This document shows positions 1 through 64,000 of a stretch of DNA of 64,000 nt, piece after piece. The translations under genes and the position numbers were made by a program. The notes under the pieces were generated by a model. The model was not told where the DNA came from. It made no database searches and saw only the letters and a list, made by a program, of their open reading frames with translations. Where the stretch lies: contig JAFVVO010000030.1 in NCBI GenBank assembly GCA_017502165.1, positions 1 to 64,000 on the forward strand. The letters run 5' to 3'. Source of the stretch: Clostridia bacterium. Its GTDB lineage: Bacteria; Bacillota; Clostridia; Christensenellales; QALW01. Positions within the stretch are counted from its first letter, which is position 1; every line of letters begins with the position of its first letter.

Positions 1-1
1 C

Positions 2-103
2 GCTCACGTTGAAATGATGGGCCTTATCGGCGCAGGTAACAACCCCATGGTTGGTATGTCCGTTGCAGTTGCAGTTGCTTGCGAAGTTGCAATGAAGGGC
101 TAA
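2..103 (+). CDS. C-terminal end of an unrecognised protein (cut by window edge)
   Basis: An open frame enters from the left edge and stops at TAA 101-103, leaving 33 codons. The fragment is rich in Gly, Ala, Val and Met: a GLIGAGNNPMVGMSVA stretch is followed by an alternating Val/Ala segment and ends in Lys-Gly. This could be the end of an enzyme, but I do not recognise the family. A strong hairpin follows directly, which supports this being a real gene end. Confidence 0.55.
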   Translation, partial: AHVEMMGLIGAGNNPMVGMSVAVAVACEVAMKG

Positions 104-123
104 AAAACCTTAATAAAAAAAAA

Positions 124-155
124 CAAACGCGTTTTGAAATTTCAAAACGCGTTTG
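124..155. terminator. Perfect palindromic bidirectional terminator
   Basis: Two 16-base arms (124-139 and 140-155) are perfectly complementary with no spacer. An A-run lies on the left and a T-run on the right. It can terminate the leftmost gene rightward and the 208-1818 gene leftward. Confidence 0.85.
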
Positions 156-172
156 CTTTTTTATACAATAAA

Positions 173-514
173 GAGTTGATTTTGCGATAATTTTGATGAT
201 TTGTATTTTAATTATTGCTTTTCTTTTTGCGAATTACTATAAATGCAACGCCTGCCGCAATGACAACTACTGCTATGGGAAGTGTAATCCAAAGAATAAT
301 ATTTCCGTTGCTTTCGTTTGAGGGGGTATTATCGTCCTTGGGGGCGCTACCGTTATTTTGTGCGCCGTCACTGTTTGGTGTAGCCGAATCGTTATCGGGC
401 ACTATAGGTGTAGCCGAATCGTTATCGGGAACGATAGGGGTGGAGTCGTTATCAGGCGTGTCGGGAGTGGTTGCTCCTGCGGATTTTGCCGTTAAGGTGT
501 AGATACTGAAGTGG
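173..514. repeat. Long direct repeat, copy 1 (3' end of surface protein gene)
   Basis: This stretch is almost identical at DNA level to 2003-2342. It covers the shared C-terminal 100 or so codons of two neighbouring surface protein genes and about 30 bases beyond the stop codon. Within it a 24-base unit coding PDNDSATP-type peptides is repeated in tandem. Identity ends abruptly upstream of the shared FSIYTLTAK segment, which points to recent duplication or gene conversion. Confidence 0.85.
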
Positions 515-1818
515 TTTGTATAAAATACGGCGCAGTTATCCTTTATGATAACCTCGTGCTCTTCTAAAGTGCCATCGTCCTTTAGATAATATACCATTAG
601 GTCTTTTCCTGCGAATTTATCTGAAAGCGGTATTCTTACTTCAAAGGTTCCGTTATTAAGTTTGGTTACGTAATCATTTTTTCGTGTAGAAAACAGTTTC
701 AAATCGAATATATCAAGACTTTTAACTTTGATTTTGCTTACGATTTCATTATATTCTTGACCCTCGGTTATTTTAGTAACCGAAATGGAACTGTCTAAAG
801 GAACATAATTATTTGTTTCAATAGAAATATTTGTTTCTGCATCAACTGTTTTATGGTGGGGCTTTTTACACTTACTATCGTCTTCAAGAATAACAAACTC
901 GTGATAATCGAGATTATGTTTGCCGTTAATTTTAAGGCTAAACAAGTAATTACCGACAGCATTGTTAAGGTACGACCAATCGATACCGTATGTTTGTTCT
1001 GTTTTATAGCCGTTTATTAATTCAAGCACTTCGCTATCGGTCCATCTGTGACTTTTTGTAACCTCTGCCACACCTTTACCAAAATACTCATCAACACGAT
1101 TTTGCGCGGCTGTAATAATTTCCTCACGGCTATTATAATCACCCGAAGGTATATATAAACGATGTATAAGAGTTGCCGTAATTCGTTGAGAATAATATGT
1201 AACCCCATCAATGCCTAACATTAGGGTACATACGTAATTGCCTGCGCAAAAGTCTTCGTCGCCGCCCTCGCAAACAATATTTATCTCAAAATTCTTGTTG
1301 TGTATAACGTCTTTAATTTCTTTTGAGTATCTTGCAATATTTAAGTCAACTGATAGTAACCACTCTGTAGGGTTAGCAACCCAATAATTCAAAAGTTCAA
1401 GGTCTTCAAAGCGAATGTTTTTAATTTTAGATAGTTTTTCGCCAAAGCTTTTGAATTGATTAACTTTGCTTTCTTTGTAGTTGAATTTCAGCGGCACTAT
1501 ATAAACGCCTTCTTCGGTGCCATTATTAGAAAGTGTGAGTTTGCACTGTGTTGCATTAGAATCAATTACTGATTGAGGGTCTATAGAATAGAGAAAATCA
1601 TGGCCATATTTTTTGACTGCTTCCATCATGAAAACATTGCTGAGGTTTTCTGCAGCTTCAATTGTCATAGGCGGAGCCCAGTTGAACTCTAATTCTCCGT
1701 TGTTGTTCAGCACCCTTTTGAAATTTTCACTCATTGGGATTTCTTCGGCAAAACTTAATATTGAGAAATTACCCAAAAGCAAAACAATTGCCAATAGCGA
1801 ACAAATTATTTTTTTCAT
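208..1818 (-). CDS. Membrane-anchored surface protein, paralogue A
   Basis: This encodes a predicted secreted protein of 536 residues held by a C-terminal membrane helix. I start at ATG 1818 because GAGGAG lies 7 bases upstream and the product opens with a clean signal peptide (MKKIICSLLAIVLLLG). An in-frame ATG 30 bases further up lacks these. The body has no family I recognise. Near the end are a beta-type module ending HFSIYTLTAK, a low-complexity Asp/Pro/Asn/Ser/Thr linker with PDNDSATP repeats, one hydrophobic helix and a basic KKKSNN tail. No LPXTG motif is seen, so anchoring is probably by the helix. A -10 like ATTATA (complement) lies at 1851-1856. The neighbouring gene at 2036-3814 is a paralogue. 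The role is unknown; a cell-surface function is inferred from topology. Confidence 0.75.
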   Translation of the reverse strand: MKKIICSLLAIVLLLGNFSILSFAEEIPMSENFKRVLNNNGELEFNWAPPMTIEAAENLSNVFMMEAVKKYGHDFLYSIDPQSVIDSNATQCKLTLSNNGTEEGVYIVPLKFNYKESKVNQFKSFGEKLSKIKNIRFEDLELLNYWVANPTEWLLSVDLNIARYSKEIKDVIHNKNFEINIVCEGGDEDFCAGNYVCTLMLGIDGVTYYSQRITATLIHRLYIPSGDYNSREEIITAAQNRVDEYFGKGVAEVTKSHRWTDSEVLELINGYKTEQTYGIDWSYLNNAVGNYLFSLKINGKHNLDYHEFVILEDDSKCKKPHHKTVDAETNISIETNNYVPLDSSISVTKITEGQEYNEIVSKIKVKSLDIFDLKLFSTRKNDYVTKLNNGTFEVRIPLSDKFAGKDLMVYYLKDDGTLEEHEVIIKDNCAVFYTNHFSIYTLTAKSAGATTPDTPDNDSTPIVPDNDSATPIVPDNDSATPNSDGAQNNGSAPKDDNTPSNESNGNIILWITLPIAVVVIAAGVAFIVIRKKKSNN

Positions 1819-1904
1819 AATGATTCTCCTCAAATTGATCTTATCCATATATTATAACAGAATTAACAAAAAAGCAACACAGTACAGCAAAATTTCTCTT
1901 TTAA

Positions 1905-1954
1905 TACAAAAAAATATGGACACGCCATTAAGGAAAATCCAAAATAACGTGTCC
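1905..1954 (-). terminator. Possible terminator after surface protein B
   Basis: Arms GGACACG (1918-1924) and CGTGTCC (1948-1954) flank a 23-base loop. On the minus strand the stem is followed by a T-rich run. The loop is long, so this is a moderate call. Confidence 0.45.
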
Positions 1955-2002
1955 GGCTTTTTAAGTGTTAAATTTTAAATTCAGGTCTTTTTTATAAAAG
2001 AG

Positions 2003-2342
2003 AGTTGATTTTGCGATAATTTGATGATTTGTATTTTAGTTATTGCTTTTCTTTTTGCGAATTACTATAAATGCAACGCCTGCCGCAATGACAACTACTG
2101 CTATGGGAAGTGTAATCCAAAGAATAATATTTCCGTTACTTTCGTTTGAGGGGGTATTATCGTCCTTGGGGACGCTACTGTTATTTTGTGCGCCGTCACT
2201 GTTTGGTGTAGCCGAATCGTTATCGGGAGCTATAGGTGTAGCCGAATCGTTATCGGGAGCGATAGGTGTGGAGTCGTTATCAGGCGTGTCGGGAGTGGTT
2301 GCTCCTGCGGATTTTGCCGTTAAGGTGTAGATACTGAAGTGG
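2003..2342. repeat. Long direct repeat, copy 2 (3' end of surface protein gene)
   Basis: This is the partner of 173-514, with only scattered substitutions. It encodes the linker, transmembrane helix and basic tail of the second surface protein, and the identity also runs past the stop codon. Confidence 0.85.
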
Positions 2343-3814
2343 TCGGTTTCAAAGACGGCAAAACCGTTTTTAACAGTTACGTTGTATGCGGTTACTTTTC
2401 CGTTGGCGTCAACGTAGTAAACCACTAATTCTCTGCCCTTGTATTCCTTGGGAATGGGGAGCTGAACCTTGAATTTGCCGTTTTTAAGCTTGGTGATGTA
2501 GTCGTCAATAGAGCCTGAGAAAAGCTCGATATCAAACATTTCGTTATCGTTTATTTTAAGAACACCGCAAATTCTGTCGTGTTCTTTACCGTTTGAAATT
2601 CTGTCAACTCTGATAACTGCGTCTAAAGGTACCTCGGAAGAATCGGTGGAAACGGATACGTTGGTGTTAATATCAACGTTGTTGTAACTGGGGACGGAAA
2701 GCTTGGAATCGTCTTTGATAATTACGAACTTGTGCGTTTCGTTCTTGCCTGCAAACTTTACGTTGAAAATGAATCTTCCGACTGCATCCTTCATAAAGGG
2801 ATAGTCCTTATCTACAGAGGCGGATTCATCAATGAAGCCTTCTATCGAATTTTCATAATTTGAAATATCTGAACCGGATAAGAAAATCTTGGTTTCAAGA
2901 TCGGAAATCAGGGAAGTGTCCTGAATAGCGGGGTCTTTTGCCTTTTCAGCATCAATGATTGCCTGATATTCGGCATTTTTCTGTTTAATTGCAGCAAGTT
3001 GACTCCTCAATTCTGCTATTTGACTTTCGTAATACTGAGCAACCGTTTCACCGGAGAAGGAGACGGTGGCTGCGTTTTTGCCTAAATAATCGTCGATACG
3101 TTTTTGAGCCGCGTTTATAAGAGCATTTTTGTTGTCGGGAGTATTTTCAGGAACGTAAATAACGTGGTTAGCGTATACAAATATTTCTGAGTTGTCGTAT
3201 GGACCCCAGATATGATAAGTAGTGTCTCGATGATTCAACATTGAAAAGCCAAGGCGTTGTTTTGAGAAGGGCATATCAGCACCGGCACGCGTGTCGAATT
3301 TAATGGAGAAGTTAACGTTTCCTATTGCTTCTTTTAACTCACTTGAATAATTGCCCATTTCGTCGGGTCTTTCGGCATCAGCCTTGTTGTGATATAAATA
3401 ACTAATGAACTCAAGGTCTTTAAGATAGAAGCTTTTAGGAATCTTTTTAACGATTTCCTGTGCTTTTTTCTGTACGTTTTTGTCGTAATTCCAAACAACG
3501 TCAACCGTGTGTTCTTCGTCGCCCAGGCTTGCATCTACCTTGGAAAGATCCTTGGAGAAGGCTGGTTTGCCGTTACTATCGTGAAGATAGTAGGAATTTG
3601 CCGTATCTTCGAAAAGATCTGCAAGCATTCCAACATAAGCATCGTCGTTGCCGGTTGGTTTTGCAAAGTTTAATACAAGCTTACCGTTAGTAAGACCTTT
3701 TTTGAATTCTTCACTCATTTTGCTGTCAGCATAGACGGAGGTGGTGATGGCTGAAACAGAAAACAGCGTTGCCAAAACCAATAAAACGGAGAGTAGTTTT
3801 CTTAAGTGCTTCAT
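2036..3814 (-). CDS. Membrane-anchored surface protein, paralogue B
   Basis: This 592-residue paralogue of the 208-1818 product has a signal peptide (residues 1-30, ending near SVYADS). Its N-terminal region resembles paralogue A (MSEEFKKGLTNGKLVLNF against MSENFKRVLNNNGELEFNW). It differs by a Lys/Gln/Ala-rich segment around residues 260-300 that looks like a coiled coil, absent from A. The C-terminus has the same HFSIYTLTAK module, a PDNDSATP repeat linker, one membrane helix and the KKKSNN tail. ATG 3814 is preceded by AGGTAGGA and a good promoter at 3860-3888. No known domain is recognised, and no enzymatic motif is visible. A surface adhesin or sensor role is only a guess. Confidence 0.8.
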   Translation of the reverse strand: MKHLRKLLSVLLVLATLFSVSAITTSVYADSKMSEEFKKGLTNGKLVLNFAKPTGNDDAYVGMLADLFEDTANSYYLHDSNGKPAFSKDLSKVDASLGDEEHTVDVVWNYDKNVQKKAQEIVKKIPKSFYLKDLEFISYLYHNKADAERPDEMGNYSSELKEAIGNVNFSIKFDTRAGADMPFSKQRLGFSMLNHRDTTYHIWGPYDNSEIFVYANHVIYVPENTPDNKNALINAAQKRIDDYLGKNAATVSFSGETVAQYYESQIAELRSQLAAIKQKNAEYQAIIDAEKAKDPAIQDTSLISDLETKIFLSGSDISNYENSIEGFIDESASVDKDYPFMKDAVGRFIFNVKFAGKNETHKFVIIKDDSKLSVPSYNNVDINTNVSVSTDSSEVPLDAVIRVDRISNGKEHDRICGVLKINDNEMFDIELFSGSIDDYITKLKNGKFKVQLPIPKEYKGRELVVYYVDANGKVTAYNVTVKNGFAVFETDHFSIYTLTAKSAGATTPDTPDNDSTPIAPDNDSATPIAPDNDSATPNSDGAQNNSSVPKDDNTPSNESNGNIILWITLPIAVVVIAAGVAFIVIRKKKSNN

Positions 3815-3859
3815 AATGATTCCTACCTTTTGTGTTTTTGTAGATTTTTGTTGATAAAT

Positions 3860-3888
3860 ATTATATCACATTGGATTTGCTTTGTAAA
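3860..3888 (-). promoter_or_regulatory. Promoter of surface protein B
   Basis: On the minus strand, TTTACA (3883-3888) and TATAAT (3860-3865) are separated by 17 bases, close to the sigma-A consensus, about 45 bases before the gene start. Confidence 0.75.
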
Positions 3889-3984
3889 CTGCGTAAGTTG
3901 TGGAATAAAAATAAAGGGAGAGCATAGAAATTCAGGGTTGAAAAGGAGGGGGCTTTTGTGGTAAAATAAATTTGAGGTGATAAA

Positions 3985-4227
3985 ATGAAGAAAAGAAGAG
4001 TTGTGCTTGCTTTAATAGGTGTTGCTTGCTTTTGTATTTTAATTTTTTTGTCTGTGGGAACACAATACGGTGAATGGTTAGATAATAGTAACGGTTGGCA
4101 ACAGAAATATTTGAGTTTTTCTCAAATGCTTTTTGAAAGAAATGCAGGCAAATTTTTGATATATGCGTTTCTTTCGGTATTACCGTTGCTTGTATCTGAG
4201 ATATTTTTTAGAATAAGAAAAAGTTAA
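3985..4227 (+). CDS. Small two-helix membrane protein
   Basis: The product is an 80-residue hypothetical protein. The start is supported by GAGGTGAT three bases before ATG 3985. Residues about 7-27 and 58-75 are hydrophobic helices, separated by a polar loop containing the sequence NGWQQKYLSFSQM. The ends are basic (MKKRR and RIRKS), so both termini probably face the cytoplasm. No family is recognised. It stands alone between the surface protein and the DeoR gene, ahead of a shared hairpin. Confidence 0.55.
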   Translation: MKKRRVVLALIGVACFCILIFLSVGTQYGEWLDNSNGWQQKYLSFSQMLFERNAGKFLIYAFLSVLPLLVSEIFFRIRKS

Positions 4228-4245
4228 TTATCATTAAAAAATAAA

Positions 4246-4265
4246 AGAGCCTGATTTCAGACTCT
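4246..4265. terminator. Convergent terminator
   Basis: The arms AGAGCCTG and CAGACTCT (one mismatch) are flanked by A-rich and T-rich runs. It serves the small membrane gene rightward and, more strongly, the DeoR gene leftward. Confidence 0.65.
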
Positions 4266-4275
4266 TTATTGTTAT

Positions 4276-4983
4276 TTAGGATTTGATTTCTTTATCGCAA
4301 ATAAGTTCAACGTCTTTTACGTTGGCGATATTAAAACTGTACTTTTTGCCGAGCTTGTTTGATGACATTATGTAAACACTTTTTTTTGAACGGCTCATCA
4401 TAGCTAAACGTAAGCTTGATTCTTCGATGGAGCCGTCGGTTAAAATGCCGTCGTCACTTATTCCGCGGCAGGAAAGAAAGGCAATATCGGCATTGAATTT
4501 CTTAACGAAATCTTCGGCAAAATTACCAACGTAAGCTTTTGAATTTTTAAGCAAAATTCCGCCGGTGGAAAATGATGCAACGTTAAGTTCGGCAAGGGCA
4601 AGGTTTATTTGCGGACTGTTTGTGATGATTGTAACGTTTTTGTAGTTTTTAAGATAGGGAACAAGACGAAGAACCGTAGAAGAAGCATCAAGAAAAATTA
4701 CCATATCGTCCTTAATAAGCATTGATGCTTTTAAGGCAAGCTCGTCTTTAATTTTGGTGTCTTCGTTGTTGCGAATATCGAAAGGAATTTCAGAAATATT
4801 TTTGTTGTTTATAACGGCGCCCCCAAAAGTGCGACGAAGGCGATTCTGCTTTTCAAGGTAACTTAAATCACGCCTAATGGTAGGCTGGCTGACAAAAAGT
4901 TTGTCGGCAAGATATTGTACCGTTGCTGAAGAACGTTCCTTCAAAATTTCAATTATTTGCTCATGTCGCTCACAAAATCGCAT
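4276..4983 (-). CDS. DeoR-family transcriptional regulator
   Basis: This 235-residue sugar-phosphate-responsive repressor has the standard two-domain layout. The N-terminal winged helix (residues 5-58) contains TVQYLADKLFVSQPTIRRDL and ends in the family's RRTFGGA stretch. The C-terminal DeoRC sensor domain (about 75-230) has a DASSTV phosphate-binding loop near residue 100, an ITNSPQ segment and a late Lys/Ile-rich strand. Family knowledge: such proteins bind phosphorylated sugars and leave the operator when bound. The gene is divergent from the epimerase and dehydrogenase genes at 5122-7106, which are its likely targets. Its own promoter overlaps two direct repeats (5014-5046), suggesting autoregulation. 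The effector cannot be told from sequence; a pentulose or polyol phosphate is plausible. Confidence 0.9.
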   Translation of the reverse strand: MRFCERHEQIIEILKERSSATVQYLADKLFVSQPTIRRDLSYLEKQNRLRRTFGGAVINNKNISEIPFDIRNNEDTKIKDELALKASMLIKDDMVIFLDASSTVLRLVPYLKNYKNVTIITNSPQINLALAELNVASFSTGGILLKNSKAYVGNFAEDFVKKFNADIAFLSCRGISDDGILTDGSIEESSLRLAMMSRSKKSVYIMSSNKLGKKYSFNIANVKDVELICDKEIKS

Positions 4984-5013
4984 AAAAGTACCTCGGATTT
5001 GATTAAATATTTT

Positions 5014-5046
5014 CGTTTATGATTATATTATAGCTCGTTTGTGATT
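5014..5046. promoter_or_regulatory. Direct-repeat operator candidate for the DeoR regulator
   Basis: CGTTTATGATT (5014-5024) and CGTTTGTGATT (5036-5046) are near-identical and start 22 bases apart, about two helical turns, on the same DNA face. The second copy sits in the spacer of the deoR promoter and the first just downstream of its -10. Confidence 0.6.
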
Positions 5047-5055
5047 GTTTGTCAA
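5027..5055 (-). promoter_or_regulatory. Promoter of the DeoR regulator gene
   Basis: On the minus strand, TTGACA (5050-5055) and TATAAT (5027-5032) have a 17-base spacer, a consensus sigma-A promoter. On the plus strand, TATACT at 5093-5098 is the best -10 for the epimerase operon, but its -35 is poor. Confidence 0.75.
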
Positions 5056-5121
5056 TGTTTTCGCCAATGCTGTTTTTTAGCGCGTAAAGTGCTATACTAT
5101 AGCAAAAGGAGAAGATATAGT

Positions 5122-5787
5122 ATGAAAAATCAAATTGCGCCGTCGATGATGTGCACGGATATATTGAAACTTAAAGAGACAATCGAAGTATTCGAAAAAA
5201 ATGATATAGATTATTTACATATTGACGTAATGGACGGTAAATTCGTTCCTAATTACTGTCTTGGAACTGATTATTGCAAGCGCTTGAAAAAAGCAAGTAA
5301 AATTCCCCTTGATATTCATCTGATGATAAGCGAGCCTGAAAACAAGATACATTATTTTGAGTTTTCGCAAGGGGATTACGTGTCGGTTCACTCTGAAAGC
5401 ACAAACCATTTGCAACGTACGTTGAACTTTATTAAAGCAAAGGGCGCAAAAGCTATGGTGGCGTTTAATCCTGCAACGGATATTGCTTGTCTTAAGTACG
5501 TTGGAGATATTATTGACGGAGTGCTTATTATGACGGTAAACCCCGGTTATGCGGGACAACCGTTAGTAGAATCTTGCATAAAAAAGATAACAGAAGTGCG
5601 CGAATTTCTTGATAAAAACGGCTTTAAACACGTTGAAATTGAAGTTGACGGTAACGTTAGCTTTGAAAATGCAAAACGTATGAAGCAAGCGGGCGCTAAC
5701 ATTTTTGTTGCAGGTAATTCCAGCATTTTTAGGTCGGATTTAACTATTGAAGAAGGGATACACAAATTAAGGGAGGCTATCCAATGA
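5122..5787 (+). CDS. Ribulose-phosphate 3-epimerase family protein
   Basis: This 221-residue TIM-barrel epimerase would interconvert ketose-phosphate C3 epimers (ribulose-5-P/xylulose-5-P or a hexulose-6-P such as allulose-6-P). ATG 5122 is chosen because AAAGGAGA precedes it; an upstream in-frame start would run through the promoter. Family motifs are present in order: IAPSMM at the start, HIDVMDGKFVPN, DIHLM, MTVNPGYAGQ, EVDGNVS and AGNSSIF. These carry the metal-binding His and Asp residues and the phosphate loop. The MTVNPGYAGQ and DGNV variants differ slightly from housekeeping Rpe (GFGGQ, DGGI). With the DeoR neighbour, this suggests a catabolic paralogue rather than the pentose-phosphate enzyme. 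The stop overlaps the next start by 4 bases, so the two are translationally coupled. Confidence 0.88.
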   Translation: MKNQIAPSMMCTDILKLKETIEVFEKNDIDYLHIDVMDGKFVPNYCLGTDYCKRLKKASKIPLDIHLMISEPENKIHYFEFSQGDYVSVHSESTNHLQRTLNFIKAKGAKAMVAFNPATDIACLKYVGDIIDGVLIMTVNPGYAGQPLVESCIKKITEVREFLDKNGFKHVEIEVDGNVSFENAKRMKQAGANIFVAGNSSIFRSDLTIEEGIHKLREAIQ

Positions 5788-7106
5788 GCATTAAAGAGCT
5801 TGAAAAATATAACAATTTCAAATGCGCTTGCGGAAAAATACATAATTTTTCTTCAAAAGTAATAACGGGTTATGATATTTTAGATAAAATCCCTGAAACT
5901 TGCGATGAATATTGCGCAAATAATATTTTTCTTTTATGCGATAAAAACACCTTCAAAGCGGCAGGAGAAAAGGTTATACAAATCTTGAAATCTGCAGGTA
6001 AGCAGGTAACGGAATACATATATAATGATGAAAAGGTAGTTCCTGACGAAGTTTCGGTCGGTAAAGCCGTGTTGAATTTTAATTCAGATTGCGACGTTAT
6101 TATCGGCGTAGGCTCAGGGGTTATTAACGATATAGGTAAAATTGTTGCAAACGTTTCTAACAAGCCCTATTTTATCGTTGCTACGGCGCCGTCTATGGAC
6201 GGATATGCGGCAGCAGGCTCTTCAATGGAGAGAGGCGGAGTTAAAACTACCGTAAAAAGTAAAGCGCCTGACGTTATTATAGGTGATTTTAACGTATTGA
6301 AAGATGCACCCCTTAATATGATGCTTTCGGGGCTTGGTGATATGCTTGCAAAATACGTTGCTTTGTGCGAGTGGAATATTGCAAAAATTATCGTTGGCGA
6401 ATATTATTGCGACGAAATTGCTTCACTTGTTCGCATAGCTCTTGATAAATGCGTTAGTAATGCGGATAAACTTATGTCTAGAGATGCGCAGGCTGTTCAG
6501 GCTGTTTTTGAAGGGTTGATTATATGTGGTGCAGCTATGGAATATGCGGGGATTTCACGTCCTGCATCGGGAGTTGAGCATTACATTTCCCACATAATTG
6601 ATATGCGGTCAGTTGCTCTTGGCACTCCTAATGAATCCCATGGCATTCAATGCGCAATCGGAACTTTGTATGCCTTAAAAATGTACGAACGATTAAAAAA
6701 CATTGTGCCTGACAAAGAAAAGGCAAAGAAATTTGTGCAAGAATATGAATATTCAGCCCATAAAGAGTTTCTCAAGAAATTCTTAGGAAAAACGGCTGAA
6801 ACACTTATTGCTCTTGAGAAAAAAGAGGGAAAATACAGTGTTACTACTCACGAAAAACGTTTAGAGATTATTATAAATAATTGGGGAAATATCATAAGCG
6901 TAATAGAAGAAAAAATGCCTTCTTATGAAGAAATTCTCGCCGTTTGGAAAAAATTAGGAGGTCCTGTATCTTTAAGTGAAATAGGCATTGATGAAAAGTT
7001 GTTCCCTGAAATTTTTATTGCAACAAAAGATATACGGGATAAATACGTTTTGTCGTTTCTTGCCTGGGATTTGGGAGAAACGGATACTTTGCTTAAAGAA
7101 ATGTAA
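5784..7106 (+). CDS. Glycerol-1-phosphate dehydrogenase family protein (AraM/EgsA-like)
   Basis: This 440-residue NAD(P)-dependent, metal-dependent alcohol dehydrogenase belongs to the sn-glycerol-1-phosphate dehydrogenase branch that includes Bacillus AraM. The nucleotide-binding loop is GVGSGVINDIGK (about residue 108). It is followed by APSMDGYAAAGSS, typical of the family, and metal-ligand regions GLGDMLAKY, SGVEHYISH and NESHGIQCAIG supply the Asp and His residues. Family members reduce dihydroxyacetone phosphate to glycerol-1-phosphate or act on related polyol phosphates. It is coupled to the epimerase by an ATGA overlap and is probably controlled by the divergent DeoR protein. The AraL-like phosphatase just downstream on the other strand recalls the Bacillus araL-araM pairing. 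The true substrate is uncertain. Confidence 0.85.
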   Translation: MSIKELEKYNNFKCACGKIHNFSSKVITGYDILDKIPETCDEYCANNIFLLCDKNTFKAAGEKVIQILKSAGKQVTEYIYNDEKVVPDEVSVGKAVLNFNSDCDVIIGVGSGVINDIGKIVANVSNKPYFIVATAPSMDGYAAAGSSMERGGVKTTVKSKAPDVIIGDFNVLKDAPLNMMLSGLGDMLAKYVALCEWNIAKIIVGEYYCDEIASLVRIALDKCVSNADKLMSRDAQAVQAVFEGLIICGAAMEYAGISRPASGVEHYISHIIDMRSVALGTPNESHGIQCAIGTLYALKMYERLKNIVPDKEKAKKFVQEYEYSAHKEFLKKFLGKTAETLIALEKKEGKYSVTTHEKRLEIIINNWGNIISVIEEKMPSYEEILAVWKKLGGPVSLSEIGIDEKLFPEIFIATKDIRDKYVLSFLAWDLGETDTLLKEM

Positions 7107-7121
7107 AAGTAAAAGACAAAA

Positions 7122-7139
7122 AAGAGCCTGATGGCTCTT
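7122..7139. terminator. Bidirectional terminator between convergent genes
   Basis: AAGAGCC and GGCTCTT form a perfect 7-base stem around TGAT, with A-run and T-run flanks, ending the dehydrogenase and phosphatase genes from either side. Confidence 0.85.
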
Positions 7140-7175
7140 TTTTTATATAAACTTACGGAAATATTATATTGTTTA

Positions 7176-7961
7176 TTACTCAATTCCTGCGATAACGCCA
7201 ACGTCGTTAAGGATATATTTGGGGCGGTAGGGGAATTTTTCTAAATCCTGAAGGCTTGTTACGCCCGAAAGGACTAAGACGGTGTCCATTTCCGTTTCGA
7301 GACCTGCGATAATATCCGTATCCATTCGGTCACCGATAATTGCCGCATCTATTCTGTGGCAGTTTAATTTCTTTAATGCGTGGCGCATCATAAGGGGGTT
7401 GGGCTTGCCTACGTAATAGGCTTTTCTGCCCGTGGTAAGCTCAATGGGGGAAATAAGCGCGCGGCAGGCAGGAACGATTCCACTTTCAGAGGGGTCAGTA
7501 AGGTCGCTGTTTGTGCCGATAAGCTTTGCTCCGCTCATAACGAGACGTGATGCCTTTTCAATCTGCTCATAGTTAAGCGCTTTGGTGGCACCGAAAACAA
7601 CGTAATCGGGATTAACGTCATTCATAGAAAAGCCTGCTTCGTACATAGCGTAGGTTAAGCCGGGCTCACCGATAACGTAAGCGCTTCCGCCGGGGCATTG
7701 GCTTTGCAGAAACGAAGCGGTTGCCTGAGCACTGGTGTAGAAATGCTCTTCGCCAATATTAAGCCCCATACGCTCTAACTTTTGCGCAAGCTCTCTGGGA
7801 GAACGGCCTGAGCCGTTGGTTAAAAACAGATATTCTTTATTATTCTCTTCAAGCCAGGAGATAAATTCTTTAACGTGGGGGATAAGTTGGTTACCGTGGT
7901 AGATAACACCGTCCATATCACAGATAAAATTCTTTTTGTTTCTTAAAACAGATAAGTCCAT
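7176..7961 (-). CDS. HAD-superfamily IIA sugar/polyol phosphatase (NagD/AraL-like)
   Basis: The 261-residue product matches the NagD-type HAD hydrolases, cytoplasmic phosphatases with broad activity on sugar phosphates and 4-nitrophenyl phosphate. All four HAD motifs are seen: CDMDGVIYHG near residue 15 (nucleophile Asp and acid Asp), FLTNGSGRSP (motif II Thr), GKPNPLMM with the motif III Lys, and IIGDRMDTDIIAG with the motif IV acidic pair. The C2A-type cap lies between motifs II and III. The gene converges on the glycerol-1-phosphate dehydrogenase-like gene. In Bacillus the ara operon contains both AraL (this family) and AraM, so a joint role in polyol-phosphate handling or removal of toxic sugar phosphates is possible. 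Confidence 0.88.
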   Translation of the reverse strand: MDLSVLRNKKNFICDMDGVIYHGNQLIPHVKEFISWLEENNKEYLFLTNGSGRSPRELAQKLERMGLNIGEEHFYTSAQATASFLQSQCPGGSAYVIGEPGLTYAMYEAGFSMNDVNPDYVVFGATKALNYEQIEKASRLVMSGAKLIGTNSDLTDPSESGIVPACRALISPIELTTGRKAYYVGKPNPLMMRHALKKLNCHRIDAAIIGDRMDTDIIAGLETEMDTVLVLSGVTSLQDLEKFPYRPKYILNDVGVIAGIE

Positions 7962-8066
7962 AACAATTTATTCCTTTTCTTAATGGTTATACGAGCATTA
8001 TATCACAAAAACCGAAAAAGAAAAGCATATTTTTGTCTTAAACTCAGATATTTTCCTTTGGGTTTG

Positions 8067-8095
8067 TTGACAAGGTTTTGAGGGAATGATATAAT
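8067..8095 (+). promoter_or_regulatory. Promoter of metY-metA
   Basis: TTGACA (8067-8072) and TATAAT (8090-8095) are separated by exactly 17 bases. The leader to ATG 8145 is only about 45 bases, so there is no room for a SAM riboswitch or a Met T-box. Confidence 0.85.
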
Positions 8096-8144
8096 AAACT
8101 GAAATATTGTTTTATAATAAATTATTTATTTACGGGAGTAAAAT

Positions 8145-9434
8145 ATGAAAGAAACAAGAATTGAAACTAAATGTATCCAGGCAGGCTACGTTCCGGGTAA
8201 TGGCGAGCCCAGACAGATTCCTATTATTCAGAGCACTACCTTTAAGTACGATACAAGTGAGGATATGGGAAAGCTTTTCGACCTTGAAGCCAGCGGATAT
8301 TTTTATACAAGACTTCAGAATCCCACAAACGACTATGTTGCCGCAAAAATTGCCGCGCTTGAGGGCGGTACTGCCGCAATGCTTACCTCATCGGGTCAGG
8401 CGGCAAACTTCTTTGCGATTTTTAACATTGCGTCCCAGGGCGACCACGTTGTTTGCGCTTCTACAGTTTACGGCGGAACGTTTAATCTGTTCTCCGTTAC
8501 AATGAAGCGTATGGGTATTGATTTTACATTCGTTTCGCCTTATTGCACAGATGAAGAGCTTGAAAAAGCGTTTAAGCCTAACACCAAGGCAGTTTTCGGT
8601 GAAACTATTGCTAATCCCGCATTAGTAGTACTTGATATTGAGCGTTTTGCCATTGCCGCACACGCACACGGTGTTCCGCTTATTATTGATAACACCTTTG
8701 CTACACCCGTTCTTTGCCGTCCCTTTGAGTTTGGTGCAGATATTGTTACCCATTCAACCACCAAATATATGGACGGTCACGGTGCAGGTGTTGGCGGCTG
8801 TATTGTTGACAGCGGTAAGTTTGATTGGACAAAGTATCCCGATAAATTCCCCGGTCTTTGCACTCCCGATGAAAGCTATCACGGCGTAACTTATACTGAA
8901 AGATTCGGTTTAGAGGGCGCCTTTATTACAAAGGCAACTGCACAGCTTATGCGTGATTTTGGTGCAATTCAGTCACCCCAAAATGCGTTCTTGCTTAATT
9001 TGGGTCTTGAAAGCCTACACGTGCGAATGGAGCGTCATTGCCTTAATGCGCAGAAGATTGCTGAATTCTTAGAAAAGCATCCTATGGTTGCTTGGGTAAA
9101 ATACAGCGGTCTTGAAAGCGATAAGGACTACGCTTTGGCACAGAAGTATCTTCCCAAGGGCTCTTGCGGTGTAGTTAGCTTTGGCGTTAAGGGCGGCAGA
9201 AAGGCGGCTGAGGCCTTTATGAAGGAGCTTAAGCTTGCTTCTATTGAAACTCACGTTGCTGATGCACGTACTTGTTGTTTGCACCCTGCAAGCGCAACGC
9301 ACAGACAGATGAATGATGAAGAGCTTGTTGCTGCAGGCGTTTCACCTGACCTTGTAAGGCTTTCGGTTGGTATTGAAAATGCCGATGACCTTATTGAAGA
9401 TCTTGACCAAGCCTTAAACACTCTTACCAAATAG
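8145..9434 (+). CDS. metY: O-acetylhomoserine sulfhydrylase / aminocarboxypropyltransferase
   Basis: This PLP enzyme condenses O-acetylhomoserine with sulfide (or methanethiol) to give homocysteine (or methionine). At 429 residues it has the usual MetY length, longer than cystathionine gamma-synthase (about 380). Motifs include YFYTRLQNPTND (PLP phosphate contact Tyr/Arg), SSGQAANF, an IDNTFATPVL stretch with the PLP-pyridine Asp, and the Schiff-base Lys in THSTTKYMDGHG. ATG 8145 follows a GGGAG ribosome site. It is followed after 41 bases by metA, whose active-site residue fits acetyl-CoA use, so the two form a consistent direct-sulfhydrylation route. Confidence 0.93.
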   Translation: MKETRIETKCIQAGYVPGNGEPRQIPIIQSTTFKYDTSEDMGKLFDLEASGYFYTRLQNPTNDYVAAKIAALEGGTAAMLTSSGQAANFFAIFNIASQGDHVVCASTVYGGTFNLFSVTMKRMGIDFTFVSPYCTDEELEKAFKPNTKAVFGETIANPALVVLDIERFAIAAHAHGVPLIIDNTFATPVLCRPFEFGADIVTHSTTKYMDGHGAGVGGCIVDSGKFDWTKYPDKFPGLCTPDESYHGVTYTERFGLEGAFITKATAQLMRDFGAIQSPQNAFLLNLGLESLHVRMERHCLNAQKIAEFLEKHPMVAWVKYSGLESDKDYALAQKYLPKGSCGVVSFGVKGGRKAAEAFMKELKLASIETHVADARTCCLHPASATHRQMNDEELVAAGVSPDLVRLSVGIENADDLIEDLDQALNTLTK

Positions 9435-9475
9435 GCTTTAAGATATAATTATTTGGTTAAATTAAGGAGAGAAGT

Positions 9476-10393
9476 ATGCCCATTAAAATCCCTAACGCGC
9501 TTCCTGCGACGGAAACGCTCCAAAATGAGAATATTTTCGTTATGACGGAAACCCGCGCGTTATCCCAGGATATTCGTCCGCTTAAAATACTACTGCTTAA
9601 TCTGATGCCCACTAAGGTTGAGACGGAGACGCAGTTGGCACGTATTTTAGGCAATACGCCCTTGCAGGTGGAGCTTGAGCTGATTCACACTCGCACGCAT
9701 AAGTCGAAAAACGTGTCGCAAGAGCATTTGCTTGCGTTTTATAAGACCTTTGACGAAATTAAACAAAACCATTATGACGGTATGATTATAACCGGCGCTC
9801 CCGTCGAAAAGCTCGAGTTTGAGGAAGTAACCTATTGGCAAGAGCTTTGCGAAATTATGGAGTGGACTAAAACCCACGTTACAAGCACCTTCCATATTTG
9901 TTGGGGCGCTCAGGCAGGTCTTTATTACCATTACGGAATTAAGAAATATCCTCTTGATGAAAAAATGTTCGGCGTGTTCAAGCATAAGGTGACACGTAAA
10001 TCTTCAATGCTTTTCCGCGGGGCAGACGATGAGTTTATGGTGCCTCATTCACGGCACACTACCATCAGGCAGGAGGATATTGAGAAGATTCCCGAGCTTC
10101 GAATACTTGCAACCAGCGAGGAAGCGGGCGTTTATGCTATTGCTACCGACGGGGGAAAGCAGATTTTTGTTACCGGCCATTCCGAATACGATGCCGATAC
10201 GCTTAAAAAAGAGTATTTGCGTGATAAAAACGCAGGTCTTGATATTAAGGTTCCCGTAAATTATTTCCCTGACGACAATGACGAAAATGAGCCTCTTGTT
10301 TCCTGGCGCAGTCACGCAAACCTTATATATTCTAATTGGCTTAACTATTACGTTTACCAGGTGACTCCCTACGAGATTACCTCAAGCAAATAA
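9476..10393 (+). CDS. metA: Homoserine O-acetyltransferase (MetA/HTS family)
   Basis: This 305-residue class I glutamine amidotransferase-like enzyme transfers an acyl group from CoA to L-homoserine. The nucleophile Cys is at residue 142 in [11 protein letters not shown]. The later GHSEYD segment (about residue 236) holds the catalytic His and Glu. Residue 111, in GAPVEKLEF, is Glu. In this family Glu at that position is known to select acetyl-CoA, while Gly selects succinyl-CoA. I therefore call it an acetyltransferase, although the family name is homoserine O-succinyltransferase. It is the second gene of the metY-metA pair and is followed by a strong terminator. Confidence 0.93.
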
Positions 10394-10397
10394 AAAA

Positions 10398-10423
10398 TGC
10401 AGTAAACCGCCGTGTTTACTGCA
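10398..10423 (+). terminator. Terminator after metA
   Basis: A perfect 10-base stem (TGCAGTAAAC / GTTTACTGCA) with a 6-base loop is followed by TAATTTTTGT, five bases after the metA stop codon. Confidence 0.85.
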
Positions 10424-10452
10424 TAATTTTTGTAAAAAAACGAAAAAACCCT

Positions 10453-10481
10453 TTGACTACATCGCTTTAGCGTGCTATAAT
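10453..10481 (+). promoter_or_regulatory. Promoter of the yerC-his operon
   Basis: TTGACT (10453-10458) and TATAAT (10476-10481) have a 17-base spacer. The promoter is overlapped by a palindrome at 10465-10488. Confidence 0.85.
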
Positions 10482-10488
10482 GCTAAAG
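10465..10488. promoter_or_regulatory. Palindromic operator candidate over the his promoter -10
   Basis: CTTTAGC (10465-10471) and GCTAAAG (10482-10488) are perfect inverted arms with a 10-base spacer that contains most of the -10 element. A dimeric repressor bound here would block RNA polymerase. The obvious candidate is the TrpR-like protein encoded 25 bases downstream. Confidence 0.7.
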
Positions 10489-10512
10489 TAATAAAGTGAC
10501 GGAAGGTGTATT

Positions 10513-10809
10513 ATGAAAAAATTTGACAGAGCTGCACTTGAAAAGCTGTTTTCGGCTATGCTTCTTTTAGAAAATGAGGAGGAGTGCGAAAACTTCTTGA
10601 ATGATATTTGTACTGTGCAGGAGCTGGAGGCCTTGGCACAGCGTTTTGACGTAGCTTGCAAGCTTTCCTCGGGCAAGGTTTATTCTGAAATCAGCGCGGA
10701 GACGGGAGCAAGTCCTGCGACAGTTTCAAGGGTAAACCGTTGCATTAAGTACGGTAACGGCGGTTACAAGACCGTTATTGACAGATTAGGAGATAAGGCA
10801 AATGATTGA
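10513..10809 (+). CDS. yerC: TrpR-like regulator, YerC/YecD family (probable histidine operon repressor)
   Basis: This 98-residue protein belongs to the YerC/YecD branch of the TrpR superfamily. The helix-turn-helix is in the second half: TVQELEALAQRFDVACKL, followed by SEISAETGASPATVSRVNR, whose last part is the recognition helix. Ribosome site GGAAGG precedes ATG 10513. It is the first gene of the his operon and overlaps hisZ by 8 bases. Comparative work on Gram-positive bacteria has linked this family to histidine regulons under the name HisR. Together with the palindrome over the -10, I infer that it represses the operon when histidine is plentiful. Ligand and binding are not shown by sequence alone. 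Confidence 0.88.
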   Translation: MKKFDRAALEKLFSAMLLLENEEECENFLNDICTVQELEALAQRFDVACKLSSGKVYSEISAETGASPATVSRVNRCIKYGNGGYKTVIDRLGDKAND

Positions 10810-11899
10810 TGAGAAGATTTTGAATAACGTTGAGCTTGCTATTTTTAAGCTTCGTTCATTATATAACGCTTACGGATATTCTCAATATAAAATGAGCAAG
10901 TTTGAGGAGTATGATTATTACGTTAAGAATAAGGATTTCCTTATTTCTGACAGAATAATTACCTTTACCGATACTAACGGTAAGCTTCTTGCACTTAAGC
11001 CTGACGTAACGCTTTCGATAATTAAGCAGGTTTCTGAAAGCAATTCGGTGCAAAAGCTTTACTATAATGAAAACGTTTACAGAGTTTCGGGTGAATCACA
11101 CAAATTCAAGGAAATTATGCAGACAGGTCTTGAATGCGTAGGCAAAATCGGCATTTACGAAATTTGCGAGGTTACCGCTCTTGCCATTAAGAGCCTTGAA
11201 TGTATTGATGAAAATTATCAGCTTGATATTTCCCATGCAGGCTTTGTTCAGGCACTTCTTAAGGAGCAGGGCTTCGAAAAGGAAACGGAAGAAAAGGTTT
11301 CGGAATATATTTCTGCCAAAAATTCGGGCGGAATAAACAAATTGCTTGAAAAGGGCGAAATAAACGAAACACAGGCAAAGATAGCAAATGCTTTAATCGT
11401 TAACTACAAAAACTGCGCGCAGGTGCTTGAGGCTGTAGGCGAAGTAGGGCAGGAGGCTAAAAATGCCTTTGACGAATTCTGCCGAGTGCTTGATTGTATT
11501 GGTGACCTCGGAAAGAGTGAAAACGTTAACATTAACTTTTCCCTTGCAAACAATATGAGCTACTACAGCGGTATAGTTTTCAAGGGATATATTCAGGGGA
11601 TTCCTACGGGAGTTCTTTCGGGCGGTCAGTACGATAAGCTGATGAAAAAGCTTAAAAAGGACGCCAGCGCAGTTGGTTTTGCCGTGTATCTTGACGGATT
11701 TGAACGTCATAAGCTTTCGAATCCCGAATTTGATGCGGACGTGGTTTTGATTAAGGATGCTTCCGTATCTTCGGCGGAAATTCTTAAAACGGTTGAAGAG
11801 CTTTCGAAAAACGGAGAATCGGTACTTGTGCTTGATAAGGCGGATTCTAAGATTAAAAGTCGCAGAACGGTTGACGCTTTGGGAAGGGAGATAAAATAA
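10802..11899 (+). CDS. hisZ: ATP phosphoribosyltransferase regulatory subunit HisZ
   Basis: HisZ is a class II histidyl-tRNA-synthetase-like protein without aminoacylation activity. It forms an octamer with short-form HisG and is needed for activity and histidine feedback. The 365-residue product shows synthetase-like motif 2 (FKEIMQTGLECVG, about residue 103) and an active-site-like strand (YYSGIVFKGYI, about 255), with no anticodon-binding domain of HisRS type. The start is supported by AGGAG nine bases upstream of ATG 10802. It overlaps the regulator gene and directly abuts hisG, which is of the short type, as expected for a HisZ-dependent system. Confidence 0.93.
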   Translation: MIDEKILNNVELAIFKLRSLYNAYGYSQYKMSKFEEYDYYVKNKDFLISDRIITFTDTNGKLLALKPDVTLSIIKQVSESNSVQKLYYNENVYRVSGESHKFKEIMQTGLECVGKIGIYEICEVTALAIKSLECIDENYQLDISHAGFVQALLKEQGFEKETEEKVSEYISAKNSGGINKLLEKGEINETQAKIANALIVNYKNCAQVLEAVGEVGQEAKNAFDEFCRVLDCIGDLGKSENVNINFSLANNMSYYSGIVFKGYIQGIPTGVLSGGQYDKLMKKLKKDASAVGFAVYLDGFERHKLSNPEFDADVVLIKDASVSSAEILKTVEELSKNGESVLVLDKADSKIKSRRTVDALGREIK

Positions 11900-12529
11900 A
11901 TGTTGAATATTGCGCTTCCCAAGGGCAGACTTGGTGAAAAGGTTTACGATTATTTTGAACAGGCAGGCTTTGACTGCGCGGAAATAAGTGAGGTTAACAG
12001 AAAGCTTACCTTTGAAAACGAAGAAAAGGGAATAAGATTTTTCTGGGTTAAACCGTCAGACGTTCCGATTTACGTTGAACGTGGCGCGGCAGATATCGGC
12101 GTTGCAGGTAAGGATATTCTTTTAGAAGCGGAGCCTGACGTTTACGAGTTGCTTGACTTAAAAATGGGCGTTTGCCGTATGGCAGTTGCCGCCAAAAAGA
12201 ATTTTAGAGATAATACGGCAACCACATTAAAGGTTGCAACAAAATTCTCTAATATTGCCGCAAAGTATTACGCACAAAAGGGCAGAGATATTGATATTAT
12301 TCATCTTAACGGTTCCATTGAGCTTGCACCTATTTTAGGACTTTCGGACGTTATTGTGGATATTGTTGAAACGGGTAAAACCCTACTTGAAAACGGTCTT
12401 GAGCCAATCGAGGATATTGTGCCCATCAGCGCAAGGCTGATTGCCAACAAGGCGGCTTTCGGGTTTAAGGAAGACAAAATTAACGAGATTAAAAATAAAC
12501 TTGAAGAAATTGTGGAGAGCAAGAAATGA
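11900..12529 (+). CDS. hisG: ATP phosphoribosyltransferase, short form HisG
   Basis: HisG catalyses the first step of histidine synthesis, condensing ATP and PRPP to phosphoribosyl-ATP. The 209-residue length marks the short HisG(S) form, which lacks the C-terminal regulatory ACT-like domain and works with HisZ. Visible motifs are the N-terminal IALPKGRLGE, the periplasmic-binding-like GAADIGVAGKDIL, and the PRPP loop region near LNGSIELAPILGLSDVIVDIVETGKTL. ATG 11900 follows the hisZ stop directly, and its own stop overlaps hisD by 4 bases. Confidence 0.95.
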   Translation: MLNIALPKGRLGEKVYDYFEQAGFDCAEISEVNRKLTFENEEKGIRFFWVKPSDVPIYVERGAADIGVAGKDILLEAEPDVYELLDLKMGVCRMAVAAKKNFRDNTATTLKVATKFSNIAAKYYAQKGRDIDIIHLNGSIELAPILGLSDVIVDIVETGKTLLENGLEPIEDIVPISARLIANKAAFGFKEDKINEIKNKLEEIVESKK

Positions 12530-13806
12530 TTAAGATCTATTCCTACGGAGCAGTTGCTAACGACGAAATTTTTGCCCGTTCAAATCCTACGGCGGACGTT
12601 TCGGGTATTGTTGCCGATATAATTGAAAACGTAAAAAATAACGGTGATAAGGCGTTAAAGGAATATTCTGAGCGCTTTGATGGTGCTAAATTGACTTCTA
12701 TTGAGGTTAGTGAAGAGGAAATTACCGAAGCCTTTGAACTGGTAGACGATAATTTTATAAGAATATTAAAAGAAGCGGCAGAAAATATCAGAGCCTTTCA
12801 CTCAGCCCAAAAGCGTAACAGCTTTATTATCAATGAAAAAGAGGGCGTTGTTTTAGGACAGAAGGTTGTGCCCATTGAAAAGGTTGGTCTGTACGTTCCC
12901 GGCGGCACTGCGGCTTATCCTTCAACGGTGCTTATGGACAGTATTCCTGCCAGCATTGCAGGCTGCAAGGAAATTTGCATCTGCACTCCTCCCGGAAAGG
13001 ACGGCAAGGTTAATCCCGTGATTTTAGCGGCGGCGCGTATTGCGGGCGTTACTAAAATTTTCAAGGTTGGCGGCGCTCAGGCAGTTGCGGCTCTTGCTTA
13101 CGGAACTGAAACCGTTACAAAGGTGGATAAAATTGTCGGCCCCGGTAACGCGTTCGTTGCTGAAGCCAAGCGTCAGGTGTTCGGCTTGGTAAATATTGAT
13201 ATGATTGCAGGCCCCAGCGAGATTTTAGTTGTTGCTGACGGAAAGAGCAATCCTGATTTTGTTGCGGCTGACTTACTTTCCCAAGCAGAGCACGATAAAA
13301 ACGCTTCGGCGGTGCTTGTTTGCGACAGTATGGAATTGGCTCAGGCGGTTGCTGAGAGTATTGAAGAACAGCTTGAAAAGTTAAATAGAAAAGATATTGC
13401 AAGAGCTTCTATTGATAACAACGGTAAGATAATCGTTGCAGATTGCATTGAAAAGGCTATTGATATTGCCAACGAAATTGCTCCTGAGCATTTAGAGCTT
13501 TGTCTTGATAATCCCTTTGATTATCTTGATTCTATTAAGCACGCAGGAAGCATTTTTATGGGTAGATATTGCCCTGAGGCCTTAGGTGACTATTTTGCAG
13601 GTCCTAACCACACGCTTCCCACAAGCGGTACGGCAAGATTTTCGTCACCTCTTTCGGTAGAGGATTTCGTTAAGACGATGCAGTATTCATATTACACACA
13701 AAACGCACTTAATAAGGTTGCCGAGGACGTGGCGTATTTCGCTAATAAGGAAGGTCTTGATGCTCACGCTAACAGCGCAAGAATAAGAATGAAGGATAAT
13801 AAATAA
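12526..13806 (+). CDS. hisD: Histidinol dehydrogenase
   Basis: HisD oxidises L-histidinol to L-histidine in two NAD-dependent steps through histidinal, using a zinc ion. The 426-residue protein carries the family segments VGLYVPGGTAAYPSTVLM (about residue 123), VGGAQAVAALAYGTETV, VDKIVGPGN, IDMIAGPSEILVVAD, and the zinc/catalytic region with DLLSQAEHD and EIAPEHLE. The late GPNHTLPT motif is also present. Length is normal for bacterial HisD. It is translationally coupled to hisG and hisC on either side. Confidence 0.95.
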   Translation: MIKIYSYGAVANDEIFARSNPTADVSGIVADIIENVKNNGDKALKEYSERFDGAKLTSIEVSEEEITEAFELVDDNFIRILKEAAENIRAFHSAQKRNSFIINEKEGVVLGQKVVPIEKVGLYVPGGTAAYPSTVLMDSIPASIAGCKEICICTPPGKDGKVNPVILAAARIAGVTKIFKVGGAQAVAALAYGTETVTKVDKIVGPGNAFVAEAKRQVFGLVNIDMIAGPSEILVVADGKSNPDFVAADLLSQAEHDKNASAVLVCDSMELAQAVAESIEEQLEKLNRKDIARASIDNNGKIIVADCIEKAIDIANEIAPEHLELCLDNPFDYLDSIKHAGSIFMGRYCPEALGDYFAGPNHTLPTSGTARFSSPLSVEDFVKTMQYSYYTQNALNKVAEDVAYFANKEGLDAHANSARIRMKDNK

Positions 13807-14873
13807 TGAGTAAGTTTTTAAGTCCCTTGTATTCTTCACTTGTTGAATACGTGCCGGGGGAACAACCCCAGGATAAAAAATATATAAAGCTTAATACAAA
13901 TGAGTCGCCTTTTCCGCCCTGCAGACAGGTGCTTGAGGCTCTTAATGAAAAGGAGACGGCAAGGCTTAACCTTTATTGCGATCCCGAAAGCAAAATGCTT
14001 AAAGAAGCATTGGCAAAGCAGTACGGAGTAAAAAAGGAAAATGTTTTCGTTGCAAACGGCTCGGACGATATTCTTAACTTTGCTTTTATGGCATACGCCC
14101 GTGAAGACGGTTGTGCTTTTGCAGATATTACTTACGGCTTCTATAAGGTTTTTGCACAGCTTTACGGCATAAACGCACAGATAATTCCGTTAAAAGCCGA
14201 TTTTACATTGTCTGCTGACGATTATTGCGGAATAAATAAGTTTATTGCCATTGCAAACCCTAATGCTCCTACGGGAATTTGCTTACCGCTTGCTGAGATA
14301 GAAAAAGTGATTGAGTCTAACCCCGACAACGTTGTGTTGATTGACGAAGCATACGTTGACTTTGGCGGTGAATCTGCAATAAAGCTGATTGATAAATATC
14401 CTAACCTGCTTGTTGTACAGACTTTCTCGAAATCTCGTTCTATGGCAGGGGCAAGGCTTGGCTTTGCAATAGCAAACGAGCAGTTGATAAAGGACCTTGA
14501 AAAGATAAAGTTTTCAACTAATCCTTATAACGTTAACCGTCTTACTCAGCTTGCGGGAATTTGCACCATAGAAAATCAGGCTTATTATGATAAAAATGCA
14601 AAGGAAATTATTGCAAGCAGAGAGTTTACCACTAAAAAGCTTGAAGAATTAGGCTTTACGGTGCTTGATTCAAAGGCAAACTTCATTTTTGCCAAAAGTG
14701 ATAAGATTTCAGGCGAAGAATTGTATTTAAGTCTGAAGGAAAGAGGTATTCTTGTTCGTCACTTTACGGCAGAAAGAATTAAAGAATTTAACAGAATTAC
14801 AATCGGTACACTTCAGCAGATGGAATGCTTTATCAAGGAAACTGAAAACATTTTGAAGGAGAAAAATTTATGA
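13806..14873 (+). CDS. hisC: Histidinol-phosphate aminotransferase
   Basis: HisC is a fold-type I PLP aminotransferase converting imidazole-acetol phosphate and glutamate to histidinol phosphate. The 355-residue protein shows LNTNESPFPP at the N-terminus (substrate contact), NGSDDILNF, the NPNAPTG motif, IDEAYVDF, and the Schiff-base Lys in TFSKSRSMAGARLGF (about residue 211). The start codon shares a base with the hisD stop. The next gene, hisB, overlaps by 4 bases. Confidence 0.93.
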   Translation: MSKFLSPLYSSLVEYVPGEQPQDKKYIKLNTNESPFPPCRQVLEALNEKETARLNLYCDPESKMLKEALAKQYGVKKENVFVANGSDDILNFAFMAYAREDGCAFADITYGFYKVFAQLYGINAQIIPLKADFTLSADDYCGINKFIAIANPNAPTGICLPLAEIEKVIESNPDNVVLIDEAYVDFGGESAIKLIDKYPNLLVVQTFSKSRSMAGARLGFAIANEQLIKDLEKIKFSTNPYNVNRLTQLAGICTIENQAYYDKNAKEIIASREFTTKKLEELGFTVLDSKANFIFAKSDKISGEELYLSLKERGILVRHFTAERIKEFNRITIGTLQQMECFIKETENILKEKNL

Positions 14874-15460
14874 GAAACGCAAATATCAAACGTAAAACAA
14901 ACGAAACGGATATAACACTTTCTCTCGCTCTTGACGGAAAAGGAAGCAACGAAATCGAAACAGGCTGCGGTTTTATGGACCACATGCTTGAGCTTTTTGC
15001 CCGTCACGGAAAATTTGACCTTGCGGTTAAGTGCGCAGGAGATACAAACGTAGATTATCATCACACGGTAGAAGACATTGGTATTTGCTTAGGCAAGGCC
15101 TTTGCCGATGCGCTGGGAGATATGAAAGGCATTTACCGTTACGGTAGCACAATTTTGCCTATGGATGAGGCTCTTGTGCTGACTGCAGTTGATTTTTCAG
15201 GCAGAGCGCACCTTTCCTTCAGAGTTAAAATGCCTGCCAAGAGAGTAGGGGATTTCGACACGGAGCTTGTGCGTGAATTTTTAGAAGCATTTGTGCGCCA
15301 CGCTAACATAACACTCCACGTTCGCACTTTAGCGGGAGATAACACACATCACATTATTGAAGGTCTCTTTAAGTCCTTGGCTCGCACACTTAAGCAGGCG
15401 GTTAAGATTGACAGTGAAAATCCCGATGAGATTCCTTCTACAAAAGGCGTTTTAGTTTAA
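14870..15460 (+). CDS. hisB: Imidazoleglycerol-phosphate dehydratase
   Basis: This 196-residue enzyme dehydrates imidazoleglycerol phosphate to imidazole-acetol phosphate using two manganese ions. Metal-binding His and Glu motifs are present twice, as in the family's duplicated fold: DHMLELFARHG and DYHHTVEDIGI in the first half, and RHANITLHV and THHIIEGLFK in the second. It is the monofunctional form, without the HAD phosphatase domain of enteric HisB. That fits the separate PHP-type phosphatase at the end of this operon. Confidence 0.95.
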   Translation: MRNANIKRKTNETDITLSLALDGKGSNEIETGCGFMDHMLELFARHGKFDLAVKCAGDTNVDYHHTVEDIGICLGKAFADALGDMKGIYRYGSTILPMDEALVLTAVDFSGRAHLSFRVKMPAKRVGDFDTELVREFLEAFVRHANITLHVRTLAGDNTHHIIEGLFKSLARTLKQAVKIDSENPDEIPSTKGVLV

Positions 15461-15470
15461 GAGGTAAAAA

Positions 15471-16082
15471 ATGATAGCAATTATTGATTACGGCGTGGGG
15501 AATTTGTTTTCCCTGCAGTCGTCATTTAATGCCATTGGCGCTGAGGCGATTGTAACAAAAGATAAAACCGTTATTGAAAATGCAGAAAAACTGATTTTAC
15601 CCGGCGTTGGCGCCTTTGAAGATGCTGCAAAAAAACTGCGTGAAAGCGGACTTGGAGAAGTTTTGAAGAATGAAGTGCAAAAGGGCAAAACGGTTATGGG
15701 CATTTGCCTTGGTATGCAGTTGCTTTTTGATAAAAGCTATGAATTTGGCGTTCACGAGGGACTTGGTTTAATTCCCGGCAACATCGTTCCTTTTGCCGAT
15801 AAGATAGATTCAAGCTTTCAGATTCCCCAAATTGGTTGGAATAATCTTAAGCTTTACGACGGCTCTACTATATTCAAGAACATAAACGACGGCGATTTCG
15901 TTTATTTTGTTCATTCTTATTATGCTGAGTGCGATAAAAAATACGTGCTTGCTACTTCTGATTACGGTATTGAATTTACTGCCGCGGTCGGCAGAGATAA
16001 CGTTTTTGGTTGCCAGTTTCATCCCGAAAAAAGCGGTGAGGTTGGCTTAAACATTCTTCGTGGCTTCTGCCAGATGAAATAG
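15471..16082 (+). CDS. hisH: Imidazole glycerol phosphate synthase, glutaminase subunit
   Basis: HisH is the class I glutamine amidotransferase half of IGP synthase and passes ammonia to HisF. The 203-residue protein shows LPGVGAFEDA near the oxyanion strand, the nucleophile Cys in GICLGMQLLF (about residue 80), and the His-Glu pair in GCQFHPEKSG near the C-terminus. GAGGT precedes ATG 15471. Its partner hisF lies two genes downstream, with hisA between, the common hisHAF order. Confidence 0.95.
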   Translation: MIAIIDYGVGNLFSLQSSFNAIGAEAIVTKDKTVIENAEKLILPGVGAFEDAAKKLRESGLGEVLKNEVQKGKTVMGICLGMQLLFDKSYEFGVHEGLGLIPGNIVPFADKIDSSFQIPQIGWNNLKLYDGSTIFKNINDGDFVYFVHSYYAECDKKYVLATSDYGIEFTAAVGRDNVFGCQFHPEKSGEVGLNILRGFCQMK

Positions 16083-16094
16083 AAAGGTATTTTT

Positions 16095-16823
16095 ATGATA
16101 ATTCTTCCTGCTATTGATTTGTTTTCGGGTTGTGCGGTTCGTCTTTATAAGGGCGATTACAACCAAATGACTGTGTATAGCCATAATCCCGAAGAAATTG
16201 CCCTTGATTTTGCTTCAAGCGGCGCAACGAATATTCATATCGTTGACCTTGAGGGCGCAAAATCCGGTGAAACTCCTAATATTGAAACTGTTAAAAAGAT
16301 TATAAAGGCTTCAGGTCTTGATGCTGAAATAGGCGGCGGAATCCGTAGTATGCAAACGGTAGAAAAGTATCTTGAAGCAGGTGTTAAAAGAGTAATTTTA
16401 GGTACTGCTGCCGTTGAAAACAGAGATTTTTTGCTTGAAGCGGTTGAGAAGTACGGCGACAAAATTGCCGTTGGGGCAGATATTCTTGACGATAAGGTTG
16501 CCATTAAGGGCTGGACGGAGAAATCGGCTCTTTCTCAAAATGATTTCTTTGACGATTTAGAGCGCATTGGCGTTAAAACGGTAATTTGTACGGATATTTC
16601 CAAAGACGGTACGATGCAGGGCACTAACCGTCAGCTTTACAAGGAGCTTAACGAAAAATACGATATAAATATTATTGCTTCCGGTGGAGTTAACTCCATT
16701 GATGACATAATTGCCTTGAACAAAATGAATTTGTTTGGCGCAATTATCGGAAAAGCCTATTATACGGGTGCAATTAACATTAAAGAAGCGGTAGAGGTGA
16801 CAAAATGCTTACCAAACGAATAA
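16095..16823 (+). CDS. hisA: ProFAR isomerase HisA
   Basis: HisA is a (beta-alpha)8 barrel that isomerises ProFAR to PRFAR by an Amadori rearrangement. The 242-residue protein begins IILPAIDLFSGCAVRL, where Asp8 is the catalytic base. The half-barrel repeat is visible in the paired phosphate loops EIGGGIRSM and IASGGVNSIDD and in the catalytic TDISKDGTM strand holding the second Asp. It overlaps hisF by 19 bases, implying coupled translation. Confidence 0.95.
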   Translation: MIILPAIDLFSGCAVRLYKGDYNQMTVYSHNPEEIALDFASSGATNIHIVDLEGAKSGETPNIETVKKIIKASGLDAEIGGGIRSMQTVEKYLEAGVKRVILGTAAVENRDFLLEAVEKYGDKIAVGADILDDKVAIKGWTEKSALSQNDFFDDLERIGVKTVICTDISKDGTMQGTNRQLYKELNEKYDINIIASGGVNSIDDIIALNKMNLFGAIIGKAYYTGAINIKEAVEVTKCLPNE

Positions 16824-17566
16824 TTCCTTGTCTTGACGTTAAAGACGGCAGAGTTGTTAAGGGGGTTAACTTTCAGTCCCTTTCTGACGTTTCTTCTCCC
16901 GTTGAGCTTGGAAAGTTTTACAGCCAAAACGGTGCAGATGAGCTTGTGTTTTACGATATTACCGCATCGGCAGAGGGTAGAAGATTATTTACCGATATTT
17001 TGAGAGAATGCGCGGCAAATATATTTATTCCTTTAACCGTTGGCGGCGGAATAAACACTCTTGATGATTTTGACAGAGTTCTTAAATGCGGTGCTGACAA
17101 GGTCAGCGTTAACTCGGGTGCAATTAAAAATCCCGATTTAGTTGAACAAGCTGCAAAGCTTTACGGTAGCCAATGTGTAGTGCTTTCGGCAGACATTAAG
17201 CGTGTTAACGGTGAGTTTCGCGTGTTTGCCCGCGGCGGAAGAGACGATACGGGGCTTGAGGCAATTAGCTGGATAAAAAGGTGCTGTGATAACGGCGCAG
17301 GTGAAGTTGTTGTAAATTCCATTGATACTGACGGCGTTAAAAAGGGCTTTGACATTGAAATGCTTGATGCGGTTATTAAAGCCGTAAACGTGCCCGTTGT
17401 TGCATCGGGCGGTGCAGGAAGCAAAGCGGATTTTGTGGAGTTGTTCCAAAAGGTGCCTGCAATAAGCGCAGGGCTTGCGGCTTCGGTGTTCCATTTTGGA
17501 GAAATAGCAATTAACGACTTAAAGAAAGAATTAAAGGAAAATAATATTCAAGTGAGGATAAACTGA
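16805..17566 (+). CDS. hisF: Imidazole glycerol phosphate synthase, cyclase subunit
   Basis: HisF is the synthase barrel that turns PRFAR and HisH-derived ammonia into imidazoleglycerol phosphate and AICAR. The 253-residue protein starts LTKRIIPCLDVKDGRVVKG with the catalytic Asp11. It has LTVGGGINTLDD, the SVNSGAI loop, the second catalytic Asp in VNSIDTDGVKKG and VVASGGAGS. These match HisF and distinguish it from HisA. Its start lies inside hisA after GAGGTG. Confidence 0.95.
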   Translation: MLTKRIIPCLDVKDGRVVKGVNFQSLSDVSSPVELGKFYSQNGADELVFYDITASAEGRRLFTDILRECAANIFIPLTVGGGINTLDDFDRVLKCGADKVSVNSGAIKNPDLVEQAAKLYGSQCVVLSADIKRVNGEFRVFARGGRDDTGLEAISWIKRCCDNGAGEVVVNSIDTDGVKKGFDIEMLDAVIKAVNVPVVASGGAGSKADFVELFQKVPAISAGLAASVFHFGEIAINDLKKELKENNIQVRIN

Positions 17567-18216
17567 TGTTAGATATAAACGAATTAAAATTTGACGAAAA
17601 TGGACTTATTCCTGCGGTTGTGGTAGATGCCTATTCCAAAAAGGTGCTTACGGTTGCTTATATGAACAAGGAAAGTCTTCGGATTTCTATGGAAAAGGGC
17701 TGCACCTGCTTTTACAGCCGTTCAAGACAAGAGCTTTGGTTAAAGGGCGAAACAAGCGGAAACTATCAGCATATCGTTTCAATTACTGCAGATTGCGATA
17801 ACGATGCTTTAACGGTAGTTGTTGAAAAGGACGGTCCTGCCTGCCACACGGGAAGCGATTCTTGCTTTACAAAAGAGGTTTGGCATTCTCAGGAACTTAA
17901 CGAGTTTTCCTTAGAAGGCTTGTACGCCTTGCTTGAGGGCAGAAAGAAAGAAATGCCCGAAGGCTCATATACAACGTACTTGTTCAGCAAGGGCAGAGAT
18001 AAGATTCTTAAAAAGGTTGGAGAAGAAAGCACGGAGGTTATTATCGGCGGCAAGGCTGACGATAAGGCCGAAACTATCTATGAAATAGCGGATCTGGCGT
18101 ATCACTTGATGGTTTTGATGGTGGATATGGGTATTTCCGTTAAGGATGTGCAAAAGGAGCTTGCTTCACGCCACATAATCGACCACAAGGTCAAGCAGGA
18201 GAAAATGACTAAATGA
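17566..18216 (+). CDS. hisI: Bifunctional phosphoribosyl-AMP cyclohydrolase / phosphoribosyl-ATP pyrophosphatase HisIE
   Basis: This 216-residue fusion performs steps 2 and 3 of histidine synthesis. The N-terminal HisI domain (about residues 10-110) has AYMNKESL, SRSRQELWLKGETSGN and DCDNDALTVVVEKDGPACHT, carrying the zinc Cys and the magnesium Asp residues. The C-terminal HisE domain (about 120-205) has KVGEESTEVIIGGK, the all-alpha pyrophosphatase signature. The start shares one base with the hisF stop, and the end overlaps the phosphatase gene by 4 bases. Confidence 0.95.
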   Translation: MLDINELKFDENGLIPAVVVDAYSKKVLTVAYMNKESLRISMEKGCTCFYSRSRQELWLKGETSGNYQHIVSITADCDNDALTVVVEKDGPACHTGSDSCFTKEVWHSQELNEFSLEGLYALLEGRKKEMPEGSYTTYLFSKGRDKILKKVGEESTEVIIGGKADDKAETIYEIADLAYHLMVLMVDMGISVKDVQKELASRHIIDHKVKQEKMTK

Positions 18217-19019
18217 TAAGAGAAAATTATCATACCCATACACATTTTTGTGACGGTAAAAATTCCCCTGAGGAAATGGTGCTTAGGGCGATAGAGAAGG
18301 GCTTTAACACTTTGGGATTTTCGGGACACGGACACACGGATATTGATGAATCCTATTGTATGTCAAAGGAAAATACGAAAAAATATATTGGGGAAATTGC
18401 CCGTTTGAAAGAAAAATATAAGGATAAAATTCTTATTCTTTGCGGTATTGAGCAGGATATTGTATCACAGGACGACATAAGTGAGTTTGACTATTCAATC
18501 GGTTCAACACATTACATTTTGCGCAATGGAAAATTTTATAACGTGGACGGAAGCCGCGAAGAATTTGAGCGTTTGGTTAACGATGTTTTTTTCGGCAGTG
18601 TTGATGCTTTCGCAAAGGAGTATTTCGAAAACGTTTCAACGGTGGTAGAAAAGACGAATTGCAAGATTATCGGGCATTTTGATCTTATTTCTAAAAATTT
18701 TGAGCGTTTTAATATTGCTGAAAGCGAGGCATACCTTTCCTATGCGGAAAAAGCGGTAGAGAGGCTTGTAAAACATAACGTTCCCTTTGAAATTAATACC
18801 GGCGCTATGGCGAGAGGCTACAGAAGTAATCCCTATCCATCGAAAAATATTCTTAAAATGATAAGGAAAATGGGCGGAAAAATAATTTTTAACAGCGATT
18901 GCCATCAGGCAGATTTTCTCGATTACGGCTTTGAGAAGGCAGAAAAAATTGCTAAGGACGCCGGATTTACGGAAAGAGTTATTTTAACGGATAAGGGATT
19001 TGAAGAAATTTCTCTTTGA
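18213..19019 (+). CDS. hisK: Histidinol-phosphatase, PHP family (HisK/HisJ type)
   Basis: This 268-residue PHP-domain metallophosphatase removes phosphate from histidinol phosphate, the step that enteric bacteria perform with the HAD half of HisB. Metal ligands are visible: NYHTHTHFCDG at the N-terminus, GFSGHGH, the SIGSTHYI strand, GHFDLI and NSDCHQADFLDYGF near the C-terminus. The gene is coupled to hisIE by an ATGA overlap and completes the pathway set in this operon. Related PHP proteins of other function exist, but the operon position makes the assignment strong. Confidence 0.92.
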   Translation: MIRENYHTHTHFCDGKNSPEEMVLRAIEKGFNTLGFSGHGHTDIDESYCMSKENTKKYIGEIARLKEKYKDKILILCGIEQDIVSQDDISEFDYSIGSTHYILRNGKFYNVDGSREEFERLVNDVFFGSVDAFAKEYFENVSTVVEKTNCKIIGHFDLISKNFERFNIAESEAYLSYAEKAVERLVKHNVPFEINTGAMARGYRSNPYPSKNILKMIRKMGGKIIFNSDCHQADFLDYGFEKAEKIAKDAGFTERVILTDKGFEEISL

Positions 19020-19040
19020 TAGCTTAAACAGGAAAACAAA

Positions 19041-19838
19041 ATGAAAATAATAGACTTTCACACACACGTTTATCCCGAAAAAATTGCACAGAAGGCTACC
19101 GAAAACGTATTGGAATTTTACGGAATAACAGAAGGCATCTGGGGTAAAGCGGGTACAAGTAAAAACTTAATTGAATGCGGAAAAAAGGCAGGAATAGAAA
19201 ATTACGTTATTCTGCCCGTTGCATTGAAAGCGGAGAACGTCCGCCACGTAAACCAGTCTATTCTTAATGAATTAGCAGAGCACGAAGAGTTTTTCGGCTT
19301 CGGTACTGTTCACGCTGAAATGGACGAGATGCTTGAAGAGGTGCAATTTATTGAGCAAAACGGGTTAAAGGGTGTAAAGATTCATCCCGACACTCAAAGG
19401 TTTGCAATTGACGACGAGCGTTTGTTTGAGATGTATGACTATTTGCAGGATAGAATTCCCATGTTTATTCATTGCGGTGATCCAAGATACGATTATTCTC
19501 ATCCTCAAAAGCTTAAAAGGGTGCTTGAGAATTTTCCCCGATTAACCGTTATCGGCGCTCACCTGGGAGGTTGGATGCTCTTTGATGAGGCTCTTGAGGC
19601 ACTTAAAAGTAAGGAAAGATGCTTTGTTGATATTTCAAGCTCAATGATGTTTATGCCTAAGGATAACATTTATAAGTATATTTCGGGCTATGGTGCCGAG
19701 CGTGTTCTGTTCGGAAGCGATTTTCCCATTTGGGATCCGGGCGTCGAAGCGGAAAAATTCTTGGCTTTAGATATTCCTTTTGAAGCTAAGGAAAAAATAG
19801 CCTATAAAAATGCTTTGAAAATCTTGAAAGAAAATTAA
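19041..19838 (+). CDS. Metal-dependent amidohydrolase-superfamily protein
   Basis: This 265-residue protein has the amidohydrolase_2 fold (ACMSD/uracil hydrolase-like TIM barrel). Visible metal ligands are DFHTHVYP at the N-terminus, KIHPDTQRF, FIHCGDPRY and GAHLGGW (strand His residues), and the terminal Asp in FGSDFPIWDPG. It lies 21 bases after the histidinol phosphatase with GGAAAAC before its start, so it is probably the last gene of the his transcript. No histidine pathway step is missing, so its substrate is unknown; a decarboxylase or hydrolase acting on a small carboxylate is typical for the family. Confidence 0.8.
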   Translation: MKIIDFHTHVYPEKIAQKATENVLEFYGITEGIWGKAGTSKNLIECGKKAGIENYVILPVALKAENVRHVNQSILNELAEHEEFFGFGTVHAEMDEMLEEVQFIEQNGLKGVKIHPDTQRFAIDDERLFEMYDYLQDRIPMFIHCGDPRYDYSHPQKLKRVLENFPRLTVIGAHLGGWMLFDEALEALKSKERCFVDISSSMMFMPKDNIYKYISGYGAERVLFGSDFPIWDPGVEAEKFLALDIPFEAKEKIAYKNALKILKEN

Positions 19839-19856
19839 AAAAGCGTTTGACAATAA

Positions 19857-19885
19857 TGAGGAATTAGAGTAATATAATAAAAAAA
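19857..19885 (+). promoter_or_regulatory. Promoter of the Leu T-box unit
   Basis: TTGACA (19857-19862) is followed after 17 bases by TAATAT (19880-19885); TATAAT also occurs at 19883-19888 with a 20-base spacer. It starts 18 bases after the amidohydrolase stop. Confidence 0.75.
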
Positions 19886-19894
19886 TAAATGCGA

Positions 19895-20145
19895 AGAAGA
19901 TATTAAGTGCTGACAATGAGTGCTTTCAGAGAGTTGCTGGTTGGTGTGAAGCAATAGACTGTGTTTGCGCTGTCTCGTATCAGAGCAGAACCTCGGAAAT
20001 TCAGTAAGAGGCTTCGGGAGGTCCCGTTACAGACCAAAGGTTTGATAGAACCTGCTAAGTGGCTTTTTGTAAGCAATACGGGTGGTACCGTGGTTGATAT
20101 TATCAATCATCCCGCAAAGATTGATTTCTTTGCGGTTTTTTTTAT
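19895..20145 (+). promoter_or_regulatory. T-box riboswitch, predicted leucine specifier (CUC)
   Basis: This untranslated leader has the T-box landmarks in order. A K-turn-like base of stem I pairs TGC(19900-19902)/GCA and GATA(19909-19912)/TATC. These are followed by CAGAGAG (AG bulge, 19927-19933), the apical GGTTGGTG, the specifier loop, the T-box GGGTGGTACCG (20080-20090), and a terminator with stem 20112-20120/20127-20135 plus a T-run. By my manual fold the specifier triplet is CTC (19974-19976), directly before a purine and the TATC helix, so it should read uncharged tRNA-Leu. TGGT fits an ACCA tRNA end. It controls the LeuA-like gene and the ligase fusion. Confidence 0.88.
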
Positions 20146-20191
20146 TTTTATGAAGTTCCGCAGTAAAGCGGTTGGAAAAGAGGTAAATTTT

Positions 20192-21556
20192 ATGAAAAAA
20201 ATTACAGTATCTGACGTTACGTTCTGTTCATTGGCTGAGGAAAAGCAAGCTCTGTCCTTCAGAGAAAAGCTAAACGTTGCAGACTGCCTTGATGCTTGCG
20301 GAGTTGATAATATTGAACTTCCCGTTTTCGATAACGATAAGGAGACGGCGGTAGTTTATAAGACTATTGCTTCTGCAGTTAAAAATGCTTGCGTTACCGT
20401 TTTAATTGATTGCGCGGAAAAGGCTGCCTTTGCATCTGAAACTGTTAAAAATGCAAGCAAGAGTGCAGTTGCGGTTTGCTTGCCCATTTCAACGGTGCAG
20501 ATGGAATATCAGTATCACTTAAAGGCAAGCGCTATGCTTGAAAAAATTGCAGGCGCCTGCGCGGATGCTAAAAAGTATTCCGAAAGCGTTGATTTTATTG
20601 CCAAGGACGCAACGAGAGCAGATGCTAAGTTCGTTGTTGAGTGCGCTGCCGTTGCCAAGGAAAACGGAGCAACGTCAATTACAGTTTGCGACGATAACGG
20701 CACGTTCTTCCCTGAGGAGCTTGCGGATTTAGTAAGCAAAATTAAGGCTATCGGTGATATTTTGGTATTCGTTCAGCCCTCTGACAATCTTAAGATGGCG
20801 GCGGCTTGCGCTATTTCTGCTATTAAAGCAGGGGCGGACGGCATTAAAACGGGTATTGTGAATAAAAACCTTACGGCAGACGTGCTTGCGGATATTCTTC
20901 GAGCTAAAGGCGAGGATTTAGGCGTTACAAGCGCTTTGGATTCAACGAAGATTCATCACAAAATAAGCCAGACCGAGAGTATTGAAACAGGCAAGGCTTC
21001 TGCCGAAGCAGATGGTGCGCTTTTGACGGCAGACAGCACCATTGCTGACGTTGCGGCGGCGGCTGAAAAGCTTGGTTATGAGCTTACCAGCGAGGATAAC
21101 GGCAAGGTGTATGAGGAATTTAAGCGTGTTTGTGCAAAGAAATCCTCTATCGGCGCAAGAGAGCTTGAAGCAATTATTGCCACAAGCGCTATGCAGGTGC
21201 CTTCAACCTTCCATTTGGTAAACTACGTTGTTAACAGCGGTAATATTATTACTGCTACTGCCAATATCACTTTAGAGAGAAACGGCGAAAAAATAAGCGG
21301 CGTAAGCACGGGTGACGGTCCTATTGATGCGGCTTTCCACGCTATTGAGCAGATAGTTGGCCATCATTATGAGCTTGACGATTTCCAGGTTCAGTCAGTT
21401 ACAAAGGGTAGGGAAGCGGTTGGCTCATCTCTTATCCGTCTTCGTGCTGACGATGGAAAGCTTTATTCCGGCAACGGTATTTCTACAGATATTATAGGTG
21501 CTTGTCTGCGCGCATATATAAACGCTCTTAACAAAATTGTGTACGAGGAAAACTAA
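20192..21556 (+). CDS. LeuA-like protein with degenerate catalytic site and intact regulatory domain
   Basis: This 454-residue protein resembles the isopropylmalate/homocitrate synthase family. The start is ATG 20192 (GAGGT upstream); longer frames run into the T-box. The N-terminal HMGL-like barrel (about 5-290) keeps the fold signals but not the chemistry. Where active enzymes have DTTLRDGEQ it has DVTFCSLAE (8-16), and the metal-binding HxHND strand is replaced by VQPSDN (194-199). The C-terminal LeuA dimer/allosteric domain (about 330-454) is well kept, with VSTGDGPIDAAFHAI and GNGISTDIIGACLRAYINAL. I infer a non-catalytic leucine sensor or partner protein rather than a working synthase; an unusual activity remains possible. 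It sits under the Leu T-box, two bases before the ligase fusion. Confidence 0.8.
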   Translation: MKKITVSDVTFCSLAEEKQALSFREKLNVADCLDACGVDNIELPVFDNDKETAVVYKTIASAVKNACVTVLIDCAEKAAFASETVKNASKSAVAVCLPISTVQMEYQYHLKASAMLEKIAGACADAKKYSESVDFIAKDATRADAKFVVECAAVAKENGATSITVCDDNGTFFPEELADLVSKIKAIGDILVFVQPSDNLKMAAACAISAIKAGADGIKTGIVNKNLTADVLADILRAKGEDLGVTSALDSTKIHHKISQTESIETGKASAEADGALLTADSTIADVAAAAEKLGYELTSEDNGKVYEEFKRVCAKKSSIGARELEAIIATSAMQVPSTFHLVNYVVNSGNIITATANITLERNGEKISGVSTGDGPIDAAFHAIEQIVGHHYELDDFQVQSVTKGREAVGSSLIRLRADDGKLYSGNGISTDIIGACLRAYINALNKIVYEEN

Positions 21557-21557
21557 A

Positions 21558-24017
21558 ATGAAATTTGCATTTTCTACTGAAAACGTTTCAGCCAATTCCT
21601 TTTTGGAATTGTGCAATAAAACTGCTGAATATGGGTTTTCCGCTTTTGAAATCTTCGATGCTACGGGTGAAAAGGCGAGTCACAGAGACAGTATTTTTAA
21701 TCCTGACGTAACGGCTGATTCAAAGCGCAAGCTTGTAAACAGACATATTGAGGTTTGCGCTATCTGCTGTGAGGAAACGGTTAAAGGCGACGCAAACGGT
21801 GAAAAAATAAGCGATTGTGTTTCTTTGGCGGCTTCAACGGGCATCAGCGCAGTTGTAATCAGGTTTGAGGAAATACCCGAAAACGAAAAGATGAACGAAA
21901 TTCTTGCGCCTGCAATTAAGCTTGCGGAGCAGTTCGACGTTTCGATTTTGCTTGAAACGGTAGGTCCCTTAGCAAAAACAAAAAAGGTGCTTGAAATTAT
22001 TAATTTCTTTGCAACGGCAACTCTTGGTGTTTGCTGGAATATAAGAGAAACCTTCTTTGCGGCTAACGAGACGGCGGACGAGACTATACAGAATCTGGGC
22101 GCATATATTCAGTACGTCAGAATCGGTGACAGAAAAGGCGGCAAAAACGTGCTTATCGGTGACGGCGAGCTTGACGTTAAGGAATTTATGAATGCTCTTA
22201 AATCCCTTAACTACGACGGCTACGTTTGCGTTGATTGGAACGACGAAATTACCAATGCGGATATTGTTTTGACGCATTTCGTGACCTTTATGAAGAAAAA
22301 TTCTCCCGATAAAAAGGTACCTAAGGAAATTTATTATAACCGTTCAAAAACGGGCACGTTCCCTTGGAAAAAGTATGACGTGCTTGATATTACCTTCTCC
22401 CAGGTGCTTGACGAAATGGTTGAAAGATATCCTGACCAGTACGCGTTCAAATATACTACCCTTGATTACACGAGAACTTATTCTCAGTTCCGTGATGACG
22501 TTGATAAGGCGGCCGCGGCACTTATTTCTTTAGGTGTTAAGCCCGGCTATCACGTTGCTATCTGGGCAACGAACGTACCCCAATGGTTTATTACCTTCTG
22601 GGCAACGGTTAAAATCGGCGCGGTTTTGGTTACGGTAAATACCGCTTATAAAATTCACGAGGCGGAGTATCTGCTTCGTCAGTCCGATACGCATACACTT
22701 GTTATGATCGAGTATTGCAAGGATTCTAATTATAAGGAAATCGTACAGGAGCTTTGCCCTGAGCTTGCTTCTATTGAAGCGGGAAAACCTCTTTACTCCA
22801 AGAAATTGCCTTTCCTGCGTAACGTTATTACTGTTGGTTTTAATATGGACGGTTGTCTTGAATGGGACGATTTTGTTAAGCGCAGTGACCTTGTGCCGCA
22901 AGAAGAAGTGCGCCGTCGTGCTTCAAAAGTACATACTGACGACGTTTGCAATATGCAGTACACTTCAGGCACTACGGGATTCCCCAAGGGCGTAATGCTT
23001 ACCCACAACAATATAATCAATAACGGCAAGATTATCGGTGACAGAATGGATATTTCCACCTGCGACAGAATGATGATTCAGGTGCCGATGTTCCATTGCT
23101 TCGGTATGGTGCTTTCTATGACTAACCTGATGACTCACGGCGGAACAATTTGTCCTATGCCGTATTTCTCACCAAAATCCTCTCTTGCTTGCATTAACGA
23201 CGAAAAGATTACCTGCTTTAACGGCGTTCCCACAATGTTTATTGCGATGTTTAACCACGCCGATTTTGCAAAGACGGATTTTTCACATATTCGCACGGGT
23301 ATTATGGCAGGCGCAAACTGTCCGCCCGAGCTTATGCGCAGAGCCGCAAAAGAAATGAATATGACGGAAATAATAAGCGTTTACGGACAAACAGAGGCTT
23401 CTCCCGGCTGCACCATGGGCGAGGTTAATGAAGACCTTGACCACCGCGTTGAGACCGTAGGAAGCGCTTTCCCCGGTGTAGAATGCAAGATAATTGATCC
23501 TGAAACGGGTGAAGAGCTGCCCGACGGTGAAAACGGTGAATTTGTTGCCAGAGGCTATAACATTATGAAGGGATATTATAAGATGCCCAAGGCAACGGAG
23601 CAGACTATTGACAGCCAGGGCTGGCTTCACAGCGGTGATATTTGCTGCCGTACTCCCGACGGATATTACAAGGTAACGGGCAGATTGAAGGATATGATTA
23701 TTCGCGGAGGCGAAAACCTTTATCCGAGAGAGATTGAAGAGTTTTATCTTACTCACGACAAGGTGCGCGACGTTCAGGTTGTGGGCGTTCCCGATGAGCG
23801 TTACGGGGAAGAGGCCTGCGCGTGGATTATTCTTAAAAAGGGTGAGACTGCTGACGAAAATGAAATGCGCGCCTACGGTGAAGCTCATATGGCAAAGCAC
23901 AAGGTGCCCAGATACTTTATCTTTGCCAATGAATTCCCAATGAATGCGGCAGGTAAAATCCTTAAGTACAAGATGCGCGAGGAATCAATAGAAATTTTGA
24001 AAATTTCAAAAAAATAG
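21558..24017 (+). CDS. Fusion of a sugar-isomerase-like TIM barrel with an AMP-forming acyl-CoA ligase
   Basis: This 819-residue two-domain protein has residues 1 to about 270 like xylose-isomerase/AP-endonuclease-2 TIM barrels (FLELCNKTAEYGFSAFEIFD, then YIQYVRIGDRKGG and GDGELDVKEFMNALKSLNYDGYV). Residues about 280-815 are an acyl-CoA ligase with the P-loop YTSGTTGFPKG, YGQTEASPG, the Asp of LHSGDICCR, GRLKDMIIRGGENLYP and the catalytic Lys in AAGKILKYK. It would activate a carboxylate to acyl-CoA through an acyl-adenylate. Given the Leu T-box, isovalerate is the predicted substrate. ATG 21558 is preceded by GAGGA and follows the LeuA-like stop by one base. The fused barrel's role is unknown. 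The stop directly abuts the -35 of the next promoter. Confidence 0.85.
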   Translation: MKFAFSTENVSANSFLELCNKTAEYGFSAFEIFDATGEKASHRDSIFNPDVTADSKRKLVNRHIEVCAICCEETVKGDANGEKISDCVSLAASTGISAVVIRFEEIPENEKMNEILAPAIKLAEQFDVSILLETVGPLAKTKKVLEIINFFATATLGVCWNIRETFFAANETADETIQNLGAYIQYVRIGDRKGGKNVLIGDGELDVKEFMNALKSLNYDGYVCVDWNDEITNADIVLTHFVTFMKKNSPDKKVPKEIYYNRSKTGTFPWKKYDVLDITFSQVLDEMVERYPDQYAFKYTTLDYTRTYSQFRDDVDKAAAALISLGVKPGYHVAIWATNVPQWFITFWATVKIGAVLVTVNTAYKIHEAEYLLRQSDTHTLVMIEYCKDSNYKEIVQELCPELASIEAGKPLYSKKLPFLRNVITVGFNMDGCLEWDDFVKRSDLVPQEEVRRRASKVHTDDVCNMQYTSGTTGFPKGVMLTHNNIINNGKIIGDRMDISTCDRMMIQVPMFHCFGMVLSMTNLMTHGGTICPMPYFSPKSSLACINDEKITCFNGVPTMFIAMFNHADFAKTDFSHIRTGIMAGANCPPELMRRAAKEMNMTEIISVYGQTEASPGCTMGEVNEDLDHRVETVGSAFPGVECKIIDPETGEELPDGENGEFVARGYNIMKGYYKMPKATEQTIDSQGWLHSGDICCRTPDGYYKVTGRLKDMIIRGGENLYPREIEEFYLTHDKVRDVQVVGVPDERYGEEACAWIILKKGETADENEMRAYGEAHMAKHKVPRYFIFANEFPMNAAGKILKYKMREESIEILKISKK

Positions 24018-24046
24018 TTGACAAGATACGGTGATTGTGCTATCAT
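24018..24046 (+). promoter_or_regulatory. Promoter of the Ile T-box unit
   Basis: TTGACA (24018-24023) begins at the base after the upstream stop codon. TATCAT (24041-24046) follows with a 17-base spacer. Confidence 0.8.
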
Positions 24047-24059
24047 TTGCACATAAATA

Positions 24060-24325
24060 AATATAAAAGCTATGACGAAGACGGATTCGGTATACGTTTT
24101 TCAGAGAGTTGGGCGTTGGTGCGAGCCCGATAAACAAGTTCCGAGATTCCTATCACTTCTGAGCTGAAGGCCCGAAAACAATCGTTAGTAGACGCCTTTC
24201 GTGATTGCTGCGTAAATGCATACGGCTTAGTGGAGCCTGAGTGGCACGTTTAGTGCAATTTGAGTGGTACCGCGGGTATTGTTTTTCAAGACTCGTCTCA
24301 AAGATTGAGACGGGTCTTTATTTAT
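24060..24325 (+). promoter_or_regulatory. T-box riboswitch, predicted isoleucine specifier (AUC)
   Basis: The leader has stem I with a K-turn (GAAG pairing CTTC), CAGAGAG, GTTGGTG and the T-box AGTGGTACCGCGGG (24263-24276). The intrinsic terminator has arms CGTCTCA (24294-24300) and TGAGACG (24306-24312), then a T-rich run. The triplet just before A and the CTTC helix is ATC (24152-24154), an isoleucine codon. Its 3' half is strikingly similar to the next T-box (26672-26945), so the two arose by duplication. It controls the 24350-26617 ligase. Confidence 0.9.
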
Positions 24326-24349
24326 TTTTAAGAATAGGAGTGAAAAAAG

Positions 24350-26617
24350 ATGGAAAACAACTCAACATTAGCAAGATTGACGGAGATTTCTGCGCGAATT
24401 AAGGAGATGCGCGAAATTATGGGCTTTTCTGTGCAGGAAATGGCAGAAAAGGCAGAAGTTTCTATTGATGCGTATCTTGATTACGAAAGCGGAAAAGCAG
24501 ATATTCCTTTTACGTTTATTCATAAGTGCGCCCTTGCTTTTGATGTAGAGCTGACCGAGCTTCTTGAGGGTCACGGAGCAAGACTTTCAAGCTATACTAT
24601 AACCCGAGCAGGCAAGGGACAGATAACTGCTCAAGAAGACGGTATTGAAATCAGAAACCTTGCTCCTAAATTCAGGGATAAAATTGCCGAGCCTCACTGG
24701 GTTCGATATGAATATTCCGCAACGCAGCAGAATAAGCCTATTCACTTAACAAAGCATAGCGGTCAGGAATTTGACCTTGTGTTAAGCGGAAGCCTTAAGG
24801 TTCAAATTGGCGAGCACGTTGAGGTGCTTAATGAGGGGGACAGTATCTATTATAACAGCTCTACTCCTCACGGTATGATTGCAATCGGCGGTAAGGACTG
24901 CGTTTTCTGCGCAGTTGTTCTTCCCGGAGAGGATACTAAAGAGGAAGAGGTTGGCCAGAGCATTGTTTCCGCAAAATCTCGGCAGAAGCTTATTTGCGAA
25001 AAGTTTGTTGATTGCGTTGAGGATGAAAACGGCGCGTTAAAGGATATTAAGTTCAAAAATACTGATACCTTTAACTTCGGATTTGATATAGTTGACGAGA
25101 TTGCAAATAAATATCCCGATAAAAAGGCTATGGTTTACGTGGATAAAAACCATAACGAGAGAATTTTTACCTTTAAGGATATTAAGAAGGCTTCTAACCA
25201 GTGCGCTAACTATTTTGCGTCCCTTGGCATCAAAAAGGGCGACAAGGTTATGCTGGTGCTTAAGCGCCATTATCAGTTCTGGTTCTCAATGGTTGCTCTT
25301 CATAAGCTTGGCGCAGTAGCAATTCCTGCAACTAATCAGTTAAAGGAGCACGATTTTGAGTACCGCTTTAATGCGGCAGGTGTTAAGGCAATTATTTGTA
25401 CTTCTGACGGTGACACGGCTCAGATTGCGGAAAATGCCGCTAATAACTGTCCTCAGGTTGAGGTTAAGGTGCTTGTGGGCGCCGAAAGAGACGGTTGGCA
25501 CGACTTTGATAAAGAGTTTACCCGCTTTTCAACGCATTTTAACCGTACGGAAGATACTTCCGCAGGTGACGATGCGGCACTTATGTTCTTTACCTCGGGT
25601 ACAACGGGTAATCCCAAAATGGCCTGCCACAGACATACTTACGCTTTAGGCCATTTTGTTACTGCAAAATATTGGCATTGCTGTGAAAGAGACGGCTTAC
25701 ATTTTACAATTTCGGATACCGGCTGGGGTAAATCTCTTTGGGGTAAGCTTTACGGTCAGTGGCTCTGCGAGGGCGCAGTATTCGTTTACGACTTTGACCG
25801 TTTTGATGCGGCAGACATACTTCCTATGTTTGCAAAATATCAGATAACAACCTTCTGTGCACCTCCCACAATGCTTAGAATGTTCATAAAAGTCGATTTG
25901 AGCAAGTACGATTTGTCTTCAATTCATCACATGACAACTGCAGGTGAGGCGCTTAACCCTGAGGTTTACAGACAATTTAAGGCTGCAACCGGCCTTGAAA
26001 TTATGGAGGGCTTCGGTCAGACGGAAACTACCCTTACTATTTGTAATCTTGTGGGTACCGTTCCCAAAATCGGTTCAATGGGTAAGGCGTCGCCTCAATA
26101 TGACGTTGACGTGGTTGATGATGACGGCAACTCCGTTGCAACGGGTGAAACCGGTGAAATCGTTATCCGAACGGATAAAACCGTTCCTTGCGGACTGTTT
26201 AAGGAGTACTATCTTAACCAAGAGCTTACCGATGAAGCCTGGCACGACGGAATGTATCACACGGGTGACACTGCCTGGCGCGATGAAGACGGATATTTCT
26301 GGTACGTTTCCCGTAAGGATGACGTTATCAAGTCTTCCGGATATCGCATAGGTCCCTTTGAAATTGAAAGCGTTATTATGGAGCTTCCTTACGTTTTGGA
26401 ATGCGGTGTTTCTGCGGCTCCTGATGAGATTCGCGGTCAGGTTGTTAAGGCAAGCATCGTTTTGACAAAGGGTACGGAAAAGACGGAAGAGCTTAAGAAA
26501 GAGATACAGGCTTACGTTAAATCTCACACTGCGCCGTATAAGTATCCCAGAATTATAGTTTTCTGCGATGAGCTTCCCAAAACCATCAGCGGAAAGATCC
26601 AAAGGAATAAACTGTAA
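24350..26617 (+). CDS. HTH-cupin-acyl-CoA ligase fusion, isoleucine-controlled copy
   Basis: This is a 755-residue three-domain protein. Residues about 16-72 form an XRE-type helix-turn-helix (IKEMREIMGFSVQEMAEKAE, then VSIDAYLDYESGKADIP). Residues about 115-192 form a cupin (HSGQEFDLVLSGSLKVQIG, EGDSIYYNSSTPHGM). Residues about 240-755 form an AMP-forming ligase with TSGTTGNPK (415-423), GFGQTE, TGDTAWRDEDGY, SSGYRIGPFEIE and the catalytic Lys in TISGKIQRNK. The ligase part resembles medium/short-chain acyl-CoA synthetases. Sitting alone under an Ile T-box, it is predicted to activate 2-methylbutyrate. HTH-cupin pairs normally occur as free regulators; here they may sense the product or tether the enzyme to DNA. 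ATG 24350 follows AGGAG. Confidence 0.88.
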   Translation: MENNSTLARLTEISARIKEMREIMGFSVQEMAEKAEVSIDAYLDYESGKADIPFTFIHKCALAFDVELTELLEGHGARLSSYTITRAGKGQITAQEDGIEIRNLAPKFRDKIAEPHWVRYEYSATQQNKPIHLTKHSGQEFDLVLSGSLKVQIGEHVEVLNEGDSIYYNSSTPHGMIAIGGKDCVFCAVVLPGEDTKEEEVGQSIVSAKSRQKLICEKFVDCVEDENGALKDIKFKNTDTFNFGFDIVDEIANKYPDKKAMVYVDKNHNERIFTFKDIKKASNQCANYFASLGIKKGDKVMLVLKRHYQFWFSMVALHKLGAVAIPATNQLKEHDFEYRFNAAGVKAIICTSDGDTAQIAENAANNCPQVEVKVLVGAERDGWHDFDKEFTRFSTHFNRTEDTSAGDDAALMFFTSGTTGNPKMACHRHTYALGHFVTAKYWHCCERDGLHFTISDTGWGKSLWGKLYGQWLCEGAVFVYDFDRFDAADILPMFAKYQITTFCAPPTMLRMFIKVDLSKYDLSSIHHMTTAGEALNPEVYRQFKAATGLEIMEGFGQTETTLTICNLVGTVPKIGSMGKASPQYDVDVVDDDGNSVATGETGEIVIRTDKTVPCGLFKEYYLNQELTDEAWHDGMYHTGDTAWRDEDGYFWYVSRKDDVIKSSGYRIGPFEIESVIMELPYVLECGVSAAPDEIRGQVVKASIVLTKGTEKTEELKKEIQAYVKSHTAPYKYPRIIVFCDELPKTISGKIQRNKL

Positions 26618-26632
26618 TTGCTTAAAAATCGG

Positions 26633-26662
26633 TTGACAATTTTTGTTGAGATATGATATAAT
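26633..26662 (+). promoter_or_regulatory. Promoter of the Val T-box unit
   Basis: TTGACA (26633-26638) and TATAAT (26657-26662) have an 18-base spacer and start 16 bases after the upstream stop codon. Confidence 0.8.
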
Positions 26663-26671
26663 TTTCTCAAA

Positions 26672-26945
26672 TAAAAGGCTTTGACGAAGAGTACATTCGG
26701 CAAATTCCATTCAGAGAGACGGCGGTTGGTGTAAGCCGTTTGGATAGTCCGTTTGTTTGTAGCTTCTGAGCCGGAAGGAAGAAAGAGCTTTGGCTTAAGT
26801 AGAACCTTCCCGTGATTGCTGCGTAAATGCATAAGGCTTAATGGAGCCTGAGGGGCACGGAGTAATGTCTGTGCAATTTGAGTGGTACCGCGGGTGATTT
26901 GGCTCGTCTCAAAGTAATCATATCTTTGAGACGGGCTTTTATTGT
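26672..26945 (+). promoter_or_regulatory. T-box riboswitch, predicted valine specifier (GUA)
   Basis: The leader has the K-turn and basal helix (GAAG/CTTC, GGC/GCC), an AGTA box, CAGAGAG, GGTTGGTG and the T-box AGTGGTACCGCGGG (26881-26894). A long terminator has arms 26901-26914 and 26924-26936. The triplet preceding G and the CTTC helix is GTA (26759-26761), a valine codon. It heads the ligase-ilvE-oxidoreductase operon. GUA is a less usual valine specifier than GUC, so the exact frame of the specifier deserves a structural check. Confidence 0.85.
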
Positions 26946-26973
26946 TTGTTCTCAATTTGGAGGAAAGATTTTT

Positions 26974-29265
26974 ATGAAAACTGCCACAGGTCTTGAGTTC
27001 AAAATCTCACAAATGGCGCAACGAATTAAAACCTTGCGCGAAATTGTGGGACTTTCACAAAAAGAAATGGCTGATAAAACCGGCGTCAGCGAGCAGGAAT
27101 ACATTGCTTGCGAAGCGGGGCAGAGCGATCTTAACTTTGCATTTTTGTATAAATGCGCTCTCGCTCTTAACGTTGACGTAACTGACATTATAGAGGGCTC
27201 AAGCCCCCGATTAGCAGGTTATACGGTTACACGCTCAGGGGAAGGTCAGGAAATTCAGAAAGCACACGGAATGACTTATTATAACTTGGCGGCGTCATTC
27301 AGAAACCGTATTGCCGAGCCTTTATACGTTGTTTTGAATTTTGATGAGGCGGCTCAGGGTAAGGATATTGAGCTTACTACTCACGAGGGTCAGGAATGTG
27401 ATATCGTTGTAAGCGGCGCTCTTAAAATTCAAGTGGGGGACCACGTTGAAATTCTCCACGAAGGCGACAGTATTTATTACAACAGCTCAATGCCGCACGG
27501 TATGGTTGCAGTTGAGGGTCAGGATTGCGTTTTCTACGCTTTTGTTCTTAATGCGCCAAGCGATGCAAAGCTTGTTCACGGCGGCGTACGTGACGTGGAA
27601 TTTGCTCCCATAAAAAAGAAGGAAAAGACCGCACAGCATATCTGGGAGGATTTTGTTATTCCTCAGGAAAACGAAAAGGGCGTGCTTGAAGCAATTTCAT
27701 TTAAGAATGAAGAAAAGTTCAATTTTGCCTTTGACGTTATTGATAAAATAGGCAGAGAACAGCCCGATAAGCTGGCAATGCTTCATATTGATATTAACAA
27801 AAACGAACGCAGAATTACCTTTGGTGAGCTTAAGAGAGCTTCGTCACAGACGGCAAACTACTTTAAGTCCTTAGGAATTAAAAAGGGCGACAGGGTAATG
27901 CTTATTCTTAAACGCCATTATCAGTTCTGGTTTGCAATGCTTGCTCTTCATAAAATCGGAGCAGTAGCAATTCCTGCTACTAACCAGCTGAAAGAGCACG
28001 ATATTACTTACCGTTTCAACAAAGCGGGCGTAAAAATGATTATCTGTACTTCCGACGGCATTGTTGCTGACGAGGTTGATAAGGCAGTTTTACACAGCCC
28101 CTCGGTTGAAACCAAGATTATCGTTGGTGCAGACCGTGACGGCTGGCATAACTTTGACGAAGAATATAATCTTTATACGGGCAAGTTTGAGCGTGATGAA
28201 AATTCACCCTGCGGAAACGATTTGATGCTGATGTATTTTACTTCCGGTACAACGGGCAATCCGAAGCTTGCAATGCACGATTTTAGATATCCCTTAGGTC
28301 ATTTTATTACTGCAAAGTATTGGCACTGCGTAAATTCAGACGGTTTGCATTTAACCGTTGCGGACACCGGCTGGGCAAAGGCTGCCTGGGGTAAGCTTTA
28401 CGGACAGTGGCTTTGCGAAGCGGCGATTTTCGTTTATGATTTCGACCGTTTCGACGCAAACGACATTCTTCCCATGTTCGCAAAATACGGCATTACAACC
28501 TTCTGTGCACCGCCTACGATTTTGCGTATGATGGTTAAGCAGGATATTTCAAAGTTTGATTTATCTTCCATCGAGCATATGACTACTGCAGGTGAAGCGC
28601 TTAATCCCGAAGTTTTCAAGCAATTCGAAAACGCTACGGGCTTGCAGATTATGGAAGGCTTCGGACAGACTGAAACTACAGTTGCTCTTGCAAACCTTGC
28701 AGGAACGAAGTCAAGACTTGGCTCAATGGGTAAACCCGTTCCGCTTTATGATATTAAACTTGTTGATTCGGAAGACAAACCCGTTGCGGTAGGTGAGGTT
28801 GGCGAAATCGTATTTAATATTTCTGACGGCGCTCCTTGCGGATTGTTCAAGGGCTATTACACCGACGAGGAAAAGACGGCAGAGTGTTATCACGATGGCT
28901 ATTATCACACGGGCGACACCGCTTGGCGCGATGAGGACGGATACTTCTGGTACGTTGGCCGAGTTGATGACGTTATTAAGTCTTCAGGATACAGAATAGG
29001 TCCTTTTGAAATCGAAAACGTTATCATGGAGCTTCCTTACGTTTTAGAGTGCGGCGTTTCTGCTGAGCCCGACGAGGTTCGCGGTCAGGTTGTTAAAGCA
29101 AGCATTGTGCTTGTTAACGGAACAGAAAAGACCGATGAGCTTAAGAAGGAAATTCAGGAATACGTTAAACAGCGCACAGCGCCTTATAAATATCCACGAG
29201 TTGTTGTGTTCAGAGATGAGCTTCCCAAAACAACAAGCGGTAAGATTCAAAGAAATAAATTGTAA
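26974..29265 (+). CDS. HTH-cupin-acyl-CoA ligase fusion, valine-controlled copy
   Basis: This 763-residue paralogue of the 24350-26617 product has the same order: XRE helix-turn-helix (about 15-72, IKTLREIVGLSQKEMADKTGV), cupin (about 115-195, EGDSIYYNSSMPHGM) and AMP-forming ligase (about 240-763, TSGTTGNPK, GFGQTE, TGDTAWRDEDGY, the Lys in TSGKIQRNK). ATG 26974 is chosen because GGAGGAAAG precedes it; longer frames run back through the T-box terminator. As first gene of a Val T-box operon that also encodes a transaminase and a 2-oxoisovalerate-type oxidoreductase, it is predicted to activate isobutyrate to isobutyryl-CoA. The substrate is inferred only from context. It is followed 16 bases later by ilvE. 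Confidence 0.88.
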   Translation: MKTATGLEFKISQMAQRIKTLREIVGLSQKEMADKTGVSEQEYIACEAGQSDLNFAFLYKCALALNVDVTDIIEGSSPRLAGYTVTRSGEGQEIQKAHGMTYYNLAASFRNRIAEPLYVVLNFDEAAQGKDIELTTHEGQECDIVVSGALKIQVGDHVEILHEGDSIYYNSSMPHGMVAVEGQDCVFYAFVLNAPSDAKLVHGGVRDVEFAPIKKKEKTAQHIWEDFVIPQENEKGVLEAISFKNEEKFNFAFDVIDKIGREQPDKLAMLHIDINKNERRITFGELKRASSQTANYFKSLGIKKGDRVMLILKRHYQFWFAMLALHKIGAVAIPATNQLKEHDITYRFNKAGVKMIICTSDGIVADEVDKAVLHSPSVETKIIVGADRDGWHNFDEEYNLYTGKFERDENSPCGNDLMLMYFTSGTTGNPKLAMHDFRYPLGHFITAKYWHCVNSDGLHLTVADTGWAKAAWGKLYGQWLCEAAIFVYDFDRFDANDILPMFAKYGITTFCAPPTILRMMVKQDISKFDLSSIEHMTTAGEALNPEVFKQFENATGLQIMEGFGQTETTVALANLAGTKSRLGSMGKPVPLYDIKLVDSEDKPVAVGEVGEIVFNISDGAPCGLFKGYYTDEEKTAECYHDGYYHTGDTAWRDEDGYFWYVGRVDDVIKSSGYRIGPFEIENVIMELPYVLECGVSAEPDEVRGQVVKASIVLVNGTEKTDELKKEIQEYVKQRTAPYKYPRVVVFRDELPKTTSGKIQRNKL

Positions 29266-29281
29266 TTAGGAGATAGATGTT

Positions 29282-30361
29282 ATGAAATACGAAATTAAAA
29301 TAACTAAGACAACTTGTCCTAAGGAGCGTCCTCAGGACGAATCAAAGCTTGGCTTCGGCAGAGTATTTACCGACCATATGTTTATTATGGATTATTCCGA
29401 CGAACAGGGCTGGTATAACGGCAGAATCGTTCCTTTTGGTCCTTTGGAAATTCACCCCGCTTCAACCGTGCTTCACTACGGCGCAGAAATTTTTGAGGGT
29501 ATGAAGGCTTACCGCGGTGCAACGGGCGAGATTTGTATGTTCAGACCTATGGAGAACATTAAGCGTCTTAATAACAGTGCTGAGCGTCTTTGCCTTCCTC
29601 AGCTTGACGAAGAGGGCTGTCTTGATATTTTGAAGACCTTAGTTGAGCTTGAAAAGGATTGGGTACCCAGAGCAGACGGAACTTCACTTTATCTCCGTCC
29701 TTACATGTTCGGTAACGATCCTCACCTTGGCGTACACGCAGTACACAGAGCAACCTTCGTTGTTATCTGCTCACCCGTTGGCGCTTATTATGCAGAGGGT
29801 ATTAACCCCGTTAAGATTGCTATTGAGTCTCAGGACGTTCGCGCAGTACGCGGCGGAACCGGTTATGCAAAATGCGGCGGTAACTATGCAGCAAGCCTTC
29901 GCGCAGGCGAAAGAGCTGAAAAGAACGGCTATACTCAGGTGCTTTGGCTTGACGGTGTTGAGAGAAAGTATATTGAAGAAGTTGGCAGCATGAACGTTAT
30001 GTTCAAGGTTAACGGAAAGATTATTACTCCTGCACTTACCGGCTCAGTTCTTCCCGGCATTACAAGAAAATCTTGTATTGAGCTTCTTAAGGAGTGGGGA
30101 TACGAGGTTGAAGAAAGACTCTTCAGCGTTGACGAGCTTTTCGAAGCTGCTGAAAACGGCACATTAGAGGAAGCATGGGGAACGGGTACTGCTGCAGTTG
30201 TTTCTCCCATTGGTCATCTTTTCTATAACGGCAAGGAATATACTGTTTCCAATAACAAAATTGGAGCTTTAACTCAGAAGCTTTACGATAACCTTACTGC
30301 AATTCAGTGGGGTAAGGCAGAGGATAAGCATTCCTGGCTTGTAAAAGTTTGCAATGGATAA
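29282..30361 (+). CDS. ilvE: Branched-chain amino acid aminotransferase
   Basis: This 359-residue fold-type IV PLP enzyme interconverts valine, leucine and isoleucine with their 2-oxoacids, using glutamate/2-oxoglutarate. Recognisable segments are LHYGAEIFEGMKAYRG near residue 60, the RPYMFGNDPHLGV stretch, the Schiff-base Lys in GGTGYAKCGGNYAASL (about residue 202) and TGSVLPGITRKS. The length fits the long (eukaryote-like) BCAT subgroup common in Clostridia. GGAG precedes ATG 29282. In this operon it would aminate the 2-oxoacids made by the downstream oxidoreductase. Confidence 0.93.
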   Translation: MKYEIKITKTTCPKERPQDESKLGFGRVFTDHMFIMDYSDEQGWYNGRIVPFGPLEIHPASTVLHYGAEIFEGMKAYRGATGEICMFRPMENIKRLNNSAERLCLPQLDEEGCLDILKTLVELEKDWVPRADGTSLYLRPYMFGNDPHLGVHAVHRATFVVICSPVGAYYAEGINPVKIAIESQDVRAVRGGTGYAKCGGNYAASLRAGERAEKNGYTQVLWLDGVERKYIEEVGSMNVMFKVNGKIITPALTGSVLPGITRKSCIELLKEWGYEVEERLFSVDELFEAAENGTLEEAWGTGTAAVVSPIGHLFYNGKEYTVSNNKIGALTQKLYDNLTAIQWGKAEDKHSWLVKVCNG

Positions 30362-31022
30362 GCGCAAGAGATTATATATTATTGCAGGTCATTACGGTAG
30401 CGGAAAAACAAATATCGCAGTTAATTTGGCTCTGAAATTAAAAAGTGAAGGGCTGAATACGAAAATTGTCGATTTAGATATTGTTAATCCCTATTTCAGA
30501 ACAAAGGATAGCGCAAAGGTTTTGGAAGAGGCGGGAATTGAATTGATTTCACCTGCCTTTGCCAACACAAACGTTGACCTTCCTGCTCTTCCCAAAGAGG
30601 TTTACGGCGTTGTTCAAGCAAGGGATTGCTACGGAGTTATTGACGTGGGCGGTGATGACCGAGGTGCTTATGCCCTTGGCAGATATGCTCCCGAAATTTT
30701 AGAGGAAAATAATTTCGAAATGTGTTTTGTTGCTAACTTCTACCGCCCGTTAACCAAGACTGCCCAAGAGGCCCTTGAGGTTATGCGTGAGATTGAAGAA
30801 GCCTGCAAAATAAAGTTTACTGCAATAATTAACAATTCTAACCTTGGATGCGAAACTACCGAGGAAACAGTAATCAGTACCCTTGAAAAAGCAAAGGAGC
30901 TTTGCGAGCTTTCGGGGCTGCCGTTATTGTTTAATGCAGTTGAAAAAGGTATTAAAAACGTTCCCGACAGCTTTAATTTAGAGCTTCAGGAAAAATATTA
31001 CGATATAAAGGAGTCAAAATAA
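30354..31022 (+). CDS. P-loop nucleotide-binding protein of the VOR operon
   Basis: This 222-residue ATPase or GTPase of the SIMIBI/ParA-like class has a P-loop GHYGSGKTN near residue 14, a DLDIVNPYFRTKD segment like the switch region, IDVGGDDRGAYAL as a Walker B-like strand and an NNSNLG base-binding-like turn. It has no DNA-binding or membrane domain. It overlaps ilvE by 8 bases and touches the ferredoxin subunit gene, so it is firmly inside the operon. The family has no firm function that I know of. A role in assembly or activation of the oxidoreductase is plausible from position only. Confidence 0.8.
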   Translation: MDKRKRLYIIAGHYGSGKTNIAVNLALKLKSEGLNTKIVDLDIVNPYFRTKDSAKVLEEAGIELISPAFANTNVDLPALPKEVYGVVQARDCYGVIDVGGDDRGAYALGRYAPEILEENNFEMCFVANFYRPLTKTAQEALEVMREIEEACKIKFTAIINNSNLGCETTEETVISTLEKAKELCELSGLPLLFNAVEKGIKNVPDSFNLELQEKYYDIKESK

Positions 31023-31228
31023 TGGCAAAAGTAACTTTTAACGTTGATGCTTGTAAGGGCTGCGGTCTTTGTGTAAGCGCTTGCCCTAAGCAGATTTTAA
31101 TTTTAGCAAAAGATAAGCTTAATGCAAAAGGTCATTCTCCTGCGGAAATGACTGACCAGGAAAAGTGTATCGGTTGTGCTTTCTGCGCAACGATGTGTCC
31201 TGATTGCGTAATTACTGTTGAAAAATAA
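31022..31228 (+). CDS. vorD: 2-oxoacid:ferredoxin oxidoreductase, delta (2[4Fe-4S] ferredoxin) subunit
   Basis: This 68-residue ferredoxin-like subunit has two full CxxCxxCxxxCP cluster motifs (CKGCGLCVSACP and CIGCAFCATMCP). It carries electrons between ferredoxin and the TPP site of the oxidoreductase encoded by the next three genes. The separate small delta subunit is typical of four-subunit POR/VOR/KOR enzymes. Its start shares one base with the stop of the P-loop gene. Confidence 0.92.
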   Translation: MAKVTFNVDACKGCGLCVSACPKQILILAKDKLNAKGHSPAEMTDQEKCIGCAFCATMCPDCVITVEK

Positions 31229-31261
31229 GAGTTGCTTTAAGTAACAGATTGGAGATATAAA

Positions 31262-32323
31262 ATGGCAGAAAAAGTTTTAATGAAAGGTAACGAAGCAATC
31301 GCTGAGGCTGCTATTAAAGCAGGTTGCCGTCTTTATTTCGGCTATCCCATCACTCCTCAGACTGAAATCGCCGCTTATATGGCAAAGCGTATGCCCAAAA
31401 TCGGCGGTACGTTCCTTCAGGCTGAAAGTGAGGTTTCAGCAATAAATATGGTTTACGGAGTTGCAGGAGCCGGTTTCAGAGTTATGACATCTTCTTCAAG
31501 CCCCGGAATTTCTCTTAAACAAGAAGGTATTTCCTACATTGCAGGCGCTGATTTACCTGCGCTTATTGTTAACGTTCAGCGCGGCGGCCCCGGCTTAGGC
31601 GGTATTCAGCCTTCACAGTCGGACTATTTCCAGGCTACCAAAGGCGGCGGTCACGGCGATTATCATTTAATCGTTCTTGCACCTGCTTCCGTTCAGGAAA
31701 TGGCAGACCTTACTATTAAGGCATTCGACCTTGCTGATAAGTACAGAGTACCTACAATGCTTCTTGCTGACGGCACAATGGGACAGATGATGGAGCCTGT
31801 TGAATTACCTGAAACTACCTCTGAACCCGTTGAAAAGCCTTGGGCTGTTACGGGAACAAAGATGCAGAGAAAGCATAACATTATTAACTCACTTTATCTT
31901 AACCCCGAATTACTTGAGAAAACTAACTTCGAAAGATTTGAGCGTTATAAGCAAATCGAGCAGAACGAAGTTATGTTTGAAGAGTATATGATGGACGATG
32001 CAGAGTATTGCGTTGTTGCCTTCGGTATTGCGGCACGTGTTTCTAAAAACGCTGTTACAGCCGCAAGACGCAAGGGAATTAAGGTTGGCTTAATTCGTCC
32101 TATAACTCTTTGGCCTTTCCCCGTAGACGTGCTTAAAAAGGCTGCAGATAAGGTTAAGGGCTTTGTTTCCGTTGAGCTTTCAATGGGACAGATGATTGAG
32201 GATATCAAGCTTGCTACCGAGTGCCGCAGACCCGTTGTGCTTTGTAACCGTAGCGGCGGTATGATTCCTACACCTGAGCACGTGCTTGAAACAATAGAAA
32301 ATCTTGCAAAGGAGAACAAATAA
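31262..32323 (+). CDS. vorB: 2-oxoacid:ferredoxin oxidoreductase, alpha subunit (VorB-like)
   Basis: This 353-residue PorA/VorB-like subunit has the pyrimidine-binding and central domains of TPP-dependent oxidoreductases. Recognisable stretches are GNEAIAEAAIKAGCRLYFGYPITPQTEIAAY at the N-terminus (the family's YPITP signature), AGAGFRVMTSSSSPGISL, VNVQRGGPGLGG and a C-terminal domain with SVELSMGQM. The branch closest in features is 3-methyl-2-oxobutanoate or 2-oxoglutarate ferredoxin oxidoreductase; the ilvE and Val T-box context favours 2-oxoisovalerate. Physiologically the enzyme can run as a reductive carboxylase on branched acyl-CoA. Confidence 0.88.
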   Translation: MAEKVLMKGNEAIAEAAIKAGCRLYFGYPITPQTEIAAYMAKRMPKIGGTFLQAESEVSAINMVYGVAGAGFRVMTSSSSPGISLKQEGISYIAGADLPALIVNVQRGGPGLGGIQPSQSDYFQATKGGGHGDYHLIVLAPASVQEMADLTIKAFDLADKYRVPTMLLADGTMGQMMEPVELPETTSEPVEKPWAVTGTKMQRKHNIINSLYLNPELLEKTNFERFERYKQIEQNEVMFEEYMMDDAEYCVVAFGIAARVSKNAVTAARRKGIKVGLIRPITLWPFPVDVLKKAADKVKGFVSVELSMGQMIEDIKLATECRRPVVLCNRSGGMIPTPEHVLETIENLAKENK

Positions 32324-33078
32324 TGAAAGTGTTTGAAAAACCAAAAGCTTTGACAGATGCACCTTTCCATTATTGCCCCGGTTGCACACACGGCATTATT
32401 CATCGCCTTGTAGCAGAAGCTATTGACGAGCTGGGCATTGAGGGCAATACAATCGGTGTTGCACCCGTTGGCTGTGCAGTTATGGCATACGATTATTTTG
32501 CTTGCGACATGGTAGAAGCGGCTCACGGAAGAGCTCCTGCTATTGCTACTGGTCTTAAGCGCGCAATGCCCGATAATATTATCTTTACATATCAGGGCGA
32601 CGGTGACCTGGCTTCCATCGGTATGGCAGAAACCGTTCACGCGGCAACGAGAAACGAAAATATTACTATTATCTTTGTTAACAACGCTATTTACGGTATG
32701 ACCGGCGGTCAGATGGCTCCTACGTCACTTCCCGGTCAGGTAACCCAGACCTCTCCTTACGGCAGAGACCTTTCTAATCAGGGTTATCCCATCAGAGTCA
32801 GCGAGCTTCTTGCTTCACTTGACGGCCCCGAATATATTGAGCGTGTTGCGGTTAACAACGTTAAAAACGTTAGAAACGCTAAGAAGGCTATTCTTAAGGC
32901 GTTCAAGAATCAGACCGAGAAAAAAGGCTTCTCTTTAATTGAAGTTGTTTCATCTTGTCCTACAAACTGGGGTATGACTCCTCAGAAGGCTCTTGAATGG
33001 GTAGAGGAGAAAATGATTCCTTATTATCCTTTGGGTGTTTATAAGGACAGAAGCGCTGAAAATAAGGAGGAAAAATAA
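32323..33078 (+). CDS. 2-oxoacid:ferredoxin oxidoreductase, beta (TPP-binding) subunit
   Basis: This 251-residue subunit binds thiamine pyrophosphate. It has the YCPGCTHG cluster/entry motif near residue 16 and the TPP motif GDGDLASIG followed about 25 residues later by NNAIYGMTGGQ. It has no ferredoxin domain, consistent with the separate delta subunit. The start shares a base with the alpha-subunit stop. Substrate choice within the family (2-oxoisovalerate, 2-oxoglutarate, indolepyruvate) cannot be read securely from sequence; context favours branched 2-oxoacids. Confidence 0.9.
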   Translation: MKVFEKPKALTDAPFHYCPGCTHGIIHRLVAEAIDELGIEGNTIGVAPVGCAVMAYDYFACDMVEAAHGRAPAIATGLKRAMPDNIIFTYQGDGDLASIGMAETVHAATRNENITIIFVNNAIYGMTGGQMAPTSLPGQVTQTSPYGRDLSNQGYPIRVSELLASLDGPEYIERVAVNNVKNVRNAKKAILKAFKNQTEKKGFSLIEVVSSCPTNWGMTPQKALEWVEEKMIPYYPLGVYKDRSAENKEEK

Positions 33079-33079
33079 T

Positions 33080-33616
33080 ATGACTACACAGATTCTTATT
33101 GCTGGCTTCGGCGGACAAGGCGTTTTATTTGCAGGTAAGTTTATTGCTTATAAGGGACTTGTTGAGGGCAAGGAGTTAAGCTGGTTGCCTTCTTACGGCC
33201 CCGAAATGCGCGGCGGTACTGCTAACTGCAGTGTTATTCTCAGCGACGAACCCGTTGGCTCACCAATCGTTTCCGAGCCCGACGTTTTGATGGTTATGAA
33301 CCTTCCTTCACTTGATAAGTATGAAAATGCTGCAGTAAAGGGCGCAAGCATCTTTGTTGACAGCACGTTAATCGGACGTAAGGTTGTTCGCGACGACGTA
33401 AAGGCATTTTATATTCCTGCTACTCAGATGGCTATTGACGCAGGCGTTCCTACTCTTGCCAATATGATTATGGTTGGTAAAATGCTTAAGGAAACAGGCG
33501 TGCTTTCCTTCGAAAACACTGTTGAAACCTTAAAGAAAATCGTATCTGCAAAGCGCGCAGAGCTTTTGGATATGAATATTAAGGCTCTTGAAGCAGGCTA
33601 TAATTACAAAGGCTAA
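33080..33616 (+). CDS. 2-oxoacid:ferredoxin oxidoreductase, gamma subunit
   Basis: This 178-residue PorC/VorC-like subunit opens with ILIAGFGGQGVLFAGK, the Rossmann-like glycine loop of the family that contacts CoA. It then has LPSYGPEMRGGTANC, the typical gamma-subunit stretch. ATG 33080 follows AAGGAGG; a start 45 bases upstream would overlap the beta gene without a ribosome site. It is the last gene of the Val T-box operon and is followed by a terminator. Confidence 0.9.
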   Translation: MTTQILIAGFGGQGVLFAGKFIAYKGLVEGKELSWLPSYGPEMRGGTANCSVILSDEPVGSPIVSEPDVLMVMNLPSLDKYENAAVKGASIFVDSTLIGRKVVRDDVKAFYIPATQMAIDAGVPTLANMIMVGKMLKETGVLSFENTVETLKKIVSAKRAELLDMNIKALEAGYNYKG

Positions 33617-33628
33617 TTAATAAAACAG

Positions 33629-33663
33629 AGAAATCATCGGTAAAATGGTGATTTCTTTTTTTG
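33629..33663 (+). terminator. Terminator of the Val T-box / VOR operon
   Basis: Arms AGAAATCATC and GGTGATTTCT (33629-33656) are followed by a T-run to 33662. Confidence 0.8.
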
Positions 33664-33772
33664 CTATTTATTAGCGGTGGCATACTTGTGGATAATATCT
33701 GCAAATGAAAAGTTAATCACATTGTGAATTCAAATTAGTAAAGAAAATCAATAGGAAAAAGAGAGTAAAAAA

Positions 33773-33796
33773 ACACCGACTCAAGCGAGTCGGTGT
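33773..33796. terminator. Bidirectional terminator, end of opp operon
   Basis: ACACCGACTC and GAGTCGGTGT form a perfect 10-base stem with a 4-base loop. A-run and T-run flanks serve both directions, including the oppA gene on the minus strand. Confidence 0.88.
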
Positions 33797-33837
33797 TTTT
33801 GTCTTATTGAGTGCGTTAAGACGATTTAAGATTGAAA

Positions 33838-35613
33838 TTATTCAGCTACAGTGATGTTGTAGTATTTCTGAAGAGTTTCAACAGCCTTTGCAACGTTTCC
33901 GGAGAAAGCGTCAGCAGAGGTATCATAGTAACCAACATAAGTTGCGCCGGCAGCCTTGTTAGCGTTCTTGTAGAACTCTGAACCGTCTGCTTCGGTCATA
34001 CCCATAGCAACGAAGGAGGAAGCAGGAACTTCACCAGCCTGTGAAACGTTTGCTACGATGTGGTTACGGTCAAGAATAAGACCAAATGCCTTACGGATTT
34101 CCTGCTGAGCCTTTTCCTTTTCAACTGCGGAAAGGGTTGAGCCGGGAAGAAGATCCTGGTTGATGTTCCAGCATACATAGTAAGTACCGATCTGACCAGC
34201 GATTACGAATTCGTCGGCATAATCGGTCTTAAGAGCAGCGATTTCGTTGGTGGGAACGTCATCGATGAATAACCAGTCACCCTTCTTGAAGTTTGTTAAC
34301 ATATTGTTAGCATCATCGGAAAGGTAGCAGTTAAGCTCTTCCATCTTAACGGAAGCTGCATCGTGGTAGTTAGCGTTCTTCTTAAGAGTGATAACGCTGT
34401 CATGAGTCCAAGCATCCATCTTATATGCACCGTTGCAGATGTAGGTTGCAGGTTCGGTAGCCCACTTCTCAGAAGTATAAGCTGAGCTATGTACGGGGAA
34501 GTAGGTGGGGAATGCAAGGAGTTCGTTCCAGTAAGCAACTGCGTTAGAAAGAGTAACGGTGATGGTCTTTGCAGCATCATCAGCTACAACAGCAAGGTCG
34601 TCCTTGTTGTCAGTGCCGTAGCCCTTAACAACTTCGAACATATAACCATAGTCAGCACCGAGCTCAGTAGAAGCAGCACGCTTCCAAGCGTTAACGAAGT
34701 CAGAAGCCTTTAACTCGTCGCCGTTTGACCACTTAAGGCCGTCACGAAGAGTGTAGGTGTAGGTAACAGTACCGTCATCGTTTACTACGCCTTCAACAAG
34801 TTCTTTAGCGCAATCGGGAGCGATTACGAACTTGCCGTCAACATAGGTCCACTTTGCAAGGCCGGAGAACATCTGAACGAGCATTGTTGCACCGTCAACT
34901 GCAGAGTTAAGAGCGGGATCAAGAGTATCGGGCTCAGAAGCAAGGCAAACGTTAAGCTTGTCGGTCTTGCCGTCAACAGTTGTGTACATGAAGTACTTAT
35001 AGCCAAGGGGGTTGGAGTAGAAGCCTTCTACCTTGTCATCGATCATATAAAGGTCGGTGTAGTAGTAGATAGGAGTAATGCAACCGGTTGCCATAAGCAT
35101 ATCTTCAGCAATGTGCATCAAAGCATAACGGTCTTCTGCCTTGGTGGTAGCTTTGATCTTAGCAATAAGAACGTCATAGGTTTCTGCCCAGGTCTTATTT
35201 TCGATCTTTTCGCCGCCGTAAGGAGTAAGATCTACGCTATACATAGCAAGGTCTTTATGAGCGCCCTTACCGAACTGAACGTCGTTGTTACCGGAATTGC
35301 TGGTCCACATATCAAGGAAGCAGATGGGATCGTTGTAGTCAGCAACCCAACCGTTACGAGCAACACCGTATTCACCGTTTTTACGGGTGTTAAGGAAGGT
35401 GTTCCATTCCTGGTTTTCAAGGGTCATTGTAACGCCAACGGTAGCAAATGCAGACTGAATGTACTCAGCAATAGCCTTGTGTGCATCACTTGTGTTGTAG
35501 AGATATTTTAATGTGGGAGGAGCGATTTTTTCAGCAGAATTGTCCTGAGGTGTGCAAGCAGTAATGCCCAACAACAAAACAACTGCTAAAACCATAGCAA
35601 GGATTTTTTTCAT
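33838..35613 (-). CDS. oppA: OppA-type peptide-binding lipoprotein with circularly permuted domain order
   Basis: This 591-residue extracellular lipoprotein captures peptides for OppBCDF. A lipobox (LGITAC, Cys20) follows a signal peptide. The remarkable point is segment order. Residues about 32-212 (LKYLYNTSDAHKAIAE, LENQEWNTFLNTRKNGEYGVAR, GWVADYNDP, PIYYYTDLYMIDDKV) match the C-terminal end of classical OppA. Residues about 218-591 (LNVCLASEPDTLDPALNS, TYTLRDGLKWSNGDELKASD, VRKAF-like QQEIRKAFGLILDRN) match its N-terminal part. Each segment occurs once and together they give a full-length protein, so this is a circular permutation, not a fragment or a fusion of two genes. The break lies just before the LLYNTSD-type strand. 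It is the last gene of the operon, with GAAAGGAATGATT before ATG 35613. Confidence 0.88.
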   Translation of the reverse strand: MKKILAMVLAVVLLLGITACTPQDNSAEKIAPPTLKYLYNTSDAHKAIAEYIQSAFATVGVTMTLENQEWNTFLNTRKNGEYGVARNGWVADYNDPICFLDMWTSNSGNNDVQFGKGAHKDLAMYSVDLTPYGGEKIENKTWAETYDVLIAKIKATTKAEDRYALMHIAEDMLMATGCITPIYYYTDLYMIDDKVEGFYSNPLGYKYFMYTTVDGKTDKLNVCLASEPDTLDPALNSAVDGATMLVQMFSGLAKWTYVDGKFVIAPDCAKELVEGVVNDDGTVTYTYTLRDGLKWSNGDELKASDFVNAWKRAASTELGADYGYMFEVVKGYGTDNKDDLAVVADDAAKTITVTLSNAVAYWNELLAFPTYFPVHSSAYTSEKWATEPATYICNGAYKMDAWTHDSVITLKKNANYHDAASVKMEELNCYLSDDANNMLTNFKKGDWLFIDDVPTNEIAALKTDYADEFVIAGQIGTYYVCWNINQDLLPGSTLSAVEKEKAQQEIRKAFGLILDRNHIVANVSQAGEVPASSFVAMGMTEADGSEFYKNANKAAGATYVGYYDTSADAFSGNVAKAVETLQKYYNITVAE

Positions 35614-35653
35614 AAATAATCATTCCTTTCAAATTTATGTTTCAAATGCTTCC

Positions 35654-35674
35654 TGTTCCGGCACTCACGGAACA
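35654..35674 (-). other. Intercistronic hairpin between oppF and oppA
   Basis: TGTTCCG (35654-35660) and CGGAACA (35668-35674) form a perfect 7-base stem around a 7-base loop without a T-run. It is placed between the ATPase gene and the binding-protein gene, so it may protect or process the message to raise binding-protein yield, as in other transport operons. Confidence 0.5.
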
Positions 35675-35690
35675 AGGAGCACCATCAACC

Positions 35691-36677
35691 TTAGTTAATT
35701 TTGTCGATATTATGACAAGCAACAAAATGTCCTTTTGAAATTTCCTTAAATTCAGGAGTTTCCATAGCGCACTGCTCGGTTGCGTGGGGGCAACGGGTGC
35801 GGAAGGGGCAGCCTGAGGGAGCGTTCAAGGGACTGGGAATATCACCCGAAAGCATAATTCGCTTATTTGCTCGAGCTACCTGAGGATCAGGTACGGGAAC
35901 GGCAGACATCAATGCCTTTGAGTAGGGGTGAAGGGGACGGGAATAAATTTCCTCAGCATCGGCAAGCTCAACGATCTTACCGAGATACATAACGGCGATT
36001 CTATCACTTATGTGGCGAACTACCAAGAGGTTGTGGGCAATGAATAAATAGGTGAGTCCTAATTTATCCTGCAATTCGTCAAACATATTGATAACCTGAG
36101 CCTGAATGGAAACGTCAAGAGCGGAAACGGGCTCGTCGCACACGATAAACTCGGGGTTAACGGCTAACGCGCGGGCAATACCGATACGCTGTCTTTGTCC
36201 GCCGGAAAATTCGTGGGCGTAACGGGAAGCGTGTTCACTGTTAAGACCAACGTAATCCATAAGCTCTAAGATGCGCTCTCTGCGTTCTTCTTTAGTTGAG
36301 TAAAGGTTATGAACGTCAAGAGGCTCACCGATAATGTCAGCAACGGTCATTCTGGGGTTAAGTGATGAATAGGGGTCCTGAAAAACCATTGTTGCTTTTT
36401 TGCGGAATTCGTTAATATCAGCCTTTGTTTTAATCTGCTTGCCGTTGTACCAGATTTCGCCGGCGGTGGGCTTATAGAGATTAAGTATTGTTCTGCCGAC
36501 GGTGGTTTTACCGCAACCGGATTCACCAACCAGACCGAGAGTTTCTTTTTTGTTGATGTAGAAAGAAACGTCGTCAACAGCCTTTAAGGGCTTTGATTTG
36601 AAGACACCAACGTTAATGTCAAAATACTGTTTAAGATTTTTGACTTCTAACAGGGGAGTGTTTTCGTTATTGTTCAT
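35691..36677 (-). CDS. oppF: Oligopeptide ABC transporter ATPase OppF
   Basis: This 328-residue cytoplasmic ATPase energises peptide uptake with OppD. It has Walker A GESGCGKTTVGR (about residue 55), signature FSGGQRQRIGIARAL, Walker B FIVCDEPVSALD and the H-loop FIAHNLLV. The C-terminal oligopeptide extension contains GCPFRTRCPHATEQC, the Cys-rich segment typical of Opp/Dpp ATPases. It overlaps oppD by 11 bases. The length and family features agree with OppF/DppF. Confidence 0.93.
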   Translation of the reverse strand: MNNNENTPLLEVKNLKQYFDINVGVFKSKPLKAVDDVSFYINKKETLGLVGESGCGKTTVGRTILNLYKPTAGEIWYNGKQIKTKADINEFRKKATMVFQDPYSSLNPRMTVADIIGEPLDVHNLYSTKEERRERILELMDYVGLNSEHASRYAHEFSGGQRQRIGIARALAVNPEFIVCDEPVSALDVSIQAQVINMFDELQDKLGLTYLFIAHNLLVVRHISDRIAVMYLGKIVELADAEEIYSRPLHPYSKALMSAVPVPDPQVARANKRIMLSGDIPSPLNAPSGCPFRTRCPHATEQCAMETPEFKEISKGHFVACHNIDKIN

Positions 36678-37698
36678 TGGTCGTTTCCTCCTGTGTTTCA
36701 GATTTTTCTAACTTTAATTCGCCCTTTTCAACGGCCTCTTTGATATTCATCCAGCATGCAGCCTTGTGGTTTTCGCAAACCTCCATAATTTCGGCATTTT
36801 GGTTAATGCAGATTTTCATGGCGTTAGCGCAACGGGGAGCAAAGGGGCAGCCCTTGGGCATATTCAAAAGGTCAATGGGAGTACCCGTTATGGGCTGAAG
36901 CTTCGTACCTGCTGAGGTAGCGGTAGGAATGGAGCGCATAAGACCTTTAGTGTATTCGTGGTGGGGATTATAGAAGATTTCGTCAGTAGTGCCCTGCTCG
37001 CAAACGGAGCCTGCATACATAACGATAACCTCGTCGCACATTTGAGCAACAACGCCTAAGTCGTGGGTAATCATAATGATTGCCATACCCAGCTCCTTCT
37101 GAATGGAGTTCATAAGCTCAAGAATCTGTGCCTGAATAGTAACGTCAAGAGCGGTGGTGGGCTCGTCAGCAATCAAAATGTCAGGCTCGCAGGCAAGTGC
37201 CATAGCAATCATAACTCTTTGACGCATACCGCCTGAAAGCTCGTAGGGGTATTGATTCATACGCTTTTCAGGGTCGTTAACGTTAACTAAACGAAGCATC
37301 TCAATAGCGCGTTCCTTGGCTTGCGCTTTTGTGCGGTTTGTGTGAAGCAAAATTGCTTCCTTTAGCTGATGACCGATAGTGTAGGTGGGGTTAAGGGCGG
37401 TCATGGGGTCCTGGAAGATGATGGAAATCTTGTTGCCGCGAATGGTTTTCATAACCTTTTCGCCTGCGCCAACCAGTTCCTGACCGTTGAATTTAATTGA
37501 GCCGCCTACGATTTTACCGGCGCTTGCTAAAATTTGTAAAATGGAGTAAGCGGTTGCCGATTTACCTGAACCGGATTCGCCTACGATACCGAGAACTTTT
37601 CCTCTTTCAAGATCGAAGCTGACGCCGTTAACTGCTTTAACCTCGCCTGCATCAGTAAAGAAGGAGGAACGTAAATCTCTTACTTCAAGTAATGCCAT
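36667..37698 (-). CDS. oppD: Oligopeptide ABC transporter ATPase OppD
   Basis: This 343-residue partner ATPase has Walker A GESGSGKSATAY (about residue 40), signature ELSGGMRQRVMIAMAL, Walker B ILIADEPTTALD and H-loop MITHDLGV. Its C-terminal extension has GCPFAPRCANAMKIC, followed by a charged tail rich in Glu and Lys. The start at 37698 is followed upstream by oppC after 15 bases. It works as a heterodimer with OppF on the cytoplasmic side of OppBC. Confidence 0.93.
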   Translation of the reverse strand: MALLEVRDLRSSFFTDAGEVKAVNGVSFDLERGKVLGIVGESGSGKSATAYSILQILASAGKIVGGSIKFNGQELVGAGEKVMKTIRGNKISIIFQDPMTALNPTYTIGHQLKEAILLHTNRTKAQAKERAIEMLRLVNVNDPEKRMNQYPYELSGGMRQRVMIAMALACEPDILIADEPTTALDVTIQAQILELMNSIQKELGMAIIMITHDLGVVAQMCDEVIVMYAGSVCEQGTTDEIFYNPHHEYTKGLMRSIPTATSAGTKLQPITGTPIDLLNMPKGCPFAPRCANAMKICINQNAEIMEVCENHKAACWMNIKEAVEKGELKLEKSETQEETTNEQ

Positions 37699-37713
37699 TA
37701 ATTTGTACCTCCG

Positions 37714-38775
37714 TTATTTATTGAGCTTGGGATCAAAGGCGTCGCGAAGACCGTCACCAAACAGGTTTAATGAAAGAACGATGAGTGAAATTACAACTGC
37801 GGGAATAATTAAGCGGTATGAATAGGAGTGGATACCGTTTAATGCGTCAGAAGCCAGAGAGCCAAGGCTGGGCATAGGAGCGTTAACGCCTAAGCCAAGG
37901 AAGGAAAGATAGCTTTCTGTGAAGATGGCTGAGGGAATCTGAAGCGCAGTTGAGATGATTACAACACCGATGCAGTTGGGCATAAGGTGTTTTTTGATGA
38001 TTCTGCCGGGCTTTGCACCGCAGGCACGGGCTGCGAGTACGTATTCCTGCTCACGAAGAGAAAGAATCTGGCCACGGATAAGTCTTGACATGGAAACCCA
38101 GTACAAAAGACCGAATACGATGAACAAGCTTAAAATATTAAGACCTATTTTCTCTAAGACGGTTCCTTGTATCAGCTTATCAAGCCCTGAGTTGTTAAGT
38201 GCCGCTGAAAGCAGGATAACCATAAGCATATCGGGAAGTGAATAGATAATGTCTACTATTCGCATTATCACGATATCTACCTTGCCGCCGCAGTAGCCTG
38301 CGATTGAGCCTACGGTCATACCGATTACAAGTACGATAAGGCTGGCAAAGAAGCCTACCAGCAAGGAAATTCTTGTGCCGTAAACTACACGAATGAAATA
38401 GTCACGCCCTGCGGAGTCGGTTCCGAAGATGTGGGGGAACACGGTTTCGCCGGCTGCTATTTTTGCCTGCTCCGTTTCGCCGTATTCAAAGGGACGGAGG
38501 TTTGCATACGTGGGATCTACGGGCTTGCCTAATGAAATTCCAAGCTGCTTGTCATATTTATAAGGCCAGAAGAGAGGAATTAAAATACAGGCAAGTGTAA
38601 TAATAATTATCATAATAAAGCTGATAGTTGCAATTTTGTTTTTAAGTAAGCGCTTTACGCCGTCGCGGAAGAAGGTGGTTGACGGACGCATTTGCACCAT
38701 ATATTCTTTTTCAGCATCGGATGCGGGAAGGAACGAGTCCACGTTCAGATGCATATTAATAGGGAACTTTCTCAT
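37714..38775 (-). CDS. oppC: Oligopeptide ABC transporter permease OppC
   Basis: This 353-residue inner permease has a cytoplasmic N-terminal segment and a first helix at about residues 49-71. A long extracellular loop carries HIFGTDSAGRDYFIRVVYGTRISL, a hallmark of OppC/DppC. The rest is a five-helix core with the EAA-type loop EQEYVLAARACGAKPGRIIKKHLMPN that contacts the ATPases. It pairs with OppB to form the channel. GGAG lies upstream of the start. Confidence 0.92.
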   Translation of the reverse strand: MRKFPINMHLNVDSFLPASDAEKEYMVQMRPSTTFFRDGVKRLLKNKIATISFIMIIIITLACILIPLFWPYKYDKQLGISLGKPVDPTYANLRPFEYGETEQAKIAAGETVFPHIFGTDSAGRDYFIRVVYGTRISLLVGFFASLIVLVIGMTVGSIAGYCGGKVDIVIMRIVDIIYSLPDMLMVILLSAALNNSGLDKLIQGTVLEKIGLNILSLFIVFGLLYWVSMSRLIRGQILSLREQEYVLAARACGAKPGRIIKKHLMPNCIGVVIISTALQIPSAIFTESYLSFLGLGVNAPMPSLGSLASDALNGIHSYSYRLIIPAVVISLIVLSLNLFGDGLRDAFDPKLNK

Positions 38776-38807
38776 AATTATCTCCTAACGCTAATGTTAA
38801 TTCGGTG

Positions 38808-39737
38808 TTATTCAAATTTGATTCGGGGGTCAACAACCTTGTAGAGAATATCGCTTATAAGGTTCATAACAACGATAAGCACTGCAAGCACGATGGTGGT
38901 TCCCATAATCAAGGGATAGTCACGGTTAGTAATACTGCTTACGAATTCTCTGCCGATACCGGGAACTGCAAAAATCTGTTCAACAACAAGTGAGCCGGTA
39001 ACGATGTAAGCAAGCATAGGACCGAAATAAGTAATAACGGGGATAAGCGCATTCTTAAGCGCATGACCGAATAAAACCTTAATGTGAGGAACGCCCTTTG
39101 CCTTTGCCGTTACGATGTAATCCTGACCTAAAACGTCAAGCATTGAGGAACGGGTAAGACGGGTAATGTTGGAAAGGGGTGAAAGCGATAAGGTAATTAT
39201 CGGCAATATCAAGCCCTCTGCCGTGGAGCCGTTAGCGGGTAATATATTCAGCACTATGGCGAACAGTATCAATAGCAACGACCCCATTATAAATGACGGC
39301 ATTGAAACGAAGGCGGTTGTAAATACCATAATTATTCTATCAATAGGCTTGTTACGGCGAAGAGCGGCAACTGCACCTAAAATGATACCGAAGACCAATG
39401 CGATTGCGGCGGCGGCAACACCAAGCTTTGCGCTGGTTTGAAGACCGTCGGCAATAATATCCGCAACGTCACGTCCACGGGTTTTGATTGACGGGCCGAA
39501 GTCAAGCTCGGTAACAATATCCTTTAAGTAGGAAACGTACTGCTCAAACAAGGGTTTATCTAAACCGTATTTGGCTTCAAGAGCCTTTTGTGCCTCGGCA
39601 GAAATAGCCTTTTCGCTTGTGAAGGGGCCGCCGGGAACAGAGTGCATTACGAAAAACGTAATAGTAATTACCAGGAATACCGTAAACAGTGCAAGCAATA
39701 CACGCTTAACGATATAAAATGCCATTTTTGAATTCAA
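38808..39737 (-). CDS. oppB: Oligopeptide ABC transporter permease OppB
   Basis: This permease has about 309 residues and begins with the OppB/DppB-type first helix (AFYIVKRVLLALFTVFLVITITFFVMH). I place the start at the TTG ending at 39737, because GGAG lies 9 bases upstream. The next in-frame ATG (39725) is too far from that site, and a longer frame to 39797 adds an unlikely hydrophobic leader. The EAA loop is GQDYIVTAKAKGVPHIKVLFGHALKNA. It is the first gene of the opp operon. Confidence 0.9.
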   Translation of the reverse strand: MNSKMAFYIVKRVLLALFTVFLVITITFFVMHSVPGGPFTSEKAISAEAQKALEAKYGLDKPLFEQYVSYLKDIVTELDFGPSIKTRGRDVADIIADGLQTSAKLGVAAAAIALVFGIILGAVAALRRNKPIDRIIMVFTTAFVSMPSFIMGSLLLILFAIVLNILPANGSTAEGLILPIITLSLSPLSNITRLTRSSMLDVLGQDYIVTAKAKGVPHIKVLFGHALKNALIPVITYFGPMLAYIVTGSLVVEQIFAVPGIGREFVSSITNRDYPLIMGTTIVLAVLIVVMNLISDILYKVVDPRIKFE

Positions 39738-39883
39738 ATCGTTCAACTCCTTAAATAATTGTAAAAATGGTAGTAGAAATATTAAAAGCGTAAACAAAAG
39801 CTAAATTAAATTGAGATAGTGTAAAACGCTAATAAATAGTTCAAACAGTCCTCCAAGGCATAGAGGGGGACAATATATACTAT

Positions 39884-39912
39884 ATTATATATAATAAGCA
39901 AAAATTTGTAAA
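39884..39912 (-). promoter_or_regulatory. Promoter of the opp operon
   Basis: On the minus strand, TTTACA (39907-39912) and TATAAT (39884-39889) have a 17-base spacer in a very AT-rich stretch, about 150 bases before oppB. Confidence 0.75.
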
Positions 39913-39950
39913 GCAAAAGTTGCCTAAAAATTCACCAAAAATACAAAAAA

Positions 39951-39971
39951 ACGGCACATTTTACGTGCCGT
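39951..39971 (-). terminator. Terminator after the GlmU-like gene
   Basis: ACGGCAC and GTGCCGT form a perfect 7-base stem with a 7-base loop. On the minus strand it is followed by seven T bases. Confidence 0.85.
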
Positions 39972-39986
39972 TCGTTAAAAAAGATA

Positions 39987-40649
39987 TTATCTCATTTTCA
40001 CAACGTTGTCTGCCGATTTCACAATGGCGTTTTCGGGATAGACACCTCGCAGTGAGGTAAGGGGATAAACTCTGGTGCTTTTGCCAAGAATTGTTCCCGG
40101 ATTAAGCACGCAGCCGCAACCTACGTCTGCGCCGTCACCTAAAATCCCTCCGATTTTGCGAAGCCCTGTTTCGTAATCTTCATCGGAATGGATTACAACG
40201 TTATCCTTGGAGGCTTTAAGGTTTGAGCAAATGGAGCCTGCACCTATATGTGCCTTGTTGCCTAAAATGGAATCTCCAACGTAGTTATAGTGGGGAATCT
40301 GCGCGGAATCGAGAATAATGCAATTTTTTAGTTCGGTGGAATTTCCTATAACGCAGTTTCTGCCGAGGATAACACTTCCGCGGATAAAGGCACCGGGGCG
40401 GATTTCACATCCTGAGCCTATGATTGCAGGAGGCTCGATGGTGGCGGTGGGGTAAATCTTTACGTTTTCACCAACCAAAACACCCTCGGAATAGAGGGTA
40501 TAGCCTTCAATTCCCTTTTCAATTAGGGCTTTTGCGAAGCCTTTGATTTCGGGAAGCATCTCCCAGGGGTACTGATATTTATCGAAAAGCTCCGTTAAAT
40601 AGGGAGTTTCGCAGGAAAATAATTCTGCGGTTTTTACTTTTTTAATCAA
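39987..40649 (-). CDS. Left-handed beta-helix (GlmU C-domain-like) acyl/nucleotidyl-transferase-related protein
   Basis: This protein of about 220 residues lacks a nucleotidyltransferase domain. It is dominated by hexapeptide repeats (VLVGENVKIYPTATIEPP, then IIGSGCEIRPGAFIRG and VILGRNCVIGNSTELKN), which form a left-handed beta helix, with a HYNYVGDSILGNKAHIGAGS segment that closely recalls the acetyltransferase site of GlmU. The N-terminal 40 residues include ELFDKYQYPWEML. I choose the TTG at 40649 because AAAGAGG lies 8 bases upstream; another TTG at 40667 lacks one. It overlaps glmM by 8 bases. The pairing suggests a role in amino-sugar or UDP-GlcNAc metabolism, but the exact reaction is not certain. 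Confidence 0.78.
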   Translation of the reverse strand: MIKKVKTAELFSCETPYLTELFDKYQYPWEMLPEIKGFAKALIEKGIEGYTLYSEGVLVGENVKIYPTATIEPPAIIGSGCEIRPGAFIRGSVILGRNCVIGNSTELKNCIILDSAQIPHYNYVGDSILGNKAHIGAGSICSNLKASKDNVVIHSDEDYETGLRKIGGILGDGADVGCGCVLNPGTILGKSTRVYPLTSLRGVYPENAIVKSADNVVKMR

Positions 40650-42258
40650 CTTTATGACCTCTTTCAATTACAACGTTTGCAATTTGGTTTGCATATTCCT
40701 TGCAGAGCTCTTCAGTTTCGGCTTCTACCATAATTCTGATAACGGGCTCGGTACCGCTTTGACGCAAAAGAACTCTGCCTTTCGTATTAATAAGCTTTTC
40801 AACGTCGGCAAGGGCAGCGAGAACTGCCTCGTCGTTAAGCGCCGCCTGCTTATCCTTGACACGAACGTTTATCATAAATTGAGGATAAAGCTTTACGGGC
40901 TCGGCAAGGGCGGAAAGGGTAGTTTTGTTTTCGCAAAGCTCTTCGGCAATCATAATTGCGGTAAGTAAGCCGTCACCGGTGGTGGCGTATTTTTTGAGAA
41001 TAATGTGGCCTGACTGTTCACCGCCTAAGCAGTAATCGTTTTGCTGCATACATTCGTACACGAAGCGGTCGCCAACAGTAGTTTGCACGCATTTGATGCC
41101 TTCCTTTTCAAGACTTGCCAAAAGTCCGCTGTTGGACATAATGGTAGCAACGATAGTGTTATCGTTAAGAATTCCGCGGTTTTTAAGGCGTTTGCCGAGA
41201 ATGTAGAGAATAAGGTCACCGTCAACAATATTTCCGTTTTCGTCAACTGCGATACAACGGTCGGCATCACCGTCAAAAGCAAAGCCTAAGTCGAGATGTT
41301 TTTCTTTAACTAAGCGGCAGAGGTTTTCAATATGGGTTGATCCACAGTTGTTGTTAACGTTAAGACCGTCGGGCTCTGCGCCGATAACGGTGGTCTGTGC
41401 GCCTAAGGCACCGAAAACTGCGTTGGCTATTGACCAGGAAGCACCGTTTGCACAGTCAAGACCGATTTTAAGATTTTTGTATGAGTGGGATGCGAGGGAA
41501 ATAAGGTAACCTACGTAACGGTTTCTGCCTGCAACATAGTCAACAATACAGCCGATACGCTCTCTGTGGGCAAGGGGAAGGTCGGAACCTGAAAAACCGA
41601 GAGCATTCAAGTTGCCGTCAAGATAGGCTTCAATCAAAGCGGTGGTGGTGTCGTCAAGCTTTTCGCCGTAGCGGTTAATAACCTTGATACCGTTATCGTA
41701 GAAGGGATTGTGTGAGGCGGTAATCATAATACCGCAGTCAAATTCGTCCTGACGGGTAACGTAGGAAACGCTGGGGGTGGTGGTAACGTGAAGCATATAA
41801 GCGTCAGCACCCGAAGCGGTGATACCTGCAACAATGGAGTATTCAAGCATATAGCTGGAACGGCGGGTATCCTTACCGATAACAATTCTCGGACGGTAGC
41901 CGGTGTTGGTCTGTCCGGAAAGGGTGGAGGAATAATACCAGCCTAAGAATCTGCCTACCTTGTATGCCTGCATAGACGTAAGGTTAAGGTTGGCTTCTCC
42001 GCGGAAGCCGTCGGTACCAAAATACTTGTTGCCTTTTGCTTCGGAATCGTTGCAAATAGAAATTTTGTCGTGCAGAAGCTCGTCGGTGGAGATTTTGAAT
42101 AATTCACATAACTGAAGTACTTTGTCAATCTGAGGGAGCGATTGGTCCATTTCCCACTTGGAAACAGATTGTCTTGAAACGGCAATCTTATCTGCAAGCT
42201 GTTCCTGGGAAAGACCGGAATTAGCACGAAGCAGTGCGATTTTTTGTCCTATCGTCAT
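40642..42258 (-). CDS. glmM: XRE helix-turn-helix fused to phosphoglucosamine mutase
   Basis: This 538-residue fusion has residues 4-62 as a clear XRE/Cro-type DNA-binding domain (IALLRANSGLSQEQLADKIA, VSRQSVSKWEMDQSLP). Residues about 78-535 form an alpha-D-phosphohexomutase of the GlmM type, converting glucosamine-6-P to glucosamine-1-P. The start of the enzyme is KYFGTDGFRGEAN, the phosphoserine is Ser182 in TASHNP, the metal loop is DGDADRC, the sugar loop is GEQSGH and the phosphate loop is RQSGTEPVIRIMVEA. Ordinary GlmM is about 450 residues without HTH. There is no frameshift or stop between the domains and only one start, with AAGGAG before ATG 42258. I infer an enzyme that may also regulate its own or related genes. 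Confidence 0.9.
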   Translation of the reverse strand: MTIGQKIALLRANSGLSQEQLADKIAVSRQSVSKWEMDQSLPQIDKVLQLCELFKISTDELLHDKISICNDSEAKGNKYFGTDGFRGEANLNLTSMQAYKVGRFLGWYYSSTLSGQTNTGYRPRIVIGKDTRRSSYMLEYSIVAGITASGADAYMLHVTTTPSVSYVTRQDEFDCGIMITASHNPFYDNGIKVINRYGEKLDDTTTALIEAYLDGNLNALGFSGSDLPLAHRERIGCIVDYVAGRNRYVGYLISLASHSYKNLKIGLDCANGASWSIANAVFGALGAQTTVIGAEPDGLNVNNNCGSTHIENLCRLVKEKHLDLGFAFDGDADRCIAVDENGNIVDGDLILYILGKRLKNRGILNDNTIVATIMSNSGLLASLEKEGIKCVQTTVGDRFVYECMQQNDYCLGGEQSGHIILKKYATTGDGLLTAIMIAEELCENKTTLSALAEPVKLYPQFMINVRVKDKQAALNDEAVLAALADVEKLINTKGRVLLRQSGTEPVIRIMVEAETEELCKEYANQIANVVIERGHKVD

Positions 42259-42286
42259 AAAAGTTCTCCTTAACTTATATTAATAG

Positions 42287-42315
42287 TATAATACCATAAT
42301 ACCAAAAATTATGCA
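42287..42315 (-). promoter_or_regulatory. Promoter of the HTH-glmM operon
   Basis: On the minus strand, TTGCAT (42310-42315) and TATTAT (42287-42292) have a 17-base spacer. GCAACC repeats and a GCAAC/GTTGC palindrome (42346-42360) lie just upstream and could be an operator. Confidence 0.7.
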
Positions 42316-42360
42316 ACCTCGCAACCAACTAAACAAGGAAAAAAATGCAACTTGCGGTTG

Positions 42361-42490
42361 CGAAAAGGGATAAAAACGAGAAAAAAATCAAAAAACAAGC
42401 AAAAAATACAACGTAAACGCAAAGTGTAGGTGGCGAAAATCGATGCAAGATAAAAAGCGTTTATTAAAATATATGTGAAAAATTAAAAAA
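42361..42490. other. AT-rich intergenic stretch without a gene
   Basis: This purine-rich, A-rich stretch lies between the HTH-glmM promoter region and the palindrome array. I see no coding frame, RNA gene or clear regulatory element in it. Confidence 0.6.
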
Positions 42491-42504
42491 TGTTAATTAT
42501 CAAT

Positions 42505-42682
42505 CAATGCGTAGCATTGTATATCATCAAAATTTTAATTTTGTATATTATCAGCGGGCATGACCGCTGTATCTCATCAAGCCGATAGTGGTATACACAC
42601 CTGCGGTGTGATGATATACGCCGCATAAATACGTCAATGATATACACGCTTACGCGTAATGATATGCCAAGCCTATCGGCTT
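42505..42682. repeat. Array of short palindromes joined by TGATATAC-like linkers
   Basis: Small hairpins follow each other: CAATGC/GCATTG (42505-42519), AGCGG/CCGCT (42553-42568), CACACC/GGTGTG (42596-42610), ACGC/GCGT (42646-42657) and AAGCC/GGCTT (42669-42682). They are separated by near-constant linkers of the GTATATCATC or ATGATATAC type, the first group in one orientation and the second in the other. An outer inverted repeat AAGCCGATAG (42579-42588) / CTATCGGCTT (42673-42682) encloses part of it. This resembles intergenic palindromic repeats of the BIME/MITE kind, not a CRISPR. Confidence 0.7.
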
Positions 42683-42690
42683 GAATAAAA

Positions 42691-42716
42691 AATCCGCCGA
42701 CAAGGTCGACGGATTT
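42691..42716 (-). terminator. Terminator after tRNA-Arg
   Basis: AATCCGCCGAC and GTCGACGGATT pair with one mismatch around AAG. On the minus strand a T-run follows, immediately after the tRNA 3' end. Confidence 0.8.
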
Positions 42717-42717
42717 T

Positions 42718-42793
42718 TGGTGTGCCTGACAGGAGTTGAACCTGCGACACCCAGAGTCGGAGTCTGGTGCTCTATCCACTGAGCTACAGACAC
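42718..42793 (-). tRNA. tRNA-Arg (anticodon CCG)
   Basis: The minus strand folds as a full cloverleaf: acceptor GTGTCTG/CAGGCAC, D-arm with GCTC/GAGC, anticodon stem CCAGA/TCTGG enclosing the loop CTCCGAC (anticodon CCG, reading CGG), T-arm GCAGG/CCTGT with TTCAACT, discriminator A and an encoded CCA. It is 76 bases including CCA. Confidence 0.93.
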
Positions 42794-42850
42794 GTTTCGG
42801 TTATCATTTTACATAAAAAATTGTTTTTTAGCAAGTAAAATATTATTCTC

Positions 42851-42879
42851 TTGCAAAAAAAAGAAAAAAGGGGTACAAT
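42851..42879 (+). promoter_or_regulatory. Promoter of tmk
   Basis: TTGCAA (42851-42856) and TACAAT (42874-42879) are separated by 17 bases, about 30 bases before the tmk start. Confidence 0.65.
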
Positions 42880-42908
42880 ATGTAAAAATAAGTTGTTGAG
42901 GATTTGAA

Positions 42909-43535
42909 ATGAACAAAGGATTTTTTATTTCTTTTGAAGGTACTGACGGTTGCGGTAAAAGCACGCAGATTAAATTGCTTGCTGAATATCTTAAGAGTAA
43001 GGGCAGAGAGGTTGTAATTTCCCGCGAGCCCGGAGGAAGTCCCGTAGGCGAAAAGATAAGAGAGATTTTACTTAATGCTGACAACGTGGAAATTTCTTCT
43101 ATGTGCGAGCTGTTTTTGTTTGAGGCTGCCCGCGCTCAGCATATGGACCAAATTGTAATGCCTGCCTTGAATGAGGGAAAAATCGTTATTCTTGACAGAT
43201 TTATTGATTCGAGTATAGCGTATCAGGGCTTTGGCAGACAGCTTGGGGTTGAATGTGTTGAAACCTTTAACCATTATGCTATCGGAGGAAGATATCCCGA
43301 TGTTACCTTGATGCTGGAGCTTTCGCCCGAAACGGCTTTCGTGCGCAAGGGAGGAAACGACGTTAAGGACCGTATGGAAATGACGGGAAACGATTTCTTC
43401 AAGCGAGTTGGAGAAGGTCTTTCCTTTGCGGCGGAAAAATATTCCGACAGAATTATTTGTGTTAACGTTGAGGGTACTTGCCAGGAGACTCACGCAAGAA
43501 TTTGTGAAATTATTGACAAGGCAATAGGTGAATAA
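42909..43535 (+). CDS. tmk: Thymidylate kinase
   Basis: This 208-residue kinase phosphorylates dTMP to dTDP, needed for DNA synthesis. The P-loop FEGTDGCGKSTQ is at residues 8-19, SREPGGSPVGEKIR forms the DR(E)-type substrate loop, LFLFEAARAQH and ILDRFIDSSIAYQGFGR (catalytic DRF) follow. Length matches the bacterial family. GAGG lies upstream of ATG 42909. A small membrane-protein gene follows closely, forming a two-gene unit closed by the hairpin at 43844-43866. Confidence 0.95.
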   Translation: MNKGFFISFEGTDGCGKSTQIKLLAEYLKSKGREVVISREPGGSPVGEKIREILLNADNVEISSMCELFLFEAARAQHMDQIVMPALNEGKIVILDRFIDSSIAYQGFGRQLGVECVETFNHYAIGGRYPDVTLMLELSPETAFVRKGGNDVKDRMEMTGNDFFKRVGEGLSFAAEKYSDRIICVNVEGTCQETHARICEIIDKAIGE

Positions 43536-43536
43536 T

Positions 43537-43827
43537 ATGGCCGATAAAGAAAATAAAGTAATTATTATTGACGAAGCCGATGATGAGGTTTCTGAAATCG
43601 ACGCGGAAGAGCTTGAGAAGATTGCTCGCGACGAGCGACTGAGTAAGCTGAGAAAAAAAGGCAAGAAAAAACATTCCAATGCATATAAAAATGCCAGAAT
43701 CACTGCTATTGTTGACTTGGGCGTTATGTTTTTGAGTATGCTTTTGGAAAACGGAGATATGTTTTTAGTTGCCTTGGGAATAATGGTAATAGGCTGCGCT
43801 CTGGTTTGTATTTTTTACCAGGATTAA
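43537..43827 (+). CDS. Small membrane protein with acidic N-terminus
   Basis: This is a 96-residue hypothetical protein. I start at ATG 43537, six bases after an AGGTG site; a GTG 9 bases earlier is possible. Residues 1-30 are rich in Asp and Glu (VIIIDEADDEVSEIDAEELE) and residues 35-50 are strongly basic (KLRKKGKKKHSNAYKNAR). Two hydrophobic segments follow (about 53-68 and 72-93). It shares a transcript with tmk. No family or function is recognised; the charged cytoplasmic tail could bind a partner. Confidence 0.65.
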   Translation: MADKENKVIIIDEADDEVSEIDAEELEKIARDERLSKLRKKGKKKHSNAYKNARITAIVDLGVMFLSMLLENGDMFLVALGIMVIGCALVCIFYQD

Positions 43828-43843
43828 AATTTTATAAAGTTGA

Positions 43844-43866
43844 AGCCGATGCAAGAAGCATCGGCT
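43844..43866 (+). terminator. Terminator after the tmk unit
   Basis: AGCCGATGC and GCATCGGCT form a perfect 9-base stem with a 5-base loop, followed by TTATTTATT. Confidence 0.75.
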
Positions 43867-43870
43867 TTAT

Positions 43871-44662
43871 TTATTGAAGGGTTTTATACATTTTTCTGTA
43901 TTGACTTGGAGATAACTGATATGTTTTGCGGAATAATTTATTAAAATATACAGAGTCAAAAATGCCTACCGATTCAGCAATTTCGGTGATGGATTTATTG
44001 CTTTTCAGCAATGCTTCGGAGGCAAGAGACAGACGGTAGTTGTTAAGATATGCAATAGGTGAAACGCCCATTTCCTTCTTGAAAATTGAGTAAAAACGGG
44101 ATTCGGAAAGAAGAACGGCATCAGCAATATCTTTAACCATAACGTTTTTACAGAAGTTGGCTTTTATGAATGCTATTGCGCTTTCCACCTGCAAAGGCTT
44201 CTCGTGTTGCTTCGGGGATTTTACTTTAGAGAGGAGCTTTATTATTTCGTAATAGCAGATGTATTCATCAAAAGCGTTGCTTGAAGCAAAAAGCTTCTCA
44301 AAGATTTCGTTCATTTCAGCTTTATACTCTTCGGGCAGTATAACGGGAAAATCAAATAAACTGTCGAAATCGTAAACATCGTTTATTTTTACTTTGATAA
44401 AAATCCACCGACAAACCATTTTGTTGCTTTCTTTTTCGGTGTTGTGAATTATTGTTTGCTGAACGGAAGCAGGGGCAAGGAAAAAGCCTTTTTCCTTTGT
44501 ATTGAAAAATTCGCCGTTGCCGAGCTTTATATCGTAATTTCCGCAAACTGCTTGCACAACGGAAAGATACGGCAGGGTTTTTACGTGACAAATCTTATCA
44601 CAAAAAAATGATTCAAAACCGCTTTTAGTAACGAATCCAATTTCTATTTTTTTTATTTCCAT
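43871..44662 (-). CDS. AraC-family transcriptional regulator
   Basis: The product is about 263 residues from ATG 44662, chosen because GGTGAT lies just upstream and the promoter at 44679-44707 would be inside a longer frame. The N-terminal 150 residues form a cupin-like sensor domain. The C-terminal 100 residues have two helix-turn-helix units: CKNVMVKDIADAVLLSESRFYSIF, followed by ITEIAESVGIFDSVYFNKLFRK with the family's closing SPSQYRK. It is divergent from the glycyl-radical enzyme operon and is its probable activator. The inducer is likely the enzyme's substrate, which is unknown. Confidence 0.9.
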   Translation of the reverse strand: MEIKKIEIGFVTKSGFESFFCDKICHVKTLPYLSVVQAVCGNYDIKLGNGEFFNTKEKGFFLAPASVQQTIIHNTEKESNKMVCRWIFIKVKINDVYDFDSLFDFPVILPEEYKAEMNEIFEKLFASSNAFDEYICYYEIIKLLSKVKSPKQHEKPLQVESAIAFIKANFCKNVMVKDIADAVLLSESRFYSIFKKEMGVSPIAYLNNYRLSLASEALLKSNKSITEIAESVGIFDSVYFNKLFRKTYQLSPSQYRKMYKTLQ

Positions 44663-44671
44663 TTCTATCAC

Positions 44672-44712
44672 CAATAGAATTATACTAAAAAATAGTAGAT
44701 TTATCAATAGAA
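44672..44712. promoter_or_regulatory. Direct-repeat operator candidate for the AraC regulator
   Basis: CAATAGAA occurs at 44672-44679 and 44705-44712, starting 33 bases apart (about three helical turns), each preceded by a similar ATCA stretch. The second copy lies just upstream of the -10 (TATAAT 44731-44736) of the glycyl-radical enzyme gene, which lacks a good -35. Confidence 0.5.
44679..44707 (-). promoter_or_regulatory. Promoter of the AraC regulator gene
   Basis: On the minus strand, TTGATA (44702-44707) and TATAAT (44679-44684) have a 17-base spacer. Confidence 0.7.
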
Positions 44713-44755
44713 AATAATATTTTTTTGATATATAATATGCGTAAGGAGTGATAAA

Positions 44756-46882
44756 ATGAAATTTTTCGCAGTAAACGGTAAAAGACCTACAAGGTTAAGT
44801 GAAAAAACTCGCGCATTTGCATGGGAATCGTTAAACCATAAATATGGGTTGGATACGGCAAAAGATCCTTGCGTTGTTATGGACGAATACTCAGGCTTTG
44901 AAGAGCTTTCGGACATAAAAAAATACGATTTAATAATTAAAGACATTGCAGAAAAATCACGTATTCGTATTTGCACGGGTGAAAAGATAAGCGGTGCGGC
45001 AACCTTCGGCCTGGCAATAAAGCATTTAGTTCCCGCGACGGTTAACGGACACAGTATTTTTTCGTCGGTCAGCCATTTGACAATCGATTTTGAAACGGTG
45101 CTTAAAAAGGGAGTTAACTTCATTAAAGAACAATCAATTTCTGCAGCAGAGCAGTATAAAGGAACTGATAAGGAAGAATTTGCCCTTAGCTGTGTTAATG
45201 TTTTTGATTGCTTTGAAATATGGCATAAGCGATATTTGGATGAATTAAAGGACAGGGAAGAGCTAAAGGATAATTACCAAATTCTTTTGAAAGTGCCGTT
45301 TAAGCCTGCCGAAAGCTTTTATGAAGCGGTGCAAAGCATTTGGTTTGTGTTTTCGTTTGTAAGACTTTGCGGCTATTGGACCGGCATTGGCAGGATAGAT
45401 TGGCTATTAGGCGATTTTCTCAAAAAAGATTTAGAGAACGGAAAGTTAACTATTGACGAAGCGAGAGAAATCCTTGCGCATTTCTTTATAAAGGGGTGCG
45501 AGTGGATTTGCGGGGGAAATTACGGAAGTGGTGACGCACAGCATTATCAAAATATAGTGCTTGCAGGCGTAGATGAATTCGGCAATGAATGTACTAACGA
45601 GGTGACATACCTTGTGCTTGATATAATTGAGGAATTGGGTATCAGCGATTTTCCCACTACCGTGAGAATTAACCAAAAAACAAGTCCTGAACTGTTAACG
45701 AGAGTTGCTCAGGTTATAAGACAGGGCGGTGGAGTTATAGCGGTCTACAATGAGGATTTAATTATTAAGTCATTAACAAAAAGAGGTTATGAAATCTCAG
45801 AAGCGAGAAAATTTGCAAACGACGGTTGTTGGGAGGTTCAGGTACCGGGAAAAACATTTTTTACTTACGTGCCTTTTGATAGCTTGAGATTTTTGCAGGA
45901 GGATACACTTAAGGGATATGAAGCAGGGGTATCGTTTAATAGCTTTCAAGAGCTTTATGCCGCTTATGTTAAAACTCTAAGCATAAAAATGGAGGATTTG
46001 CTTTCATACGTAAATAACGAAAGATTTTTACAAAATAAAAATCAGTGGACGTGGAAGCCGACTACGCCTTGCTCGGTAATTTCTGTTTTTGAGTCCGGGT
46101 GCATTGAAAAAGGGCATTCATATTTAGAGGGCGGTCCCGTTTACAACGTTATTTCGCCCCATATTGGCGGATTAACGGACGTTGTTAACAGCTTGTATGC
46201 TATAAAAAAATTAGTTTTTGATGACAGAAAAGTGACATTTGAGGAATTGATGGAAATTCTTAAAAATAATTGGGAAGGACATGAGTATCTTCGTCAGTTT
46301 GCGCTTAACAAGTATTGCTATTTCGGCAATGATAATGATGAGGTTGACGCGATTGCAAAGGATTTAGTTGCTGTGTTTGCGGAGCTTTGTGACGAAATAA
46401 ATGATAGAAGCGGATTTGATATGCCGGGCGGTATAAGCACATTCGGACGCCAGATTGATTGGGCAAAGACTCGAATGGCAACACCCTTTGGCAAACGGAA
46501 CAATGAGGTCTTAGCCGCTAATTTTTCACCAACTCCCGGAACGGATCAAATAGGTGCAACGGCAATCATTAAGTCTTACTGCAAAGCGGATTTAACTTCT
46601 ATGGCTTCGGGCGCTGCGCTTGACGTTAAGCTTTTGCCCTCAAGTGTAAAAGGTGAAAACGGAATCGAGATGATAAAGGGGTTAATTAAAGGCTTTGTTT
46701 CTCTCGGAGGACATTTTATGCAGCTTGACGTTGCAGATATTGAAATGCTGAAGCAGGCACAGGAGCATCCTGAGGATTTCCAAAATCTTTCTGTACGTGT
46801 TTCGGGGTGGAATGCAAGATTTGTTACGCTTAATAAAGAGTGGCAGGATATGCTTATTGCACAGACGGGAAGTGAATTTTAA
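44756..46882 (+). CDS. Glycyl-radical enzyme of unassigned subtype (PFL superfamily)
   Basis: This 708-residue enzyme is oxygen-sensitive and uses a protein glycyl radical. The radical Gly is residue 684 in RVSGWNARF near the C-terminus. The thiyl Cys is residue 358 in NDGCWE, a GCxE pattern as in dehydratase-type members (glycerol, diol, choline and hydroxyproline enzymes) and unlike the Cys-Cys pair of pyruvate formate-lyase. The body is shorter than the usual 780-850 residues, and the Tyr that often follows the radical Gly is Trp here. A dedicated activase follows immediately and an AraC regulator is divergent. Two glycoside hydrolases lie beyond on the other strand, so a sugar-derived substrate is possible but unproven. 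AAGGAGTG precedes ATG 44756. Confidence 0.88.
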   Translation: MKFFAVNGKRPTRLSEKTRAFAWESLNHKYGLDTAKDPCVVMDEYSGFEELSDIKKYDLIIKDIAEKSRIRICTGEKISGAATFGLAIKHLVPATVNGHSIFSSVSHLTIDFETVLKKGVNFIKEQSISAAEQYKGTDKEEFALSCVNVFDCFEIWHKRYLDELKDREELKDNYQILLKVPFKPAESFYEAVQSIWFVFSFVRLCGYWTGIGRIDWLLGDFLKKDLENGKLTIDEAREILAHFFIKGCEWICGGNYGSGDAQHYQNIVLAGVDEFGNECTNEVTYLVLDIIEELGISDFPTTVRINQKTSPELLTRVAQVIRQGGGVIAVYNEDLIIKSLTKRGYEISEARKFANDGCWEVQVPGKTFFTYVPFDSLRFLQEDTLKGYEAGVSFNSFQELYAAYVKTLSIKMEDLLSYVNNERFLQNKNQWTWKPTTPCSVISVFESGCIEKGHSYLEGGPVYNVISPHIGGLTDVVNSLYAIKKLVFDDRKVTFEELMEILKNNWEGHEYLRQFALNKYCYFGNDNDEVDAIAKDLVAVFAELCDEINDRSGFDMPGGISTFGRQIDWAKTRMATPFGKRNNEVLAANFSPTPGTDQIGATAIIKSYCKADLTSMASGAALDVKLLPSSVKGENGIEMIKGLIKGFVSLGGHFMQLDVADIEMLKQAQEHPEDFQNLSVRVSGWNARFVTLNKEWQDMLIAQTGSEF

Positions 46883-47769
46883 TGTTGGTTGCAGATATTC
46901 AACGGTTTTGTATGCACGACGGCCCCGGAGTCCGTACAACAGTTTTCATTAAGGGATGTCCTCTAAAATGTGCTTGGTGTCATAATCCTGAAACGCAAAG
47001 CGAGGAAAAGGAGCTTTTGTTCTATGAAAATAAATGCATTTCTTGCTCTGCTTGCCAAGTATGCGAAAAAAATGTGCATTATTTTGATGAGCTTCATTTG
47101 TTGAACAGAAAAGAATGTGTCTTTTGCGGTAAATGTGTTAGTAAATGTCCTGCGAAGGCGCTTGAGATTGTTGGCAAAGAGCTTTCCGTTGAGGAAGTTT
47201 TTCAATCGGTATATCGTGACGTCCTATTTTTTGATTCATTAGGCGGAATTACGGTTTCGGGCGGAGAGGCGCTTAGTCAATGGGAAGAGGTGCTCCCCCT
47301 TGTTAAAATGTGTAAGGAAAAAGGGATTTCTACGGCAATAGAAACTTGCGGTTATGCTGAAACGGACGTAATAAAGAGTCTGGTGCCGTACGTTGACATA
47401 TTTTTGTATGATATTAAGGATACGGATGATGTAAGGCACAAGAAATATACCGGTGTTTCAAATGAAAAAATAATAAAAAATTTGTTTTTTATCGATTCAT
47501 TGTGCGTAAAGACGATTGTCAGATGTATTTTAGTTAACGGCGTTAACCTGAACGAGAAGCATTTGGAAAACGTTGCTGAGATTGTTAAGAGGCTAAAGCA
47601 TTGCGAAGGTGTGGAGCTTTTGCCGTATCACGAATTCGGAGAAGTAAAGAGAAGAGCATCCGGAAGAAAAAGCTTAGCAAAAAAAGAGTGGCTTTGCAAT
47701 GAAGAACAAATTAAAGCAGCCGTAGACTTTTTAGAAAATAAAGGTATAAGGATAATAAAAAATGCTTGA
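46882..47769 (+). CDS. Glycyl-radical enzyme activating enzyme (radical SAM)
   Basis: This 295-residue radical SAM protein abstracts hydrogen from the radical Gly of its partner. It has the SAM cluster motif CPLKCAWC (CxxxCxxC) after HDGPGVRTTVFIKG. An inserted ferredoxin-like domain has eight Cys in CISCSACQVC and CVFCGKCVSKCP, typical of dehydratase-type activases rather than the PFL activase. The GGITVSGGEAL segment binds SAM. It shares a base with the upstream stop codon, so the pair is co-translated. The stop codon lies inside the terminator stem. Confidence 0.93.
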   Translation: MLVADIQRFCMHDGPGVRTTVFIKGCPLKCAWCHNPETQSEEKELLFYENKCISCSACQVCEKNVHYFDELHLLNRKECVFCGKCVSKCPAKALEIVGKELSVEEVFQSVYRDVLFFDSLGGITVSGGEALSQWEEVLPLVKMCKEKGISTAIETCGYAETDVIKSLVPYVDIFLYDIKDTDDVRHKKYTGVSNEKIIKNLFFIDSLCVKTIVRCILVNGVNLNEKHLENVAEIVKRLKHCEGVELLPYHEFGEVKRRASGRKSLAKKEWLCNEEQIKAAVDFLENKGIRIIKNA

Positions 47770-47785
47770 CTGTTCGGTCAAGCAT
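47762..47785 (+). terminator. Terminator overlapping the activase stop codon
   Basis: ATGCTTGAC and GTCAAGCAT form a perfect 9-base stem with a 6-base loop, followed by TTTTTG. The gene's TGA stop (47767-47769) is inside the left arm. Confidence 0.85.
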
Positions 47786-47801
47786 TTTTGTTTATTTTCT
47801 A

Positions 47802-49892
47802 TTATTTTTCTTCCTTGACGGGAGAAAGAGCAAACAATCTTGTAAGCTCAAGCTTTGGACGGTTGGGCGGGCAGGATTTAATAAATACCTTGATATAACG
47901 GTATTTTCCGTAGATGGGGTCGCAGAACTTGGGCCATCTGCCGCCGATTGCAACAATATCGCCTTCACGCTCGGTTAAGAAGTCGTAATTAACGCCGTCG
48001 TTGGAGCCGTAGGTGCGGAAGCTGAAGAAAATGGGTGAGGGGGCAGTTTCTGCTTCAAAGCCGATAAAGCCTAAGTCCTTTTCCTCGCCTAAATCGAGAA
48101 CGAGAGTCTGGCTGGTGGCAGGAGCAAAGCCGCGCCAAGCGGTTTCGGAGTTGCCGTCAATAAGATGCTCGGCTTCGTAGCCTTCTTCGAAGGAGGAGGC
48201 TTTAACGGAAACAGATGTAATTTCTTCGCCTAAAACCATATCGGCGGGCACCTTTTGCGTGGGAAGAACGTAATAGGGACGGGCGGTATATTCGCCAAGC
48301 TCACAACAGTTGAGAAGCAATACCCAATCTCTAATAGAAGGCTTTAAGGGAACAACGAACTCACCGTTTTCGGAAACAACGTCGGGCAGGTCGATAAAGG
48401 TGCCGTGAGCGGGGTCAAACCAGCGTGCCTGATAACGAATGTTTTTCTTTAAGCCGTAAACAACGCCCGTTTCTTTTTCTCTTGCGTAGAAGTAGTAAAT
48501 TAAAACGTCCTGACCGATGCGGGCGGCGGAAACGTATCTGCGCATTTCAAATGCACCGCAGTCAAAGCCGAATTCGGGGGTAAGCTTATACCAGCCGACA
48601 TATTCAAAGAAGTTCTTTAAGTGCGTGATTTCCGTTGAGCCGGGCTTATCCATACCGATATACCAGGGCTCAGGTGAATAGGTGGGCCAGCCGCAGTCGT
48701 CCTTCTGATTCCAGCCCATTGCCCAAACGCCCGTTACACCGTAGGTAAAGCCTGCGGAGCCTGATAAAACGGCGTGCCAAGCGCCTACACGGGAAGCGTC
48801 ACAACCGCAGAAGCCGCCGCAGTAGATGTCTTCATACTGACATTCGGTTTCAACGTAGGGCTTGATGTTTTTGCTGTCATAATAGCTCTTATAGAAGAAG
48901 CGTGACTGAATAGTGCCGAGTCCGCCGTGACCCGACTGAAGAGTCCACCACTGATGCCAAGGCGTTGCGTCAAGACTCTGGGCGCGCTCGTCGGAATATT
49001 CCATAGGATACATATGAGCGCCGTTGGGACGGTTATAACCGTCAAGCTTGCCAACTAAGTCGCCAACCTGTTTCCAGATTTCAAAGGTGTTGTAGTGAAG
49101 GTCGGTAATTTCCTGGGCGGTAATCCAAATTGTAGGATAGCAGGCGTATCTTGCAACGCAGTATCTTGCGAACTTTAAGATGGGTTCGGGATTGCTTTCG
49201 TATGCGCGGATAGATGCGGTATGAACACCGAAGCCCATAGCTACGGTCATACCGTAATCGGCAAGATATTCCATCATAATATCCATTGTTTCGTTAAATG
49301 CTTGAGGGTTAATGCGAGTGTATTTCTCACTCCACCATTCGTGAACGGTTTTGTTGCCGCCACCGTCGTTCGTAGCGGAATCAAAATAAGTCTGATAAAC
49401 GTTAAAGCCCTTTGCAACGCGGTCTTTAAGCAAGTGCAGGAACTGATTTCCGCAATTGCAGCCGGGATAGTTGCACTCGTTAAGACGCTCGTAGTCGGGC
49501 ATCTGCCAATGGGTGTCGCCAAGATAGAAGAAAGGCGAACCGTCGCCATAAACGAAATGGCGTTTGCCTTCTTCAAGTCGAACGTAGCCGTGCTTTTCAA
49601 GCTCTGTTTTGGGATTTAAGCAAGGTGCGGCGTTAATTTCGCCTGCGTCCGTTAAGGAAGTATTATCTTTATCGGTGCAGGTGATTTTGTACGTCCATTT
49701 TCCTGCTTTTTCTGCAGAAAAGCGCACCTTCCATTCGTTATCACCGTTCCAGAAGCCCGGAAGAGTAATAACGGTGCCGTCCTCGTGTGTAAAGACTGCA
49801 TCAATATCAACGTCTAAAAAAGGATTCTCGTACTCCTTATCACTGTGAAGCACGATTTCAAGGCGTTTGTAAAGCGTGGTTGAGAGTTTCAT
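47802..49892 (-). CDS. Putative glycoside hydrolase, DUF5060 / DUF4038 type with C-terminal discoidin-like domain
   Basis: This 696-residue protein has an N-terminal beta-sandwich (about residues 8-85, with DAVFTHEDGTVITLPGFWNG and FSAEKAGKWTY) of the DUF5060 type. A TIM barrel of the DUF4038/apiosidase-like type follows (about 100-440, with HFVYGDGSPFFYLGDTHWQM and NVYQTYFDSATN). The C-terminal domain looks like an F5/8-type carbohydrate-binding module (AEHLIDGNSETAWRGF). Family members cleave plant or host glycans. There is no signal peptide, so it probably acts inside the cell on imported oligosaccharides. It has its own promoter at 49922-49950 and GGAGG before the start. The substrate is not predictable from sequence alone. 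Confidence 0.82.
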   Translation of the reverse strand: MKLSTTLYKRLEIVLHSDKEYENPFLDVDIDAVFTHEDGTVITLPGFWNGDNEWKVRFSAEKAGKWTYKITCTDKDNTSLTDAGEINAAPCLNPKTELEKHGYVRLEEGKRHFVYGDGSPFFYLGDTHWQMPDYERLNECNYPGCNCGNQFLHLLKDRVAKGFNVYQTYFDSATNDGGGNKTVHEWWSEKYTRINPQAFNETMDIMMEYLADYGMTVAMGFGVHTASIRAYESNPEPILKFARYCVARYACYPTIWITAQEITDLHYNTFEIWKQVGDLVGKLDGYNRPNGAHMYPMEYSDERAQSLDATPWHQWWTLQSGHGGLGTIQSRFFYKSYYDSKNIKPYVETECQYEDIYCGGFCGCDASRVGAWHAVLSGSAGFTYGVTGVWAMGWNQKDDCGWPTYSPEPWYIGMDKPGSTEITHLKNFFEYVGWYKLTPEFGFDCGAFEMRRYVSAARIGQDVLIYYFYAREKETGVVYGLKKNIRYQARWFDPAHGTFIDLPDVVSENGEFVVPLKPSIRDWVLLLNCCELGEYTARPYYVLPTQKVPADMVLGEEITSVSVKASSFEEGYEAEHLIDGNSETAWRGFAPATSQTLVLDLGEEKDLGFIGFEAETAPSPIFFSFRTYGSNDGVNYDFLTEREGDIVAIGGRWPKFCDPIYGKYRYIKVFIKSCPPNRPKLELTRLFALSPVKEEK

Positions 49893-49921
49893 TGTGTGTC
49901 CTCCTTAAAAATTCTCTATAG

Positions 49922-49950
49922 ATTATACCATAGTACAAAGGGTAATTCAA
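49922..49950 (-). promoter_or_regulatory. Promoter of the DUF4038-type hydrolase gene
   Basis: On the minus strand, TTGAAT (49945-49950) and TATAAT (49922-49927) have a 17-base spacer, 30 bases before the start codon. Confidence 0.75.
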
Positions 49951-49990
49951 CCCTTTTTTGCGTTTTTTTGATAAGTTTTATTTACAAAAA

Positions 49991-50018
49991 AAGTACTGCG
50001 TCATTCGGCACAGTACTT
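49991..50018 (-). terminator. Terminator after the GH20 gene
   Basis: AAGTACTG and CAGTACTT form a perfect 8-base stem with a 12-base loop and, on the minus strand, a T-run. Confidence 0.75.
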
Positions 50019-50031
50019 TTATTTCTTACTG

Positions 50032-51471
50032 TTAAATGTCCTGCACTAAAGCACCTAAAATTTTCATAAAATCGGTAAGTCGGTCGGTAAATTGCGCAGT
50101 TGTAACGGTTCTTGTAAGATTCCAGGTGCGTTCGGAAAGGGCGGCGCAGTTTTCCATTACGAAATCTATTTCTCTTTCGTATGTGTTCTCCCAGGCGCAA
50201 ACCTGAGCGCCTAAAACGTCATCGGTCGGAGCAACGTTAATGGGGTTAAGGGTTGCCTTTGAATGCTCCCACCAATGCTGCCATTGATAAACGTTCCAAT
50301 CTAAAATTTCCTTTACTCCCCAGCGGAGATGCTGATAAGGCACGATATAAAGAGGCTGCCAAGTACAGTTTATTATTTTGAAGCCGTCTTCTAAAAGGTC
50401 GGGGGCGAGGTTGTAATGAGATTCCCAGGCGATAACTATGGTTTCTTTGGGAATTCGCGTTACTCCTTTACGGGGGAAGCCTTCCCAAACGATAGGCGTT
50501 CTGCCTAAATCGAGAACGATTTGGGCGACTCTGCCCGTAAATTCACAGTAAAGGTCTTTCTCGTCTTCAATATTGTGGTCTTTCATATATTTCACGCAGT
50601 GGGGACAGTAATTCCAGGCTTTAACGTTGGCTTCGTCACCGCCGATATGAATATATGGAGAATTGGGGAACATTTCGGCAACTTCGGCTAAAAGAGCCTT
50701 AATTGCTTCGAAGCATTGCTCTTTGCCTGCGCAAACGATAGCGTCTGCAGAAATAACCAAGCCGTTTTCGGTGGTTATAGAGGCGCTGTCGCAGGTAATG
50801 TCGTTTTTGAAGATTTCGGGGTAACTGCGTACTAATGAGGTTGCGTGGCCGGGAACTTCAAATTCGGGAATAATGGTAATAGCGCGCTTTGAGGCGTATT
50901 CGTTAATCAAAGCGATGTCCTCAAAGGAATAGTGGAAATCCTTTGTTGAAATTTCGGGGAACGCCTTTGAGGGAAGAGTGTAAAGCTGATCGTCAATAAA
51001 GTGAAGCTGAATGTGGGAAAGCTTTAACAAAAAGCATACGTCAATATACTTAAGCACGGTGCTTACGGGGTGCCATTGACGTGCCAAATCTACCATTAAG
51101 CCACGGTAGTTTTTGTCGCAATAGTCAAGGATTTCTGCCTGCTTGGCAGTAAATTTGCCGTCGGAAAAGGAAATCATCTGCAAAACGGTGGCAATTGCGT
51201 GGGCAATGCCTTTATCGTTTGAGGCGAAAAGCTTAATGGAGTCTGACGCGGTGATGCGGTACCGGTTTTCCTTAAGTGATGAATCAAAAACAAGCTCGAT
51301 ACCGCCTTCGCCTACGGACGCGGACTTTTTGAATATCTTTTTTGTACATTCCAAAAACGTGGAAAGATATTTGCTCCAAGGCTCGTATTTTGTGCTTATG
51401 CAGGCTGAAACGGTAACTGTTTCGTCCTTTATTTCGATGCTTTTAGGTACGGGAATAATACTGTTTATCAT
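50032..51471 (-). CDS. GH20 beta-N-acetylhexosaminidase
   Basis: This 479-residue hydrolase would release terminal GlcNAc or GalNAc by substrate-assisted catalysis. It has a short N-terminal beta domain (about 1-100), the barrel start YRGLMVDLARQWHPV, HLQLHFIDDQLYTLP, and the catalytic Asp-Glu pair in HIGGDEANVKAW (about residue 275). Trp-rich strands near the C-terminus (YQWQHWWEH) line the pocket. There is no signal peptide, so it is probably cytoplasmic and acts on imported amino-sugar oligosaccharides. GGAG precedes ATG 51471. The gene is followed by a terminator, then a second hydrolase gene in the same direction. Confidence 0.9.
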   Translation of the reverse strand: MINSIIPVPKSIEIKDETVTVSACISTKYEPWSKYLSTFLECTKKIFKKSASVGEGGIELVFDSSLKENRYRITASDSIKLFASNDKGIAHAIATVLQMISFSDGKFTAKQAEILDYCDKNYRGLMVDLARQWHPVSTVLKYIDVCFLLKLSHIQLHFIDDQLYTLPSKAFPEISTKDFHYSFEDIALINEYASKRAITIIPEFEVPGHATSLVRSYPEIFKNDITCDSASITTENGLVISADAIVCAGKEQCFEAIKALLAEVAEMFPNSPYIHIGGDEANVKAWNYCPHCVKYMKDHNIEDEKDLYCEFTGRVAQIVLDLGRTPIVWEGFPRKGVTRIPKETIVIAWESHYNLAPDLLEDGFKIINCTWQPLYIVPYQHLRWGVKEILDWNVYQWQHWWEHSKATLNPINVAPTDDVLGAQVCAWENTYEREIDFVMENCAALSERTWNLTRTVTTAQFTDRLTDFMKILGALVQDI

Positions 51472-51671
51472 GGCTTCTCCTTTTGTGAAAAACGATTTTA
51501 TTTTTGAATGGTTTTAATGGTTACGGTCAGCCGCAATAGACAATTTGTGCAAAATCAATACCAAATCAGGACGGCTTACCGAAACGCAAAATGCCTTAGT
51601 AAATTACAAATATTATAAATTAAACGCAAGGTAAAGTCAACTGTAAAGAGAAATATTCGCAAATAAAAAAA

Positions 51672-51686
51672 CGGGCAAAATGCCCG
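51672..51686 (-). terminator. Terminator after the ZIP transporter gene
   Basis: CGGGC and GCCCG pair around a 5-base loop; on the minus strand seven T bases follow. Confidence 0.75.
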
Positions 51687-51695
51687 CTTAAAAAG

Positions 51696-52469
51696 TTATC
51701 CTAAGGAAACGTCAAGAAACATCATAATTGTAAAGCCCAAAATGCAGCCGAGGGCGGAAAACAAATTCTTTTCCCGTTCTGCTTCGGGAATAAGCTCGTG
51801 ACAGACCACAAAAATCATTGCTCCTGCGGCAAAGGATAACGCAAAGGGAAGTATTGACGAGAAAAATCCAACTAAAAGCGCACCTAAAAATCCAAAAATA
51901 GGCTCGACTACGGCGGATAGCTGACCGAAGAAAAAGCTTTTTGCCCGTGAATAGCCGTCCCGACGCATAGGTATTGATACTGCCGCTCCCTCGGGAAAAT
52001 TCTGAAGGCCTATTCCTATTGCTACGGTAATGGGCCCTAAAAAGTCTGCAAAGGTGCTGTTTGGTACGTTCTTTAAGGCACCGAAGGCAACGCCTACTGC
52101 AAGGCCTTCGGGAATATTATGAAGGGTGATTGAGGAAATGAGCATTGCAGTACGCTTCTTTGCTGAAGAAAACTGATGGGCTTGCTGAAATGAATCAATG
52201 ATTTTATCAAATACTGCTAAAACTAAGCCGCCTGACAAAAAGCCAAGGGATACGAGAATAAATGAAAATAAGGTGCCTGAGGAAAATTCAATTGCAGGTA
52301 AAAGCAGAGACCAAAAGCTTGCGGAAATCATTATTCCTGCTGAAAAACCAAGCATTAAATTTAGTACGTTGTTATTTATCTTCTTAAAAAAGAAAACCGT
52401 AGACGCGCCAAGTGCCGTTAAGAACCAGGTGCCTACGGTTGAAAATAATGCCAATAGCAAATAATTCAA
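51696..52469 (-). CDS. ZIP-family metal transporter (ZupT-like)
   Basis: This 257-residue membrane protein with about eight helices would import divalent metals such as zinc, iron or manganese. The two metal-binding helices carry the family signatures HNIPEGLAVGVAFGAL (helix IV) and GIGLQNFPEGAAVSIP (helix V), which supply the His, Asn and Glu ligands. The cytoplasmic loop between helices III and IV is short and contains QQAHQFSSAKKR. No metal-responsive operator is obvious upstream. Confidence 0.9.
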   Translation of the reverse strand: MNYLLLALFSTVGTWFLTALGASTVFFFKKINNNVLNLMLGFSAGIMISASFWSLLLPAIEFSSGTLFSFILVSLGFLSGGLVLAVFDKIIDSFQQAHQFSSAKKRTAMLISSITLHNIPEGLAVGVAFGALKNVPNSTFADFLGPITVAIGIGLQNFPEGAAVSIPMRRDGYSRAKSFFFGQLSAVVEPIFGFLGALLVGFFSSILPFALSFAAGAMIFVVCHELIPEAEREKNLFSALGCILGFTIMMFLDVSLG

Positions 52470-52524
52470 AACATCACATCCTTTATTGTTAATATATGCA
52501 AAAAGGAGTGATCAGGTCAAAATA

Positions 52525-53805
52525 CTAACGCTTTGCCTTGATTTCGGCCTTGCGTTTAGTTTCATAAGTGATTAAAAATGCACACGCGGCATAGAACAAA
52601 AGCAGAAAAACTCGGGGATTGTACATAAAAATAAGGTCTTCGGTGATGCCTGCAAAATAGAATGCCGTAAGAGTGATAAAGGGGAAAATATATAATCTTC
52701 GTGAGCGGATACAGTAGCGCACCGAAAGCAGAAGCATATAAATGCAGAAGACCATAAACAGTACGAAGGCTATTATGCCAAAATGCCCTAAAACCGCAAG
52801 AAAGGTGTTATGTGCAGAGGTTTGCTCGGGAGAAAGAATTTCTGCCGAGGAATAGAAATCGGCTCCGTTACCGAAGAGCTTTACGTTTGAAAGGGTGTAT
52901 TTCCAGATGGTCCCACGGTTAGAGAAAAGATTTCCGTTTGAAAACGCCGTTACAAACTTTTCCCAGGTTGAAAGATTCTCGATGGAGGAGGGACTTTCTA
53001 CGATATTGCTTGAATCGTCCAGCACGATAAACGCGGAAACGGTGATGGAAACGAGCAGAACAACGCACAGAATAATTGCGAAATTTATTGAGCTTATTTT
53101 ATACGTTACGTGCTTCTTTGCGGCGGTGAATTTGATGCCGATGGCAAGAACGAAAACAAAAACCGTTATAAGAATTGTCATAAAGCCCGTTCGTCCGCCG
53201 GAAGCGCCCGAAAGATATAAAAGCTCGGCAATCAAGCAGGTTAGACAAACGAACATTTCCGTATAGAACTTGCCGGTATTTAACAAAACCCACGCAAGAG
53301 CACAAAGCAGAACGGGAACAAAGGATGCAAGGGCAAGAGAGAAATTATTGTTTATAAAGGGATAAGCGCATAAGCCTAAGGTAATATTTGCCAAAATCGT
53401 TAGGGCACAGGAAAGTAAAAAGAAATTAAAGAAGCCTTCTTCCTGGCCCATAATGACGAATGCGGGCAAAATAATTAAAATCAGCAGGCTGTTAAGGGGG
53501 ATACCGTTAGTTATAATTTCGGAAATAATGCAGACAAGCCCGAAGATAAGCCATAGATATATGGCGTAGTTTTTGATTTTGAATTGAGGCTTTATTTTTT
53601 TTAATGTAAAAAATTCAAAAACCAAAAAGCAGACGCCAGAAAGCACCAAAACAACAATAAGCGGTACAAGCCAAGCCGTCTTAACAAACATTCGCGCAAA
53701 ATCGTTTGCGGCAAGAACCAGTGAAAGACAGATAAATCTTGGCCAAAAGTACGGCATTTGCAGTAATTTATTAAGTTCTACAGTCAGTTTAGTTTCGCCA
53801 GCCAT
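52525..53805 (-). CDS. O-antigen ligase-like polysaccharide polymerase/ligase
   Basis: This polytopic membrane protein of about 426 residues has ten or more helices and matches the O-antigen ligase/Wzy_C pattern. It has a large external loop in the second half (about residues 270-340, with VESPSSIENLSTWEKFVTAFSNGNLFSNRGTIW), where the RGTIW and HNTFLAVLGHFGI elements are characteristic. Such proteins join or polymerise surface polysaccharides. I start at ATG 53805 (GAGG four bases upstream); a TTG at 53817 is an alternative. It is divergent from the giant beta-glucan synthase gene, so a joint role in envelope glycans is possible. Confidence 0.78.
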   Translation of the reverse strand: MAGETKLTVELNKLLQMPYFWPRFICLSLVLAANDFARMFVKTAWLVPLIVVLVLSGVCFLVFEFFTLKKIKPQFKIKNYAIYLWLIFGLVCIISEIITNGIPLNSLLILIILPAFVIMGQEEGFFNFFLLSCALTILANITLGLCAYPFINNNFSLALASFVPVLLCALAWVLLNTGKFYTEMFVCLTCLIAELLYLSGASGGRTGFMTILITVFVFVLAIGIKFTAAKKHVTYKISSINFAIILCVVLLVSITVSAFIVLDDSSNIVESPSSIENLSTWEKFVTAFSNGNLFSNRGTIWKYTLSNVKLFGNGADFYSSAEILSPEQTSAHNTFLAVLGHFGIIAFVLFMVFCIYMLLLSVRYCIRSRRLYIFPFITLTAFYFAGITEDLIFMYNPRVFLLLFYAACAFLITYETKRKAEIKAKR

Positions 53806-53956
53806 AAAACCTCGCAAAAATGAATAGTTTTCTGTAGTATATCACAGTTTTAATCGAAAAGTCAAATCGTAACAAAAAAATAGAAAAAAATGTGATTTTT
53901 GTATTATGAAGGGTAATTTGTAAATAATACAAACTGACGAGTAAACGGAGGTAATT

Positions 53957-56900
53957 ATGATTCGCACAGGGTATTTGAAAAAATATGCTAAAGGCTTGCT
54001 GGAGGAATTAGAAAATTCTTTGGAAAAGCCAATAGTTAAGGACGATTCGGTTTTGTGGCTGAAGGATAACAAAAACAGAATTATTAACCTTTGTACAAGC
54101 TTAATCAGGGAAATTCCAAATAAAAGATTGCCGTCTCAGGATGGGGAAATACGTGTCCTTGAGCTTGCAAGGGAACTGGTTGAGCAGACGGGCGGCTGCG
54201 TTAACAAAGAGACGGTTTTATTAACCGAACGGTTTAATTTAACCTTTGAGGAATATGATTTTTTGCCCGTTGCACTTAAGATTTTTCTGCTTCGGCTTAT
54301 AAATAAGATGGCAAAGGGTGAAGAAAATTCGGCGTATATTCCCAATGCGGTGCGGTCGTTGATTCTTTTTGCGGATATTCGCTTTGATGAGCTTCGGAGC
54401 AAATGCTTAAAACAGGAGAATGCTTTGATGAGCGACGAGGTGTTTGCTATGAGCGATGCTCAGACTCAATGCCTTTACAGAGAAAAAATAGGGGAAATTG
54501 CAAGAAAATCCGATTTAACCGAAATGGAAATCTGTGCGCGCGCCTCTGAGTTTGCAGAAGGTGTAACGGAAAATCTGTTTGGGAAAAACAGGAGACTTTT
54601 CCTTGAGCAAGTGGGCGCAAAGGAAGGCTTTATTTTGCAAAACGGAAAGAAGCTTTATTTTTTCGGGATATTCGCGCTTGTTTTGCTTTTTTCCTTCGCG
54701 GTTGCCCAAGCGTCTGCTTCGATTTTAGGCAAGGTACTGCTTGTTGTTGTTTCTATGGCACCGATAATCGTTACTGCCGTTAATCTGATTAACGGAATAT
54801 TTCTTAAGTTTTTACCTGCAAAGCCTCCTATGAGAATAAAGGAGGAACTGGTTGACGAACCGAAAAACAAAACGGCAGTTGTGCAAACGGTGCTTGTTCC
54901 TTCTTGCAAGGCAGCGGAGGAAAGCGTTAAAAGCATTGAAGAATACTATTTGGGAAACCGCCTTGAAAACGGCGCGTATCTGTTGCTTGCGGATTTATCG
55001 GAAAGCAATACCAAAACGACGCCTCAGGATGAAAAAATAATTCAGGTTCTGAAGGACAAAACGGAGAAACTCAATAAAAAATACGGCGACAGATTTTCTT
55101 TGATTGTGCGGCACAGACAAGAGCGCGACGGCATTTTTTCGGGCTGGGAAAGAAAACGCGGTGCTATAGAGGAATTGGTCACCTTTATCTGCGAAAAGCA
55201 GGCAAATTTCAGAACGGGTGTTAATCTTAATAAGCTTGAGGGAGTAAAATATATTTGTACTCTCGACGCAGACACCGTAATTCTGCCCGACAGCATAAAA
55301 CGGCTTGTTGCGGTGCTTGCGCATCCCGTTAATAAGCTTAAAATTTATTCTTGCGGTGTTTCAGGATACGGGTTAGTTCAACCGAGAATTGATAACGCTC
55401 CCTGCAGACAAACCTTGTTTGGAAAAATTATGTCACCGATTACGGGAATTGACTCCTATTCTTTGCCGGCGCGGGAGCTTTATAACGATTTGTTTTCTTC
55501 CGGTACCTTTTGCGGTAAGGGCGTGTTTTCCGTTGAGGGATATTTTGCTTTGGTAAAAGAGAAAATCAGGCCTAACACGGTGCTTTCTCACGATTTATTG
55601 GAGGGAGAGTTATTACACTCTAAGGGCGCAAACGACGTATCTTTTTTAGATGAATTTCCGCAGACGGCAATTTCCTTTTATAAAAGAAGAGAGCGGTGGA
55701 TAAGAGGGGATTGGCAGCTTGTGCCCTGGCTGTTTTCGGACATTTCGGGCATTTCTAAATGGAAGATATTTTATAATTTGGCGCAATCGGTGTTTTCGGC
55801 GGGAATTTTTCTTCAGCTGCTTGTTGCTCCTTTTCTTTCTTCCGGAGCGTATTATCTGTGCCTTTTAGCGTTTTTGGAATTGCTTTTTCCTGCAATTCAG
55901 GTTTATCTTGATTCGGTAAAGACGGCTTTTGACAGAAGCTTTGCCCTTGACACTCGCTTTCTGCGAAAAAATGCTCTCAAGCGCGCAGGGCTTAGCTTTT
56001 TGTTCTTGCCATACGAATGCTATAGCGGAATTACTGCCGCGTTTAAGGGCTTGTGGAGAAGGCTTATAAGCAGAAAAAATGTGCTTCAGTGGAGCACCTA
56101 TGCTTCAAGCGTGGGGTATTCAAGCATGCTTGAGAATTATAGCTTTTTTGCGTCCTCAATAGCCCTGGCGGTTATATTTTATTTAATTTGTTTTTGGCAG
56201 GGAATAGGCATCGTTACGGGACTTGCATTCAGTATTTTATGGTGCCTGACTCCGTATTTTGCCTCCGTTTTAAGCGTTAAGCCTAAACAAAAGGAAGAAC
56301 GGCTCCTGCCCGATGAGGAAGAAAATCTTAGGCTTCTTGCTCTTCGGACGGTGCGCTTTTTTGACGAGGCTCTTTCGGATAACGGATATTTTATGCCCGA
56401 TAATCTTCAGTTGAAGCCATATTTGGGATATGCTTTAAGAACTTCGCCTACCAATATGGGATTTGCACTTTTAAGCAGTATTTGCGCATTGAAGCTGAAT
56501 GCTTACTCGGTAGGGTATTGTGTTGAGAGCATCAAAAATCAATTAGAGGTGTGCAAAAGGCTTGAAAAGCACAGAGGACATTTGTTTAATTGGTATTCCT
56601 TAAAGAACAAAAAAATAATTGAGAATTACGTTTCTACCGTTGACAGCGGTAATTATTGTGCCTGCTTGATTGCCCTTTGGAGCGCGGTAGAAAGTATAAG
56701 AAAAAGAAAAACCTTAAGCACAGACCAGCTTAAAGCCCTCGGCGACGTGGTTTTATCCTGCGTTGACGGAGTAGATGAGGATACGAAAATTCATTTGCTG
56801 GAGTATGCAAGGGATTTTTCCCATCTTGACGTGCGGCAAGGCGTGCAAAGAATCAGGCAGTTTGTTTCCGACGGCGCCATTGCAAGTAATTCTGAGGTTG

Positions 56901-59900
56901 CGTTTTCAATAAAAATGGCAAGCGCTATGCTTTTCGATTTTGAACGTTTAAGCTTTTCAAACAGGCTTTTAGAAAAGATTAAAGGCACTAAGGAGTTTAA
57001 TCTTAAGCCGCTTAAGGAATATTTGAGTCTGTTCCCGAAATCTGTTAAGGAAACCCTTGAAATAGAAGATTTCGAAAAGACGGTGGACGGATATTTCTGG
57101 TCGGCGGGAAAAGAGAGATACGGAGCGTTAATTAAGGAAATTAAAGGGGAATTCAAGCAAATTTATAATTACGCTTATAAGCTTAATTCGGAATTAAAGA
57201 GTATTGAAAAATTTATAGTTGAGTTTTTAGATGAGATTGATTTTGAGTGTTTGTTCAATAAAGAAAAAATGCTTTTCACCATTGGACTTAACACGGAGCA
57301 AAATCAGCAAAGTCCTTCCTGCTACGATATGCTTTGCTCGGAGGCAAGAATAACGAGCCTTGTTGCCATTGCTCTTGGAAAAATTCCCGCGGAGCACTGG
57401 TTTAAGCTTTCACGTCCGTTTACAAGATTGTTTGAGTCTCCCGTGTGCCTTTCCTGGAGCGGAACGATGTTTGAGTATCTTATGCCAGACATTTTTATTA
57501 AGCCTACGGAAAACTCTATGCTGCACGCTTCGGCAAAGGCGGCGGTGGAGGCGCAAATAAGATTTTCGGCAAAAAACGGCTTATGGGGAATTTCGGAGTC
57601 CTCGTTTAACAGTCTTGATTTGTCTAAGGAGTATAAATACAAAGCGTTCGGCGTGCCTTCGGTTGCCATTTCGTCCTTTAATGCAGAAAAGGTAATTTCA
57701 CCGTATTCCACCTTACTTGCTCTTGAATACCAGCCAAGACGCGCCTTTGATAACGTTGTGCGCCTTGTGGAAAACGGCGCGGCGGGAGTTTACGGCTTCT
57801 TTGAGGCGGTTGACTGCAAGAGAATGAAGGAGGCATTTCCGGGGATAGTTTATACGCATATGGCTCATCATTCAGGTATGGGGCTTTGCGCAATAGTTAA
57901 TTTTTTGTGCGACGGCGCTATAAGAAAAATGTTTTCGTCTGTAAGCTTAATAGGCGCGACGAAAATGCTTCTTGAAGAAAAAATGCCGCTAGGTATTCTG
58001 CCGAGAAAGGAGCTTAAGGAGGAGGTAAACCGAATCAACAGCATTGGGGATCGGTTCGAACGAGAGTTTATTTCTCCCGAAAGACAGTCGGTAGAGCTTA
58101 ACGTTCTGTCGGGTGAAAATATTACCGTTGAAGCAGATTCCCGCGGAAAAATACGCGCGTTTTGCGGTGAATGCTATATAGGCGAGATTTTCGTTTACGT
58201 TGAAGATGATAAAAAACGCTCGGTTTCCTGCTTTCCGATTGGTGATGATTCGGCAAATTACAAGACGGTGTTTTATCCTGAAAAGGTAACGTACTGCTTT
58301 GAGGATTCAGATTTACTTGCTTCGGAAACGGTTGTTGCGGCAGATGAGGGAGAGCAGATTTTATTTAACGTTTCTCTAAAGAAAAAAGGAAAAAATGCGT
58401 CGAAGCAAAGGATAATTCTTGTGATAAAGCCTGCGCTGAACGAGTATTTTGCTTATTGTGCACATCCGTATTTTAACGGCTTGTTCCTTACTTGCGAGCA
58501 AGAGGGCAACAGACTGAATTTGACAAACAACAAAAGCGGAAAAGAAATTTCCTTGCTGGCGGTATCGGAGGAAAACGTCAGCTTTGAGACGGACGGAATT
58601 AAGGTGTTTGGTAGATATAGAGACGAAACGAAGCCTGCCCTTGAGGTTACGGGAGCGGTTAAAAGGGCGCCCATAACACCTATTGTTGCAGGAGAAATTG
58701 AAATTGATTTGGCTTGCGGAGAGCAAAAAGAGGTCACCTTTATTATTGAAAATCCTAAACAAACGAAGAATAAGGCCCAAAATAAAGCGGCTGTAATGCT
58801 TAAAGAAGAAAATGCCAAAATAAATGCCCGTGCCAATATTGAGGGAAATGAAATTTCAATGGAGCAATGGCTCTTGTCGCTTAAGCTTGCTTCCTGCGCG
58901 AGAAATAAAATTAAATGCGCGTCTATAGGAGGAAAGCCTGAGGCTTTATGGAAGTATTCCGTTTCGGATAGCGTTCCCTTGATAACCGTATTACTTGACA
59001 AGGAATTTTCAAAGGAAAAGCTCTTGTCAGTAATTAAAACTGCCGATTATCTTGTTAAAAAGGGATTCAGTCTTCAGGTGATGATTCTTGAAGATAACGG
59101 GCACGATTATTTTGACGGTCAGTTTAATTTCGTTAACGAGCTTATATCAAGCTTTTCGGGGCTGATTCACCACGTTAAAAAGGGTAATATGACCAGCCGG
59201 GAGCTTGAGGAAATAAAGGCAATGAGCTTTGCGTTTATTTCTGCTTCATTTGACGTGCTTTCACAGATAAAAAGGGTTTTGCAGTCGAATTACGAAAAAG
59301 CCGTCCACGTGGCAAATACGGAATATCCGCCCTCTAAAAACGATTGGATTTCAGGTGAGTTTGATTGCGGTTACGGAAGCTTTATTTCCGACGGCAAGGA
59401 GTATTATATTTACGGCAAAACTCCGATGCCTTGGTCAAATATTCTCTGCAACGAGCGTTTCGGGACGCTTGTGACGGAAAACGGCGGAGGGTTTTCCTGG
59501 TGCGATAATGCCTGCTTAAACAAAATAACTCCCTGGTATAACGATGCGGTTTCCGATCCATTGGGAGAGGGACTGTATCTGCGTGATGATAAAACGGGCA
59601 GGTATTGGAGTATTGTGCGAGGCCTTATTGATTACGGTGACGAGCACGACTGTATTTTCGGCAAGGGCTATGCAATATACAGATATAACGGCTTTGGCAT
59701 TAAGCAAAAGCAAACCGTGTTTGTGCATAAGGAAGAAAGCATCAAGGTAATTAACGTTAAGCTTGATAATGCCTCGGCAAGAGAAATTTCTGCGTATTAT
59801 TTCCTAAAACCCGTTCTTGCGGAAAGAAGTGAGGATGCGTTCAGGTTTTTAAGTGTTGAGAGATTTAAGGACGGCTTAATAGCCAAAAGAGGCAAAAAAT

Positions 59901-61624
59901 GTGTGCTTTTATATTGCAAAAATGCTGAATATTGCGGCAGTTTTCAAGGTTTCTTTGGTGTTGACGGCGTAAGCAGACCAAACGCCGTTGCAAGCGGTAA
60001 GCTTTCCTCTTGTGAGGGGGAGCCGATGCTTTCAATGAAGGTAAAGGCAGAAAACGAGTTCAACGTTTTCGTTTGCTTTGGCGAAACTATTGAGGAAATT
60101 GAAAGACTGTATGCCTTAATAGAAAAAAGCGAGCCTCTTTGCTGGCTTGAGGACGTTCAGAATTATTGGGATGAAAGAATAGGAAAAATACAGATTGAAA
60201 CTCCCGACAGAAAGCTGAACCTGATATTTAATAATTGGCTTTTATATCAGACGATTACTGCAAGAATTCAGGGGCGGTGCGGCTTCTATCAAGCAGGTGG
60301 CGCTTACGGCTTCCGAGATCAGCTTCAGGACTGTCTTGCACTTATTTTAACTGAGCCCAATAGGGTACGGGAGCATATTTTGCGTTGCGCAAGGCATCAG
60401 TTTTCCGAAGGCGACGTGCAGCATTGGTGGCACGAAAAATCAACGGGTGTAAGGACAAAAATAAGTGATGATTTGCTTTTCTTACCGTACGTTGCGACTA
60501 AGTATGCGTCTGAAACGGGTGATTATGAAATTTTTGACCAGGTGGTGCCGTTTTTAGAGGGACATAGCCTTGGTGAAAGAGAGGATTTATACGAAAATGC
60601 TTGGGAAAGCAACGAAACGGCCTCACTATATGAGCATTGTATGCGAGCCGTTAAGCTTGTTATCCGCAGAAGCGGTGAACATTCGCTTCCTTTGATTTTA
60701 GGAGGCGATTGGAATGACGGTATGAATACGCTGGGCACTTTAGGTAAGGGCGAAAGCGTATGGCTCGGTTGGTTTTTCTACCTTGTAATCAGCTTGTTGC
60801 TTCCCATTTGCGAAGAAAGAAATCCCGACGATGCCCGCGTTTTGAAGGAACACGCAAAAAAACTCTGCAGAAGTCTTAATTCGGTTTGCTGGGACGGAGA
60901 TTGGTTCATTAGGGCTATTGACGATTTCGGCAGGCTGATTGGAAGCAAAAACAGTGAATGCTGCAAAATTGATGCTATTTCTCAGGCTTGGTCGGTGCTT
61001 TCGGGAGCGGGAAAAAGGGAATATTGCCAAATGGCAATGGAAAGCCTTGAAAAACACCTTTTAAGCAGAGAGGGGCAAATATTAAAGCTTCTTACTCCGC
61101 CGTTTAATAAGCAATTCGGCGCAGGGTATATCGGTGATTATATTCCCGGAGTTCGTGAAAACGGGGGACAGTACACTCACGGTGCCATCTGGTCGGCAGA
61201 GGCCTTTGCACAGATGGGTGAAAGCGAAAAGGCGTACGAAATTATTGATTTTATCAATCCCATAAGCCATACTCTTAATAAAAGCGGCGCTGACAGATAT
61301 AAAACCGAGCCATACGCTCTTACGGCGGATATTTATTCTAATGAAGAAAATTTAGGCCGTGGCGGCTGGAGCTGGTACACGGCTTCCTCGGGTCTGTATT
61401 TCTGCGCGGTTTTGCAGGATATTTTAGGCGTCAATTTTGAAAACGGCAGGCTGAATTTTGATGCGCATATTCCTAAAAAATGGAGTGAATACAGCGTTAA
61501 AATCGATACTGACAACATTAAAGCGGATATTAAGGTGCTTAATCCCGAGAACAAAAGCGAGGGCGCTCAGAGTATAACGAGGATAGACAAGGAAAACAAA
61601 GAAGAAATACGGATAGTTATGTAA
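53957..61624 (+). CDS. Cyclic beta-1,2-glucan synthase homologue (NdvB-like, GT84 plus GH94)
   Basis: This giant 2555-residue membrane protein has the NdvB domain order. Residues about 230-290 are membrane helices. A GT84 domain (about 310-680) has CTLDADTVILP (about residue 437) and RRERWIRGDW (about 577). More helices follow near 590-760. A glycoamylase-like domain ends near residue 1310 (THMAHHSGMGLC). Beta-sandwich domains come next, then a C-terminal GH94 phosphorylase-like domain with GGAYGFRDQLQD (about 2113), HWWHE (about 2155) and the catalytic Asp of GGDWNDGMN (about 2250). In Brucella and rhizobia, NdvB/Cgs builds and closes cyclic beta-1,2-glucans from UDP-glucose. Firmicute homologues are less studied. 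GGAGGT precedes ATG 53957. Whether the product is cyclic or linear cannot be told. Confidence 0.88.
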   Translation: MIRTGYLKKYAKGLLEELENSLEKPIVKDDSVLWLKDNKNRIINLCTSLIREIPNKRLPSQDGEIRVLELARELVEQTGGCVNKETVLLTERFNLTFEEYDFLPVALKIFLLRLINKMAKGEENSAYIPNAVRSLILFADIRFDELRSKCLKQENALMSDEVFAMSDAQTQCLYREKIGEIARKSDLTEMEICARASEFAEGVTENLFGKNRRLFLEQVGAKEGFILQNGKKLYFFGIFALVLLFSFAVAQASASILGKVLLVVVSMAPIIVTAVNLINGIFLKFLPAKPPMRIKEELVDEPKNKTAVVQTVLVPSCKAAEESVKSIEEYYLGNRLENGAYLLLADLSESNTKTTPQDEKIIQVLKDKTEKLNKKYGDRFSLIVRHRQERDGIFSGWERKRGAIEELVTFICEKQANFRTGVNLNKLEGVKYICTLDADTVILPDSIKRLVAVLAHPVNKLKIYSCGVSGYGLVQPRIDNAPCRQTLFGKIMSPITGIDSYSLPARELYNDLFSSGTFCGKGVFSVEGYFALVKEKIRPNTVLSHDLLEGELLHSKGANDVSFLDEFPQTAISFYKRRERWIRGDWQLVPWLFSDISGISKWKIFYNLAQSVFSAGIFLQLLVAPFLSSGAYYLCLLAFLELLFPAIQVYLDSVKTAFDRSFALDTRFLRKNALKRAGLSFLFLPYECYSGITAAFKGLWRRLISRKNVLQWSTYASSVGYSSMLENYSFFASSIALAVIFYLICFWQGIGIVTGLAFSILWCLTPYFASVLSVKPKQKEERLLPDEEENLRLLALRTVRFFDEALSDNGYFMPDNLQLKPYLGYALRTSPTNMGFALLSSICALKLNAYSVGYCVESIKNQLEVCKRLEKHRGHLFNWYSLKNKKIIENYVSTVDSGNYCACLIALWSAVESIRKRKTLSTDQLKALGDVVLSCVDGVDEDTKIHLLEYARDFSHLDVRQGVQRIRQFVSDGAIASNSEVAFSIKMASAMLFDFERLSFSNRLLEKIKGTKEFNLKPLKEYLSLFPKSVKETLEIEDFEKTVDGYFWSAGKERYGALIKEIKGEFKQIYNYAYKLNSELKSIEKFIVEFLDEIDFECLFNKEKMLFTIGLNTEQNQQSPSCYDMLCSEARITSLVAIALGKIPAEHWFKLSRPFTRLFESPVCLSWSGTMFEYLMPDIFIKPTENSMLHASAKAAVEAQIRFSAKNGLWGISESSFNSLDLSKEYKYKAFGVPSVAISSFNAEKVISPYSTLLALEYQPRRAFDNVVRLVENGAAGVYGFFEAVDCKRMKEAFPGIVYTHMAHHSGMGLCAIVNFLCDGAIRKMFSSVSLIGATKMLLEEKMPLGILPRKELKEEVNRINSIGDRFEREFISPERQSVELNVLSGENITVEADSRGKIRAFCGECYIGEIFVYVEDDKKRSVSCFPIGDDSANYKTVFYPEKVTYCFEDSDLLASETVVAADEGEQILFNVSLKKKGKNASKQRIILVIKPALNEYFAYCAHPYFNGLFLTCEQEGNRLNLTNNKSGKEISLLAVSEENVSFETDGIKVFGRYRDETKPALEVTGAVKRAPITPIVAGEIEIDLACGEQKEVTFIIENPKQTKNKAQNKAAVMLKEENAKINARANIEGNEISMEQWLLSLKLASCARNKIKCASIGGKPEALWKYSVSDSVPLITVLLDKEFSKEKLLSVIKTADYLVKKGFSLQVMILEDNGHDYFDGQFNFVNELISSFSGLIHHVKKGNMTSRELEEIKAMSFAFISASFDVLSQIKRVLQSNYEKAVHVANTEYPPSKNDWISGEFDCGYGSFISDGKEYYIYGKTPMPWSNILCNERFGTLVTENGGGFSWCDNACLNKITPWYNDAVSDPLGEGLYLRDDKTGRYWSIVRGLIDYGDEHDCIFGKGYAIYRYNGFGIKQKQTVFVHKEESIKVINVKLDNASAREISAYYFLKPVLAERSEDAFRFLSVERFKDGLIAKRGKKCVLLYCKNAEYCGSFQGFFGVDGVSRPNAVASGKLSSCEGEPMLSMKVKAENEFNVFVCFGETIEEIERLYALIEKSEPLCWLEDVQNYWDERIGKIQIETPDRKLNLIFNNWLLYQTITARIQGRCGFYQAGGAYGFRDQLQDCLALILTEPNRVREHILRCARHQFSEGDVQHWWHEKSTGVRTKISDDLLFLPYVATKYASETGDYEIFDQVVPFLEGHSLGEREDLYENAWESNETASLYEHCMRAVKLVIRRSGEHSLPLILGGDWNDGMNTLGTLGKGESVWLGWFFYLVISLLLPICEERNPDDARVLKEHAKKLCRSLNSVCWDGDWFIRAIDDFGRLIGSKNSECCKIDAISQAWSVLSGAGKREYCQMAMESLEKHLLSREGQILKLLTPPFNKQFGAGYIGDYIPGVRENGGQYTHGAIWSAEAFAQMGESEKAYEIIDFINPISHTLNKSGADRYKTEPYALTADIYSNEENLGRGGWSWYTASSGLYFCAVLQDILGVNFENGRLNFDAHIPKKWSEYSVKIDTDNIKADIKVLNPENKSEGAQSITRIDKENKEEIRIVM

Positions 61625-61637
61625 AATACGGAGAAAT

Positions 61638-61676
61638 CGCAGAATCCCTGAGTGAGAGTTGAAAAGGGCTTCTGCG
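61638..61676 (+). terminator. Terminator after the glucan synthase gene
   Basis: CGCAGAATCCCT and AGGGCTTCTGCG pair with one mismatch, followed by GTTTTGTTTTTG. Confidence 0.75.
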
Positions 61677-61688
61677 GTTTTGTTTTTG

Positions 61689-61717
61689 TTGACTTTTTTG
61701 CTTTTTAGAAATATAAT
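61689..61717 (+). promoter_or_regulatory. Promoter of the ygiQ-like/era unit
   Basis: TTGACT (61689-61694) and TATAAT (61712-61717) have a 17-base spacer, 28 bases before the start codon. Confidence 0.85.
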
Positions 61718-61745
61718 AAAACCAATAAAATTTAAGGATAAAGCT

Positions 61746-63665
61746 ATGCAAGAAAAATTTTTGCCCGTTACAATGAAACAGTGCGAGGAATTAGGTTGGG
61801 ACAGACCTGATTTCGTTTACGTTTTGGGTGATGCCTACGTGGATCATCCAAGCTTTGGTCCTGCAATAATTTCCCGCATTTTAGAGAAAAACGGATACAA
61901 GGTGGCAATTCTGCCTCAGCCTGACTGGAAGAATATTAACGAATTTAAGCGCTTTGGCAGGCCCAAATATGCGTTTTTAGTTTGTTCGGGCAATATTGAC
62001 CCTATGGTAAACCACTATACTGCCGCCCATAAAAGACGAAGCACCGACGCTTATTCGCCAGGTGGGAAGATCGGTATGCGTCCCGACAGAGCGGACATCG
62101 TTTACTGCAACTGTATCCGTCAGGCTTACAAAAATATGCCGATTATAATCGGCGGTGTGGAAGCAAGCCTTCGCAGGTTTGCCCATTACGACTGTTGGGA
62201 TAACAAGGTGCGCGCTTCAATATTAGTTGATAGTGGAGCAGATTTATTGCTTTACGGAATGGGTGAAAGGTCTATTGTCGAGGTTGCCGATGCTCTTGCA
62301 GGTGGAATTCCAATTAAAGAAATTACCTACGTTAACGGCAGTGCCTACTTAACGGAAAATCCCGAAAACGTGTTTAACGGTAAAATTATTGATAGCTTTG
62401 AAGACGTTAAGACCGACAAGGATGCTTATTGCCGAGCCTTTATGGAACAATATAGGGAACAAAACCACGTTAGCGGTAAAACCTTGATACAGAAGCACGG
62501 AAAATCCTTTGTGGCGGTCAATCCGCCCTCAAGCCCTTTAAGCCAAAGAGAAATGGATGAGGTTTACGCTCTTCCTTATACCCGTTTGCCTCATCCGATG
62601 TACGATACAATGGGCGGTATTCCCGCTATAAAGGAAATTGAGTTTTCCATAACTGCAAACCGCGGCTGTGCAGGCGCTTGCTCCTTCTGCGCCATAACGT
62701 TCCACCAGGGCAGAGTGCTTCAATCAAGAAGTGAGGAATCAATTATTGAGGAAGCCAAGCTATTGACCGAGCTTAAAGGCTTCAAGGGATATATTCACGA
62801 CGTTGGCGGACCTACTGCAAACTTCTATGCTCACGGTTGCAAAACGCAAAAGGAAAAGGGCGCGTGCAAGGAAAGACAATGCCTTTATCCAAGCATTTGC
62901 CCTCAATTTAAGCCTGACCATAAACAGTATATGGAATTACTTGACAAGCTTCGCAAGCTGCCTAAGGTTAAGAAGGTGTTTGTCCGTTCGGGACTTCGTT
63001 TTGACTGTATGCTTGCAGATAAAAAGTACGGACAACAATTTTTGCGAGAACTTTGCCAATATCACGTTTCAGGGCAGTTAAAGGTTGCTCCTGAGCATAT
63101 TTCAGATAAAGTGCTCAGGCTTATGGGCAAGCCCGGCGAGCAGGTTTATAACGAGTTTTGCGATAAATATAAGCAGATGAATGCAAAGCTTGGAAAAGAA
63201 CAGTATCTTGTTCCGTATTTGATTTCGGGACACCCGGGAAGCGACCTGAAGGAAGCGGTTAAGCTTGCGGAATATCTTCATAAGCATAAAATAAATCCCG
63301 AGCAGGTGCAGGAGTTTTATCCTACGCCGGGAACGCTTGCAACGTGTATGTTTTATACGGAAAAGGACCCGAGAACAAATGAGAAAATCTATGTTGCAAA
63401 AGATATAAGCGAAAAGATAATGCAAAGGGCGTTACTTCAATATAAAAAACCCGAAAATTATGAAACGGTCAAAAAAGCTCTTATTAAAGCGGGCAGACAA
63501 GATTTAATCGGCTTTGGGCCTCAATGTCTTATTAAACCCCGTGAAATTAAAAATAACGGATATTACGGCAAAAAGGATAATAAAAAGACGGTATCGGCAA
63601 AGGGGAGAGTACCCCAAAATAAAAGCAATAACCGACAGAAAAATAAAAACGGGAGAAATAAATGA
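61746..63665 (+). CDS. YgiQ-family radical SAM protein
   Basis: This 639-residue member of the UPF0313/YgiQ family of radical SAM proteins has an unknown reaction. ATG 61746 is preceded by AAGGAT; a longer frame would overlap the terminator and promoter. The N-terminal B12-binding-like region (about 1-290) includes [20 protein letters not shown] and [17 protein letters not shown]. The cluster motif is [16 protein letters not shown] (CxxxCxxC, about residue 310). A further Cys group is in [13 protein letters not shown]. The lysine- and asparagine-rich C-terminal tail (about the last 60 residues) looks disordered and nucleic-acid-binding. It overlaps era by 4 bases. Confidence 0.9.
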
Positions 63666-64000
63666 GCGAGAAATTCAAATCGGGCTTCTGCGTGCTTTGC
63701 GGAAGACCTAACGTTGGAAAATCAACTTTAATGAATTATTTTGTTGGGCAAAAGGTGGCTATAGTTTCACCGAAGGCACAAACTACGAGAAACTGCATTC
63801 GAGGTATTGTAACTCAAGAGGATTGTCAGGTGGTATTTTTAGATACCCCCGGTATACATAAGCCAAAATGTAAGCTTAACGAGTTTATGGTTAAAACGCA
63901 GAAGGAAGCGGCTATCGGCGCAGATTTCACATGTGTTATGCTTGACGTTACTCAGCCTATCGGCACAACTGACGAGCACATTATCAAAGAATACGGCGGG
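63662..64000 (+). CDS. era: GTPase Era (partial, runs off the window)
   Basis: The first 113 codons of Era, the GTPase that binds 16S rRNA and aids 30S assembly, are visible. They contain the G1 loop [16 protein letters not shown], the switch I region with KAQTTRN and the conserved Thr, G3 in [11 protein letters not shown], and the start of G domain strand 5 ([10 protein letters not shown]). The G4 motif and KH domain lie outside the window. The start is coupled to the upstream ygiQ-like gene by an ATGA overlap. Confidence 0.95.

Follow-up and report, generated by a model that had tools for sequence, protein, structure and literature searches.

A LeuA-derived pseudoenzyme as a candidate leucine-feedback subunit of a TIM-fused acyl-CoA ligase in Clostridia

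What does a LeuA homologue with a degenerate catalytic site do in an operon behind a leucine T-box, next to an acyl-CoA ligase? This question is raised by one gene in a stretch of 64,000 nucleotides from a Clostridia bacterium (contig JAFVVO010000030.1), the whole of which is referred to here as the window. A preliminary description of the DNA had suggested that the product, here named pseudo-LeuA, may act as a leucine-sensing partner of the ligase rather than as isopropylmalate synthase. The operon contains the following features.

19885-20117, + strand: T-box leader with Leu specifier CUC at 19974-19976 (RF00230, 101.4 bits)
20192-21556, + strand: pseudo-LeuA coding sequence, 454 amino acids, ATG at 20192, stop codon at 21554-21556 (Pfam and NCBIfam profiles, relatives)
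20192-20941, + strand: degenerate DRE-TIM (HMGL-like) barrel of pseudo-LeuA (alignment with genuine LeuA; AF2 pLDDT about 95 over the barrel)
21155-21538, + strand: LeuA_dimer (allosteric leucine-binding) domain of pseudo-LeuA (Pfam; profile alignment to Mycobacterium tuberculosis LeuA)
21558-24017, + strand: acyl-CoA ligase fused behind a xylose-isomerase-like TIM barrel (TIM part 21558-22367; Pfam AP_endonuc_2 and AMP-binding), predicted isovalerate-CoA ligase
24063-24303, + strand: T-box leader with Ile specifier AUC (under the Rfam gathering score)
24350-26617, + strand: HTH-cupin-acyl-CoA ligase, MbcS-like, predicted 2-methylbutyrate-CoA ligase (Pfam/NCBIfam, T-box specifier)
26672-26914, + strand: T-box leader with Val specifier GUA (Rfam, specifier)
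26974-29265, + strand: second HTH-cupin-acyl-CoA ligase, MbcS-like, predicted isobutyrate-CoA ligase (Pfam/NCBIfam, specifier)
29282-30361, + strand: IlvE, branched-chain aminotransferase (PRK13357, 479.6 bits, cut-off 307)
30354-31022, + strand: ParA/CobQ-like P-loop NTPase, recurring in these operons (sequence, by eye; recurrence)
31262-33616, + strand: 2-oxoacid:ferredoxin oxidoreductase (KOR), alpha (31262-32323), beta (32323-33078) and gamma (about 33080-33616) subunits (by eye; recurs beside ligases)

Lost catalytic site and conserved regulatory domain

Pseudo-LeuA contains an HMGL-like region (residues 17-221, 83 bits, Pfam) and a LeuA_dimer domain (PF08502, residues 322-449) that scores 108.1 bits against a gathering score of 24.9. 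With the LeuA equivalog model TIGR00973 it reaches 205.9 bits, the curated cut-off being 598.7, and every NCBIfam LeuA model scores it far under its own curated cut-off. Its AF2 model has a pLDDT of 90.7, and the top PDB matches of this model in Foldseek are M. tuberculosis LeuA entries, the leucine-bound 3fig among them.

The replacement of the motif DTTLRDGEQ by DVTFCSLAE and of HxHND by VQPSDN, both noted earlier, holds when the protein is aligned with genuine LeuA (residues 8-16 and 194-199, respectively; n = 20, including one row, L108, that is in the wrong reading frame). Residue roles were taken from M. tuberculosis LeuA (PMC2704214), whose Zn/ketoacid ligands D81, H285 and H287 correspond to S13, Q195 and S197 in the window protein. 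All 19 genuine LeuA of the order (L108 left out) have both histidines, while none of 50 pseudo-LeuA sequences has either; Asp at the D81 position is present in 19/19 and 2/50, respectively. Moreover, deletions in 50/50 pseudo-LeuA have removed two elements of the acetyl-CoA groove, the GxGERxG loop and all of the first linker subdomain (subdomain I, with M. tuberculosis H379/Y410), which explains their shorter length (454 versus about 510 amino acids in the window protein and LeuA, respectively). As several defining features of the enzyme are missing, pseudo-LeuA is not an isopropylmalate synthase. Judged by sequence, it is a LeuA homologue in which a bona fide, intact LeuA allosteric domain persists after loss of the Zn/ketoacid site, of subdomain I of the linker and of the GxGERxG loop. 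We therefore regard it as a pseudoenzyme, a LeuA paralogue no longer able to make isopropylmalate, with the leucine-binding/dimerisation domain kept.

The good preservation of this C-terminal domain had been proposed before and is borne out at the level of single residues. The M. tuberculosis leucine-site positions map to G374, G376, I378, D379, L395, F398, S402, A409 and G411 (profile alignment to 1sr9/3fig), and at these positions nearly all 50 pseudo-LeuA agree in residue type with genuine LeuA from the order, except at Tyr554. The latter position is Phe in 50/50 pseudo-LeuA, and also in 3/19 genuine LeuA, so affinity or ligand could differ. The conservation pattern is reversed relative to genuine LeuA: the regulatory domain is the conserved part in pseudo-LeuA (65% identity versus 39% for the barrel), the corresponding values being 42% and 59% among genuine LeuA (n = 20, L108 included). 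Close pseudo-LeuA pairs show dN/dS below 1, lower in the dimer domain than in the barrel (for example, 0.054 versus 0.128 for L058/L061), indicating purifying selection.

When 396 genomes of the order were searched with a profile, full-length pseudo-LeuA scored above 400 bits in about 54 of them (G058 counted from a contig-edge fragment adjoining the fused ligase), whereas genomes with genuine LeuA only stayed below 285 bits. Fifty sequences were taken into the alignment, tree and conservation analysis. In the tree they group together as a single clade (SH-aLRT 99), with genuine LeuA beside it. This single clade, together with the lack of metal-site histidines in all 50 members, indicates that catalysis was lost once, early, and that the gene was retained; since the whole clade shares the losses, the degeneration is no local accident. 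A scan of public genome collections revealed at least 561 relatives, of which the best 80 come mostly from Clostridia/Oscillospiraceae MAGs of gut and rumen, with four from Spirochaetales. In the Spirochaetales/Sphaerochaetaceae MAGs L140, L158, L162 and L174, pseudo-LeuA is accompanied by a TIM protein or TIM-ligase; horizontal transfer or mis-binned contigs are likely there. In a literature search, we found no description of the pseudo-LeuA family, of a LeuA-derived regulatory pseudoenzyme or of its pairing with such a ligase.

The gene could in principle be a functionless leuA remnant in decay, as might be suggested by the disappearance of every catalytic group from the protein, in a genome that lacks the remaining pathway. 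This has hardly any credibility left, being already refuted by an open frame and a single origin in 50 genomes of many families, dN/dS below 1 and the conserved regulatory domain. A pseudogene or a sequencing error is ruled out by the intact frame, the 50 conserved relatives, the single clade and purifying selection.

Leucine supply in the host genome and T-box specificities

The preliminary description had called for a search for a bona fide leuA elsewhere in the genome. Profile searches of this 96%-complete draft (PF00682 and TIGR00973 for leuA) detected none; ilvC and ilvD were also absent and no leuB or leuC was recognisable, so that the usual pathway context (leuBCD, ilvCD) is lacking. 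Of the aconitase family, only a PRK11413 hydratase is encoded; the Iso_dh family is represented by dehydrogenases of tartrate and isocitrate. Two other HMGL-like genes were considered as LeuA and rejected, their identities by eye being Re-citrate-synthase-like and oxaloacetate decarboxylase alpha. The one that looks like Re-citrate synthase (L001:1333-2739, G000:C42) has intact TFRDGQQ and HGHND motifs, and none of the NCBIfam models matched it at 1e-50.

Of the 54 genomes of the order with pseudo-LeuA, 1 also has true LeuA, as compared with 93 of the 342 that lack pseudo-LeuA (Fisher p = 4e-6, shared ancestry ignored). Restricting the comparison to fused-ligase genomes gave p = 5e-7, again ignoring shared ancestry. 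Both leucine routes seem to be present in G279. Six pseudo-LeuA genomes (G001, G066, G068, G103, G141 and G364) have ilvD matches with E values of 1e-97 to 1e-114, under the bulk of IlvD scores, which were taken as other dehydratases. The earlier argument that a working LeuA is not needed if leucine is made from isovalerate is thus well supported by the missing leuA, ilvC and ilvD and by the 1/54 co-occurrence; LeuA would be absent because leucine is made by that route.

Leucine synthesis from isovalerate has been known since the 1960s in rumen anaerobes, ruminococci among them, and its formation by carboxylation is classical for the ruminococci (Allison 1962, 1966, cited in PMC7356843). The route resembles the pathway predicted here in its activation, reductive carboxylation and transamination steps. 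In the literature that we found on it, little concerns genes and control, and nothing names these genes or a LeuA-like partner.

The leucine T-box previously described ahead of pseudo-LeuA is real, with the score and specifier given above. Each specifier in the window precedes the pairing partner of the 5' side of stem I, as read from the sequence. The three window T-boxes gave a spacing rule (codon, 6 nt, GAG), by which the specifiers of relatives were then read. All readable T-boxes before pseudo-LeuA (32/32) have a Leu specifier, and those before MbcS-like ligases specify Ile (6) or Val (7). According to Wels et al., specifiers agreed with gene function wherever this was verified, and in some bacteria a T-box stands before real leuA as well (PMC2494555). 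In two loci (L045 and L051), a pair of T-box antiterminator cores separated by about 250-310 nt precedes pseudo-LeuA, apparently as tandem T-boxes.

Staphylococcus aureus MbcS activates 2-methylbutyrate and isobutyrate, and isovalerate poorly (PMC10026030). It is the best NCBIfam match of the two HTH-cupin ligases, under the equivalog cut-off, and differs from them in feeding fatty-acid synthesis and in lacking the HTH-cupin extension. The ligase paired with pseudo-LeuA is PRK12583-like and falls in a different branch. As the HTH-cupin ligases are MbcS-like and MbcS is poor on isovalerate, this substrate is left for the partner ligase, which probably activates it to isovaleryl-CoA. From sequence and operon context, KOR is predicted to work as a reductive carboxylase. 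The HTH-cupin part of the ligases at 24350-26617 and 26974-29265 may be a built-in regulator, and such fusions recur in many relatives. The NTPase gene at 30354-31022 recurs beside KOR and IlvE genes in many loci.

The partner ligase

The gene at 21558-24017, which starts 1 nt past the pseudo-LeuA stop codon, had been described as an acyl-CoA ligase. It is one, although the description has to be refined: a partly degraded AP_endonuc_2 TIM barrel is fused to the AMP-binding ligase. The AMP-binding motifs are intact, including an invariant YTSGTTGFPKG and the C-terminal GK. An active isomerase in the TIM part is ruled out by the metal ligands, which are not constant among relatives and have disappeared from the window protein (N161, R163/E164, R188, W227). 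Many genomes of the order also have free-standing TIM proteins of about 270 aa (for example, G036:C1:793815-794621), close kin of the ligase N-terminal barrel; in many genomes the profile match to these frames spans an apparent stop codon.

The association of pseudo-LeuA with this ligase, on which the preliminary description was built, turned out to be invariant. The fused ligase lies directly downstream of pseudo-LeuA in 49/49 loci and in 79/80 loci from the best 80 of at least 561 public relatives (128/129 in all), the one exception being at a contig end. The converse does not hold: in about 30 genomes of the order the fused ligase occurs by itself, in most cases preceded by a Leu T-box (for example, L190, L195 and L207 among L189-L208), and 14 of these genomes have true LeuA. 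In the ligase tree, carriers and non-carriers of pseudo-LeuA separate with two changes. Pseudo-LeuA is therefore better described as an accessory (regulatory) subunit, dispensable for ligase activity as such, and the reading as an obligate subunit of the ligase is weakened. An accessory protein present only with its target, the target being able to occur alone, is the pattern that would be expected of a regulatory subunit.

A search of the 129 loci for a fusion of the pseudo-LeuA and ligase genes, which would be Rosetta-stone evidence of contact, found none. In a mirror-tree analysis, the partial r between the pseudo-LeuA barrel and the TIM part given the ligase was 0.37, modest beyond the shared background.

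Proposed control of the isovalerate route and alternative readings

Since the leucine-binding part of a dead LeuA is kept and always found beside a probable isovalerate ligase, this protein is probably now the leucine sensor of another pathway. Our main reading, to which we give a probability of roughly 0.6, is that pseudo-LeuA is a leucine-binding feedback subunit of the isovalerate-CoA ligase, repurposed from LeuA. It would form a complex with the TIM-fused ligase, which would convert isovalerate to isovaleryl-CoA; ferredoxin-dependent reductive carboxylation by KOR and transamination by IlvE would then yield leucine. When abundant, leucine would bind the LeuA_dimer domain and the ligase would be restrained, a feedback at the first committed step like that of leucine on real LeuA, while the Leu T-box would tune transcription by tRNA-Leu charging. 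We infer the substrate of the ligase, the binding of leucine, the physical contact and the direction of this control from comparative evidence, from which leucine binding with action on the ligase emerges as the best-supported inference.

Pseudo-LeuA might instead be a structural or assembly partner, or the sensor of another ligand. It would then steady the ligase or dock it onto KOR and IlvE, channelling isovaleryl-CoA, and its LeuA_dimer domain would mainly dimerise or sense a branched compound other than leucine, such as 2-ketoisocaproate. In line with this are the strict adjacency to the ligase, the fixed Tyr-to-Phe change in the pocket, the frequent presence of KOR and IlvE in one operon with pseudo-LeuA and the additional role of the LeuA dimer domain as a dimer interface. 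We nevertheless consider it unlikely: the positions ascribed to leucine binding and feedback are retained, the ligase manages without pseudo-LeuA in other genomes and the T-box is leucine-specific in 32/32 cases. A leucine sensor could also act on other targets, such as the HTH-cupin ligases and KOR, often encoded in the same locus, or a transporter. The TIM-ligase is, however, the sole constant neighbour, and many loci lack the others in the vicinity, which leaves this alternative a very slim chance.

In the barrel, residues M104, Y106, K111, D139, R142 and G170 are invariant in 50/50 pseudo-LeuA and D167 is found in 48/50, at the usual active-site side; some glycines are also kept. With M104, Y106, K111, D139, R142 and some glycines conserved, the barrel may still bind something, and such a set would not be required of a pure scaffold, which counts against the main reading. 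It could be argued that the barrel runs another, metal-independent reaction via the D139/R142/K111/Y106 cluster, in which K111 is characteristic of the family, and purifying selection on the barrel would agree with this. A new enzyme of this kind is improbable, however, given that all LeuA metal and acetyl-CoA groups are gone, that the barrel is only 39% identical within pseudo-LeuA (1.4 substitutions per site on average) with the ligase far more constrained, and that the pathway has no unfilled step. Known DRE-TIM metallolyases also require the divalent metal.

Pseudo-LeuA shares with LeuA (PF00682 and PF08502; M. tuberculosis 1sr9/3fig) the order of barrel, linker subdomain II and LeuA_dimer, the fold and the leucine-pocket residues. 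In contrast to LeuA, besides the losses and the reversed conservation reported above, it sits in the predicted isovalerate route and not in the isopropylmalate route. As a kind, pseudo-LeuA resembles known pseudoenzyme regulatory subunits. HisZ is a dead HisRS paralogue that regulates HisG, and IlvN/IlvH are likewise regulatory subunits. In all these cases a non-catalytic protein is placed beside, or works with, a biosynthetic enzyme and has an actual or proposed end-product site. However, HisZ and IlvN/IlvH belong to other fold families, and the putative target of pseudo-LeuA is a ligase unrelated to the LeuA reaction.

The interpretation offered in the preliminary description thus stands in part: by cross-genome comparison, it is well supported as regards catalytic death, the kept leucine pocket, the obligate pairing with the ligase and a LeuA absent since leucine comes from isovalerate; the TIM barrel of the ligase and its occurrence without the partner refine it. 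With odds somewhat better than even, we propose more specifically that a LeuA pseudoenzyme was recruited as a dedicated leucine-feedback subunit of a structurally unrelated, TIM-fused isovalerate-CoA ligase, end-product control being carried from the lost isopropylmalate route to the isovalerate route. In the gene set of this locus, the RNA leaders spell out specificities, each branched-acid ligase standing behind a T-box of its own for Leu, Ile or Val. The locus also supplies an aminotransferase, a 2-oxoacid oxidoreductase and a candidate allosteric controller whose catalytic half has decayed. If the proposal is true, feedback regulation has moved between two unrelated pathways to one amino acid, and the gene would be a marker for bacteria that rely on their neighbours' branched-chain fatty acids in gut and rumen.

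Two further features of the window were recorded. A glycyl-radical-enzyme-like protein and its activating enzyme are encoded at 44756-47769, divergent from an AraC-like regulator (43871-44707). At 208-3814, on the - strand, two tandem paralogous secreted proteins have near-identical C-terminal tails with PDNDSATP repeats and a membrane anchor.

Follow-up and report, generated by a model that had tools for sequence, protein, structure and literature searches.

A hairpin-linker array behind a tRNA-Arg gene of a Clostridia bacterium is probably a decayed copy of a small mobile module of tRNA and tmRNA 3' ends

The window, by which we mean the whole 64,000-nt stretch of DNA analysed (from a Clostridia bacterium, genome G000), contains at 42505-42683 an array of small hairpins joined by short linkers, bordered by a terminator hairpin and by the tRNA-Arg gene that the first-pass annotation had named as its neighbour. 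In ascending order, the features are as follows.

42479-42507, minus strand: outward-promoter relic, with the -35-like hexamer TTGATT at 42502-42507 and AATTTT, not TATAAT, 17 bp on
42505-42519: hairpin H1, distal end
42520-42528, plus strand: linker L1, TATATCATC
42528-42543: hairpin H2, AT-rich and nonetheless perfectly palindromic
42544-42552, plus strand: linker L2, TATATTATC
about 42552-42569: hairpin H3
42570-42578, plus strand: linker L3, TATCTCATC
42579-42588, plus strand: centre segment a, AAGCCGATAG, the complement of H7's loop and 3' half
42596-42610: central hairpin Hc, CACACCTGCGGTGTG
42610-42618, minus strand: linker L4, GATGATATA, inverted
42619-42635: hairpin H5, decayed in the window copy
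42636-42644, minus strand: linker L5, AATGATATA, inverted
42645-42657: hairpin H6, CACGCTTACGCGT
42658-42666, minus strand: linker L6, AATGATATG, inverted
42667-42683: hairpin H7, tRNA-side end, one half of which (CTATCGGCTT, 42673-42682) pairs with the centre segment
42684-42718, minus strand: module terminator hairpin from the inverted-repeat search, consisting of an A-run, 14-nt arms (42688-42701 and 42705-42718) and a T-run
42718-42793, minus strand: tRNA-Arg(ccg), detected by ARAGORN and Rfam RF00005, with the module behind its 3' CCA end

Within its 179 nt, the array holds five perfect hairpins with 6-bp stems, which start at about 42505, 42528, 42552, 42596 and 42668, besides a shorter hairpin (H6) and a decayed one (H5). 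Five hairpins were reached in none of 1000 dinucleotide shuffles of the array, the shuffle maximum being four, which bears out the first-pass annotation in its count of at least five short palindromes of differing sequence. The nearly constant linkers reversing midway that it described are likewise present, about 9 nt each, of the TATATCATC type on the left and of the inverted GATGATATA type on the right. Two of its details changed: the outer inverted repeat (TCAAGCCGATAG at 42577-42588 and CTATCGGCTTGA at 42673-42684) exists and matches at 12 of 12 positions, although it connects the array's centre with the tRNA-side end instead of enclosing the whole, and the last hairpin extends to 42683, one base beyond the end at 42682 given at first. 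Folding z-scores were -3.65 and -3.33 for the RNA of the plus and minus strand, respectively, and -4.23 for plus-strand DNA. A search of positions 42000-43200 with the Rfam 15 covariance models, at E values up to 1, returned the tRNA and an overlapping sub-threshold match only. The promoter relic lacks the TATAAT box, unlike many sister copies. On the minus strand at 40642-42258, the window also encodes a phosphomannomutase/phosphoglucomutase with an N-terminal HTH_3 domain, to our knowledge an unusual fusion.

Searches with the window copy and a better-preserved copy as queries located the array at nine sites of the window's genome, one of them being that in the window; four of these copies are 86-93% identical, over nearly their full length, to a fifth, the query copy C34:6880. 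Among 61 genomes (the window's own and 60 relatives), seven match, its own included. A linker-gap-linker pattern was found in 33 of 396 genomes of the order, two of which (G106 and G189) look like coding-sequence matches, as against five matches in four genomes for a reversed-pattern control, and most inserts between the matched linkers are palindromes. A pattern scan of named genomes yielded at least 120 stretches, 80 of which (L270-L349) entered the hairpin and tRNA analysis; judged by title, most matches belong to MAGs from herbivore guts (Clostridia, Oscillospiraceae, Christensenella), with scattered chance matches in other phyla. A phage origin was considered and rejected, as a scan of viral contigs gave 54 stretches with nearly all inserts weak: one insert had a stem of 5 (L267), three had a stem of 4, and the others, with stems of 0-3, are probably chance matches. 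L267, on a contig from a viral collection, has a tRNA-Arg gene 323 nt away on the expected side and is perhaps the host flank of a provirus.

An array parser was run in both directions on all collected loci, requiring three linkers, three inverted linkers and the spacing, and not palindromes; its 143 parses correspond to 67 oriented unique arrays. Across these arrays, each hairpin position shows 14-28 distinct 5-nt arms, yet the outer 5 bp are paired in 98% (H2), 97% (H3), 87% (H5) and 87% (H6) of cases, compared with 52%, 70%, 49% and 58%, respectively, when the 3' arms are re-dealt among arrays. Similarly, the complement between the centre segment and H7 averages 9.24 nt, compared with 6.60 nt after re-dealing (200 shuffles, maximum 7.34). 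Comparison of the copies therefore reveals a family with a shared architecture and compensatory stems. Given that the two linker types are reverse complements, a chain of four-way junctions formed by pairing of left and right linkers looked attractive at first. We rejected it: L3 and L4 do not covary, leaving the pairing of the two array halves unsupported, and in 18 of the 67 arrays TATATCATC faces GATGAGATA, a mismatch. The structured RNA that the first-pass annotation had entertained may hold in so far as structure is conserved, although no helix-like covariation is seen in the linkers.

The arrays are tied to the 3' ends of stable-RNA genes. A tRNA or tmRNA gene lies upstream in sense, within 700 nt, of 51 of the 61 arrays whose terminator-side flank measures 400 nt or more, a count in which at least four wrong-way rows (L282, L073, L349 and L364) figure as misses. 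In 38 direct cases, only 51-65 nt separate the tRNA end from the first linker, and this gap consists of nothing but the terminator and H7. Among the 80 named-genome loci analysed (of at least 120), all 25 hairpin groups with a tRNA within 300 nt sit on its 3' side; the other 44 of 69 groups have no tRNA annotated within this distance, many of them lying near contig ends and some after protein genes. Array families with the linkers GTGAAAT, GTGAAGT, ACATCGTT, GTGATGC and TATGTAATC occupy other tRNAs in the same way, and in the window's own genome 14 of 23 inspected tRNA 3' flanks (at least 150 nt each) bear some array type, as judged by eye. Reading outward, the order is the CCA end, a terminator, the array, often an outward promoter and then a small gene, an orientation that comparison finds to be fixed.

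The terminators, too, recur: one sequence is common to tRNA-Glu, tRNA-Leu and tmRNA, another to tRNA-Val and tRNA-Leu, and a third, nearly unchanged, to tRNA-Trp, tRNA-Ala and tRNA-Ser. The presence of the same terminators behind different tRNAs indicates that they travel with the array. The window's own terminator and H7 are found, with few changes, behind tRNA-Val in G001, a genome of the same genus, where the array stops after the first linker. The terminator up to 42718 is part of the same module as the window array.

Arrays that lie at a distance from their tRNA are often directly preceded by a copy of its 3' end and a terminator; no duplicated tRNA 3' end was seen in the window. At L081 (1330-1960), a tandem double array stands behind tRNA-Leu, each copy with a tRNA 3' end and a terminator, and a consensus-like promoter precedes the truncated tRNA copy. 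A second kind of insert was noticed behind tRNAs as well (L095 7090-7324, L092 5940-6440, L045, L049, L065, L075 and L137). It measures about 130-300 nt or more; close to its start, the T-arm of the host tRNA is repeated in inverted form, and it ends in a direct copy of the host tRNA's 3' end with a terminator. By these copies, the insert matches its own host tRNA.

Closely related genomes differ in the presence of these modules. In G001, tmk and tRNA-Arg are kept and a plain terminator without an array follows the tRNA, although this locus is not a clean empty site, as only the tmk side is syntenic. At tRNA-Trp, both flanks are conserved, and the distance from the CCA end to the ung start codon is 61 bp in G001 compared with 1364 bp in G000, where the insert comprises a terminator, a family-A array, a promoter, an HTH gene and a membrane-protein-like gene, followed by a second array with linkers of a different type and by another promoter-like box. 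Behind tRNA-Ala(cgc), G000 and G001 carry different array types, and proteins that are 74% identical are encoded behind arrays near tRNA-Ala in G000 and near tRNA-Ser in G350. By eye, we recognised no target-site duplication at the arrays and saw no transposition intermediate. Nevertheless, these comparisons between sister species, together with the related cargo at different tRNAs, make array mobility and a target preference well supported at the sequence level, and the module of tRNA 3' ends is very probably mobile. Two conjectures of the first-pass annotation are supported in this way: a mobile palindromic repeat family, given the additional copies in its own genome and across the order, stems that vary while staying palindromic and a sister species whose same tRNA lacks the array, and an insertion hot spot beside a tRNA, given the strong association with tRNA 3' ends.

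Near the distal end, a promoter-like match of at least 9/12 is present in 27 of 63 arrays, compared with 5% of shuffles. The genes behind the arrays are mixed. From 51 references to first open reading frames, 13 were dropped, the window's own row among these, because they were duplicates or wrong-way rows, overlapped the array or a tRNA relic, or had doubtful frames; the other 38 were scanned against Pfam. PF05635, HTH_3 and HTH_19 are the commonest families behind family-A arrays, with four genes each, and most cargo families are singletons; no integrase appears in the 25 of 31 Pfam families listed for these 38 genes. Directly behind tRNA and tmRNA 3' CCA ends sits, on the reading that we favour, a small mobile module, of which the feature in the window is probably a decayed copy that has no gene.

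The recurring partner is PF05635, the S23/IVP four-helix-bundle family, for which we know of no established function. A search of the 61 genomes gave 28 matches in 11 genomes, one of them (L417) under the family cut-off, and 14 of the 28 genes follow the 3' end of a tRNA in the same sense at a distance of 214-566 nt. An upstream short-repeat score of at least 4 was obtained for 18 of 27 PF05635 genes (L415 has no upstream sequence), compared with 13 of 445 control open reading frames drawn from the window, the relatives' loci and viral contigs (Fisher P about 5e-18). A stricter score, with both orientations present at least twice, gave 13 of 28 compared with 4 of 218 controls. Linker type also follows the protein tree, which comprises 26 proteins (23 of the 28 PF05635 matches and three from array loci, without L403 and L410 (in-frame stop), L414 (long fused frame), and L415 and L417 (partial)): with linker labels assigned by eye, eight changes are needed, the minimum for nine groups, while shuffled labels need 17.9 on average and were never as low in 200 trials. 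Linker groups C and T, neither of them a single clade, require two changes each. Co-inheritance can, however, explain this congruence as well as recognition of the linkers by the protein.

At the level of genomes, PF05635 is present in 6 of the 7 with family-A arrays and in 5 of the other 54, a statistic that ignores kinship. PF05635 genes also stand behind several array types outside family A, and none is found in the window copy. The single match in the window's genome lies behind a different array type at tRNA-Asp, which leaves the family-A copies of this 96%-complete assembly without a cognate protein. Inverted linkers downstream of PF05635 genes were sought for nine genes in this order, with one stray match. 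Annotated four-helix-bundle genes on plasmids of cyanobacteria, Bernardetia and Treponema are placed between other genes; unlike in this order, short repeats in inverted arrangement flank them on either side, clearly in four of the six that were read and doubtfully in a fifth. Two such genes lie in defence clusters, on a Nostoc plasmid (L422, NZ_CP040299.1) and a Planktothrix plasmid (L423, NZ_LR882951.1), one between cas2 and cas1 and one between drmD and pglX. When the PDB was searched with a profile of the PF05635 proteins at E 0.01, the only solved homologues were 2RLD and 2GSC, entries with five chains each, and the protein is perhaps a pentamer. Avd structures were not reached at this threshold, so that the resemblance of PF05635 to Avd comes from the published suggestion of homology (PMC10053308); there, Avd is an accessory protein essential for the retrohoming of diversity-generating retroelements. 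Taken together, a role of PF05635 as the linker-recognising partner of the arrays appears plausible, with the balance of evidence just short of even.

In L292 (880-1100), L290 and L291, all linkers point the same way and connect as many as ten or so hairpins in the space separating protein genes; in L292, the array stands immediately between one gene's stop codon and the start of the next. In L270, L337 and L290, the linkers GATGATATA, GATTCCATA, GATGCCATA and GATTACATA occur side by side, which suggests a GAT-NNN-ATA consensus with an exchangeable middle. After cargo genes, the motif GACACCTTTT..GTTTTTACCC..GACACCTTTT recurs with variants (L091 at about 5170, L098 at about 4930 and L100 at about 2600) and is possibly the end of another element.

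Among the explanations that compete with a dedicated mobile module, that of site-specific integrative mini-elements deserves most attention. A tyrosine recombinase encoded elsewhere would integrate them at tRNA 3' ends, the classical targets of integrases, with the duplicated tRNA 3' fragments and terminators as attachment sites and the arrays as arm-type sites. The duplicates and terminators before displaced arrays (tRNA-Ser in L095, tmRNA in L065 and the tandem at tRNA-Leu in L081) and the tmRNA 3'-end copies on both sides of the L088 array are what such elements would leave behind. A classical integrase, though, depends on a core sequence that matches, and here the same terminator and array follow tRNAs with differing acceptor stems, identity beginning about at the CCA; as the listed cargo families also contain no integrase, we regard this explanation as unlikely. 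A non-mobile regulatory or insulating structure, either RNA or cruciform DNA, kept by selection between the tRNA terminator and the next promoter, would agree with the compensatory stems, the conserved pairing of centre and H7 and the excess of promoter matches at the distal end, but not with the presence/absence differences between sister species, the mostly unrelated downstream genes or the different array types at tRNA-Ala(cgc), and it seems distinctly less likely still.

Slippage and template switching behind terminators could, in principle, grow palindromes and repeats as a mutational by-product, with no dedicated factor. Some arrays do resemble tandem amplifications (L292 and L079), and heptamer repeats have been published from several phyla (PMC4679880). 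An ordered 3+3 architecture with centre-H7 pairing that is common to distant genomes, terminators shared among tRNAs and congruence with a protein family tree nevertheless make this origin improbable. Least probable of all is movement by an IS200/IS605-type Y1 transposase (TnpA-REP), as in REP/BIME elements (PMC8266576 and PMC3733652). These likewise consist of short, dispersed intergenic palindromes in both orientations, and the window array shares their inverted arrangement and a conserved motif adjoining each hairpin. The relationship is reversed, however, in that the array stems differ freely and the linkers are conserved. In REPs, it is the palindrome that is conserved, with a GTAG/GGAG-type foot. 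The REP-type transposase that the first-pass annotation had proposed to look for is largely refuted: its family, PF01797, has no match in the 96%-complete assembly of the window's genome or in G001, G003, G004 and G013, and it occurs in 137 of the 396 genomes of the order but in just 10 of the 33 array-positive ones, so that there is no enrichment.

The module we favour, mobile behind tRNA and tmRNA genes, invites comparison with three other kinds of element. Intervening sequences (IVSs) of 23S rRNA, such as that of Coxiella burnetii with its S23/IVP open reading frame, involve the same protein family, PF05635, and are likewise small, selfish-looking inserts with inverted repeats at a stable-RNA gene; they sit inside helix 45 of the 23S rRNA, the IVS RNA was released by RNase III, and their function and origin were called unclear in 2016 (PMC4990558). 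Unlike an IVS, the module is not part of the mature RNA: it follows the CCA of tRNA and tmRNA genes instead of interrupting 23S rRNA, and has its own terminator, linker array and promoter; many of its copies carry no open reading frame, PF05635 filling 4 of 38 family-A cargo slots. MITEs and other small mobile repeats (PMC2229807) are similarly short, non-coding, dispersed and presumably moved in trans. Unlike them, the module sits at tRNA 3' ends; terminal repeats of the transposase type and a target duplication were not identified, and its inverted repeat between segment a and H7 bounds only one half of the array. In its way of working, the module has something of an IVS or a MITE, but on present evidence it cannot be assigned to either. 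Cyanobacterial STRRs are short tandem heptamer repeats. Arrays of similar motifs of about 7 nt, including the TAACTGA repeats, are also found in intergenic DNA (PMC4679880), and such repeats flank the four-helix-bundle genes of cyanobacterial plasmids; as far as seen, they differ in having no hairpins between the motifs and no attachment to tRNAs. The text of PMC4679880 contains no occurrence of 'helix bundle' or 'S23'.

These observations can be combined into a tentative model. Starting from the tRNA, the module would bring its own intrinsic terminator, followed by H7, hairpins with linkers of about 9 nt in one orientation, the H7-complementary centre segment and hairpins with the same linker inverted; distally, an outward sigma-70-type promoter, its -35 box overlapping the last hairpin, would often come next, and then a small cargo gene, most typically one for a PF05635 protein of the IVS/S23 family, which is Avd-like. 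The linkers would be the recognised motif and the hairpins structural spacers, free in sequence but kept in pairing. Since the module brings a terminator and the tRNA keeps its CCA, insertion would presumably be harmless, which would allow modules to build up behind tRNAs. The PF05635 protein would bind the linkers cognate to it, as RNA or single-stranded DNA, and bring the module to stable-RNA genes, and gene-less copies like that in the window would be passengers or relics mobilised in trans. Candidate routes of joining include retro-homing of a tRNA-linked RNA, insertion of single-stranded DNA and host recombination at CCA and A-run microhomology. Given that the junction lies at the CCA whatever the tRNA, transfer may run through an RNA that carries the tRNA 3' end, although we consider RNA-mediated transfer unlikely.

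Collectively, our findings describe an array family that is real and widespread and that was not found described in the literature searched: full-text searches of open-licence papers, by sequence string and by words, turned up no description of these arrays or of a link between PF05635 and repeat arrays. It is tempting, if rather speculative, to think of an as yet unrecognised class of mobile elements, in which an Avd/S23-type four-helix-bundle protein recognises inverted arrays of linkers 7-10 nt long and delivers modules that carry their own terminator to stable-RNA genes, to tRNA and tmRNA CCA ends in these Clostridia and to the inside of 23S rRNA as intervening sequences. If this were true, the class would also take in the orphan genes annotated as 'four helix bundle protein' that heptamer repeats flank in other phyla. 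The link between PF05635 and the arrays turns the questions of the protein's function and of the function and origin of IVSs into a simple binding test. Moreover, the module, by supplying a terminator and a promoter, would describe a route by which gene cassettes may gather behind tRNA genes.
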